39,184 nt of DNA, taken from positions 1-39,184 of the forward strand of contig JANYDD010000054.1 of the NCBI GenBank assembly GCA_025359945.1, read 5' to 3'. Position 1 is the stretch's first letter. Every line of letters starts with the position of its first letter. The stretch comes from Bdellovibrio sp. Lineage in GTDB: Bacteria; Bdellovibrionota; Bdellovibrionia; Bdellovibrionales; Bdellovibrionaceae. The position numbers and the translations under genes were made by a program. The notes beneath the pieces are model-generated. The model saw only the letters and a program-made list of their open reading frames with translations, ran no database searches and was not told where the DNA came from. Positions 1 through 39,184 of this stretch are shown piece by piece.

Positions 1-92
1 CGGTGTTCAAGTAAATATTCAAGGCAGGCTTCGTCAGAATTGAACTGCGCTACAAACTCTAAAAGTGTTTTAGGATACTTTGGCTTAACCAT
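1..92 (-). CDS. IS1595-family transposase, N-terminal fragment (runs off the window)
   Basis: Reading leftward from ATG at 92 the frame stays open to the window edge and gives about 30 residues. They include the stretch LEFVAQFNSDEACLEYLLEH followed by Arg. This matches the start of the zinc-ribbon domain at the N-terminus of IS1595-family transposases, where a Phe-x-Ser-Glu/Asp-Glu-x-Cys segment precedes the RWPxGxxCPxCG motif. That zinc-ribbon motif and the DDE domain would lie outside the window. The 72 bases between this start and the next gene should contain one end of the element, but I could not identify a terminal inverted repeat. The call rests on a short fragment, so the family is likely but not certain. 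Confidence 0.62.
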   Translation of the reverse strand, partial: MVKPKYPKTLLEFVAQFNSDEACLEYLLEH

Positions 93-164
93 CGACTGAA
101 TGTATTTTAGACATCAACCTTAGTCAACCGGAGAGGCATAAAATCTCATTTATTTCAATTTTGT

Positions 165-950
165 CTATTGAGTTTGCTTTTCATGGTTAGGTTCAGGGGT
201 TGCCCAATTCCTACGGTCAAAAGCATTCTGAAATTGGCTTGTGGGACTTAAATCAACTTCTTGGGTGCTTAGACTTCCGTTTTTTTCTTTAAGATAGAGC
301 TTCAGTTTGTGATCGCCTCCAAAGTCGAAGCTGGTCAAAATTGTATCCTTTGGAAGTGGTATCAATCGGCTTTCTGCAGCGAACTGTGGACCAGGGCCGC
401 TCGCGGAAATGTTTCCAATTTTGAGAAGTGGAATGCGGTTTTCACCCATTGTCCGTAAAGAATGAAAGTCTGTGCCCTCTGAGATCAGCCGTGCATTGAG
501 CAGCTCTCCGGACAAGTCCCATTCCTGGTAAGAATAAATGTCGTCGCTACCGATCCTTAAAGTAATCTTTGGATTGTCCCAATTGGAAACCAATCTTATT
601 TTTGAAGGTCCAAGATTTTCTAGCGTTTTCGGGATTCGCAAGACCATCGCCGGCGCCCCCGTAACCGAGCCTGATAAGACCAAGATATTTTTGGGGCTGG
701 TCGCATTATCCAAAATAGCCAAACGCCCAACTGGAAGGTCTACCCCCATTTTTTTTCCCGAAAGAATTTCTTGCTTCAATTGGGCATAAACGCGTTCATT
801 CATGCGTTCTAAACGAGTTTCACCTTTTAAGATTTGTGATGAAATTCTATCTAAGAATTCACTAAGGACATTGGCTTGCGAAAGACGTGACAACGCCGTC
901 AAACCGATCAACACGAATAAATGATATTTGGGATTATATTTGATTTTCAT
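165..950 (-). CDS. Secreted protein A of a four-member tandem family (unknown function)
   Basis: About 261 residues. The start at 950 is chosen because it opens directly on a signal peptide (MKIKYNPKYHLFVLIGLTAL, cleavage probably near SQA) and has a GGG Shine-Dalgarno about 7 bases upstream. An earlier in-frame start at 992 would put extra charged residues ahead of it. The protein shares with its three upstream neighbours a Trp-x-x-x-Gly-x-Leu segment (EWDLSGELLNARLI) and, further on, the LPKDTILTSFDFGGDHKLKL block, which corresponds to LPEGASLVSYDA in protein B. It is the most diverged copy. The start overlaps the end of gene B by 17 bases, so the two are translated from one message. The fold is probably beta-rich and periplasmic or secreted. 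Function not recognised. Confidence 0.75.
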   Translation of the reverse strand: MKIKYNPKYHLFVLIGLTALSRLSQANVLSEFLDRISSQILKGETRLERMNERVYAQLKQEILSGKKMGVDLPVGRLAILDNATSPKNILVLSGSVTGAPAMVLRIPKTLENLGPSKIRLVSNWDNPKITLRIGSDDIYSYQEWDLSGELLNARLISEGTDFHSLRTMGENRIPLLKIGNISASGPGPQFAAESRLIPLPKDTILTSFDFGGDHKLKLYLKEKNGSLSTQEVDLSPTSQFQNAFDRRNWATPEPNHEKQTQ

Positions 951-1746
951 AAATTTGCCCTTTTGTAAAAAGATTGAATACAGACTTATCAATCATGGAT
1001 GTGGCGCGAATTCTGGGAGCTCCTTTTGAATCCTGTAAGTTTGGCAACCTGACCATTTGGGTTAAAATCTCACCATTAGATCCTTTTACATTTAGGTGAA
1101 GCGCTGGAGAAAAAACGGCATCGTAGGAAACCAGGCTTGCTCCTTCAGGAAGTTCGATTAGGATTCTTTTCACGCGACCAGAGCTTTCTAGTTCATTCCA
1201 GTTCACGCGCGGCTTTTCGGCGGCGACATCCCATTGGGAAAAGCCTTCGGGATTAAAATTGGCGATTTCGATTTTTTGCCCGGATTGTCTAATAGAGTAA
1301 TTAAGGCCGGGGCTCCAATGATCGGCTTGAATTAAACGGCCTTGCTGATCCCACCGATAGACGCTGCCTTGGAATGGTCCGCCTTTGTTCGATACGTATT
1401 CATAGGGTCTGACAGAATAATCAATTTTGAAACGTGCTTTTTCGACGGTGAATCCATTTCTCCGACTGAAAAGACCGTGTTCATCTATCGATCCTGGCAA
1501 TGCTTCAGTTCTATCTGTGGGCACCCGAAGCTTTATCGGCTCTATTGCTGGGTCTGCCGATGAAATGTGAATTATATTTTGTTCCTGAATCCAAATTGGA
1601 TTTCCTGGTCTGGCCGCGCGGGCTCCTGCGAAAAATTCCCGGGTCTTTGCGACCAACTCTAGAGCACCCGCAGAAGCCGGTAAAATAAATCCGAACTCAA
1701 ACCCAAGGCTTGCGACTAGAAAGACGAGTTTAAAATTTATTTTCAA
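934..1746 (-). CDS. Secreted protein B of the tandem family (unknown function)
   Basis: About 270 residues. I prefer the TTG start at 1746 because AGAGG lies 6 bases upstream and the protein then begins MKINFKLVFLVASLGFEFGF, a clean signal peptide ending near PASA. An alternative TTG at 1770 adds eight residues. Family motifs are YRWDQQGRLIQADHWSPGLN, which matches the Trp-x-x-x-Gly-x-Leu block, and IELPEGASLVSYDAVF followed by LHLNVKGSNGEI, which closely parallels IEMPEGSQLETFDAL and LHLSIKHLDGRI in protein D. It lies 20 bases downstream of gene C and overlaps gene A, so C, B and A are probably one operon. No catalytic motif or known domain was seen. Confidence 0.75.
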   Translation of the reverse strand: MKINFKLVFLVASLGFEFGFILPASAGALELVAKTREFFAGARAARPGNPIWIQEQNIIHISSADPAIEPIKLRVPTDRTEALPGSIDEHGLFSRRNGFTVEKARFKIDYSVRPYEYVSNKGGPFQGSVYRWDQQGRLIQADHWSPGLNYSIRQSGQKIEIANFNPEGFSQWDVAAEKPRVNWNELESSGRVKRILIELPEGASLVSYDAVFSPALHLNVKGSNGEILTQMVRLPNLQDSKGAPRIRATSMIDKSVFNLFTKGQIYENQI

Positions 1747-1766
1747 ACGAAACCTCTTTTTAAAAA

Positions 1767-2528
1767 TCAATTGGTCACTCTAGAAACCCTGCCGGCAGCA
1801 GCTTGCGGAGATGCTGGCAATTGGGCAATTTGGTGCAAATCAGTTACGCCAGATTCTGAAATTCTGCCCCCGGGCCACTCTAGTCGAAGGCTTATTTTCC
1901 CCTCGCTGTCCAACGTGTAAGATTTCAACCGTGCAGCACCCAGATCAATTTTTCTTTCAACCTGGATTGCTTTGGTCAAAAGATTTCCAGATTTTCTCAT
2001 GTAAGAAATCTGAAGAATCCCGTCTGTTTGGGATATAACAAAATTGAAATTATTTTGCCAAAAAAGGTGGGAACTGATGAGGTCGCCGTTAGGCCCCCAA
2101 ACATATCTTCTACCTGCATTAGGCGTTTCACTGGAAAGCGAATATTGTTTTTCTTTCGTCGCTAATTGTTTACCATTAAGATGCGCGTCTTTACTGAGTG
2201 TGGATTTATTCAAGGCCGAAAAGTCGTCAGGAATTTGAAGATAGACTGATTCACTGGCGAGTCCTTCGAATGGTCTGACGTTTATGATTTTGCCGCCACT
2301 GGCCAATGCCATGCGAGTTCCATCAGCCAAAGTTTTAGGGACTGCCAAGGTTCTCGGCCCCGAGCGCACGATTGTTATAATCCTGCGTGTGTCCATAGCA
2401 CTAAGTTCGTCGGCTTCCTGGATTGCCTTCCTATAAGTGCTTGTTATTCCGCCCGCATGAGCAGACAAACCCATCACAAAATTTAAAAGTAAAAAAGTAA
2501 AAAATTTGGTTCCAAATCTGATGTGCAT
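1767..2528 (-). CDS. Secreted protein C of the tandem family (unknown function)
   Basis: 253 residues, starting with ATG at 2528 and GGAG 6 bases upstream. A signal peptide is visible (KFFTFLLLNFVMGLSAHA). The family core is RYVWGPNGDLISSHLFWQNN, then a region with ILQISYMRKSG and a final LKSYTLDSEGKISLRLEW strand-rich segment. The Glu-Gly turn of the second block is degraded compared with B and D. A leader of about 300 bases without a gene separates it from gene D upstream, so it may have its own promoter. It heads the tightly packed C-B-A group. I cannot assign a function. Confidence 0.75.
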   Translation of the reverse strand: MHIRFGTKFFTFLLLNFVMGLSAHAGGITSTYRKAIQEADELSAMDTRRIITIVRSGPRTLAVPKTLADGTRMALASGGKIINVRPFEGLASESVYLQIPDDFSALNKSTLSKDAHLNGKQLATKEKQYSLSSETPNAGRRYVWGPNGDLISSHLFWQNNFNFVISQTDGILQISYMRKSGNLLTKAIQVERKIDLGAARLKSYTLDSEGKISLRLEWPGGRISESGVTDLHQIAQLPASPQAAAGRVSRVTN

Positions 2529-2832
2529 GAAAAGCTCCGGGTTAATTTAAAAGTGGTCTCAGAATTTATGGCTGCAGACCAAATGCCAATCCCAAAACGA
2601 GACACCCAATCCCTATAGGGCACGGCCACCCCAAGGGCATAGCCACGCCGGGGACTCAAGAACAATCCAAAGCAAGATTCGTCCAACACCTGTCAATTTT
2701 TTGATCAGATTTTTGGGTCGACTTGCGAGTGGGGGCTTGGGATTTCAACTACCGGGAACCCGGTATACTGGCTACCTGGCATACAGGAAATCCGGTTTGG
2801 TCCACAGACTGAAATCGATTGAGCACTGGCGA
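2529..2832. other. 304-base region without a gene, with short imperfect repeats and a hairpin
   Basis: This lies between the end of gene D and the start of gene C. It holds a compact inverted repeat, ACCGGGAACCCGGT at 2751-2764, which could form a five-pair hairpin with a four-base loop. There is also an imperfect 15-base direct repeat (GGGCACGGCCACCCC at 2618-2632 and GGGCATAGCCACGCC at 2635-2649) and a repeated CCAATCCC at 2585 and 2606. On the minus strand a TTGACA-like hexamer occurs at 2693-2698, but no convincing -10 box follows. No T-tract follows the hairpin, so it is not a classical intrinsic terminator. A short minus-strand reading frame here has no coding character. Confidence 0.4.
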
Positions 2833-3624
2833 TTATTTGACGGCAGATGGAATAATTGCGGTTTGTGCTTTTTCACTGGATATCTGCTGGAAGCCCTTGG
2901 TTGGAATAAAACTAGAGTCTCTTGGTAGAATAAGGGCGACGTCTTCAATTCGGCCGTCGAGATGTTTTATGCTTAAATGAAGCTTCTGGCCGACCAAAGC
3001 GTCGAAAGTTTCTAGTTGGCTCCCTTCGGGCATTTCAATTCGATAAATCTGTGAATTGATTGAACCCGGGTAGTCTTTATTTTGAAAGTAAATGTCTAGT
3101 CGGTTTTCGGATCTGTTGATCGAAAGATCTATTCGCGGGCCTTTAATCTTGGCGAAAATAAGTTCGCCTTGCTCACTCCAGTGATATTCAGCTGAAAGCT
3201 CTTTTGAACCTCGGTTCACCACGATCTGGCCACTTCGATCCACGTAGTAGGAAACGTTGGACATATATTTTTCATAAAGTTCAGGGTTTCCCATAGTCAG
3301 GGTGCTGCTGTCATTCGGAAGGCGCGCAAAAAAGCTTGGTTTTGATGATCCTTTTAAAAATACGGCAAGCGAATTGGCCTGGGGCACAATGCTTTGGATA
3401 TTACTCGCCTGGATTCCAGTGTTTTGCCAACTTCTGGGCGAAGTGCCACCTCCGCCCGAAGAAAAAAAAGGATCCAAACGACGTGTCCACGGCGCCACGC
3501 CCGAAGGTTTTTCGGCCCCACTTCCAATTGTCAAAACTTTCCTAGGCCCGGCAGCGGCAAATTCCGAAATAAATGAAGAACAAACTAAAAAAATTATCGG
3601 CGACAAAAATTTTAAAACCGTCAT
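2833..3624 (-). CDS. Secreted protein D of the tandem family (unknown function)
   Basis: About 263 residues. The start at 3624 has GGAG 5 bases upstream and begins a signal peptide (MTVLKFLSPIIFLVCSSFIS, cleavage near EFAAA). The in-frame start at 3696 would add 24 polar residues before it and is rejected. After a Gly/Ser/Pro-rich segment come the family blocks: AEYHWSEQGELIFAKI, then RLDIYFQNKD, IEMPEGSQLETFDALVGQ and LHLSIKHLDGRIEDVALILP. The similarity to protein B is clear by eye, to C and A weaker. It is the first of the four in transcription order, with 208 bases upstream to the end of the next gene. Function unknown; envelope or secreted location inferred from the signal peptide. Confidence 0.75.
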   Translation of the reverse strand: MTVLKFLSPIIFLVCSSFISEFAAAGPRKVLTIGSGAEKPSGVAPWTRRLDPFFSSGGGGTSPRSWQNTGIQASNIQSIVPQANSLAVFLKGSSKPSFFARLPNDSSTLTMGNPELYEKYMSNVSYYVDRSGQIVVNRGSKELSAEYHWSEQGELIFAKIKGPRIDLSINRSENRLDIYFQNKDYPGSINSQIYRIEMPEGSQLETFDALVGQKLHLSIKHLDGRIEDVALILPRDSSFIPTKGFQQISSEKAQTAIIPSAVK

Positions 3625-3832
3625 GTTAACTCCAAAAAACAAAAGATCATTATTATCATCAATGCAGCCGACGTGCCATGGATCGAACTGAGACACTTTC
3701 GGTCAAAGGCATCAGCGGAAAGCCCTTGGAAAAAGCGGTTAACTTTCGAAACAACTGCAGCGTCACCGCATATCACTGCAAACGGTCCCAAACAAATATT
3801 TTCGCGGATTTTATAAACTAGTTATCTAGGAT

Positions 3833-5038
3833 CTAGAAAATGATACTATCAAAAATCGCCATCAAGCATGAATCACTTTCCAACCATTGCATCGCAAACG
3901 CATTCAGGTTTTTAGTATTTTTACAGTCTAACGATCCGACAGGATCGACCAAGTCAATTTGGTCTAGACAAACTTGTATAGCTCTGGAAGGCGCTGTAGC
4001 CATTTGTTGCCCTAGGAATCCGCCAAGTATGAGTTTGGCGTTCCAACGCACAATTCCCCAAGCGGCCAATGGTACGGAACCCAACATGGCGGGACCCACA
4101 CTTCCAATAGCTGTCGCAGTATCACGCATGAAGTCCACGCGTTTTGCCATCGGACCGTAGTCACCTTGGACACAGCTATTGAGCTTTGCTTTTGTGGGCT
4201 CGCTTAGTTTTTGCGTTTTATTAAGAACTCGTTCCACAAATTTTAGGTCAAAGAGTTGCTTTCGGTGGTCAGGTAGCGTGGGGTCTAATTTTATTTGGCG
4301 ATCGAACTGCTCTGAAAGAGAAGCAAAAAGCTTGGGGGAAATCTTGTGAAGGCGTTCGTAAATTTTTTTTTCTATGATGTCGATGTTTTCTGGTAAAGCG
4401 GAATCGGGTATGGGAAACATTCCGCGAATTTCATTATCAATAGCCTTTCTGACGAAAGGATGACTAATAAAAGGGACTTCGCTCATCCTGTCCCAGGCAT
4501 CGCTTTCATTTGATCCGATACTTCTAGCAAGCTTTTCAAGTTCTTGTTCTTTTTCTTTTTGGGCCTGTAATTTTTTATCAGGAGCCAATGGTAGAAATGG
4601 CGCTGCTTCGAATTTTTTTTGGTCGTAAAGAATTTTTTCGCGCGCGGCGATCCCCCTACTTTGAAGCGAGTAGGCTAAATGCGAACCAGCGGTGCCAATC
4701 CAAGAATCATATATGCCACTAGGTTTATCTTTTTTTTTAATCAGCTCTAGCATTCCTTTTAGGCATTGCGCGGTTTCATTGTACTCGCGAGCGGCCATCT
4801 GAAAAATCAAATCTTGCACAAAAGGATCGTAGACGCGCTGATGATTGCCTAGCTGAAGCACTTTCGGATTGACCTGACCACCACACTTTTTTTCCTCGTT
4901 GATCAAAGGTTTTATTTCGTCCTTGGTGACTTCCCAACACGGATCATTAGAATTCAATTGATAAAGAATCTGGCTCAGCGTGCTTGCCGTCGCCCCCTGC
5001 TGTGCCAAAATTAAAAATAAAACCCATCGCATCGGCAT
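3833..5038 (-). CDS. Secreted hypothetical protein of about 400 residues with a hydrophobic C-terminal segment
   Basis: I place the start at 5038, where the protein begins MPMRWVLFLILAQQGATA, a signal peptide; the longer frame from 5107 adds 23 polar residues. The mature part is mostly helical and charged, with a likely coiled segment (KLQAQKEKEQELEKLARSIG). It carries scattered cysteines: CWEV and KKCGG near the N-terminus, AQCLKG, NSCVQG, then VCLDQI, LDCKN and SCLMA at the C-terminus. Around residues 320-375 a Gly/Ala-rich hydrophobic stretch (ATAIGSVGPAMLGSVPLAAW and ILGGFLGQQMA) could be a membrane hairpin. There is no close gene on either side and no recognised domain. Export is inferred, function unknown. 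Confidence 0.65.
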   Translation of the reverse strand: MPMRWVLFLILAQQGATASTLSQILYQLNSNDPCWEVTKDEIKPLINEEKKCGGQVNPKVLQLGNHQRVYDPFVQDLIFQMAAREYNETAQCLKGMLELIKKKDKPSGIYDSWIGTAGSHLAYSLQSRGIAAREKILYDQKKFEAAPFLPLAPDKKLQAQKEKEQELEKLARSIGSNESDAWDRMSEVPFISHPFVRKAIDNEIRGMFPIPDSALPENIDIIEKKIYERLHKISPKLFASLSEQFDRQIKLDPTLPDHRKQLFDLKFVERVLNKTQKLSEPTKAKLNSCVQGDYGPMAKRVDFMRDTATAIGSVGPAMLGSVPLAAWGIVRWNAKLILGGFLGQQMATAPSRAIQVCLDQIDLVDPVGSLDCKNTKNLNAFAMQWLESDSCLMAIFDSIIF

Positions 5039-5268
5039 CTGATTTAAGTATAAGCCTTTTTCTGCCAAGGATTCCATCCAGCAATAAAAAGTCGGGGCCC
5101 TGTTCAACCGAAATGGAAAGCCCCAACCAAAGTCGTGATTTTGGATTGATCCAGCCGCGAAAAATCATTCGATCATCTACAAACAAAGGTTTAAACTAGC
5201 TTGTCCTTCGATAAAATGAAATTCTAGGATCGTAACTTCAAGACCCTTTGTTTTTTTCACAAGACCGA

Positions 5269-6417
5269 TCAGCTCACGACTGGATTTAGAATCGCCGGGA
5301 TTGTTTTTAAAAATTTTTCTATTGGGATGACTTGAATTCCGTCGATATTTCGCTCTTCCGTCCCGCCCCAAACAAAAAATGTTTTTGCAACGCTGTAGTC
5401 TTTTTTGAAAAGTTTTAGGCCGTCCAGCTCGCCGCCACGAATCCGATCGCTGCGCTTCACTTCAATCGCGATCAACCCTTGGGGTCCGAAAAGTAAGATG
5501 TCAACGTCAACTCCGTTTTGAACACTCCAACAAAAAAACTGATACTTTAAATTCTTGTATTCATTTTCGGCCATCAGTTCTTGTAAAACTAGGGTTTCCC
5601 AAGCAGGCCCGTCGATCTCTTCTTGCGAATCCAACGGGCCTCTGGGGCGAAGGGTTTGATAAATCCCGGTGTCGAAAAAATAAAACTTAGGGTGTTGTTG
5701 AATCTTTCGACGAGCTTTTTTGGTAAACATCGGCAAACGATAGGCCACAAAAAAGTCTTGTAGAATCTGAAAATATTGATCAACAGTTTTGCGTTCGACG
5801 TGACATTCGGCCGCCACATTCGAGACATTCAAGTATTGCGCTTGCGAAAAGCTCGCGGCCTCAAGAAATCGCGCAAAGGAATCCATGTTTCGGGTTAAAC
5901 CCTCAAACTGGACTTCTTCTTTAAGATAAGTTTTTACGCAGGAATGCAAAAATGCATCGGGGTCTGGATCTAAATAAGCTTTTGGAAGATGCACAAAGCG
6001 AAGTGACTTTTCTAAGTTAAAATCTGCGCCTAACTCATGCACCGTCAGCGGGTACATATGTTGAAGCAAAGCCCTACCGGCCAGTAGGTTGACTCCATCT
6101 CGTTTAAGCTTTCTTGCCGAAGATCCCGTGAGAATGAATTTGATCTTTTTTTTTTCAATCAGCCGGTGAACTTCATTTAAAATCGTCGGTATTCGCTGTA
6201 CTTCATCGATGATCACCCATGGGGATTTGCCGATCAAAATCCGCTCTTCAAGACGCGAGGGGTTCGCTTGAAGCTCGTTAAATGTCTTGGCAGATAAAAG
6301 ATCGATATAGGTCGCGTTGGGAAAAGTGGTCTGAACCCACCTGGATTTGCCCACTCCGCGGGCGCCAAAAAGGAAAAAAGATGAGTTCTTTTAAGTAGAT
6401 AAAAATCTAGAATACAT
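5269..6417 (-). pseudogene. AAA-family ATPase with DUF4143 domain, broken by an in-frame stop at codon 9
   Basis: From ATG at 6417 the frame reads M-Y-S-R-F-L-S-T, then TAA at 6391-6393, then KNSSFFLFGARGVGKS and onward without a break to 5269. The stop lies ten codons before the Walker A motif. The first start codon after the stop is GTG at 6354, which is the Val inside GARGVGKS, so translation from it would remove half of the P-loop. The rest is intact: Walker B (WVIIDEVQRI), a sensor-like LTGSSARK, the DUF4143 region, and a C-terminal nuclease-like core (VDVDILLFGPQGLIAIEVK). Such proteins are widespread ATPases of poorly known role, sometimes proposed as toxin-antitoxin or mobile-element associated. 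A single base change could explain the stop; a sequencing error or readthrough is the alternative. Confidence 0.7.
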
Positions 6418-6434
6418 TATTCCATTTTTGCTGA

Positions 6435-6461
6435 ATTTTTGGAATTGGTCAATCCAAAAAT
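6435..6461. other. AT-rich hairpin downstream of rpoN
   Basis: ATTTTTGGA at 6435-6443 is a perfect inverted match to TCCAAAAAT at 6453-6461, with a nine-base loop. It sits 11 bases beyond the rpoN stop on the minus strand. The T-run (GTTTTTT) lies on the plus-strand side, where there is no gene, so as a terminator for rpoN it is not typical. It may still mark the end of the rpoN transcript or stabilise its 3' end. Confidence 0.3.
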
Positions 6462-6471
6462 GTTTTTTAGG

Positions 6472-7896
6472 TTAATACACTTTTTTGCGGCGGGATGAGG
6501 GCAGAATTCTTAGCATCTCGCGATACTTGGCGACGGTTCGGCGGGCCATTTTGATTCCCGATTCTCTGAGTAGGTCGACCAGTTGTTGGTCGGAGAATGG
6601 ATTTTTAATATCTTCTTTCGCAACTATTTCTTTGATTTTTATTTTTACCGATTCGCTGGCTAATGAATCCCCGTCGGTGGTGCTGATTCCAGAGTTGAAG
6701 AAATACTTCAGCTCGAAAATTCCTTGCGGAGTGTACACGTACTTTGAAGTCGTCACGCGGCTAACGGTGGATTCGTGCATGCCGATGTCTTGAGCGACGT
6801 CTCGCAAAACCATGGGCTTGATATGGCCTACGCCTTTGTCGAAAAATTCTCGCTGATGTTTTACGATCGATTCGGTCACTTTAAAAATCGTTCGTTGGCG
6901 TTGATGGATGGATTTTATAAGCCATACGGCTGATCTTAATTTGTCTTGAATATAGGTTTGCGTCTTTTCGTTTTTGTCGGCGGATTTCAAAATATTTTTA
7001 TAATAGTTTGAAATTTTTAATCGCGGTAACCCGTCTTCGTTCATCGTCACAAGATACTCGTCCCCGACTTTATAAACATATACATCCGGCGTGACGTAAT
7101 GCGTGTCTTGCGGCGAATACGCCAGGCCGGGCTTGGGGTCCATCGAGTAAATAATTTTGCAGATCTCCATGACCTCTTTAGGGTCACGTCCCATATTTTT
7201 GGCGATCACATCGTAATTTTTTTTCTCTAAATCCTTCAGGTGATGATTGATGATGTGCACTAAATCTTTGGTGTCTTCCTCAAGCGCCTTGGCTTGAAGG
7301 ATCAGACACTCCTTTAAATTTCGAGCGCCCACACCTGGCGGATCAAATTCTTGCACAAAGGGAATAATTTCTTCTAGCTCTTTAAGTTCGACTTTTTCTT
7401 CCAATGCGATTTGTTCTAATGGCGTTAGGATATAACCGTCGTCGTCGATGTAATCGATCATCAACTCGACATACTGAAGTTCTTCTTCGTTAAAGCCCCA
7501 CATCTTGGCTTGCCAATTTAGATAGTCGTGCAGGCTTTCGGATGTCTGCAAAGAATTTTCGTAATTTTGAATTTCATCGTGGCCGCTAAGATGCGCGTTC
7601 ATGGGCTTGTGCGTGGTCTCGACGTAGTTTTCCCATTCGAATTCATCCTGGCGTTGGGGATCTTGGTCCTGATTGCCCTGGCCACCATCAATTTCGGCAG
7701 AAGCTTCTTTGATGCGATTAAAATCTTGTTCGCTGATTTCAGGCGCGTCTTCAAGAATGGGATTTTCTTCGAGCTCGCTACGGATCTGAGTTTCAAGTTC
7801 CATGCGCGAGAGTTGCAACATCTTGATGGCTTGTTGCAGCTGCGGAGTCATTCGCAGCGACTGATTCATACTTAGGGATTGGACCATCTTAGCCAT
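6472..7896 (-). CDS. rpoN: RNA polymerase sigma-54 factor
   Basis: 474 residues, the usual length. Region I, which contacts the activator, is the Gln/Leu-rich start (SLRMTPQLQQAIKMLQLSRM followed by ELEENPILE). An acidic region II linker follows, then the core-binding domain, the helix-turn-helix region (DIGMHESTVSRVTTSKYV) and near the C-terminus the diagnostic RpoN box ARRTVAKYRE. The protein directs core polymerase to -24/-12 promoters and needs an AAA+ activator; one such activator gene lies at 32.2 kb. The gene begins 16 bases after lptB, the lptB-rpoN order seen in many Proteobacteria. The usual downstream hibernation-factor gene is absent; the next item is a broken ATPase gene. Confidence 0.97.
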   Translation of the reverse strand: MAKMVQSLSMNQSLRMTPQLQQAIKMLQLSRMELETQIRSELEENPILEDAPEISEQDFNRIKEASAEIDGGQGNQDQDPQRQDEFEWENYVETTHKPMNAHLSGHDEIQNYENSLQTSESLHDYLNWQAKMWGFNEEELQYVELMIDYIDDDGYILTPLEQIALEEKVELKELEEIIPFVQEFDPPGVGARNLKECLILQAKALEEDTKDLVHIINHHLKDLEKKNYDVIAKNMGRDPKEVMEICKIIYSMDPKPGLAYSPQDTHYVTPDVYVYKVGDEYLVTMNEDGLPRLKISNYYKNILKSADKNEKTQTYIQDKLRSAVWLIKSIHQRQRTIFKVTESIVKHQREFFDKGVGHIKPMVLRDVAQDIGMHESTVSRVTTSKYVYTPQGIFELKYFFNSGISTTDGDSLASESVKIKIKEIVAKEDIKNPFSDQQLVDLLRESGIKMARRTVAKYREMLRILPSSRRKKVY

Positions 7897-7912
7897 TGTT
7901 TAAATTATACCC

Positions 7913-8635
7913 CTATAGTTTGAAATTTTCGCCTAAATAAAACTTTTTGGCTAGGTCGTTGTTGGCGATTTCATTTGACGTACCCTGGACTTGGATCTGG
8001 CCGTCTTTCAAAATATATGCACGGTCGCAAATCCCCAAAGTTTCGCGCACATTGTGATCTGTGATCAATATACCGATGCCCCTAGTTTTCAGTTGCAAAA
8101 TAATTTGTTGAATATCGTGAACCGCAATGGGATCAATCCCCGCAAAGGGTTCATCCAACAGCAAAAACTTTGGAGTTCCAGCCAAGGCCCTGGCAATTTC
8201 AACTCGGCGACGTTCTCCTCCTGACAAAGAAAACCCATTATTGTTGCGAATATGCTGAATGCGAAAATCATTTAGCAAAACTTCCAGCGCTTCGGATTTA
8301 CGGCTGTCTGAATACCCACCGGCTTCTAAAGCTACCAATAAATTTTCTGAGACTGTGAGTTTTCGGAAGATGCTAGCCTCTTGAGGTAGATAACTTAAAC
8401 CTTCGCGCGCCCGCCGATACATGGGCATTTGCCCAATCGATTTTTCGTCGACCAAAACGTCGCCCTCATCAGGCTTCACTAGTCCAACGACCATATAAAA
8501 ACTGGTTGTTTTGCCGGCTCCATTGGGACCCAATAGGCCCACTACTTGCCCTGATTGGACTTGAAACGAGACTTCTCGAACAACCTGTCGTTTCTTAAAG
8601 GCTTTTGAAATACCTCGGGCTTCAAGTTGACTCAT
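7913..8635 (-). CDS. lptB: LPS export ABC transporter ATP-binding protein
   Basis: 240 residues, full length for LptB. Visible motifs are Walker A ([20 protein letters not shown]), the Q-loop region ([14 protein letters not shown]), the ABC signature ([15 protein letters not shown]), Walker B ([13 protein letters not shown]) and the H-loop ([12 protein letters not shown]). The protein powers extraction of LPS from the inner membrane with LptFG, which are not in the window. It begins three bases after the end of the LptC/LptA-like gene and is followed by rpoN. Co-transcription with the upstream Agl/Tol-like genes is likely from the spacing. Confidence 0.96.
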
Positions 8636-8638
8636 GCT

Positions 8639-9613
8639 TTATTTCTCATCTTTCTCGACGTGGGCTTTTAGGTTTTTTACTTTTACTTTGCGGCCACCAT
8701 CGGTAAAAATAATTTCGTCTCCTAAAACTTCGTCTTCGTTTTGAACTACTCGCGGAGACCCTTTTAATACCATTTGATTTAAATCAGGATCAAACTGCAA
8801 TGTGTCCGAAGTCGCCTGCCGAAGAGGATCCGACAACCTTGCACCGCCTCGAACTTGGATCGATTGAAAAAAATCAGTCCCCGTCTTGTAGAAAAAATCA
8901 GCCTCGGGCCCTTCGATTTTCATTTTCTGATACTCGATCAAAACTTTTTTAGAAAAATGCGCTGAATTATCTATGCTGCTAAACAAAGCCTGTTCGCTGG
9001 TGATCACCATTTCTTTTTGGTCGGACATTTTTTTCTCGGCGCGAACATTTTTCAAAATTTTCATAATATTGCGATCAATGGGAGATTCCATCCCCAATCC
9101 CGTCAGGTTCAGCGGTGACCCTTGTGAATCCGGCGGCGAGGTCATCTTTACTTTTTCCGGAGTGTGAAGCGTTCGCAGTTTGGCTTTGTAATACAAAATC
9201 GGGCTTTCAAACCTGTAGCCATTGGCAGACGTCGTGATGACTTTACCCTGAATGGTCATGTCTTTGGTTTCGGTATCAATTTTCCCTTTTTCTCCCGAGA
9301 CCCGAAATTGCAATTTGTCATCTTGGTAAAAGTGAATGTTCACTTTATTTAAATCCCATTGGCCTTTATTGCCCGAGCCCTCTGCGGAATCCGAGAAAAG
9401 TTCCCAGTCTTTGTGGCCCCCGCGACTTTCAACGTAGTGGATACCTGTCCCTGACATTTCTTTTTCGCTGGAATCGCCGGCTGTTGTCTGCGCGCTTTGA
9501 TTCTCGGGCGAATCTTTGTCGTGCTCTAGTTGTTTTGGAAATCCTACAAAGACTTCCAAAAACAAAATCAGCAATAAAAAACTAAAAATAATAAGACGGA
9601 ATTTTTTAAACAT
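8639..9613 (-). CDS. lptC: LptC-LptA-like fusion protein of the LPS transport bridge
   Basis: About 324 residues from the ATG at 9613, which opens on a single membrane anchor (MFKKFRLIIFSFLLLILFLE). A frame running back to 9736 would overlap the previous gene and is rejected. LptC alone is usually about 190 residues. The first periplasmic half (roughly 60-200, with GIHYVESRGGHKDWELFSDS and RFESPILYYKAKLRTLHTPE) looks like LptC. The second half (roughly 200-324) looks like LptA/OstA, with EMVITSEQALFSSIDNSAHF early and MVLKGSPRVVQNEDEVLGDE near the end. Because lptC-lptA-lptB-rpoN is a common order and no separate lptA lies here, I infer that both functions are in one chain. Domain boundaries are by eye. 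Confidence 0.75.
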   Translation of the reverse strand: MFKKFRLIIFSFLLLILFLEVFVGFPKQLEHDKDSPENQSAQTTAGDSSEKEMSGTGIHYVESRGGHKDWELFSDSAEGSGNKGQWDLNKVNIHFYQDDKLQFRVSGEKGKIDTETKDMTIQGKVITTSANGYRFESPILYYKAKLRTLHTPEKVKMTSPPDSQGSPLNLTGLGMESPIDRNIMKILKNVRAEKKMSDQKEMVITSEQALFSSIDNSAHFSKKVLIEYQKMKIEGPEADFFYKTGTDFFQSIQVRGGARLSDPLRQATSDTLQFDPDLNQMVLKGSPRVVQNEDEVLGDEIIFTDGGRKVKVKNLKAHVEKDEK

Positions 9614-9656
9614 CAATTTGGTCAAGGCTATCGAATGTAAAAACTTGATGCAAGGT

Positions 9657-9692
9657 CTAGAATTATGGCTAGAATTACGGCTAGTCTTAAGG
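9657..9692. repeat. Three tandem 12-base repeats between an exbD gene and lptC
   Basis: CTAGAATTATGG, CTAGAATTACGG and CTAGTCTTAAGG follow each other directly. The first two differ at one base and the third is more diverged. The TAA stop of the exbD-type gene (9687-9689) lies inside the third unit. The repeats fall in the 73-base gap between that stop and the lptC-like start. Confidence 0.65.
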
Positions 9693-10265
9693 CTTTTTGG
9701 CTTCGCGATTGACGGCAAAATTAATTTCCGTCGCACCGGCTTCGGTGATCGTGTACATGACTTTTTTAACAGTTAAAAAATCGACCGTTTTGTCTGACTG
9801 AATCGTGACAAAACTCCATAACTGCGGGCGCTTGTTTGTATCATTAGAACTGACTGCTTTTTTTAACTGATCAGACAGATCGTTATCAAATTGGCGTTTG
9901 GATTCCATTAGCGCAGTTTTGACTTCCTGAAATAATTTTCCCAGAAGCCAATCGGTTTGGAATCTTGCCTGCTGGATAGTCAACACCGTCTTGCGATCCA
10001 CTAAAATTTCATCTCGCGAAATGGTGACGACCACCGCGGGCTTAAGATCTTTCACTTGCTGGGCGCTGGGAAGGTCCACTTTTTCTGGAATAAACATCAC
10101 CGCATTGGTGGCTGGATCAAAATTCTGAAGCAAGAAGATCACTAGCACTGTAAACATGTCGACCATTGCGGCCAGCGATAACACCGCCACCACTTCGCGT
10201 TTAGTTTTTTTTCTTTTCAACAATTTGGAACTTCTGAATTTTTGTCCCGGTGGATAAATCGCCAT
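9687..10265 (-). CDS. TolR/ExbD-family protein (AglS/AglQ-like), second of two
   Basis: 192 residues. It has one membrane helix near residues 25-48 with the functionally important Asp (LAAMVDMFTVLVIFLLQNF), as in TolR, ExbD and MotB, where that Asp takes part in proton flow. A periplasmic domain follows, longer than in typical TolR and with an insertion around QFDNDLSDQLKKAVSSNDTN. The ATG directly abuts the TAA of the other ExbD-type gene. Together with the TolQ-type gene this makes a 1+2 motor unit like AglR-AglQ-AglS of Myxococcus. Which of the two is the AglQ or AglS equivalent cannot be told from sequence alone. Confidence 0.88.
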   Translation of the reverse strand: MAIYPPGQKFRSSKLLKRKKTKREVVAVLSLAAMVDMFTVLVIFLLQNFDPATNAVMFIPEKVDLPSAQQVKDLKPAVVVTISRDEILVDRKTVLTIQQARFQTDWLLGKLFQEVKTALMESKRQFDNDLSDQLKKAVSSNDTNKRPQLWSFVTIQSDKTVDFLTVKKVMYTITEAGATEINFAVNREAKKP

Positions 10266-10733
10266 TTACTGAGGCCCTCCGGTAAGAATAGAAATCTGCG
10301 GAAACCCTGCTTTTAATAAAACATCCATCGCTTTGATCAGCTGCTCGTAGGGAAGTTCATCCGCCATGGCAATCGCACCGTCTAACTTGTTGGGGTAAGA
10401 TTTCTTAAACTGCTCTAGCTTTTGCATCAGAGTGGCTTGGTCGTATTCTTGATTGATTTTGGGTATTGACAGACTTTGTTGTGCTGTCGCCAAAACATAG
10501 CCGTTAGATCTAATTTCAAGTTTCAGAACCACATCGGCTTGCGGCGGAATATCCACCTTTTGATTCGTCTTTTTTCCATAAATCGAGCTGCCAATTTGTA
10601 TCAAAGAAATCTGGGTCCAAACGGCGGTGATCAATAAAAAAGTAATCAGCACGCTCATCAAATCGATAAACGGAACTAAATTAAGATCCAGGTTTTTTTT
10701 TCGACCGCCGGATTCCGACTGCATCTCTGACAT
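10266..10733 (-). CDS. TolR/ExbD-family protein (AglQ/AglS-like), first of two
   Basis: 155 residues, normal for the family. The cytoplasmic N-terminus is short and basic (GGRKKNLDLN). It is followed by the single helix VPFIDLMSVLITFLLITAVW with the conserved proton-pathway Asp. The periplasmic part ends YEQLIKAMDVLLKAGFPQIS, the usual TolR/ExbD C-terminal fold. One base separates its ATG from the stop of the TolQ-type gene upstream, and its own stop touches the next start. This arrangement implies translational coupling and a fixed stoichiometry for the motor complex. Confidence 0.9.
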   Translation of the reverse strand: MSEMQSESGGRKKNLDLNLVPFIDLMSVLITFLLITAVWTQISLIQIGSSIYGKKTNQKVDIPPQADVVLKLEIRSNGYVLATAQQSLSIPKINQEYDQATLMQKLEQFKKSYPNKLDGAIAMADELPYEQLIKAMDVLLKAGFPQISILTGGPQ

Positions 10734-10734
10734 T

Positions 10735-11394
10735 TTATTCCTTCATTTTGTCGCGGTTCGAGGCCACCATGTTCAGTAAGCTCATGCTACCTTCGATCAT
10801 ATCGTTTTCAGCGCGCTGAATTCGCAATTGAAAATACCCGTAAGTAACAATCGCAATAATCGCGACCAACAGACCAAACGCGGTACAATTCAAGGCATGA
10901 GAAATGCCCTCGGAAAGTCTTTGCGCTTTAGTTGCGGGATCGGCGTCGGCGACACCTCGAAACGATCCGATCATCCCAATGATGGTTCCTAACAATCCCG
11001 ACAGCACGGCGATGTTTCCATTGACGGCCAGAAATGACGTCCAGCCTTCCAATCGCGGAGTCTCGCGCAGGACAGATGCATCCATCGCGACTTGCACCTC
11101 TTCATCTGGGCGTTTGTTCATCACCTGAACTAAACCTGCTTTGATCGTGTTGGAAAGCGGTGCGGGTCGAGTGTCACAAAAAGCCAAAGCTTGGCGTAAG
11201 TCTCCGCGCAAGATCATCGCAAAAACTTGGTCCAAGAATTCTTTTTTGCTAAGAGTTAATTTTTGCAGCGCCAGAAAACGCTCGACCACCAAAAATAAGG
11301 TGATAATAAAAATAAAAAGAATTAAGTACATCACCGGTCCGCCTTCTGAGAAAGCTCTTTGGATTAGGGGTTGGTTGACTAATTCTGGGTTCAC
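10735..11394 (-). CDS. TolQ/ExbB/MotA-family proton-channel protein (AglR-like)
   Basis: 219 residues with three membrane helices: VMYLILFIFIITLFLVVERF near residues 20-40, a second around FLAVNGNIAVLSGLLGTIIG with the conserved LGTIIGM turn, and a third at CTAFGLLVAIIAIVTYGYF. A cytoplasmic loop of about 80 residues links the first two. The GTG start at 11394 is fixed by a strong AAGGAGG six bases upstream. With the two following ExbD-type proteins it would form a proton-driven stator. The adjacent GltG/PglI-like gene makes an AglR-type assignment more likely than TolQ or ExbB of an iron-uptake system, since no TonB receptor, tolA or tolB lies nearby. Confidence 0.9.
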   Translation of the reverse strand: MNPELVNQPLIQRAFSEGGPVMYLILFIFIITLFLVVERFLALQKLTLSKKEFLDQVFAMILRGDLRQALAFCDTRPAPLSNTIKAGLVQVMNKRPDEEVQVAMDASVLRETPRLEGWTSFLAVNGNIAVLSGLLGTIIGMIGSFRGVADADPATKAQRLSEGISHALNCTAFGLLVAIIAIVTYGYFQLRIQRAENDMIEGSMSLLNMVASNRDKMKE

Positions 11395-11400
11395 GGGGTT

Positions 11401-11407
11401 CCTCCTT
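11401..11407 (-). promoter_or_regulatory. Strong Shine-Dalgarno (AAGGAGG) for the TolQ-type gene
   Basis: AAGGAGG on the minus strand lies six bases before the GTG at 11394. It is one of the strongest ribosome sites in the window and settles the GTG as the start. Confidence 0.7.
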
Positions 11408-11421
11408 GATAATGAAACTAA

Positions 11422-13362
11422 TTAATTTTGTGGCCTAAACGTGAACGGGTAACTGACTTCGCCGACAACCCCTTTTGGAGACGCCGGAAATTTCTGAGCC
11501 CGAATTCGATGAGCGACACAATTTTCTACTGCTTTAGATCCTATGGTTGATGCCTTTGAAATACTTCTTAAAACTTTTCCCTGATCGTTGATGTCGAACT
11601 CGACCAAGAAACTGCCTTCTAGATTTTCTTGCGATCGCAATGCGGATTCGTAACACGCGCGAATTTGGCCGATAATACTTTTGATCACTCGGCGAATGCC
11701 TTCTTTATCTAAACCGCCCGTAAAGCCTGCGCCCGTGCCTTCGATGTTGATGGCCACGCTGCCCTTGCCGCCCACTCCGATATCTCCGTAGGCGCTTTGG
11801 CCCGAACTTCTACCTTTGGTTCCAACCCCTGCGATCCCGGTCATCGAAACACCCTTGCCGCCCGCGCCTGAATCTTTGATTTTAGAACCCAGATCATCGC
11901 CACTTCGATTTTCATTTTGGCCCGAGGTTCCGGTGGCTTGATTGGCAGTTCCCAAAAGTTCGCCAGTGCCCGAGTAAGCTTGGTCTAGTTGTTGTCGCAT
12001 TCCACCGCCGCCCAAGGATCCTAAAATTCCGGTCTTGGTCACGTCTTTGCTTTGGGCGCTGGCGCTTTGCTTTTCGGTCATTTTGACTGCGCCACCGGAC
12101 TTAACGGACGTGAATTTTTTTGGACGTTGCAAACCTGGCTTGGGTCGAACTTTGCTAGCGCGCGCGGCTTTTTGGTCGCGCAAGGTTTCTTTTTGCTTTT
12201 CTTGCTTTGCAGCTTCACTGGAAGTTTTAGCGGCAGCGGGCTTTTCGTTTTGTTCGGTGGTCATTTCCATTTTTTCGCGAACAAGTTTTTCTTGATAAAC
12301 AAACTGGGCTCTACGCACGGGCTCTTGTTCATCTTTCGGGCCTGTTAACGACGGAGAGGTCAGCGAAATGTAAACTCCGAACAACGCCACCAGAACTAAA
12401 GATCCAATAACCCCGGTCATCTCACCCGCGGTCAAGTCGGTACCAAGCAAGGCGGCCATGGGCGGCTGGGGAATAAATCGCAGAAATATTTGAAGCTCGT
12501 TTTCGCCCGGTGCACCCAAGGTCAGAATCAACAAGTCACCTTGTTGAATCGATGCCGAAGTCCCCGTTTGCAGGGTGACTTGACCGTTTCTTTTCAGTTC
12601 ACACTGCATGTAGCTTGGAATAAACACGGAAGTTTTAGGACCCAAATCGATAAAGCCAATTTGGGTTGGTACAAAGTGACTTGGAACTTGAATTTGCGAA
12701 TGAGAAAGCGAGCCCAGCGTGATCGATTTTTTTCCCCAAAAATGTTGGGTGGATAGGATTCTTTCTCTCCAAGTTACGATCACTTCTAAAGTGGGCCCTT
12801 GAGTGGATTTAAAATAATTTTTTAAGTCAGAAATTTGATTGGCTGGAGAAAAAGTCTGTCGTTTTTTCTTGCCCTTAGGTTTCATGTTTGTAGGAACTTT
12901 GAAATTTAAGTGGGCCTCTTTAGCTGTTACTTTCAAAGCAGATTTTTGGGGGTTTGGCTTTTCGACAATGATTTGGGTGGTATTAGCAGTTGGATTTTGG
13001 CTTGAATGAGTGTTCTTTTTTTCGGGCGTGGCAGCGATATTTGGATTTGTGTTTTCAAACGTTAACGATTTCGGCGCGCCGACAAAAAAGTGAAGTTCGA
13101 AATTTCCGATCTGAATCACTTCACCAGCAGAAATCGATTGGTCCAAAACGCTTTGAGACTTTATTCGGATCCCCGTTTTAGATCCCAGATCGCTGATAAA
13201 ATACCCCGAGCTTCGCAGCTCGATCAGCGCGTGCAAACCCGAAACACTATCGTCCTTTAGCCGCAGTTGAGCTTCGTCCCCAGATCCAATCAGCACCGAA
13301 GACTGGGTCAACTGCTTGACTTCAAGCAACTGGTTGTTTTTGAAAACTCGAATCAGTATCAA
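11422..13362 (-). CDS. GltG/PglI-like protein: FHA domain, membrane helix, Gly-rich linker, AgmX/PglI C-terminal domain
   Basis: 646 residues. Order: FHA-like domain (about 1-93), Lys/Pro-rich linker, a second beta-rich FHA-like region (about 195-305), one membrane helix (MTGVIGSLVLVALFGVYISL), a charged segment, a Gly-rich stretch (about 445-545), and a C-terminal TonB-like domain (about 550-646). The last has the paired conserved Cys of AgmX/PglI domains (IRACYESAL and VENCVAHRI). This layout fits GltG of Myxococcus, which spans the inner membrane and links the AglRQS motor to periplasmic partners. The TTG at 13362 has GGAG six bases upstream and overlaps the previous stop as TTGA. The first FHA has Ser27 where Arg is usual and Thr63 where Asn is usual, so phosphothreonine binding is doubtful. 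Confidence 0.85.
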   Translation of the reverse strand: MILIRVFKNNQLLEVKQLTQSSVLIGSGDEAQLRLKDDSVSGLHALIELRSSGYFISDLGSKTGIRIKSQSVLDQSISAGEVIQIGNFELHFFVGAPKSLTFENTNPNIAATPEKKNTHSSQNPTANTTQIIVEKPNPQKSALKVTAKEAHLNFKVPTNMKPKGKKKRQTFSPANQISDLKNYFKSTQGPTLEVIVTWRERILSTQHFWGKKSITLGSLSHSQIQVPSHFVPTQIGFIDLGPKTSVFIPSYMQCELKRNGQVTLQTGTSASIQQGDLLILTLGAPGENELQIFLRFIPQPPMAALLGTDLTAGEMTGVIGSLVLVALFGVYISLTSPSLTGPKDEQEPVRRAQFVYQEKLVREKMEMTTEQNEKPAAAKTSSEAAKQEKQKETLRDQKAARASKVRPKPGLQRPKKFTSVKSGGAVKMTEKQSASAQSKDVTKTGILGSLGGGGMRQQLDQAYSGTGELLGTANQATGTSGQNENRSGDDLGSKIKDSGAGGKGVSMTGIAGVGTKGRSSGQSAYGDIGVGGKGSVAINIEGTGAGFTGGLDKEGIRRVIKSIIGQIRACYESALRSQENLEGSFLVEFDINDQGKVLRSISKASTIGSKAVENCVAHRIRAQKFPASPKGVVGEVSYPFTFRPQN

Positions 13363-13667
13363 GGCGATCTCCGAGTTTTGTTTTTAGATAAACTAGACTT
13401 TGACTGTTGTAATTCCTCGGATGTTTGCCGCATTTCAGGTAAAAAATTTTCTCGTAATCGAACCAATTTTTTATAGTTAAAATTCTTTTTTTGAAAAAGA
13501 TAAATAAGCTCTGGCTTCTGCGCAGTTCCCTCAACCAGCTCATCTTCAAAAGACAAACTTTGTTTTTTGGGATTGTTGACTGCTTGATTTTTATTTTGTG
13601 CGTGCACCGTCGAAGCCTTGGCTAAAAATAAAATCGCACAGAAAGTATATCTGTTTACAAAACCCAT
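13359..13667 (-). CDS. Small secreted protein preceding the GltG-like gene
   Basis: 102 residues. A signal peptide (YTFCAILFLAKASTVHA) is followed by a short, highly charged, probably helical mature part (KPELIYLFQKKNFNYKKLVR and EMRQTSEELQQSKSSL). It overlaps the GltG-like gene by four bases (TTGA), so both are translated together. In Myxococcus, as I recall, the slot just before gltG is held by gltF; position is the only argument for equivalence and I see no sequence signature. The ribosome site is weak (AGGG very close to the ATG). Expression could depend on a promoter in the 95 bases upstream or on readthrough from the glycosyltransferase gene. Confidence 0.75.
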   Translation of the reverse strand: MGFVNRYTFCAILFLAKASTVHAQNKNQAVNNPKKQSLSFEDELVEGTAQKPELIYLFQKKNFNYKKLVRLRENFLPEMRQTSEELQQSKSSLSKNKTRRSP

Positions 13668-13738
13668 GCCCTATTGTGGCTGTTGATGCGCCCAGGCTCA
13701 ATCGTTTCTTAACCACTGGACCTTGGTATGGACTGAGG

Positions 13739-13762
13739 TAGAGACCGGGTTAGAGACTGGGC
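13739..13762. repeat. Two tandem 12-base repeats at the glycan-island boundary
   Basis: TAGAGACCGGGT and TAGAGACTGGGC follow each other directly and differ at two positions. They lie between the stop of the GT2 gene (13763) and the start of the small secreted protein gene, at the junction between the glycan cassette and the motor genes. Confidence 0.55.
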
Positions 13763-14512
13763 CTAAGTTTTCACCTTTGAAAAACTGTATCTGCCGATCC
13801 AACCCATCCACTTCATCTGCAAGAGATCGACGGGGGCTCGAATAAGAATTTTATGTATACTAAGTCTAGAAGGTCGCATTTCAAGTTCGGGGATCACCTG
13901 GACTTTTCCGACGCGAAGGTTATTTTTAATACAAATGTAAAGATACTCGATATCAAAAAGCCCGGCATTCACTCGCTGAAGATCAGTTATTTTTTTAAGG
14001 ACATCGCGCCGAAATAATTTAAATCCGCACTGGGTATCAATAAACTCGCGCGAATTAAAAACCCAAGCTTGCTGTATGATCAATAAACCTAAGGAAAGCG
14101 TAAATCGAAGTGGCGTCTTGATGTTTCGCTTCACCACTCTCTCTGCGATGACCGCATCAAAACCGCGGTCCCTTTGCAGCTGGACAAATTGCGGGATTTT
14201 CTCCATTGGGACGGGCAAATCCGCATCCATAAAGAAAACGGGATCTCCCATGGACTGGCTAGCCCCAACTCGAACGGCACCACCCTTTCCGTTTTGTTGA
14301 CCGCGAAGAAGCTTGGAATATTTTAAGCCGCTGGAAGAAATTGTGGCGGATAACAAATTGAAATCATCATTGGGACTGTCATCCACAATTAAAATTTCCC
14401 ACAGCAAGTGATTTTCGTTCTGCAAAAAGCTTTCTAGTTTAAAAAGAGTATCAACCAGATTTGTTTCTTTGAAAGTCGGAATTATTATTGAAACCAAGGG
14501 TTTTGAAGTCAC
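13763..14512 (-). CDS. Family 2 glycosyltransferase, dolichyl/polyprenyl-phosphate sugar transferase-like (Alg5-like)
   Basis: 249 residues with a GT-A fold. It starts VSIIIPTFKE, followed by ILIVDDSPND for nucleotide binding, GKGGAVRVGASQSMGDPVFF, the DXD-containing FMDADLPVP for metal binding, and DTQCGFKLFRRDVL, which is characteristic of dolichyl-phosphate glucose/mannose synthases. There is no C-terminal membrane extension, so it probably acts at the inner face of the inner membrane, loading a sugar onto a polyprenyl-phosphate carrier. The GTG start at 14512 fits the usual N-terminus of the family; its ribosome site is weak. The two GT-C-like membrane proteins nearby are plausible users of such a lipid-linked sugar. 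Confidence 0.88.
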   Translation of the reverse strand: MTSKPLVSIIIPTFKETNLVDTLFKLESFLQNENHLLWEILIVDDSPNDDFNLLSATISSSGLKYSKLLRGQQNGKGGAVRVGASQSMGDPVFFMDADLPVPMEKIPQFVQLQRDRGFDAVIAERVVKRNIKTPLRFTLSLGLLIIQQAWVFNSREFIDTQCGFKLFRRDVLKKITDLQRVNAGLFDIEYLYICIKNNLRVGKVQVIPELEMRPSRLSIHKILIRAPVDLLQMKWMGWIGRYSFSKVKT

Positions 14513-14567
14513 AAATTAAAATACTTTAGCCTCCGAAGAGATGACAAGCAAATCTTCAGGCAGAGCC

Positions 14568-16178
14568 TCAGTCAAAGAAACGGCGAGGCTGCGGGAACTC
14601 TAGAAAAAACTTTTCCATTCTGGGTCGAAGATAGTTGTTAAAGGTGATTTTTTGCTCGTCCGTAAATACGAGGACTGAGAAAAAGCCACAATTAACTTCC
14701 TCTAAAGGCTGACCAAACAAGGTTTTAAATTTTCCATAAGAAACGTCCTCTTCTGCGGCGATAAAAAACTGATAGTTTAATAGCACGCCGTTTTTATCTT
14801 TATACCAGTAAACGTTGCTCACCCAATGTAGAGGATCAAAATTATAAGTGAGCTGCACGACCCTGGCGCGGCCGTCCGAGAGATTGGTGATCCTTTTTGC
14901 GGGCCAATATTCGCTTGCACCTACCGTAAGTTGTTCCGAATCTAACATTTTCACGATGCATTTGCTGGTCGAATCCAATTTTGTTTTGGGCAAACTTAAA
15001 TCTAAATCGATCATCCCAAACAAGCTAAAACTAAAAAAAGAAAGACAATAAATAACTTTTCTCCAGATAGGATTTTTTTTCTGCGCATCGAAGACGTAAA
15101 TCCCGACAAGGGCCCAAGGCAAAAAATAAAGCGGCTGCAGATAACGAAAGTTTGCCAGACCTCCCCACATTTTAAGAATCCATAAAACAGTCAATGTGAA
15201 CAAAATCGAGATACCGGTTAAAATGTGAAACCCCTGAATCGCAGGCCTTTGGTGGCTGGGAAACCAAGACAACCGTTGGCCTTGAATTCCCGATCGCCAA
15301 AAAAGAAATGAAGCTAAAATTAAAAAAACTAAAAATGTAGGGGCCACTTGAAAGTTGTAAATAAGGTCTTGTCCAATCAATCGGGCGCTTTCAATCAGCG
15401 ACATCGAAATCGTTCCCAGCGGGGCCTTTGAAAAGTGGACCCAGTGGGCCCATCCTAAAAACTCTGTTAAGAGAAGACCCAAAATAGATCCCAACCCCGA
15501 TATCGCAAAAAATTTGACGTTGGGTCCGGATCTTAACTTTTTTTGGATGATCAAAATCACACTAGTTAAAAATAGAGGCACAGCAAACCAAATGGTCCAC
15601 CACAAATCAGATGCTGTTGCCACCAAACTCCACAAAAATAAAAATGCAAAGTCGATAGACCGCAAACCGCGCGCGGCGAAACGTAACCAGTAAAGCGTCA
15701 CAATCAGTCCTGCCAGCAGGGCACCAGTATGTGCAAAGGGTTCTAAAATAAAATTGAATTTGTGAATTCCATGATTCAAGTACGGCGCCGAGTAAATCAA
15801 AATCCAAAAAAGAATAAATGGAATGTCCCCCCAATGGACCTCTTCGAAAAACATTCTTAACAGGACATAAAAAACCAATACAAACGCAATCAAGTAAAAA
15901 AGGTAGTTCAGAAAAAGCGCTGAAATAAAGTCCCCAGTCAGGTACCTCATTGAAAAAAAAGTAAGCCATTCTGGAAAAAAATAGGGCGCTTTACTGACTA
16001 ACCAGCCGTGGATGGGAAAATGATCGACGAAGAGGTCTCGAAATAACGATTCAACGTGAAGGGTATCTGAATCTAGATCGTGCCCGGCAGACATTTTTCT
16101 GGCGACAAGATACAGAAGGATCGCAAGTGTCGAGGACATTAAGGTTGTTAGAAGCGCCTTGGCTTTAGGAGTCCGCAT
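14568..16178 (-). CDS. Polytopic GT-C-like membrane protein, shorter paralog
   Basis: About 536 residues from ATG at 16178; a longer frame from 16322 would overlap the divergent methyltransferase. About ten hydrophobic helices follow a first periplasmic loop with DLDSDTLHVESLFRDLFVDH and GWLVSKAPYFFPEW. The same signature occurs in the 923-residue protein at 17844-20615 (SDLIYLESIYQDLFIRG, then GWLVSRAPYFFPDW), so the two are clear paralogs. Other shared blocks are FRYLQPLYFLPWALVGIYVF and GASEYWPAK in the soluble C-terminal part. Acidic residues in the first outer loop after helix one are typical of GT-C transferases using polyprenyl-linked sugars. That is the likeliest role, by analogy only; the substrate is unknown. 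Confidence 0.75.
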   Translation of the reverse strand: MRTPKAKALLTTLMSSTLAILLYLVARKMSAGHDLDSDTLHVESLFRDLFVDHFPIHGWLVSKAPYFFPEWLTFFSMRYLTGDFISALFLNYLFYLIAFVLVFYVLLRMFFEEVHWGDIPFILFWILIYSAPYLNHGIHKFNFILEPFAHTGALLAGLIVTLYWLRFAARGLRSIDFAFLFLWSLVATASDLWWTIWFAVPLFLTSVILIIQKKLRSGPNVKFFAISGLGSILGLLLTEFLGWAHWVHFSKAPLGTISMSLIESARLIGQDLIYNFQVAPTFLVFLILASFLFWRSGIQGQRLSWFPSHQRPAIQGFHILTGISILFTLTVLWILKMWGGLANFRYLQPLYFLPWALVGIYVFDAQKKNPIWRKVIYCLSFFSFSLFGMIDLDLSLPKTKLDSTSKCIVKMLDSEQLTVGASEYWPAKRITNLSDGRARVVQLTYNFDPLHWVSNVYWYKDKNGVLLNYQFFIAAEEDVSYGKFKTLFGQPLEEVNCGFFSVLVFTDEQKITFNNYLRPRMEKFFLEFPQPRRFFD

Positions 16179-16231
16179 CTTTGCAAATTCGATGCGCCTG
16201 CAGAAAATGTCAACCGAATCTATGGAAACGT

Positions 16232-16261
16232 TTGTATTACGACGCTGATATCGAATATTAT
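16232..16261 (+). promoter_or_regulatory. Possible promoter giving a leaderless methyltransferase message
   Basis: TTGTAT at 16232-16237 and TATTAT at 16256-16261 are 18 bases apart. The expected start of transcription would fall within a base or so of the ATG at 16268, and no Shine-Dalgarno precedes that ATG. The match is moderate. Confidence 0.28.
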
Positions 16262-16267
16262 TCCACC

Positions 16268-16993
16268 ATGAAATTAAGCGCTGATCCCGCCTCGCAAAAG
16301 TGGCCAAAGTTTGTTCCGCCACTAAGTCCAGAAAAACAAGTTATTAGCGACGACTTTACTCGACTGTGGCACGAAGTCTCGCCGAAGAAATTTAAAATAG
16401 CTGAAGACTTTAATCACGGCTTTCCAGTTCGATATGCTCCAAAAAACTTTTTAAGAACGCTAGAAATTGGCGCTGGATTGGGCGAGCATTTAATTTACGA
16501 AAAGCTTTCCACGCAACAAATAAAAAACTATGTCGCTGTCGAGTACCGACAAAACATGGTCAACGAAATTCAAAAAAGATTTCCTTTAATTCAATCTGTA
16601 TTAGGCGATTGCCAAGATCGACTTCCCTTCCCAGATCAAAGTTTTGATCGGATTATTGCTGTGCATGTTCTTGAACATTTACCCAATCTTCCTGAATGTC
16701 TTCGAGAGATGCGTCGACTTTGTAAACCCGACGGGGTCTTTCAGGTGGTTATCCCTTGTGAGGGCAGCTGGGCCCATCGACTGGCTAGAAAAATAAGTGC
16801 GCAACGACTTTTCGAAAAAACTTATAAGCAATCTTACAAATGGTTTATCGAACGAGAACATATTAATCTTCCGCACGAAATCTTCGACGAGCTTGCGCCC
16901 TATTTCAGCATCGAGAAGCAAACTTTTTTTCCGCTTTTGGTCCCTGTTGTAAAAATAAATCTTTGCATCGGACTCAACCTAAGGCCCCGGTGA
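16268..16993 (+). CDS. Class I SAM-dependent methyltransferase (first of a pair)
   Basis: About 241 residues from ATG at 16268. An earlier frame from 16181 would start inside the divergent gene's upstream region with no family support. The Rossmann-fold motifs are LEIGAGLGEH (SAM-binding Gly loop), VAVEYRQNM with the acidic residue that would hold the ribose, SVLGDCQDRLPFPDQSFDRI, and HVLEHLPNLPECLREMRRLC followed by KPDGVFQVVIPCEG. This is a Methyltransf_11-type enzyme. It lies on the plus strand between two minus-strand GT-C-like paralogs and is translationally coupled to a second methyltransferase. A role in methylating a sugar or lipid-linked glycan is an inference from context; the substrate cannot be read from the sequence. 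Confidence 0.85.
   Translation: MKLSADPASQKWPKFVPPLSPEKQVISDDFTRLWHEVSPKKFKIAEDFNHGFPVRYAPKNFLRTLEIGAGLGEHLIYEKLSTQQIKNYVAVEYRQNMVNEIQKRFPLIQSVLGDCQDRLPFPDQSFDRIIAVHVLEHLPNLPECLREMRRLCKPDGVFQVVIPCEGSWAHRLARKISAQRLFEKTYKQSYKWFIEREHINLPHEIFDELAPYFSIEKQTFFPLLVPVVKINLCIGLNLRPR
16980..16984 (+). promoter_or_regulatory. Shine-Dalgarno TAAGG that fixes the GTG start at 16990
   Basis: TAAGG lies five bases before GTG at 16990, which overlaps the TGA of the preceding gene as GTGA. This coupled arrangement is a better start than the ATG at 16963 or 17002. Confidence 0.5.
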
Positions 16994-17874
16994 CCTTGAC
17001 TATGCAAGATCTAAATCGATTTCCTCATCCAAATGCACCCGATCAATTGATCAATTGGAAACCAGGTCGTGTTTTGAGTTATCGCACGGATGATAGTGGA
17101 TGGAGCGATGAGCTGACAAACTTGCACGAAATCGAAGCCAACGGTGGGCAACATCCGGTCGATCTAGCTTCGCGCCATTTGGCCGTTAAAGCAATGTTGC
17201 AGAACGCCCAGAAATTAATCGGTCCTCCATTGGCATTGGAAGTAGGCTGCTCTAGTGGTTTTCTTTTGAGGGATCTCTTCGCGGCGGGCTCGTTTCGGAT
17301 TATCGGATCTGATTTTATTGCCGGACCTTTAAAAAAGATCGCTTCGCAGTTTCCGAAAATTCCGATATTGCAGTTCGATCTGACGAAATGCCCACTGGCG
17401 GATTCGTCGATAGATCAAGTCGTTGCTCTTAATGTATTGGAACATATCGAACAGGATGAATTAGCGCTTCGACAGATATTTAGAATTCTAAAACCCGGCG
17501 GATTTTGCTATCTAGAAGTCCCTGCAGACCCCAAATGTTTTGATGCCTACGACGAGGTCCTTATGCATTTTCGCCGTTATACGATCCAAGACCTTGTTCA
17601 AAAAGCGAAATCCGCGGGGTTTAACGTCATCTACAAAACACATTTGGGATTTTTTCCGTTTCCCGTCTTTTGGTTAATAAAGAAATGGAGTCGATGGAAT
17701 CCCCCCCTGAAGAGCGAACGAGAAAAAAAAGTTCGCCAGCAAATTCGAAACTCAAAAAGTAGTCTGATTTTGAAAACTATGGTTAGGGTTGAAATATTTC
17801 TTGGCCAATGGATTACTTTTCCTTTTGGAATTAGAGCCATTGTTCACCTTGAAAAACCATTTTCGCGAATTTGA
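16990..17874 (+). CDS. Class I SAM-dependent methyltransferase (second of the pair)
   Basis: About 294 residues from the GTG at 16990, overlapping the previous stop as GTGA. SAM-binding motifs are LEVGCSSGFLLRDLF, IIGSDFIAGPLKKIA, QFDLTKCPLADSSIDQVVAL and NVLEHIEQDELALRQIFRIL followed by KPGGFCYLEVPA. The C-terminal part has a hydrophobic patch (LGFFPFPVFWLIKKW) that may sit on the membrane. The protein is a Methyltransf_11-type relative of its neighbour but only moderately similar outside the core. Its 3' end overlaps the 3' end of the convergent 923-residue membrane-protein gene by 31 bases. Confidence 0.85.
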   Translation: MTLTMQDLNRFPHPNAPDQLINWKPGRVLSYRTDDSGWSDELTNLHEIEANGGQHPVDLASRHLAVKAMLQNAQKLIGPPLALEVGCSSGFLLRDLFAAGSFRIIGSDFIAGPLKKIASQFPKIPILQFDLTKCPLADSSIDQVVALNVLEHIEQDELALRQIFRILKPGGFCYLEVPADPKCFDAYDEVLMHFRRYTIQDLVQKAKSAGFNVIYKTHLGFFPFPVFWLIKKWSRWNPPLKSEREKKVRQQIRNSKSSLILKTMVRVEIFLGQWITFPFGIRAIVHLEKPFSRI

Positions 17875-20615
17875 TTTTTTATTTTCAGCGCTTCGATGTC
17901 CTGCGGATATTGTCTTAAGACTTCTTGCAAAAGTTCAAGAACTTTCTGAGAGACGAATTTCTTTGAGTCAAAGTCCGAAAATTCTAGTAATTCGTAACTG
18001 GTTACCGCCAACCATTTTGCGGTTTCCGGCGTCTTTGAAGCTCTGCGAGCTTGAAAAGCGTATCCTGCGGCCCTTCTTATATAACCTTCCATTAAATCAT
18101 TTTTAAGCGGATCTTTTGAATTCTGACGATACCATAAAAAGTAATTTCGCAAAAATCGAGCTATTCTCCAATTAATTTCGGAATTAACCAAGGCTGAGTT
18201 CTGGGGTGGTGCCTTTGCATGGGGCGCAAAAATCGACAAACTTTTAACTGATTCGGGCAAAGTAAGCTCGGCTTGTTTTAACCAACGAAATTCTTCTTGG
18301 AAATTTCTATGATCAAAAAAACGATCGGCTTGGGATAATAATTCGGCAACAGATGCCTTTGGGTATGGCGAATATTTACTTAGGTCGATTTGTTTCGCGT
18401 TTTTTTCTTGAGTCGTCAGCAAGCGTAAGCCGACCATGTCGACTTCGGCGGCTGTTCCTGAATCTTCCACAAACAAGGGTCGAATTACGGCATAGCTGAG
18501 GGGGCCAACCTCTTTTTCTTCAATTTGGGGAACGTAAAAAGTGACTTCAAATTTTTTCCAGTCACCCTTAATTTTAAAACTTTCAGATGCGCTCAAGCCA
18601 AAATGAAGAGCTGTGGCATCTAATATTCCTTGCGGCAAAAGATATCCGTGACTGGAGACTCTTGTCGAGCCCTTCAGCGATCTTCCCCAAAAACTGAGAG
18701 TTAAACTATTTCCGGCAATTTTGCGGATGTCATCGAATCGAATTTCAAGAAACGCAAATTTCTTTGCACTATCGGTCTTCCATCTAAGAAATTTTGTTTG
18801 TTGGCTTCCTGATGGATCAACCTCATTCTCGAGCGGCAGCCAAGTGAACTCTGATCCAACAGGTTCAGACACTGACGACCAAGAAATTGATTTATTCACC
18901 GGCGCTCCGGCAGAGTCCGCCAATAAATCCAATCCCGTGCTGGGTAATTTTCGCAACAAATCGAAATACTGCTGAACACGGACGCCCAAAAGTTCGTTCA
19001 GAAGCTCACGCCCATGTCCTTTGTAGATAAAAACGCCGGCTCCGTCGCAAAACACGATTTCCGTCGGAGGTCCAACATTTTTCAACAATGTTTTAAAAGA
19101 CTCTTCAGATGAATTTGCGGTAAAAAAATCGTACTGCAAAACAGAATCGGAATTTTGGCTACGATACCAATTCAGATTATTCATCCAGTGATTTAGTTGA
19201 TAAAAATAATTGAATTGGTTGACCATAATGCCGGACCTGTTCGTTTCGGTCAGGAATTTTGCCATCCAATATTCGCTGGCTCCTGCGTGCAATTCATAAT
19301 TTACCGCAGTCATATCTAAACATTGGGCCATCGACGAATACGGAGACTTTGGTAAAAACGTCCTGGAATTGGGCGGTAAATATTCCTCAGTGTTAGAAAT
19401 TTCATTGATAAAAACACTAAGCAGCAGAAAAGGTATAAAATAAACGGCCACTTTTAAACGAAAACTTGAATTTAAACGCCATCGTTGTACGTAAATGCCA
19501 ACCAGAAACCATGGCAAAACCATCAATGGAACTACGTACCTAAAGTTCCATTGGCTCCATAATTTTAAAAGTAAGATCACCACAAAAGGGATCAGTATTG
19601 AAAATCCAACTAACCAATGCAAAGACAAAAATTCGATTCGATGGGCCTTGGAAACAATCTGTTTTCTTTGACGATAAATAATGCAAAGGCAAGCCACTGT
19701 TAAAATCGAAAATACCGGAGCAGCTAGAATTAATTCTCCGAAATCGAGAACGATCGATTTGGCTTGTCCAAACCAGCTGGCTCCGGGACTTCCGACATGG
19801 GTCGTTGAGAAAAAAAGCCACTGATGGTCTTCGATAATTCCGATTAGAATCTCTCCTACGGTGATCCCAAAGCCCAGGGCCGCAAAAAAAGAGAAATGAT
19901 CCTGCCAGCGAATTTTTTTTTGATAGGTTAAAAGTAAAGCAGTCGCTCCCATCGGAGCAACAAACCAGATCAGCCACCATTCGTCAGACATAACAGCTAA
20001 AATTGATAAAGCAAAAACACCCAACAAATTGGCTTTTGATTTTTTTGCTCCAAATCCTTTAATCCAAATCCAGACCAAGAGAAGTCCATTCAAAAAGGCA
20101 CCTGAATGGTAGGCCGGCAAAATAAAAGTATGGTTACCAAAAAAAGAGGGTCCCTGTTTAAGAATTAAAACCAGAAGCGCAGACCAACTTAAAGAAAACA
20201 AAACATCGTTGCGCCGATTTCCCGGGAAAAAAAAACGGGCCAACGCGTAGAAAAAAACAATCAGCACAGAAAAATTTAAAAAAATATAAGCGTACCAAGC
20301 CATCCCATAATTACCGATAAGACCGCGTAACGCAAAAAACCCGACCCAATCCGGAAAAAAATAGGGCGCACGACTGACCAACCATCCACTCAAAGAATAG
20401 CCGCGGATAAAAAGATCTTGGTAAATAGATTCAAGATAAATTAAATCGCTGAGTAAACTGTGAATAGCTAATGAATCTCGGAAAATTCTGTCCAAACAAA
20501 ACGCAATGATCAAACAAATTACCAAAGAAAACAAAATGTGGTAAATTAAACTGATGGGGTTCTTGAATTTTTGGGATTTTTGGGTGCTGTGTGAATTTCG
20601 AGAACTCAATTTCAA
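17844..20615 (-). CDS. Polytopic GT-C-like membrane protein with long soluble C-terminal extension (longer paralog)
   Basis: 923 residues. The first 540 or so match the 536-residue paralog at 14568-16178: a first loop with LLSDLIYLESIYQDLF, GWLVSRAPYFFPDW, about ten membrane helices, FRYVVPLMVLPWFLVGIYV, and GASEYWMAK. About 380 further residues are absent from the paralog. A beta-rich portion (about 560-735, with FLEIRFDDIRKIAGNSLTLS) resembles a carbohydrate-binding jelly-roll, and a helical portion (about 750-923, ending VLRQYPQDIEALKIKNQI) resembles TPR-like helices. No ATG precedes the family N-terminus; the TTG at 20615 has AGGG about nine bases upstream. A lipid-linked-sugar transferase displaying a binding domain in the periplasm is plausible but not shown. 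Confidence 0.75.
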   Translation of the reverse strand: MKLSSRNSHSTQKSQKFKNPISLIYHILFSLVICLIIAFCLDRIFRDSLAIHSLLSDLIYLESIYQDLFIRGYSLSGWLVSRAPYFFPDWVGFFALRGLIGNYGMAWYAYIFLNFSVLIVFFYALARFFFPGNRRNDVLFSLSWSALLVLILKQGPSFFGNHTFILPAYHSGAFLNGLLLVWIWIKGFGAKKSKANLLGVFALSILAVMSDEWWLIWFVAPMGATALLLTYQKKIRWQDHFSFFAALGFGITVGEILIGIIEDHQWLFFSTTHVGSPGASWFGQAKSIVLDFGELILAAPVFSILTVACLCIIYRQRKQIVSKAHRIEFLSLHWLVGFSILIPFVVILLLKLWSQWNFRYVVPLMVLPWFLVGIYVQRWRLNSSFRLKVAVYFIPFLLLSVFINEISNTEEYLPPNSRTFLPKSPYSSMAQCLDMTAVNYELHAGASEYWMAKFLTETNRSGIMVNQFNYFYQLNHWMNNLNWYRSQNSDSVLQYDFFTANSSEESFKTLLKNVGPPTEIVFCDGAGVFIYKGHGRELLNELLGVRVQQYFDLLRKLPSTGLDLLADSAGAPVNKSISWSSVSEPVGSEFTWLPLENEVDPSGSQQTKFLRWKTDSAKKFAFLEIRFDDIRKIAGNSLTLSFWGRSLKGSTRVSSHGYLLPQGILDATALHFGLSASESFKIKGDWKKFEVTFYVPQIEEKEVGPLSYAVIRPLFVEDSGTAAEVDMVGLRLLTTQEKNAKQIDLSKYSPYPKASVAELLSQADRFFDHRNFQEEFRWLKQAELTLPESVKSLSIFAPHAKAPPQNSALVNSEINWRIARFLRNYFLWYRQNSKDPLKNDLMEGYIRRAAGYAFQARRASKTPETAKWLAVTSYELLEFSDFDSKKFVSQKVLELLQEVLRQYPQDIEALKIKNQIRENGFSR

Positions 20616-20687
20616 AAATGACCGCCCTGCTTACTTTAGTAAAATCTAAATTCACCGATGGGCTTTTTGCAAAGACTTTTTTGAAGT

Positions 20688-21557
20688 TTATTTGGACTTG
20701 GCTTTGATTTCCAATTCTGACAAGCGCGTCTTCAGATCAGGCTGCACGCCGTAAAATTTTATTTTTTTTAGCCACTCTTGGCCTTGCGCGATTTGGTTTT
20801 TATTTTCGATGTAGAGCCCCGCTAAATTCATAATTAAATACTGGTTCGATGGATTTTCTTTAATGGCCTGAGTCAGCACCATTTCGGCAATCTCGATTTT
20901 TTGTGCAGATTTCAATGTCAATGCGTAGTGATGTGCCACCGGCGCGTTTTTTGGATTTTTTTTATACGCGGTCTCTAATGGAACCGATGCTTTGTTCAAA
21001 TCCCCCTGGCGAACAAACAACGTCCCGATATTGGCATTGACCGAAAAGTCTTCGGGGTTTTGCTGAAGGGCCCGCCGAAAATATTTAAGGGCCTCGGCGA
21101 AATCCTTTTTGCCAATTGCGACCAAACCCATATTATTTAAAATTTCAAACGAATTGGGTTTTTGTTTCAGAGCCTTTTGAAAAAACAATTGGGCGGCATC
21201 CCACTGGGCCTTTCGGTAAAATAAAACCCCTTGCGCGTTCAAGGCTTGGGCGTCCAGAGGATCAAGGGCTAAAATATTTTGTACGATCGCACCAGTTTGA
21301 GAGGAATTTTGATCCCGTAAACTTTGGGATAAACTCTTTTTTAAACTATCGGTTCTCGAGACCTCGGGGGCGACAGTATTCGGGCGCAAGGGCTGCAGCG
21401 TTGCCGACGGTCTTTCATCCAACGGAGACGACGGGCTTTCGGTCGTCGCCAAGTCGGAAGAATCAGCGTCCAAGGATTTCGATTTTTTAGTTTCAGACCC
21501 GCACGAAATCAAGCCTGCCAAAGATGCTGCGATAAGAATCGATCGCCATTCAATCAT
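20688..21557 (-). CDS. TPR lipoprotein (GltE/AglT-like)
   Basis: About 289 residues. ATG at 21557 overlaps the TGA of the upstream gene (ATGA). The signal peptide ends in a lipobox (SLAGLISC, acylated Cys at about residue 19), followed by a Ser/Thr/Pro-rich linker that usually lets a lipoprotein reach across the periplasm. From about residue 100 there are consecutive TPRs (ILALDPLDAQALNAQGVLFY, ALKQKPNSFEILNNMGLVAI, ALQQNPEDFSVNANIGTLFV). GltE of the Myxococcus Glt complex is an outer-membrane TPR lipoprotein, and the gene follows a large GltD-like TPR gene in the same order. The last gene before the glycan island, it ends 72 bases before the GT-C gene start. Confidence 0.85.
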   Translation of the reverse strand: MIEWRSILIAASLAGLISCGSETKKSKSLDADSSDLATTESPSSPLDERPSATLQPLRPNTVAPEVSRTDSLKKSLSQSLRDQNSSQTGAIVQNILALDPLDAQALNAQGVLFYRKAQWDAAQLFFQKALKQKPNSFEILNNMGLVAIGKKDFAEALKYFRRALQQNPEDFSVNANIGTLFVRQGDLNKASVPLETAYKKNPKNAPVAHHYALTLKSAQKIEIAEMVLTQAIKENPSNQYLIMNLAGLYIENKNQIAQGQEWLKKIKFYGVQPDLKTRLSELEIKAKSK

Positions 21558-24500
21558 AAACCCATCCATTGAACCTGATAAGATTCGATCACGCCATGTT
21601 TTGAATAATCAATGTGCTTAGGATTCAAACGCGCCACCTGGTCTTTGGCTCGGTGATAATCTTCACCATAAGTTTCTAGATCTGACCCGCGATCCACGCA
21701 CGCTTGATAGCTTTCCTGAGCTTTTTTATAAAATGGATCGACAATTGCGGCTAAACTGTCTTCGTATTTCTTTTTATCGACTTCGCTCATTCCCGCGGGC
21801 CGTGTTGCTTGAATTAAAGTTTCAGCCATATTGTGATTGGCTTGGCCCAACAAATACAGAGAGCTGACGATTTGAGGGCTTGAATCCATCTTAATTACGC
21901 TCAGCAATTTCTGATTGAGCTGATTCAACGCTTTAATTTTTTCTTGCACGACTTTTTGTTGCCTAGCTTGGGTTTTTGGAATTTTCAGCGACCTGAAAAC
22001 AGCCAAAAGATCTCGAGCTTCATCTAACTGAAGGGCTGCACGATGATTTAAGTAAAGATTTTTCTGAGTCGAAGCTTGAAAACTTTGTAGGAATTGTTTT
22101 TTCCAATGGCTGACTTCTTTTTGATTATTTTTTGCACGCGCCAACTGATAAAGCTGAAACTGTGCTTCTAGTCTTTTATCCTCAGGAATTTTCCCAAAAC
22201 TTAAAAAATCTTTGTAGGCTTTTGCGGCCGCAGTATCGGCATTTGATTTTCTTTTAAGCTCGGCCGTTTGCCACAAAGAATCTGCTCCGCGAGACTGCGC
22301 ATAGTTACCAGAGGCTCGTTGAAGCTGCCCTAAAGCTTCGGCTAAAACTCCGGCATTAAAGTGAGCACTCGAGGACATTCCTGCCGCGACTTTTCCTTTT
22401 GCAGCTTGTTCGTACAAATGAACTGCCCCTTCAAGATTTCCGCGATCTTGCTCGATCTGCGCAGAACCGACCAAAGCTTTGTAGCGAATTTCTTCGCTAG
22501 GTTTCTGAGCCAAACATTTGTCGTAGTTCTTTAGCGCCTTGCTGCGCTCGCCTGCTTTTTCGTAGTTTACGGCAGCGTTTAAAAAAGCGCCCGCGGCCTG
22601 GGGACTTCCGGAATTAGCCAAAGCAAAAGCTTCAAATGACTGTGCCGCCTGCGGGTAATCTTTATTTCGTTCAAACTCTTGAATTTTTTTTAATCCCACC
22701 TGACCCAGGATCGCTTGAACTTCTTTACCTGCTTTAGAGGCTTTAAAACTGGGGATTTGCAAAAGCTCTTTCGCCACTTTTTCCAGGCCGGCGTAATCTT
22801 TTTTCAGATTGAAAATATCTAAAAGCAGATTCGCCGAATATTCAGCGTAAACCGTTCCGGAATTCTTCTCGATAATTTTTTTGAAATAAGGAATCGCTTC
22901 GTCAAAATAATTGTGTTGATAGTACAATCTGCCTATCCGGAATTCGATTTCAACTCGTTTGTTTTTTTGCGGGTATTTTTGATTGTACCAAAGACCTGAA
23001 TCGATAAACTTTCGAATGGCTTCGCTCATAGCGACTGGCTGCAAACGCTGGCCGACCTTTTTTTCAATTTCAGCATCCTTCGGCAAACTTTTTTCTAACG
23101 AAAGAACAACGTTTTCCGCCGAGTTGCCAGCGAATTTGTGTTGCGGATATTGGTCGGCAAAAAGTCGATAGTTGTCAGCGGCTTCTTTGTTCTGACCGCG
23201 GTCATACTGAAGTTCGGCAAAGTAGAAGAGCATGTCGGGGTAAAGTGGCGCATTTCGGAATTCGCTTAAGTATATCGAATATCCATCAGCAGCTAACTTC
23301 TGCGCGGATAGGGATTTTGTTTTTTGTGCCGATTGATGCTGTTGCAAGATCCAAATTCGAAGATTGGTTTCGCGAAGGGCCAAAGCGTTTTGAACTAGGT
23401 CTTTATTTCCGCTGTTGGCTTTGTACCAAGCTGAATCTGCCGAATAATCACGAATCCACGACAGAAGTTCTTTTTTAAATTCTTGAGTTTTCACAGCGTT
23501 CGAAAACGATTTTACGATTTGATATTGGTACTCGAAAGCTTTGGGTTGATTGGGATTTTGAGCGATTAAATAAGCAAAAAGTTGTTGCGCCCCTGATCTT
23601 TCGCCGCGATCGGCGTACAAATATGCCAAGCGCTCCAAATAAAAATCGCTATCTTGTGGGGCCACCGAGCGGAAGTACTGAATCGCTTTTTGCGGCTGCC
23701 CTATTTCCGTATAAACTAAAACCAAATCCTTCAGCGCTTCTGATTCCAAACGTGGATTCGAACTGTTTTTTGGCGCCTGCCTTAAAGACGAGATCAAACT
23801 TTGAAGCTGCTGCATGGCTTTCTGGCTCTGAGAGGTTCTGAAAGAACACCAAGCCAATTTGTATAAAGAATAATGATAAAGTCGGTGCCCCTTATCGTTT
23901 AAAACGCGTTGAAAACTTGCAGCGGCTTGTTTCCATTTTTCATTTTCAAAGAAAAATTCTCCAAGAGCAAAATAAGATTCAAGCACATATTGGCTGCGCG
24001 GAAATTCTTTTGTCAGTCGCGTATAAAAATGCGTTCCGGCTTTAGTTTGTCCTAGCTCGTAGTAATTGTAACCCAAGAAAAACAAAGCTTGATCTACTTT
24101 TTCATCCCTAGGAAAATCGCGCAGAAACCATTCGTAAAGTTGGATCGCTTTTTTATTATATTCAAGAATACTTTGAGAATCCAATTTCGGTTTCGTTTTT
24201 CTTCGGCCAGCGAAAAATTCTTTTAAAGCCTGATCATATTCGGTTTGTTTTTTAAAATCGATCAGTGAAGCTTTTTCAACGTAAACCTCTGCTAGGCGCA
24301 GCCAAAGTTCCCCGCGCCGTGCTGAACCTTTGAATTTTTCGGTCATCTTGAAAAGCTCATCGATCTGTTGGTCTAATAATTTTTCAAGCTTGGCCTTGTC
24401 AGAATTATCTTGTGAAATAAACTGTGAGTTTTTTGGTGGTTTAACGCGGTCCAAATCAACGGGCCTTGCGGATCCTCGACTTTGAAAAAGCTTTTCACTA

Positions 24501-24700
24501 AACGCAGGGATTTGCGCTTGCGCTTTGGTGTTTTCAATATCCAGCAATTGCCCGACGGTCTTGGAAGTTTTCGAAGGCTTGGCTGCAGTCTTTTTTTTTA
24601 GAGCATCGACGGAGTTCAGTGCAAAAGAGTCCGCAGAAATCAAGACCCCTGAAAATGCGATGGCCGTCCAGAAACTGCTTTGAGCGATTTTTTTATTCAC
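21554..24700 (-). CDS. Large periplasmic TPR protein (GltD/AgmU-like)
   Basis: About 1048 residues. The GTG at 24700 overlaps the previous stop by eight bases and begins a signal peptide (IAQSSFWTAIAFSGVLISAD, cleavage near SFA); the frame from 24847 lies inside the upstream gene. The mature protein is almost entirely helical repeats, for example QALFFLGYNYYELGQTKAGT, FALGEFFFENEKWKQAAASF, FRIGRLYYQHNYFDEAIPYF and FLNAAVNYEKAGERSKALKN. Tetratricopeptide arrays of this size mediate protein contacts in the periplasm. GltD (AgmU) of Myxococcus is similarly large, periplasmic and TPR-rich, and also precedes the TPR lipoprotein gene. The functional equivalence is inferred from architecture and gene order. 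Confidence 0.83.
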   Translation of the reverse strand: MNKKIAQSSFWTAIAFSGVLISADSFALNSVDALKKKTAAKPSKTSKTVGQLLDIENTKAQAQIPAFSEKLFQSRGSARPVDLDRVKPPKNSQFISQDNSDKAKLEKLLDQQIDELFKMTEKFKGSARRGELWLRLAEVYVEKASLIDFKKQTEYDQALKEFFAGRRKTKPKLDSQSILEYNKKAIQLYEWFLRDFPRDEKVDQALFFLGYNYYELGQTKAGTHFYTRLTKEFPRSQYVLESYFALGEFFFENEKWKQAAASFQRVLNDKGHRLYHYSLYKLAWCSFRTSQSQKAMQQLQSLISSLRQAPKNSSNPRLESEALKDLVLVYTEIGQPQKAIQYFRSVAPQDSDFYLERLAYLYADRGERSGAQQLFAYLIAQNPNQPKAFEYQYQIVKSFSNAVKTQEFKKELLSWIRDYSADSAWYKANSGNKDLVQNALALRETNLRIWILQQHQSAQKTKSLSAQKLAADGYSIYLSEFRNAPLYPDMLFYFAELQYDRGQNKEAADNYRLFADQYPQHKFAGNSAENVVLSLEKSLPKDAEIEKKVGQRLQPVAMSEAIRKFIDSGLWYNQKYPQKNKRVEIEFRIGRLYYQHNYFDEAIPYFKKIIEKNSGTVYAEYSANLLLDIFNLKKDYAGLEKVAKELLQIPSFKASKAGKEVQAILGQVGLKKIQEFERNKDYPQAAQSFEAFALANSGSPQAAGAFLNAAVNYEKAGERSKALKNYDKCLAQKPSEEIRYKALVGSAQIEQDRGNLEGAVHLYEQAAKGKVAAGMSSSAHFNAGVLAEALGQLQRASGNYAQSRGADSLWQTAELKRKSNADTAAAKAYKDFLSFGKIPEDKRLEAQFQLYQLARAKNNQKEVSHWKKQFLQSFQASTQKNLYLNHRAALQLDEARDLLAVFRSLKIPKTQARQQKVVQEKIKALNQLNQKLLSVIKMDSSPQIVSSLYLLGQANHNMAETLIQATRPAGMSEVDKKKYEDSLAAIVDPFYKKAQESYQACVDRGSDLETYGEDYHRAKDQVARLNPKHIDYSKHGVIESYQVQWMGL

Positions 24701-26111
24701 AACTTTGTCGTCCCAGATAGTGATAGTTGCCGATCTCGTCCAACCAGTATTCACCCTTAAAAGGCCAATATTCATAACCGTTTTGAACGTAATATTGACG
24801 GCTGACTTTTTCGTCCAAAGCACTTGCTGGCAGAGTTTTTCCAGCAATTCTTTTTTTCAATTGCTCTTTCTTGCCATTAATCATTTCATATTTTGCAAAA
24901 CTGGCTTGCTCGACCAAATCATTAAGGTCGTTTAACCGACTTTGCAGATGCAGTCGGATTAATTCTCCGATGCCTTCTTGAGCGTTGGATAACCTGGTCT
25001 GCAAAGCTCTTCTGGCGTACGCTCCCAAAGAATTTCGCGCCCAAGGGCTGGATTCGGCGCGAGTGCGCTCGGCTAAAATTTTCTTAATGTACTGGAAGGA
25101 TCTGGAAATATCGCCCTCTTGCTGCAAGGATTTCACCAAGGCAAACGACAGCCGCGATCTTTTTTGATAGACCTCTTGATAGAAAATCTGCGGATCTTTG
25201 TTGGTCTGAAGAATTCTTTGAATCTGATTTTTTTGAGGCGTGTATATTTTAAAAAAAAGTTCGATGACTTTGTCCATTTCTTCGTACTGACAAATATATA
25301 GATAGACCAGACTTCGCAAGATTAAGGACTCGGGGATATAAAAATCCTCATAAAAAGCCGAGTGCAAAGATTGAAATTGGCTCAGTGCCGAGCGAAATTG
25401 CGCGTCTCGAAAAAAAGCCCAACTAGATTCGAAAAGAGCCTCGTGCCACGAGGGGTTGTCGCGGGGAATTCGTCGGTAATATTCAATGGACTTAGTCCAG
25501 TTTTGAGCTTGATATTGGGCCCGAGCCAAAGCCATCAGCGTTGCCACACGCTCGGCATCGTTGACTTCGGCTTTTGATTTAAATTGCAGTAGATTTTCAA
25601 AAACCGGAATCGCTTTCTGCGTCTGATTGGCTTCTAGATAAGATAAACCTTTATTGAACTGAGCTTGATAAAATAATTTGGATCCGCTGGGGATTTGATC
25701 AAAAAAAGTGGGGGCCTCTTGGTACTTTCCACTTTTCTGCCGCAGTTCTCCCAAACGAAAATAAATTATATCTTTTTGTGAATCCGGAAAACTTTGAAGC
25801 TGAACTTTTGAAATCGAATAGTTTAATAATGTGTCGTCACCTAAAATATCTGCTGCTTGTGACAACTTTTCAATCGCAGGTTTTAAATATTTGGATTCGC
25901 CTTGGCGGATCACATCTACGTATTGTAAAGCCGCTAACTGAAAATACTGGGCGTCGAAAAGTCCCGAAGCCAGGGCAAACTGATTTTGCATTTTTCCTGT
26001 GCTGGTCCTTGAGGCCTTTACATTCTGATAAAGCGAACCCAGATTTTGGGCTCTAACCAAGCCACTTGCGGCCGCTGCGAAAAACAGAATCAGTCGTAAA
26101 AAACTTTTCAT
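24693..26111 (-). CDS. Periplasmic TPR protein of the Glt-like locus
   Basis: About 472 residues. ATG at 26111 overlaps the previous TGA (ATGA) and opens on a signal peptide (MKSFLRLILFFAAAASGLVR, cleavage near AQN). TPR-type helical pairs include YFRLGELRQKSGKYQEAPTF, QFNKGLSYLEANQTQKAIPV, ARAQYQAQNWTKSIEYYRRI and LFESSWAFFRDAQFRSALSQ. The C-terminal third is a charged helical region with a long linker (LQSRLNDLNDLVEQASFAKY) and ends in an aromatic segment (YYVQNGYEYWPFKGEYWLDE) that could be a contact site. It sits between the beta-barrel gene and the large TPR gene in a coupled operon. I cannot match it to a single Glt component. Confidence 0.8.
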   Translation of the reverse strand: MKSFLRLILFFAAAASGLVRAQNLGSLYQNVKASRTSTGKMQNQFALASGLFDAQYFQLAALQYVDVIRQGESKYLKPAIEKLSQAADILGDDTLLNYSISKVQLQSFPDSQKDIIYFRLGELRQKSGKYQEAPTFFDQIPSGSKLFYQAQFNKGLSYLEANQTQKAIPVFENLLQFKSKAEVNDAERVATLMALARAQYQAQNWTKSIEYYRRIPRDNPSWHEALFESSWAFFRDAQFRSALSQFQSLHSAFYEDFYIPESLILRSLVYLYICQYEEMDKVIELFFKIYTPQKNQIQRILQTNKDPQIFYQEVYQKRSRLSFALVKSLQQEGDISRSFQYIKKILAERTRAESSPWARNSLGAYARRALQTRLSNAQEGIGELIRLHLQSRLNDLNDLVEQASFAKYEMINGKKEQLKKRIAGKTLPASALDEKVSRQYYVQNGYEYWPFKGEYWLDEIGNYHYLGRQSCE

Positions 26112-26908
26112 CGACTTCTCACTTCGGGGATATAAAAGCTTAAGCCCAAATTTAAAAGAACGTTGTTGATGTTGCCACCCGAGGGATTGGTAAAGCTGTT
26201 CACCGAAAGATCCCATCGAAACCCAAGTGATCGGGAAATCGAAAAGATTTGCCCCAGTCCTAAATGAAAAGTTCCCGCTTGGGTCGAGGCTAAACTTTCG
26301 CTGCTGATCATCGATGATCCGCCCCCCGCCGCAAAATACATATCGAACGGAACAATATCACTTTGAAGTAAACTCATTTTTCCATAAATGGGGGTCCAAA
26401 CCACATCCAATCCAAAATAGCTTTTTGTGGAAATCAGACTTTTGGTTCCGACAGTTAGATTTTCGGACAAACTTTTGGTGGTCTCTTTGGCAGAATTCCC
26501 CAGATAATAACCACTCAGTTCTACGCCCCAATTTTCACTAAAGCCATAGCCCACTCGACCATTGAAACCGATCCCCAAAAACCAGGGGTCGTTGGCTACC
26601 GTGGCAAGGCCGCCAAAAAATTGAACTCGGTTGGTCTTGGGCATAAATCTTTTTTGCAAAACAGAAACATCTTGAAACGGCTGAAGCTTTGAAAGATCAG
26701 ATAAGTTATCCACCTGAAGTTCTTGCGTTTTTGATTCTGCTGACGATGCCGATTCTGATCCGCGAACAGGCTGGCGCGGACGCACCTGAGATTTTTTAAG
26801 TTCGACTTCTGCCCCTGAACTTTCAAGCTCGGAATCTTGCTGCCCGTAGACTTTCGGTAGAAAACTTAAGACAAAAATAAACAGCAGGTGTTTTGGAAAG
26901 GCAGCCAT
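26108..26908 (-). CDS. Outer-membrane beta-barrel protein of the Glt-like locus
   Basis: About 266 residues from ATG at 26908. A signal peptide (KHLLFIFVLSFLPKVYG) is followed by a Ser/Glu-rich linker and then alternating strands with aromatic ends (VQFFGGLATVANDPWFLGIG, RVGYGFSENWGVELSGYYLG, FGLDVVWTPIYGKMSLL, MYFAAGGGSS, HLGLGQIFSISRSLGFRWDL) and a terminal NNVLLNLGLSFYIP. This fits a small eight-strand porin-like domain seen in myxobacterial/bdellovibrio outer-membrane proteins such as those tied to gliding (GltA/B/H, CglE class). The start site has no good Shine-Dalgarno. It is the first gene of the coupled motor operon and is divergent from kdsC and a second, related barrel. Confidence 0.78.
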   Translation of the reverse strand: MAAFPKHLLFIFVLSFLPKVYGQQDSELESSGAEVELKKSQVRPRQPVRGSESASSAESKTQELQVDNLSDLSKLQPFQDVSVLQKRFMPKTNRVQFFGGLATVANDPWFLGIGFNGRVGYGFSENWGVELSGYYLGNSAKETTKSLSENLTVGTKSLISTKSYFGLDVVWTPIYGKMSLLQSDIVPFDMYFAAGGGSSMISSESLASTQAGTFHLGLGQIFSISRSLGFRWDLSVNSFTNPSGGNINNVLLNLGLSFYIPEVRSR

Positions 26909-27004
26909 GTGTTTAAGGATAACGAACCCAGTGGCAGGCTTCAAAGAAAGTCTTTTCGATCCGGGGCTTTCGTCTGGTGTTTCACTTCCCACGATCGCTG
27001 GAAT

Positions 27005-27535
27005 ATGTCAGAATCAACTATGGATTTTGCAAAAAATATTTCTCGAATCAAATGTTTAGTCCTGGACGTTGACGGGATCCTTACCGACTGCCGAATTTGG
27101 TTAGACCAAGACGGCGAATGGAAACGATTTTTTAGCATTCGCGATGGTTACGGAATGCTTCGGCTTCATCAAGCTGGTTACAAACTGGGAATCATCACAG
27201 CCTCGAAAGCCAAAGATATCGCCGAACGCGCCTGCAATTTAAAGGTCGATTTTTTTTATCAAGGAAACCTAGATAAACTTCCCGCTTTTGAAGATTTAAA
27301 AAAAAAAGCAAATCTGCAAGATTTTGAAATTGCATATATGGGTGACGATCTTTTTGATTTGCCGCTGCTTGACCGAGTGGGCTTTTCGGCGACGGCGCCC
27401 GAAGCCATGGAAGACGTGAAATCCAAAGTTCACTATGTCACGGAGCGACCCGGCGGCAACGGCTGCGTTAGAGAAGTTTGCGAATTGATTTTAAAATATG
27501 GACCCTTGAAAAGTGTCGACCCCGGAGGTCATTGA
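27005..27535 (+). CDS. kdsC: 3-deoxy-D-manno-octulosonate 8-phosphate phosphatase
   Basis: About 176 residues from ATG at 27005, the normal KdsC length; the longer frame from 26888 overlaps the divergent barrel gene. HAD motifs: LVLDVDGILTD (nucleophile Asp and acid-base Asp), IITASKAK (motif II Thr and following Lys, with AS where GR is common), the cap-less substrate region VDFFYQGNLDKL, and YMGDDLFDLPLL (metal-binding Asp pair). The C-terminal GGNGCVREVCELIL tail is typical of KdsC and closes the active site in its tetramer. The enzyme makes free Kdo from Kdo-8-phosphate. The kdsB-pyrG-kdsD operon lies 1 kb away on the other strand. Confidence 0.93.
   Translation: MSESTMDFAKNISRIKCLVLDVDGILTDCRIWLDQDGEWKRFFSIRDGYGMLRLHQAGYKLGIITASKAKDIAERACNLKVDFFYQGNLDKLPAFEDLKKKANLQDFEIAYMGDDLFDLPLLDRVGFSATAPEAMEDVKSKVHYVTERPGGNGCVREVCELILKYGPLKSVDPGGH
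27524..27528 (+). promoter_or_regulatory. Strong Shine-Dalgarno GGAGG for the second beta-barrel gene
   Basis: GGAGG lies inside the end of kdsC, eight bases before ATG at 27537. It identifies that ATG as the start and couples the barrel gene to kdsC. Confidence 0.65.
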
Positions 27536-27536
27536 A

Positions 27537-28259
27537 ATGGAAATCAAATGGGCTACAAAAATTTTTAGCGTTTGTGTGATCCTAGCGACAAACGCTTTTG
27601 CCGAAGTGGTGAAATTTCCCGACGAAGAATTAGCGCGCGAGACTGCACTTCCGGTTTTTTCATCCCTTCAAACAGTAAAGAATAAAAATATTTCAATGGA
27701 AAAAAAAGTCGAAGTCGGCGGATTCTACGGCTGGAATTTTACCGAACCGATTTACAACCAAACAAAATATGGAGCACTTCTAGGATATCACTGGAGCGAT
27801 TATTCAGGTTTAGTTTTTGATTACACCAAATGGGCGGCAGGGTTTAACTCAACGTATTCAGCGCCATTGCAAGCAAGTTCCGGCGCGCAGTTTGATCGAT
27901 TGCCAAAACTGAACTCGACCATGAATTTAAATTACGAATACCGCATCTACTACGGAAAAATCAGCTTAACCAAACAAACCGTGATGAACTTGCATTTGTA
28001 TCCGCTGCTTGGAGTTTCAATGACTACCTACCAGCACAAGTCATTCTTTGGTGTGAACGCAGGTATCGGCTGGAAATTTTTCCTGACAAAATCATTGGCG
28101 ATGCGAACCGATTTTTTACTCAACTACTCAGGGGCCCCAAACGTCTTTTCCCCAGGCGAAAAGCTGGCGCAAGAACCCAACACCGTGACCTTCGCCGACT
28201 TCACCGATAAGTGGAACCTCTCCACCCAATTCCAATTGGGCGGAAGCTTTATTTTCTAG
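27537..28259 (+). CDS. Outer-membrane beta-barrel protein, relative of the 26108-26908 barrel
   Basis: About 240 residues. ATG at 27537 is one base after the kdsC stop. A signal peptide (ATKIFSVCVILATNAFA) precedes a strand-rich region: VEVGGFYGWNFTEPIYNQTK, GALLGYHWSDYSGLVFDYTK, LNYEYRIYYGKISLT, LHLYPLLGVSMTTYQ, FFGVNAGIGWKFFLTKSLAM and a C-terminal aromatic strand ending GGSFIF. The YGKISL, GVNAGIGWKFFLTKSL and TDFLLNYSGAP blocks parallel YGKMSL, HLGLGQIFSISRSL and DLSVNSFTNPSGG in the divergent barrel, so the two are probably paralogs of the myxobacterial/bdellovibrio outer-membrane family. The terminal Phe suits BAM recognition. Export to the outer membrane is likely, function unknown. 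Confidence 0.78.
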   Translation: MEIKWATKIFSVCVILATNAFAEVVKFPDEELARETALPVFSSLQTVKNKNISMEKKVEVGGFYGWNFTEPIYNQTKYGALLGYHWSDYSGLVFDYTKWAAGFNSTYSAPLQASSGAQFDRLPKLNSTMNLNYEYRIYYGKISLTKQTVMNLHLYPLLGVSMTTYQHKSFFGVNAGIGWKFFLTKSLAMRTDFLLNYSGAPNVFSPGEKLAQEPNTVTFADFTDKWNLSTQFQLGGSFIF

Positions 28260-28351
28260 ACTCACCGGAAAATTAAATAAAATTCACCATTTTTCTCTAA
28301 CAAACGGTTGTTTCGATGAGACGAGCCGGTCCGGTCTGGACCCAAACAGAT

Positions 28352-28438
28352 TGGTGCTCGAAAGAGGATTTGAACCTCCACACCCTTTCGGGCACAGGCT
28401 TCTGAGACCTGCGTGTCTACCAGTTCCACCATCCGAGC
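28352..28438 (-). tRNA. tRNA-Leu (anticodon CAG)
   Basis: The minus strand of this 87-base region folds as a class II tRNA. The acceptor stem GCTCGGA pairs with TTTCGAGC apart from a G-T pair, the discriminator is A, and CCA is encoded. The D arm follows GTGGAACTGGTAGACAC. The anticodon stem CAGGT/GCCTG encloses the loop CTCAGAA with anticodon CAG, reading CTG. A long variable arm with GCCCGAAAGGGT and a T arm with GGTTCAAATCC complete the fold, as expected for tRNA-Leu. It sits between convergent transcription units. Confidence 0.96.
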
Positions 28439-28612
28439 ATCACACACAAATCTCACGCCCGTGATTAAAAGTAAACCGCCAAACCTATCAATCTTATGAA
28501 AATAATCGTGCCAAACCAATCGGCCACTACAATCACAACGCCGACTGAATTAGAGACTCAACCGGATCCAGTGACCAGAATTCAAGTTCGCCAATCTCGA
28601 AGTGAAGCTAAC

Positions 28613-29602
28613 CTACCGAATTTTAGCGCGCAAAAGGTCCTGAATATGGATGATGCCGATAGGCCGCTTTGGTGTGGTGGAATTTTTATCCAAAACGAAA
28701 AGTAAATTAATTCTGAATTGCTCCATCATAAACAAAGCTTTTTCTGCGACCTCGGAAGCATCTATGGTGCGCGGATTTTTGGTCATTAAACTAGCCGCTG
28801 GTTCCAAAAACGGGTTCGCCGAGCTTTCTAATTTTCGGCGCAAATCTCCGTCGGTGATCACACCAATGAGATCGCCAGCGTCGTCGATGATTCCGGCCGT
28901 ACCGCGAACTTCCCCATGACTCATCACCGATAAAACTTGCTTCATGCTGGTGTCCAACTTTAGCAGCGGCATCGCCTTTCCGGTGTGCATCAGATCTTTT
29001 AGGCGCGTCAGCTTAAATCCTAATCCTCCACCAGGATGGTTGACTGCAAAATCTTCAGCGGTGAATCCTTTTAATTCCATCACCACCATGGCCAAGGCAT
29101 CGCCCATTGCCAACATCGCAGTAGAGCTTGCCGTCGGAGCTAATCCCAAAGGACAGGCTTCGCGATTAATTCGCACATCCAATGTCACTTGCGCCGAAGC
29201 TGAAAGTTCACTTTGCAAGTTTCCAGTCATCGCAATCAAAGCCTGATTTCGGCGAGCGGCAAAACCCAAAATCGCCTGCATCTCTTGAGTTTCCCCGCCG
29301 TAACTGAGCGCCACAATTAAATCCGTGGGCGCAATCATCCCCAAATCCCCGTGCGCACTTTCAGCGGGGTGAAGAAAAATCGCCGGAGTTCCCGTCGAAG
29401 AAAAAGTGGATGCAATTTTTCTGGCGATTTGCCCAGACTTTCCGATCCCAGTCACAATCAATTTGCCTTGAGTATTTAAAATCAATTCCACGGCAGTTAC
29501 AAACGCAGGTCCCAATTTTTCTTTAAGATTTAAAATCGCTTGAGCTTCAACTTCAAAAACTTTTCGAGCTAACTCCTGCGCCTTTTCGATTCTGGATCTC
29601 AT
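28613..29602 (-). CDS. kdsD: Arabinose-5-phosphate isomerase
   Basis: 329 residues, full length. An SIS sugar-isomerase domain (about 1-195) contains [33 protein letters not shown] with the conserved His, and [20 protein letters not shown]. It is followed by [11 protein letters not shown] and two CBS domains (about 205-329, ending [14 protein letters not shown]). The enzyme converts ribulose-5-phosphate to arabinose-5-phosphate, the first dedicated step to Kdo. The ATG overlaps the pyrG TGA by four bases (ATGA). It is the last gene of kdsB-pyrG-kdsD. Confidence 0.95.
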
Positions 29603-31263
29603 ATTGAAGAAGTCTCCATTAAATTTTTTCGAGCCTTAATCGCAGCTTTGATAAACCGAACAAATAACGGATGGGGACTTAAAGGCTTTGACTTAAATTC
29701 TGGATGAAATTGAACTCCGATAAACCACGGATGATTTTCAAGTTCCAAAATCTCGACCAAATTTTTAGGGGTATAAAAACCAACTGCTTTCATTCCCTTT
29801 TTTTCGAAAGCCGCTTTGTACCTGTTGTTAAATTCAAAGCGATGGCGATGGCGCTCGTAGATCAAAGACTTTCCATAAACTTGCGCAGCTAAACTGCCTT
29901 TAACTAAAGCGCACGGGAAAGCGCCCAGGCGCATTGTGCCGCCCTTGTTTTTAATATTTTTTTGATCTGCCATCACATCAATGACAAAAGATTGGTCATC
30001 GGTTTTCGATTGCGATTTTGAACTCCACTCACGCGAAGTCGCATCGTTAATTCCCATTTCGTTCCGGGCAAATTCGATCGCTGCCAATTGCATTCCGTAA
30101 CAAATTCCCAAGAATGGAATTTGATGAGTTCGCGCCCATCGGATCGCGCGCATTTTGCCCTCGACGCCTCGAGGCCCAAACCCCCCCGGCACCAACACCC
30201 CAGAAACTTGAGACAAATGTTTTTCTAAATTTTCTTCAGTCAATTTTTCAGAATCCAAATAAACAATATCTACCGAAGTAAGATTGGCGATCCCTCCGTG
30301 AACCAAAGCTTCATGTAATGATTTGTAGGATTCTTTCAAATCCACATATTTTCCCACCAAAGCGATCTGAACTTTTTTCTGCGGTCGATTTAAAACCTTG
30401 GCAATATGTTGCCAGCCTTGAATTTTTCCTTTTCTAGGTTTAAAGCCCAGTCGCTCGACCATCAGTGAATCTAATTTTTCTTGATGAAGTCGCAACGGCA
30501 CTTCGTAAATGCTTTGAGAATCTTCTGCTGAAATCACATGTTGAGGTTTGACCGAGCAAAACAATGCAATTTTATTTTTCAGCTGTTGATCAATTGGATT
30601 TTCGGAACGGCAAACTAAAAAATCGGGCTGCAAACCGATCTCGCGAAGTTCTTTGACGGAATGCTGAGTGGGTTTACTTTTTAATTCCCCAGCAGCCTTA
30701 ATAAACGGAATATAAGTGACGTGAATCAAAACTGAGTTTTCGATGCCAACATCAACGCGCATTTGGCGAATGCTTTCTAAAAATGGAAGGCTTTCGATGT
30801 CCCCAACCGTGCCGCCGATTTCGACCAAAATAATTTCAGAACCTTTGGCGCCAGCATAGATGCGCGATTTAATTTCATCTGTGATATGCGGAATCACCTG
30901 AACCGTGCCCCCCAAATAATCGCCTTTGCGTTCTCGGGCTAAGACCTGATCGTAGATCTGACCGGCCGTCACACTTTGCGATCGCGAAAGTTGCAACGAA
31001 GTGAATCGTTCGTAGTGCCCTAAATCCAAATCGGTTTCGGCTCCGTCCTCGGTCACATAAACTTCGCCGTGCTGAAAGGGCGACATCGTCCCCGGATCGA
31101 TATTGATATACGGATCAAACTTCATCATCGAAATTTTAAATCCTTTGGCTTCAAGTAATGTGCCCAAACTTGCCGCGGTTAAACCTTTGCCCACCGAGGA
31201 AACCACGCCGCCTGTGATAAAAATAAATTTTTGTTGTTTTTTTCTTTGGGGGCTTTTTTTCAT
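29599..31263 (-). CDS. pyrG: CTP synthase
   Basis: About 554 residues from ATG at 31263, which overlaps the kdsB stop as ATGA; the frame from 31386 lies inside kdsB and is rejected. The synthetase domain carries [20 protein letters not shown] and [20 protein letters not shown], followed by [16 protein letters not shown]. The glutaminase domain has the nucleophile elbow [15 protein letters not shown] (catalytic Cys; a Tyr replaces the more common Leu next to it) and [10 protein letters not shown] with the catalytic His and Glu. It makes CTP from UTP and glutamine. Its place between kdsB and kdsD suits CTP supply for CMP-Kdo synthesis. Confidence 0.97.
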
Positions 31264-32033
31264 ATTTTCAGACTCACTTTTAAAATATCTTCGACGACTT
31301 TTATGTCTTCGGGGCGATCGACGCCGTACAGTAGCCCATCCAAGGCAGTAGGGACAGGAATAACTTTCATGCGCTCGCCCATCCAAAGGACACGCAGCTG
31401 CTCCAAGGATTCTGCAGTTTCAAATTCCGTCACACCACATTCGACGTATTGACCCAAAAAACTTTTTCGATAAGCATACAACCCCACATGGGTTCCAACC
31501 CAAGAAGTTTTCGGATCCGCCAAAACTGCCGCTGAATCTATTCTTGAAAACGGGATTGGAAAACGGCTGAAATAAATCGCATGGCCCGCACGATCGGTTA
31601 AAACTTTGACCTTATTTTTATCGTCAAGATCCGAACGAGTTGTTTTTTGCGACAAAGTCGCTACTTTTAAATTGGGTTGGTTATCAAAGGCCGACACCAG
31701 CAGCTCTAGAAGTTGTGGGCGCAACAAAGGTTCATCGCCCTGAATATTAACGACAATGTCAAAGTTCTGATCTTTAGCCGCTTCCCAAACCCGGTCTGAG
31801 CCCGACAGATGATCGGACGAAGTCATCACCGCAGAGCAGCCGTAATCTTGCACCACTTTTTTGATTCCAAGATCATCGGTGGCCACGCAAACATGATTGA
31901 TTTTTTTGCAGGCTAGGACCGCATCGATCACCCAAAATATCATCGGTCGACCCAGGATGGGGGCCAGCGGCTTTGCTGGAAATCGAGTTGAGGCTAAACG
32001 CGCGGGGATCACACCAAGTGCAGTTAAAGGCAT
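31260..32033 (-). CDS. kdsB: 3-deoxy-manno-octulosonate cytidylyltransferase (CMP-Kdo synthetase)
   Basis: 257 residues. Characteristic motifs are [20 protein letters not shown] at the N-terminus for nucleotide binding, [57 protein letters not shown] with the metal-binding Asp, [11 protein letters not shown], and the C-terminal [20 protein letters not shown]. It activates Kdo with CTP to CMP-Kdo for lipid A glycosylation. It is the first gene of the operon; AAAGG lies only two bases before the ATG. The 187 bases upstream are shared with a divergent sigma-54 activator gene. Confidence 0.96.
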
Positions 32034-32220
32034 AACCTTTAGTTTTATTTTTCGACGAGCGATTTTTCAACTGAATTGTCGAAATCTTCTGATTTTTAAG
32101 AATGTCTGTCTTAAAAAAAAGAATTTTGGCATTGGAAACCCGCATTTTGGGCCGAAATCGGTGGCATTGGATTTGAAGAATGCTTTTTGACGAATGAATT
32201 TCAATGAGAAAGGATGACCC

Positions 32221-33428
<1,208 letters not shown>

Positions 33429-33432
<4 letters not shown>

Positions 33433-34445
33433 GGCTTTAAGATCATCGTTTTTATGCGCACTGCTTTCAGCTTTCCGGTGGTTAAATTCCGGCTAACTTC
33501 TCGGGTCAACGCCTGAGTCAAGTCCCGCTTTCCTTCAGCGGAATCCAGATCGTCAAAGCTGTATTGTTCGATCGTGCGCTGAACTTGATCGCGAACCATG
33601 ACTTCTTTGTCTTTCACCTCGACGATCACCTCGGGGGTCAAACCTTCAACAAAAAATTCAAAAGCTGCCATCGGATTGTCGCCCGAAGACTTTGACTTTT
33701 TTAAATTAACGACCAGTTTTTCAAGCATCAGCAAATTGGGCGCCGATCGGATATTATCATAAAACGGTTCGACTTCGGTTTCAGGATTGTAATCAAAAAC
33801 TGAAGTTCCGATTTCTTTTAACGAATTGATGTAAAGCTCTTCATTAAGATGAAATAATTTTGTTTGCGAAAACAAATAGGCCAGAAAAAATGTCGAAGCC
33901 ACCAATGCCACAGACGCAAAAAGAGAAATTTTTGCTTTTATCGAAAGGTCCTTAAACTTTCGGATCCTTTGTCCCAAGGACTGAAAAAGCGCTAGAATTT
34001 GGGTTTTCAGCCATGCAAAAAACTTCTTACGGCCTTCGGTCGTCAAATATTTAAAATAAGCTTTGGTCAGTTCCTTGCTGTTTTTAATTCCGTTTCGAAA
34101 ACGAAAAACAAAAGATTTTATCTTAAGCGAATATTTTGGAACATTAGGAATAGCCAAAAATACAAGTCGGCGAACTAGTTTCCCCGAACGCCATTTCTCG
34201 GTCTCTTGAAATAGGGCTTCGTCTAAATTATCCAGATCAATAATCGAAAGCGAAAGATCTTTGTCTTCGCCAATGCTTTTAATCTTTTTAGAAAACTCAG
34301 GATCCTCGGTGGCTAAGAATTGATCCAGGTCCTCAAGGCTCATCTCGGGGACGTCGGCCTCGGGCTCGGGGGGCGCCGTATTGGGCTCATTTGGGGCTTC
34401 CTTTTTTCCAAATCCCATAAACGGTTTTTCTTTTTGATCTGCCAA
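33429..34445 (-). CDS. Single-span membrane protein with FliL-like C-terminal domain
   Basis: About 338 residues. The TTG at 34445 is preceded by AGGAG at nine bases, and gives MADQKEKPFMGFGKK; a frame from 34481 ignores that ribosome site. The acidic, Pro-rich N-terminus (EPEADVPEMSLEDLDQFLAT) and a basic central part (to about residue 175) are cytoplasmic. One helix (ISLFASVALVASTFFLAYLF) follows, then a periplasmic domain. Its last 60 residues (VKDKEVMVRDQVQRTIEQYS, then DDLDSAEGKRDLTQALTREV and KLKAVRIKTMILKP) follow the FliL pattern, in which an RD, a Glu-Gly-Lys and a terminal hydrophobic strand are conserved. FliL proteins tune MotAB-type stators. Canonical FliL is shorter, about 160-180 residues, without the long cytoplasmic part. 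Confidence 0.65.
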
Positions 34446-34454
34446 CTGCTTTTT

Positions 34455-34459
34455 CTCCT
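34455..34459 (-). promoter_or_regulatory. Shine-Dalgarno AGGAG that decides the TTG start at 34445
   Basis: AGGAG lies nine bases before the TTG. No comparable site precedes the alternative start at 34481, so translation most likely begins at the TTG. Confidence 0.55.
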
Positions 34460-34593
34460 GTATTAAGAATTCTATACCCAAACACTAAAGTCTAGCGGCT
34501 TAAAGTCCAGTCACTTAATATTTTTTAAAAAAATGCCGATCAATCAGTGAAGGAAAATCGAATAAATTTTTATTTCCAGGGAAAGGGAATACA

Positions 34594-35136
34594 ATGAAAC
34601 TGAAATTTTATTTCTTAAGTCTTTTATTTACGGTCGTTCTAGCGCCGGGTTGTGCGATCCTTCAAAAGAGCATGCAAGCCAATCACCGATCCTCGGGCAG
34701 TAAATCTTCATTCAGCCAAAAAGATAGAATTGCTCAACTTGAAGCCGCTCTGACCGAGCGACGTCAACTTGAGCAATATTCGCGTGTGTTGCCGTGGTTT
34801 GAAAATGACGATGAAAAAATCGAGTTTCTACAGCTGGCGGGCCTGTATGAACGCCAACAGTGGATTCGAGAAATAGACTTTTTTAAACGCCCCGCGCAGC
34901 AAGAAGATCAACTGCGAGAGCTTATTGATTCTCGTGACATTGCCGTCGGCATGCCCGAGGCCATCGTTCGAAAAAGCTGGGGCGAACCCGATGCCGTGGA
35001 AGTTTCGGGACATCCTCTCTACAAGAACTATCGATGGAAATATCAAAAGTATGCATCAACCGAAGACGGCTTTGCGATGAGCAAAAAAACCGTTTACTTC
35101 GAAGGCGGCAAAGTCGCCGGGTGGGAAGTTCAGTAA
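34594..35136 (+). CDS. BamE/SmpA-like lipoprotein
   Basis: 180 residues. A signal peptide with lipobox (FTVVLAPGC, acylated Cys about residue 20) is followed by a Ser-rich linker and a helical region (RIAQLEAALTERRQLEQYSR) with charged residues. From about residue 107 the sequence IDSRDIAVGMPEAIVRKSWG followed by EPDAVEVSGH, then YRWKYQKYAS and TVYFEGGKVAGWEV, looks like the small domain of BamE/OmlA-type lipoproteins, where Gly-Met, an Ile/Val helix and Gly-Glu-Pro are conserved. A GGGA/AGGGAA ribosome site precedes the ATG by about seven bases. A role in outer-membrane protein assembly is possible but such domains also occur in unrelated lipoproteins. Confidence 0.7.
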   Translation: MKLKFYFLSLLFTVVLAPGCAILQKSMQANHRSSGSKSSFSQKDRIAQLEAALTERRQLEQYSRVLPWFENDDEKIEFLQLAGLYERQQWIREIDFFKRPAQQEDQLRELIDSRDIAVGMPEAIVRKSWGEPDAVEVSGHPLYKNYRWKYQKYASTEDGFAMSKKTVYFEGGKVAGWEVQ

Positions 35137-35153
35137 TTTTCCAAAAATCCTTT

Positions 35154-35180
35154 TTGACGGACTGTTGGCGTAGAGATAAA
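35154..35180 (+). promoter_or_regulatory. Possible promoter before the 35218 methyltransferase
   Basis: TTGACG at 35154-35159 is followed, after 15 bases, by GATAAA at 35175-35180. It lies between the lipoprotein gene and the methyltransferase gene. The -10 box is weak. Confidence 0.33.
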
Positions 35181-35217
35181 ACCGGTTACGCCTAGTAGGG
35201 CGCTTTGAAAGGCAGTG

Positions 35218-36084
35218 ATGGCAATTGAGTATTCCCCTAGCAATTCGCAGAGCAGCTCAACAATCGAAGACGTGCGAAATTTTTGGCACAATAACCCTCT
35301 GTGGACTGGCGAATCTGATCTGCCCTTGGGATCGAAAGAATTTTTTGAAGAGCATCGTCGGGTTGTTATTGAAGACGGAACCGTTGGAGTACTAGATCCC
35401 AGAATTTTTCCAACTGCGGCAAATAGAAAATCGGTTTTAGATTTAGGGTGCGGTCCTGGATTTTGGCTGGTCGAACTTTGGGAACGTGGTTGCCAGAAAC
35501 TGACTGCCGCCGACCTGACCCAGCCCGCTCTTGAATTAGCTCGGCGACGTTGCGAAATTTACGGAGTTATTGCTGAATTTAAAATTCAAAACGCCGAAGC
35601 GATGACATTTAAAGACGGCGAATTTTCTCACGTCAATTGCCAGGGTGTTATTCACCATTCTCCCAACACTCTTTCTTGTATCCAAGAAATTGCACGTGTG
35701 CTTGAACCAGGGGGATCAGCTTCGATTTCAGTTTATTATAAAAATTTCTTTCTTCGAAATTGGTCTTCGCTGAATTGGATTGGTAAAATCTTTTTTGCGA
35801 TCGGGTCACGCCTTAAAGGCCGCGGTCGCGAACAAATTTTTAAAACTTCAGACGTTAACGAAATTGTTCGTCTTTACGACGGAGCACAAAATCCGGTGGG
35901 CAAAGCTTATAGTCAAAAAGAGTTCGAAGAAATGCTGAAACCCTATTTCGAAATTGAACACGTGTTTTTTCACTTTTTCCCGGCTCGTTCATTGCCGTTT
36001 AAAATTCCAAGATTTCTTCACCGGTTTTTGGACCAGAACTTACCATTTATGATTTATGTTTTCTTGAGAAAGAAAAATACCTGA
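35218..36084 (+). CDS. Class I SAM-dependent methyltransferase
   Basis: About 288 residues. ATG at 35218 has AAAGG six bases upstream; a GTG at 35215 is an alternative. An N-terminal region (residues 15-65, with VRNFWHNNPLWTGE) precedes the SAM-binding core: VLDLGCGPGFWLVELWERGC, LTAADLTQPALELARRRC, IQNAEAMTFKDGEFSHVNC, GVIHHSPNTLSCIQEIARVL and EPGGSASISVYY. The C-terminal part ends in a hydrophobic segment (FHRFLDQNLPFMIYVFL), suggesting membrane association. It is a Methyltransf_11-type enzyme. It is convergent with the radical SAM gene, 17 bases away. The substrate is unknown; the neighbours suggest a surface glycan. Confidence 0.87.
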   Translation: MAIEYSPSNSQSSSTIEDVRNFWHNNPLWTGESDLPLGSKEFFEEHRRVVIEDGTVGVLDPRIFPTAANRKSVLDLGCGPGFWLVELWERGCQKLTAADLTQPALELARRRCEIYGVIAEFKIQNAEAMTFKDGEFSHVNCQGVIHHSPNTLSCIQEIARVLEPGGSASISVYYKNFFLRNWSSLNWIGKIFFAIGSRLKGRGREQIFKTSDVNEIVRLYDGAQNPVGKAYSQKEFEEMLKPYFEIEHVFFHFFPARSLPFKIPRFLHRFLDQNLPFMIYVFLRKKNT

Positions 36085-36101
36085 TTTAATTAAGAACTAG
36101 A

Positions 36102-37241
36102 TCAGTAAGCCAAATCGCAACGACGGCACATCGGCATTTTTTGCTGATTCTTAATAAATTTTCTCCATCCTAACATCTTGGGCCCGTTCCAAATTTCTTC
36201 AAAGGATTGAGTATTGATATTTCCAAATGAAGAGTTATGGCATCGGGTGTACGGGATCACGCTGCCGTTAGCTATTACTTGCATAAAAAACCAACTTGCA
36301 AGGCATCGTCCGCCGGGGCGAACAAACTTTTCAGGTTCTTTAAAATAGGTGTAAAGCTCCTTCTGGCTGAAATCCGACATAAATTGAACTTTTTTTCGCT
36401 TTTTCAATGACTGAATTTCGTTAAATAGAAAATCTGTATCAATTTCCCACGGTTTGATTTCGTCTCCGCTGCAGCTCGAGGAAACAGGAAATTGCTCCTT
36501 GAAAAGCGCGTTATGTTCGGCAGCAATTTTGTCATCGATGTACCAAAGAAATGCAAAATTGATTCTATCGACCGGTAATTTTTCGACAGTATCAACGAAC
36601 TCTGTCAGTGATCTATAATTTAAATTTGAAATAGTGCAATTGAGTATAATTTCGGGCTTCGAACCTTTTTTTTCCGCAGCAATTCGAAACTTTTCAATCC
36701 CTTCCATGTCTCGCTCAAAGCTATCTGGGCGACCACGAATGGAATTATGTACAGCTGATGGCCCATCGATACTAATATTTAATCGACTTAATCCCGCATC
36801 AACTAATTCTTCGGCCTTTTTTGGAAGCAGGTAACCACCTGTAGTTATCGCTGATTCCAAACCGTTGGCGGTGCAATAGCGAACGGCTTCGCCGATCTGC
36901 TTGTAGATCAATGGTTCGGTAGAATTAATGCTGATATAAGGTTTGTCCGCAGCGACGGCGTCGATCACTTCTTTAAATTTTTCGATAGAAACTTCCTGCA
37001 AAGTTTTATCGATCCGTAAATTCTTATAAAAGGTTCCAGATTCATCCGAGGTACCGACGTCGCACATTTTACATCTTAAATTACAGACGCTGTTGATCGA
37101 CCAATAAATTGTCAGCGGAGCTGCCGCCCGCATCGAAGGATAGGCGTAGTACGGAAATGCATTTCGCATAAGTTTTAAAGGATTGGTTCGAATGCCAGGA
37201 TGCCGGATGCTTTCAATAGCTTTGGATATTTCGTAAATCAC
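36102..37241 (-). CDS. Radical SAM protein with SPASM-like C-terminal domain
   Basis: 379 residues from a GTG start. The cluster motif SVCNLRCKMCD (three Cys for the [4Fe-4S] cluster that cleaves SAM) is at about residue 52. It is followed by the barrel core (SINSTEPLIYKQIGEAVRYC, ITTGGYLLPKKAEELVDAGL, LNISIDGPSAVHNSIRGRPD). A C-terminal SPASM-like segment carries further Cys (RCLASWFF, YTRCHNSSFGNI and MCRRCDLAY), which would bind auxiliary clusters. Such enzymes modify peptides, sugars or cofactors. The start is four bases after the stop of the upstream heparinase-like gene and a GGGG ribosome site spans that junction, so the genes are co-transcribed. Confidence 0.9.
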   Translation of the reverse strand: MIYEISKAIESIRHPGIRTNPLKLMRNAFPYYAYPSMRAAAPLTIYWSINSVCNLRCKMCDVGTSDESGTFYKNLRIDKTLQEVSIEKFKEVIDAVAADKPYISINSTEPLIYKQIGEAVRYCTANGLESAITTGGYLLPKKAEELVDAGLSRLNISIDGPSAVHNSIRGRPDSFERDMEGIEKFRIAAEKKGSKPEIILNCTISNLNYRSLTEFVDTVEKLPVDRINFAFLWYIDDKIAAEHNALFKEQFPVSSSCSGDEIKPWEIDTDFLFNEIQSLKKRKKVQFMSDFSQKELYTYFKEPEKFVRPGGRCLASWFFMQVIANGSVIPYTRCHNSSFGNINTQSFEEIWNGPKMLGWRKFIKNQQKMPMCRRCDLAY

Positions 37242-37245
37242 AGTT

Positions 37246-38877
37246 CTACCCCAATCTCCAAGTTCTTATGATCTTGGTGTTTTTTTGTGTTGTGCTGTTG
37301 ACGATAGCTTGGAGCCCTGGGAACTGCAAGTCGTAGGCCGAGAAATACCGCGACGAAGCCATATGGAACAAATTCAGGTGAGGCACGCTAAAAACTTCGG
37401 CGCCAAGAAATGGCAAAGAAAGGTGATCTTCTACAGTAATCGTGTCTTTTTCCCACGAGATTCTGCGACGATTTACCATCGAAGAGCCCGATTTCTTTCC
37501 CGAGATTAAAATACGAACAACCAGGCGCCGGAAAAGGTCAGCGCACCAACCCCACCGTAAAAAGGTCAGATTTAAGAGACGCAAAACGACTAATTTATAA
37601 GGATTTAAATCCTGGTGAGTGGCCTCAAAAAGATCACTTTCTATTTCGATCTTATCTGATAGCTTTTCATTTTCAGGTAAAACTTCACGAGCCGGAGATA
37701 GAGTATTTTTTGTACCCAGAAATTTTCCCGAGCTTGATCGAACGAGAAGACCCGCTTCTCGCGCAACCAGTTTTGACCCCTTGTACAGGGCGAAAGCTCC
37801 CCCATAGCCGATGTGTATAAAAAGCGCATACTCACCGATCAAGATTTTCTTCAGACCCCAAAGTCTTAAAGTGTATTCCGGAACCAAAACATTTTGAGTT
37901 TCAATAGGGCCACCTGAATTTATTTTTTTCCAGTGATCGGCTAACAAATAATCGTCAAAAAGCCGCAAAAAATTATCAAAATCCAAATCCATCGGCCATA
38001 GGGTTCTTCCCTGTTCAATCGATTCTCTAACTCTTACTACCAACTCAAAAAATTCGCCTTTGAAATAGTGATGACAGAACTCTAAGCCGCTAGGGTAAAT
38101 CAATTGTGTGTTTCGGCTGCCAAACGCATCGAACAACGTTCCGTCCGGAAGAATTGCGGCCTGCAAAAACTTCATCGAATTTAGGCAAAGACTTTCCAGT
38201 CTTAGCAAATCACCCCTTCGATGCGAATACTTTTCCGTCAGAATTTGCAGACACCGGCTAAGATAGCTCAATGTTCTAGTCTGATAACCGGGATCCGCGC
38301 CGTTGTATTCAAGATTCCAACCTTCAGGACTAGTGAAGGCTTCGATTCTTGCAATTTCATAAAACGCTTTTTGGTAATATTTTTCTTCGTTCAAAACTAC
38401 AGAGGCCTCTAAATATCTAAAAGCATCATGGGCCAGGTGATTTGAAATGATTCCGTAATCTTCGTCTCGCTGAACTGAAAATTCCAAGCACTTCATCAAA
38501 TGCTTTCGAATTTTGTCTTTCCAGTTTGAATCAAAAATTAAGTTTTGACTTAAAAGCCCTTGGTAGAACAAAGGGGCGATATCTAAAAATGTTTTAGGAT
38601 GACCTTCAAAGGGATAGGACTGATCGCAAGATCCATTTTTGTGGGTCACAGAAATCGAAAAATCTATGGCGGCTTTCAAAAGTTTATCGTGTTCATTTCC
38701 GACAGACGCCCGCAGTAAGGGCACAAGCGCAAACTGAAGTGTCGAATCAGAAAAATCCCGTTTCTTCCATCCCCAAAAGTTTCGATCCAAGGAACCAAAT
38801 GAAACCGAACTTGGTTCAAGATTGATGTGGGACAAAATTCTTCGAACGCTAGATTCTTTAAATTTATGATAAGGCAA
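37246..38877 (-). CDS. Heparinase II/III-like polysaccharide-associated protein
   Basis: 543 residues. No signal peptide is visible at the TTG start (MPYHKFKESSVRRIL), which is set by GGAGG at four bases. The N-terminal 330 or so residues are helical in the way of an alpha/alpha toroid (SCDQSYPFEGHPKTF, AFYEIARIEAFTSPEGWNLE, YNGADPGYQTRTLSYLSRCL, IISNHLAHDAFRYLEA). A strand-rich domain follows from about residue 360 (LFIHIGYGGAFALYKGSKLV, ISWEKDTITVEDHLSLPFLG). This two-part architecture resembles heparinase II/III-type lyases and related uronate-polysaccharide enzymes, but I did not identify catalytic residues. It is downstream of a DegT-like aminotransferase fragment and upstream of the radical SAM gene. 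Confidence 0.5.
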   Translation of the reverse strand: MPYHKFKESSVRRILSHINLEPSSVSFGSLDRNFWGWKKRDFSDSTLQFALVPLLRASVGNEHDKLLKAAIDFSISVTHKNGSCDQSYPFEGHPKTFLDIAPLFYQGLLSQNLIFDSNWKDKIRKHLMKCLEFSVQRDEDYGIISNHLAHDAFRYLEASVVLNEEKYYQKAFYEIARIEAFTSPEGWNLEYNGADPGYQTRTLSYLSRCLQILTEKYSHRRGDLLRLESLCLNSMKFLQAAILPDGTLFDAFGSRNTQLIYPSGLEFCHHYFKGEFFELVVRVRESIEQGRTLWPMDLDFDNFLRLFDDYLLADHWKKINSGGPIETQNVLVPEYTLRLWGLKKILIGEYALFIHIGYGGAFALYKGSKLVAREAGLLVRSSSGKFLGTKNTLSPAREVLPENEKLSDKIEIESDLFEATHQDLNPYKLVVLRLLNLTFLRWGWCADLFRRLVVRILISGKKSGSSMVNRRRISWEKDTITVEDHLSLPFLGAEVFSVPHLNLFHMASSRYFSAYDLQFPGLQAIVNSTTQKNTKIIRTWRLG

Positions 38878-38881
38878 CTGA

Positions 38882-38886
38882 CCTCC
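38882..38886 (-). promoter_or_regulatory. Shine-Dalgarno GGAGG for the heparinase-like gene
   Basis: GGAGG is four bases before the TTG at 38877, in the 14-base gap after the aminotransferase stop. It supports an unusual TTG start. Confidence 0.5.
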
Positions 38887-38891
38887 GCATT

Positions 38892-39184
38892 TTAAAATTC
38901 CGCCAAGCGCTTCAGTAAGTACTGAAACTCAGCTTCGGTAAGGCTTCCCAGAAAGGGTAGTTTTAAAATCCGCTGGTTGAAAGAATTAAAGTGAGGCAAA
39001 TCTTTAGCCGAAGTCCTGGGAGGCTCCCCGGCATAGGTCACTTGGACACCGGCGTTTCTAAGCTTTTGAAAAATCTGTTGCGCCAAGGTTGGAGTCTCTG
39101 CCAACAGGGGAAAACGCAAAAAAGTCGATTCGTGGAACCGAATTTGTTCTTTCGGCAACAATAAAAGTTCAAGAGGCGATCCTA
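38892..39184 (-). CDS. DegT/DnrJ-type aminotransferase, C-terminal fragment (start outside the window)
   Basis: The frame is open to the right edge, giving 96 residues. Its content, FLRFPLLAETPTLAQQIFQK, LRNAGVQVTYAGEPP, then LPHFNSFNQRILKLPFLG and LTEAEFQYLLKRL, follows the C-terminal domain of DegT/DnrJ/EryC1/StrS sugar aminotransferases, where R-x-P, a helix, a Gly-[IV] turn, and an I-L-x-L-P block before a final helix are typical. The catalytic Lys and cofactor-binding region would lie beyond the edge. These enzymes make amino-sugars for surface polysaccharides, which suits its neighbours. The family assignment rests only on this C-terminal pattern. Confidence 0.5.
   Translation of the reverse strand, partial: GSPLELLLLPKEQIRFHESTFLRFPLLAETPTLAQQIFQKLRNAGVQVTYAGEPPRTSAKDLPHFNSFNQRILKLPFLGSLTEAEFQYLLKRLAEF

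Follow-up and report, generated by a model that had tools for sequence, protein, structure and literature searches.

Inserted into the Glt gliding operon of this Bdellovibrio sp. genome is a cassette of about 6.9 kb that probably encodes a lipid-linked extracytoplasmic glycosylation system. The cassette sits exactly between gltE and cglF, at positions 13763-20615 of the window (the whole 39,184-nucleotide stretch of DNA analysed here), and is composed of a GT2 gene, two membrane proteins, referred to here as A and B, and two methyltransferases, MT1 and MT2. All five reading frames lie where an earlier note on this DNA had placed them. The cassette genes and the adjoining genes of the host operon are the following.

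11422-13362, minus strand: gltG, gliding motility, host operon (NCBIfam GltG E 8e-57, below cut-off)
13359-13667, minus strand: cglF-like gene, 102 aa, downstream border (NCBIfam CglF E 3e-12, below cut-off)
13763-14512, minus strand: GT2, 249 aa (Pfam PF00535 E 1e-18)
14568-16178, minus strand: B, 536 aa from the inner ATG, 584 aa from an upstream GTG
about 16265-16993, plus strand: MT1, 242 aa from the ATG (longer ORF 16181-16993)
about 17002-17874, plus strand: MT2, 290 aa from the ATG (longer ORF 16963-17874)
17844-20615, minus strand: A, 923 aa, TTG start
20688-21569, minus strand: gltE-like TPR gene, upstream border (NCBIfam GltE E 4e-10, below cut-off)

Lying between the two membrane proteins, the methyltransferases are divergent from one and convergent with the other, as the earlier note described: the ATGs of B and MT1 are separated by 86 bp, and the 3' ends of MT2 and A overlap by 31 bp. 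Gene A follows gltE on the same strand at a distance of 72 bp, which makes its expression by read-through with the Glt genes plausible. Promoters and terminators are about as frequent in the cassette as expected from shuffled sequence, and an Rfam search of the cassette gave no matches.

The order HAD-OMP-OMP-gltC-TPR-gltE-cglF-gltG, followed by aglR-exbD-exbD-lptCA-lptB-rpoN, is common to six relatives from six genera, with one exbD masked by an overlapping ORF call in one of the six; the operon gene names derive mostly from matches below the NCBIfam curated cut-offs. Apart from the cassette, the window keeps this order. In the six relatives gltE and cglF are spaced by -4 to +22 bp, with no cassette between them. 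GltG homologs were found in all 30 genomes searched, and a search with protein A as single query recovered A-like proteins in 0 of 59 relatives. Owing to the colinear operon without the cassette in the six relatives and these two counts, the cassette is most simply interpreted as a gain in its own lineage. Neither integrase genes nor flanking or border repeats marking transposition were found at the cassette.

Elsewhere in the window, an lptCA-like ORF, lptB and rpoN follow aglR/exbD in the same order as in all six relatives (6472-13362), a conserved link between the Glt/Agl operon and LPS transport. What looks like a second group of glycan-related genes lies at 35215-38877; it comprises a radical SAM/SPASM protein, a methyltransferase-like gene and a 543-aa protein that has no Pfam match and recalls a polysaccharide lyase.

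A and B share 31% identity over 535 residues (E 2e-66), a similarity far beyond chance that bears out the homology proposed earlier, and the first-loop signature from which it had been read is present in both. Neither protein matches a Pfam or NCBIfam family at E values up to 1, and a PDB sequence search with A and B returned no relatives. An AlphaFold2 model of B, built from a 12-sequence alignment, has a pLDDT of 80 and a pTM of 0.80. The best nine matches of this model in the PDB (Foldseek) are all GT-C proteins, namely OST, ArnT, DPY19, PglB and AftB. With VIA-align the 46 best PDB entries are likewise all of GT-C fold, highest similarity being observed for ArnT (Z 17.7 over 417 residues, 4.2 Å with PDB 5ezm), and the first other fold drops to Z 5.7. 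Matches to FtsW-like (Z 5.7) and WaaL (Z 3.7) folds were dismissed, as they lie far under the GT-C block. The predicted structure of B thus clearly has the GT-C fold, in the GT-C_A subclass, in agreement with the fold guessed in the earlier note, and B is a predicted membrane glycosyltransferase.

The model of A is of low confidence (pLDDT 56), and its first 534 residues match the same GT-C set, with a best Z of 15.3. Neither outcome that the earlier note had named as refuting its reading, a missing GT-C fold or two unrelated membrane proteins, was thus observed. A is composed of two parts.

18933-20615, minus strand: A residues 1-561, GT-C membrane domain (E 2e-66 to B)
17844-18932, minus strand: A residues 562-923, C-terminal extension common to A and paralog C only

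The extension has helical repeats near its end, a model pLDDT below 50 over residues 603-808 and no Pfam match.

Conservation across 12 members points to candidate active-site residues. In B these are Asp38 after helix 1, the invariant His150, Asp191, Arg345-Tyr346 and Tyr424-Trp425, and in A the candidate catalytic Asp57, His170, Asp211 and Arg359-Tyr360. Asp38 of B and Asp57 of A are nearly invariant; in the B model Asp38 sits past helix 4-33, in helix 37-51. Invariant or nearly so among these 12 members, which come from several phyla, are (A numbering) Asp57, Asp67, Pro88, His170, Asp211, Pro221, Tyr360, Cys432, Gly445, Tyr449, Trp450, Lys453, Trp477, Asn480, Trp483 and Tyr484. PimE, ALG6, ArnT and PglB are proposed to use an Asp at the JM1 tip as their base (PMC12041525). 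In the GT136 enzyme ORF12, a pattern of Asp31, His106/His174 and Arg349-Tyr350 was tested by mutation; Asp31, Glu34, His106 and Arg349 proved essential and Tyr350 nearly so (PMC11127046). The A/B family carries an Asp, His and Arg-Tyr pattern that resembles this one, a likeness of pattern alone.

The GT2 protein carries DAD and QCGFK motifs, and C-terminal membrane helices are absent. Its PDB relatives are dolichol-P-mannose synthase (5mlz, E 1.3e-12), ArnC (9bhc, E 3.3e-11) and the GtrB sll0501 (5ekp, E 1.9e-5), placing it in the DPM1/ArnC/GtrB type and matching its earlier description as a polyprenyl-phosphate transferase. The cassette thus has a GtrB-type GT2 donor synthase adjoining a GT-C gene, the arrangement that marks the Gtr three-component system. 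Both opposite-strand genes are, as had been claimed, methyltransferases, class I SAM-dependent by Pfam Methyltransf_11 (MT1 E 2.6e-18, MT2 E 3e-17, each obtained with the longer ORF), and neither has a PDB relative at 1e-6. Among the methyltransferases compared, the closest to MT2 is one beside a family member in genome G009 (32% over 144 aa). Methyltransferases require SAM and hence act in the cytoplasm, before flipping or on cytoplasmic glycan.

The suggestion that these genes form a complete unit found no support. The cassette contains neither a flippase gene nor sugar-nucleotide genes, nucleotide-sugar synthesis being absent among its five genes, and for its nucleotide sugar it depends on the remaining genome. 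The GtrA flippase (PF04138) was not found in this genome, which is 96% complete, and was found in 7 of 14 control genomes; a flippase would therefore be of another kind.

A and B belong to an uncurated GT-C family that has no Pfam or NCBIfam model. The family signature consists of an SD...DLF...FPD first loop, an invariant His, Arg-Tyr and the C-terminal motifs Y-W-x-A-K and W-x-N-N-x2-W-Y, and A and B carry every element of it. A search with protein A alone (60 relatives) missed distant members that a family profile recovered. The profile detected near full-length members in 7 of the 369 genomes searched in the phylum, this genome included, from five genera; three further genomes of the 369 gave weak partial matches only. 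When 84,980 species genomes were scanned for a degenerate DNA version of the motif [FYH]W[IM]NN..WY, 74 stretches came up; ten of them were confirmed by the profile (E 7e-36 or better), three of these being already in it, and most others are chance matches. The pattern members come from Oligoflexia/Bdellovibrionales, Spirochaetia, Firmicutes, Thermoflexales, Myxococcaceae, Caenarcaniphilales, Nitrospinaceae and Magnetominusculus; the Magnetominusculus member (L204, G374:C76:46844-48393) is split by a frameshift into two ORFs. Ten further members had no Pfam match above cut-off. The distribution of the family is thus sparse and takes in about eight phyla of bacteria (Bdellovibrionota, Myxococcota, Spirochaetota, Chloroflexota, Bacillota, Nitrospinota, Nitrospirota and Caenarcaniphilales), and in the phylum of the Myxococcaceae member it was found in 5 of 195 genomes. 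Viral contigs searched with A and B gave no matches.

Glycan genes surround 8 of 20 family loci, and at five of these, including the window and the locus of a third paralog, C, a polyprenyl-phosphate GT2 lies beside the member. In G009 a GT2, a methyltransferase and the member form one compact gene run; at L092 the GT2 is immediately upstream, and at L141 it is accompanied by aminotransferase and Gfo/Idh genes. RfbA/RfbB-like genes lie near the member in G204, and a mannose-phosphate guanylyltransferase and an ABC exporter near that in G269. A GT2 was found within 5 kb at 5 of 17 member loci and 3 of 64 control loci, a comparison that is descriptive only and carries no probability claim, since the marker models were built partly from the same loci. 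At 12 of the 20 loci (9 of the 17 and 3 further myxobacterial ones), several of them on short contigs, there were no glycan markers within 5 kb. The survey for co-occurrence of the five genes proposed in the earlier note found a three-gene version (GT2, methyltransferase and GT-C member) in one relative, and no second A/B pair among the 369 genomes of the phylum.

The genome itself contains four family paralogs, A, B, C and D, which form one clade (100/98). Within it A groups with C (99/97), B branches before them (88/85) and D is outermost, C and D having entered the tree as fragments. The earlier proposal that one of A and B arose from the other by duplication is right in that the two are lineage-specific paralogs, but the closest relative of A is C rather than B. 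Paralog C is accompanied by a GT2 and a methyltransferase of its own and belongs to a nucleotide-sugar locus.

Interrupting both C and D is the same 105-bp palindromic MITE with inverted ends TGCACATGACGCC and a 9-10 bp target duplication (L007:10230-10335 and L008:5109-5214, on own-genome contigs C42 and C94); in both, the empty site is crossed by an open frame. Since C and D are broken in this way, A and B are the only uninterrupted copies found. Targeting of the family by the MITE was considered and dropped, as about 40 near-identical copies occur in the 2.74 Mb genome and 14 of 30 tested interrupt an ORF, C and D among them. Besides the MITE, C has a frame change near a G run in its C-terminal extension (L007:11480-11600).

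Among characterized systems, ArnT (GT83) moves aminoarabinose from Und-P onto lipid A, and its donor synthase is ArnC. The cassette resembles it in the best fold match of B, in the Asp after helix 1 and in the relation of ArnC to the cassette GT2; it differs in that A and B have no Pfam or NCBIfam match to ArnT or PMT, arn biosynthesis genes are missing and methyltransferases are added. An hhalign comparison with E. coli ArnT as a single-sequence template revealed no relationship at the profile level (Prob 0.2). Gtr O-antigen glucosylation, composed of the flippase GtrA, the GT2 GtrB and the GT-C protein Gtr*, has a similar outline of a small cassette combining GT2 donor synthase and GT-C transferase, but here GtrA is lacking from cassette and genome, and there are two GT-C paralogs and two methyltransferases. 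Citrobacter youngae ORF12 (GT136) likewise joins a GT-C core to an extra C-terminal domain; its catalytic Asp also follows helix 1, it too has an Arg-Tyr pair, and ArnT is named as its nearest solved relative. Its partners, however, are a MATE flippase and a donor synthase of the UbiA type that makes the ribose-phosphate donor, whereas the cassette has a GT2 (PMC11127046). Neither of those partners is encoded by the cassette or by the operon genes that flank it. The comparison with GT136 uses the published description of ORF12. The host operon, with gltC, gltE, cglF, gltG and aglRQS-type homologs in order, is like the Myxococcus/Bdellovibrio Glt-Agl operon (PMC3169522), which in the six compared relatives has no glycosylation genes.

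The most likely function is GtrB/ArnT-like lipid-linked sugar transfer for the envelope. By analogy with ArnC-ArnT, GtrB-Gtr* and GT136 (PMC11127046), the GT2 would take a sugar from its nucleotide donor and attach it to undecaprenyl phosphate at the cytoplasmic face, and MT1, MT2 or both may methylate that sugar or a glycan on that side. A flippase of a kind other than GtrA would then turn the lipid-linked sugar over, and A and B, as GT-C_A-type enzymes, would pass it on to an acceptor of the envelope on the periplasmic side. Asp57 of A and Asp38 of B would serve as the base, and the donor's phosphate and sugar would be held by the conserved His and Arg-Tyr. In favour of this reading are the fold of B, the conserved candidate residues, the type of the GT2, the GT2, nucleotide-sugar and exporter genes beside other family members, the compact gene run in G009 and the site of insertion. 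Counting against it are the 12 of 20 family loci without glycan markers, the lack of a flippase gene in the cassette and of GtrA in the genome, the hhalign result for ArnT and the two MITE-broken paralogs.

The acceptor is more likely an LPS-like or other envelope glycan, which is favoured by the several other family members in polysaccharide loci; Glt proteins are possible acceptors. The operon context itself favours the motor, an indirect support that comes from the insertion inside the Glt operon. That A, B or both put a sugar, possibly methylated, on periplasmic or outer-membrane Glt proteins of the same operon would fit the embedding of the cassette between gltE and cglF, the position of A, B and GT2 on the operon strand, and the PMT and OST structures among the best fold matches. 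We nevertheless consider it unlikely, as six relatives from six genera keep the Glt operon without the cassette, the family elsewhere occurs in polysaccharide loci or alone with no glt genes seen beside it, and the fold cannot separate protein from glycan acceptors. Less likely again is the fuller version, in which the family was recruited into the gliding operon and adds a methylated sugar to envelope proteins of the motor itself.

A more serious competitor, though one we think less probable than not, is that the cassette is a serotype-converting, gtr-like module for surface-antigen variation or phage evasion, landed by chance in a permissive expressed operon whose context would then be meaningless. 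Gtr systems act in that way (PMC11127046), and the occurrence in one genome only among relatives is consistent with it, as are four lineage-specific paralogs of which two are MITE-broken. The breakage of two of the four also means that the function may be dispensable. Against such a module, the borders of the cassette show no phage genes, no integrase genes and no flanking repeats. As a shared fold by itself shows no function, A and B might keep the GT-C fold and yet not be transferases; the conservation of the Asp after helix 1, the His and the Arg-Tyr in distant members, and the recurrence of GT2 partners at family loci, make this very improbable. Lipid-linked glycosylation of the envelope remains our preferred reading.

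The fold evidence defines a GT-C family that lacks a Pfam or NCBIfam model, and its signature lets hypothetical membrane proteins be annotated and tested. One gliding operon with a glycosylation cassette, set against relatives without one, is a clean natural experiment. The stem 'glycosyl' is absent from the paper describing the Glt-Agl operon (PMC3169522); if motor proteins are indeed modified with a methylated sugar, this would be the first glycosylated Glt machine.
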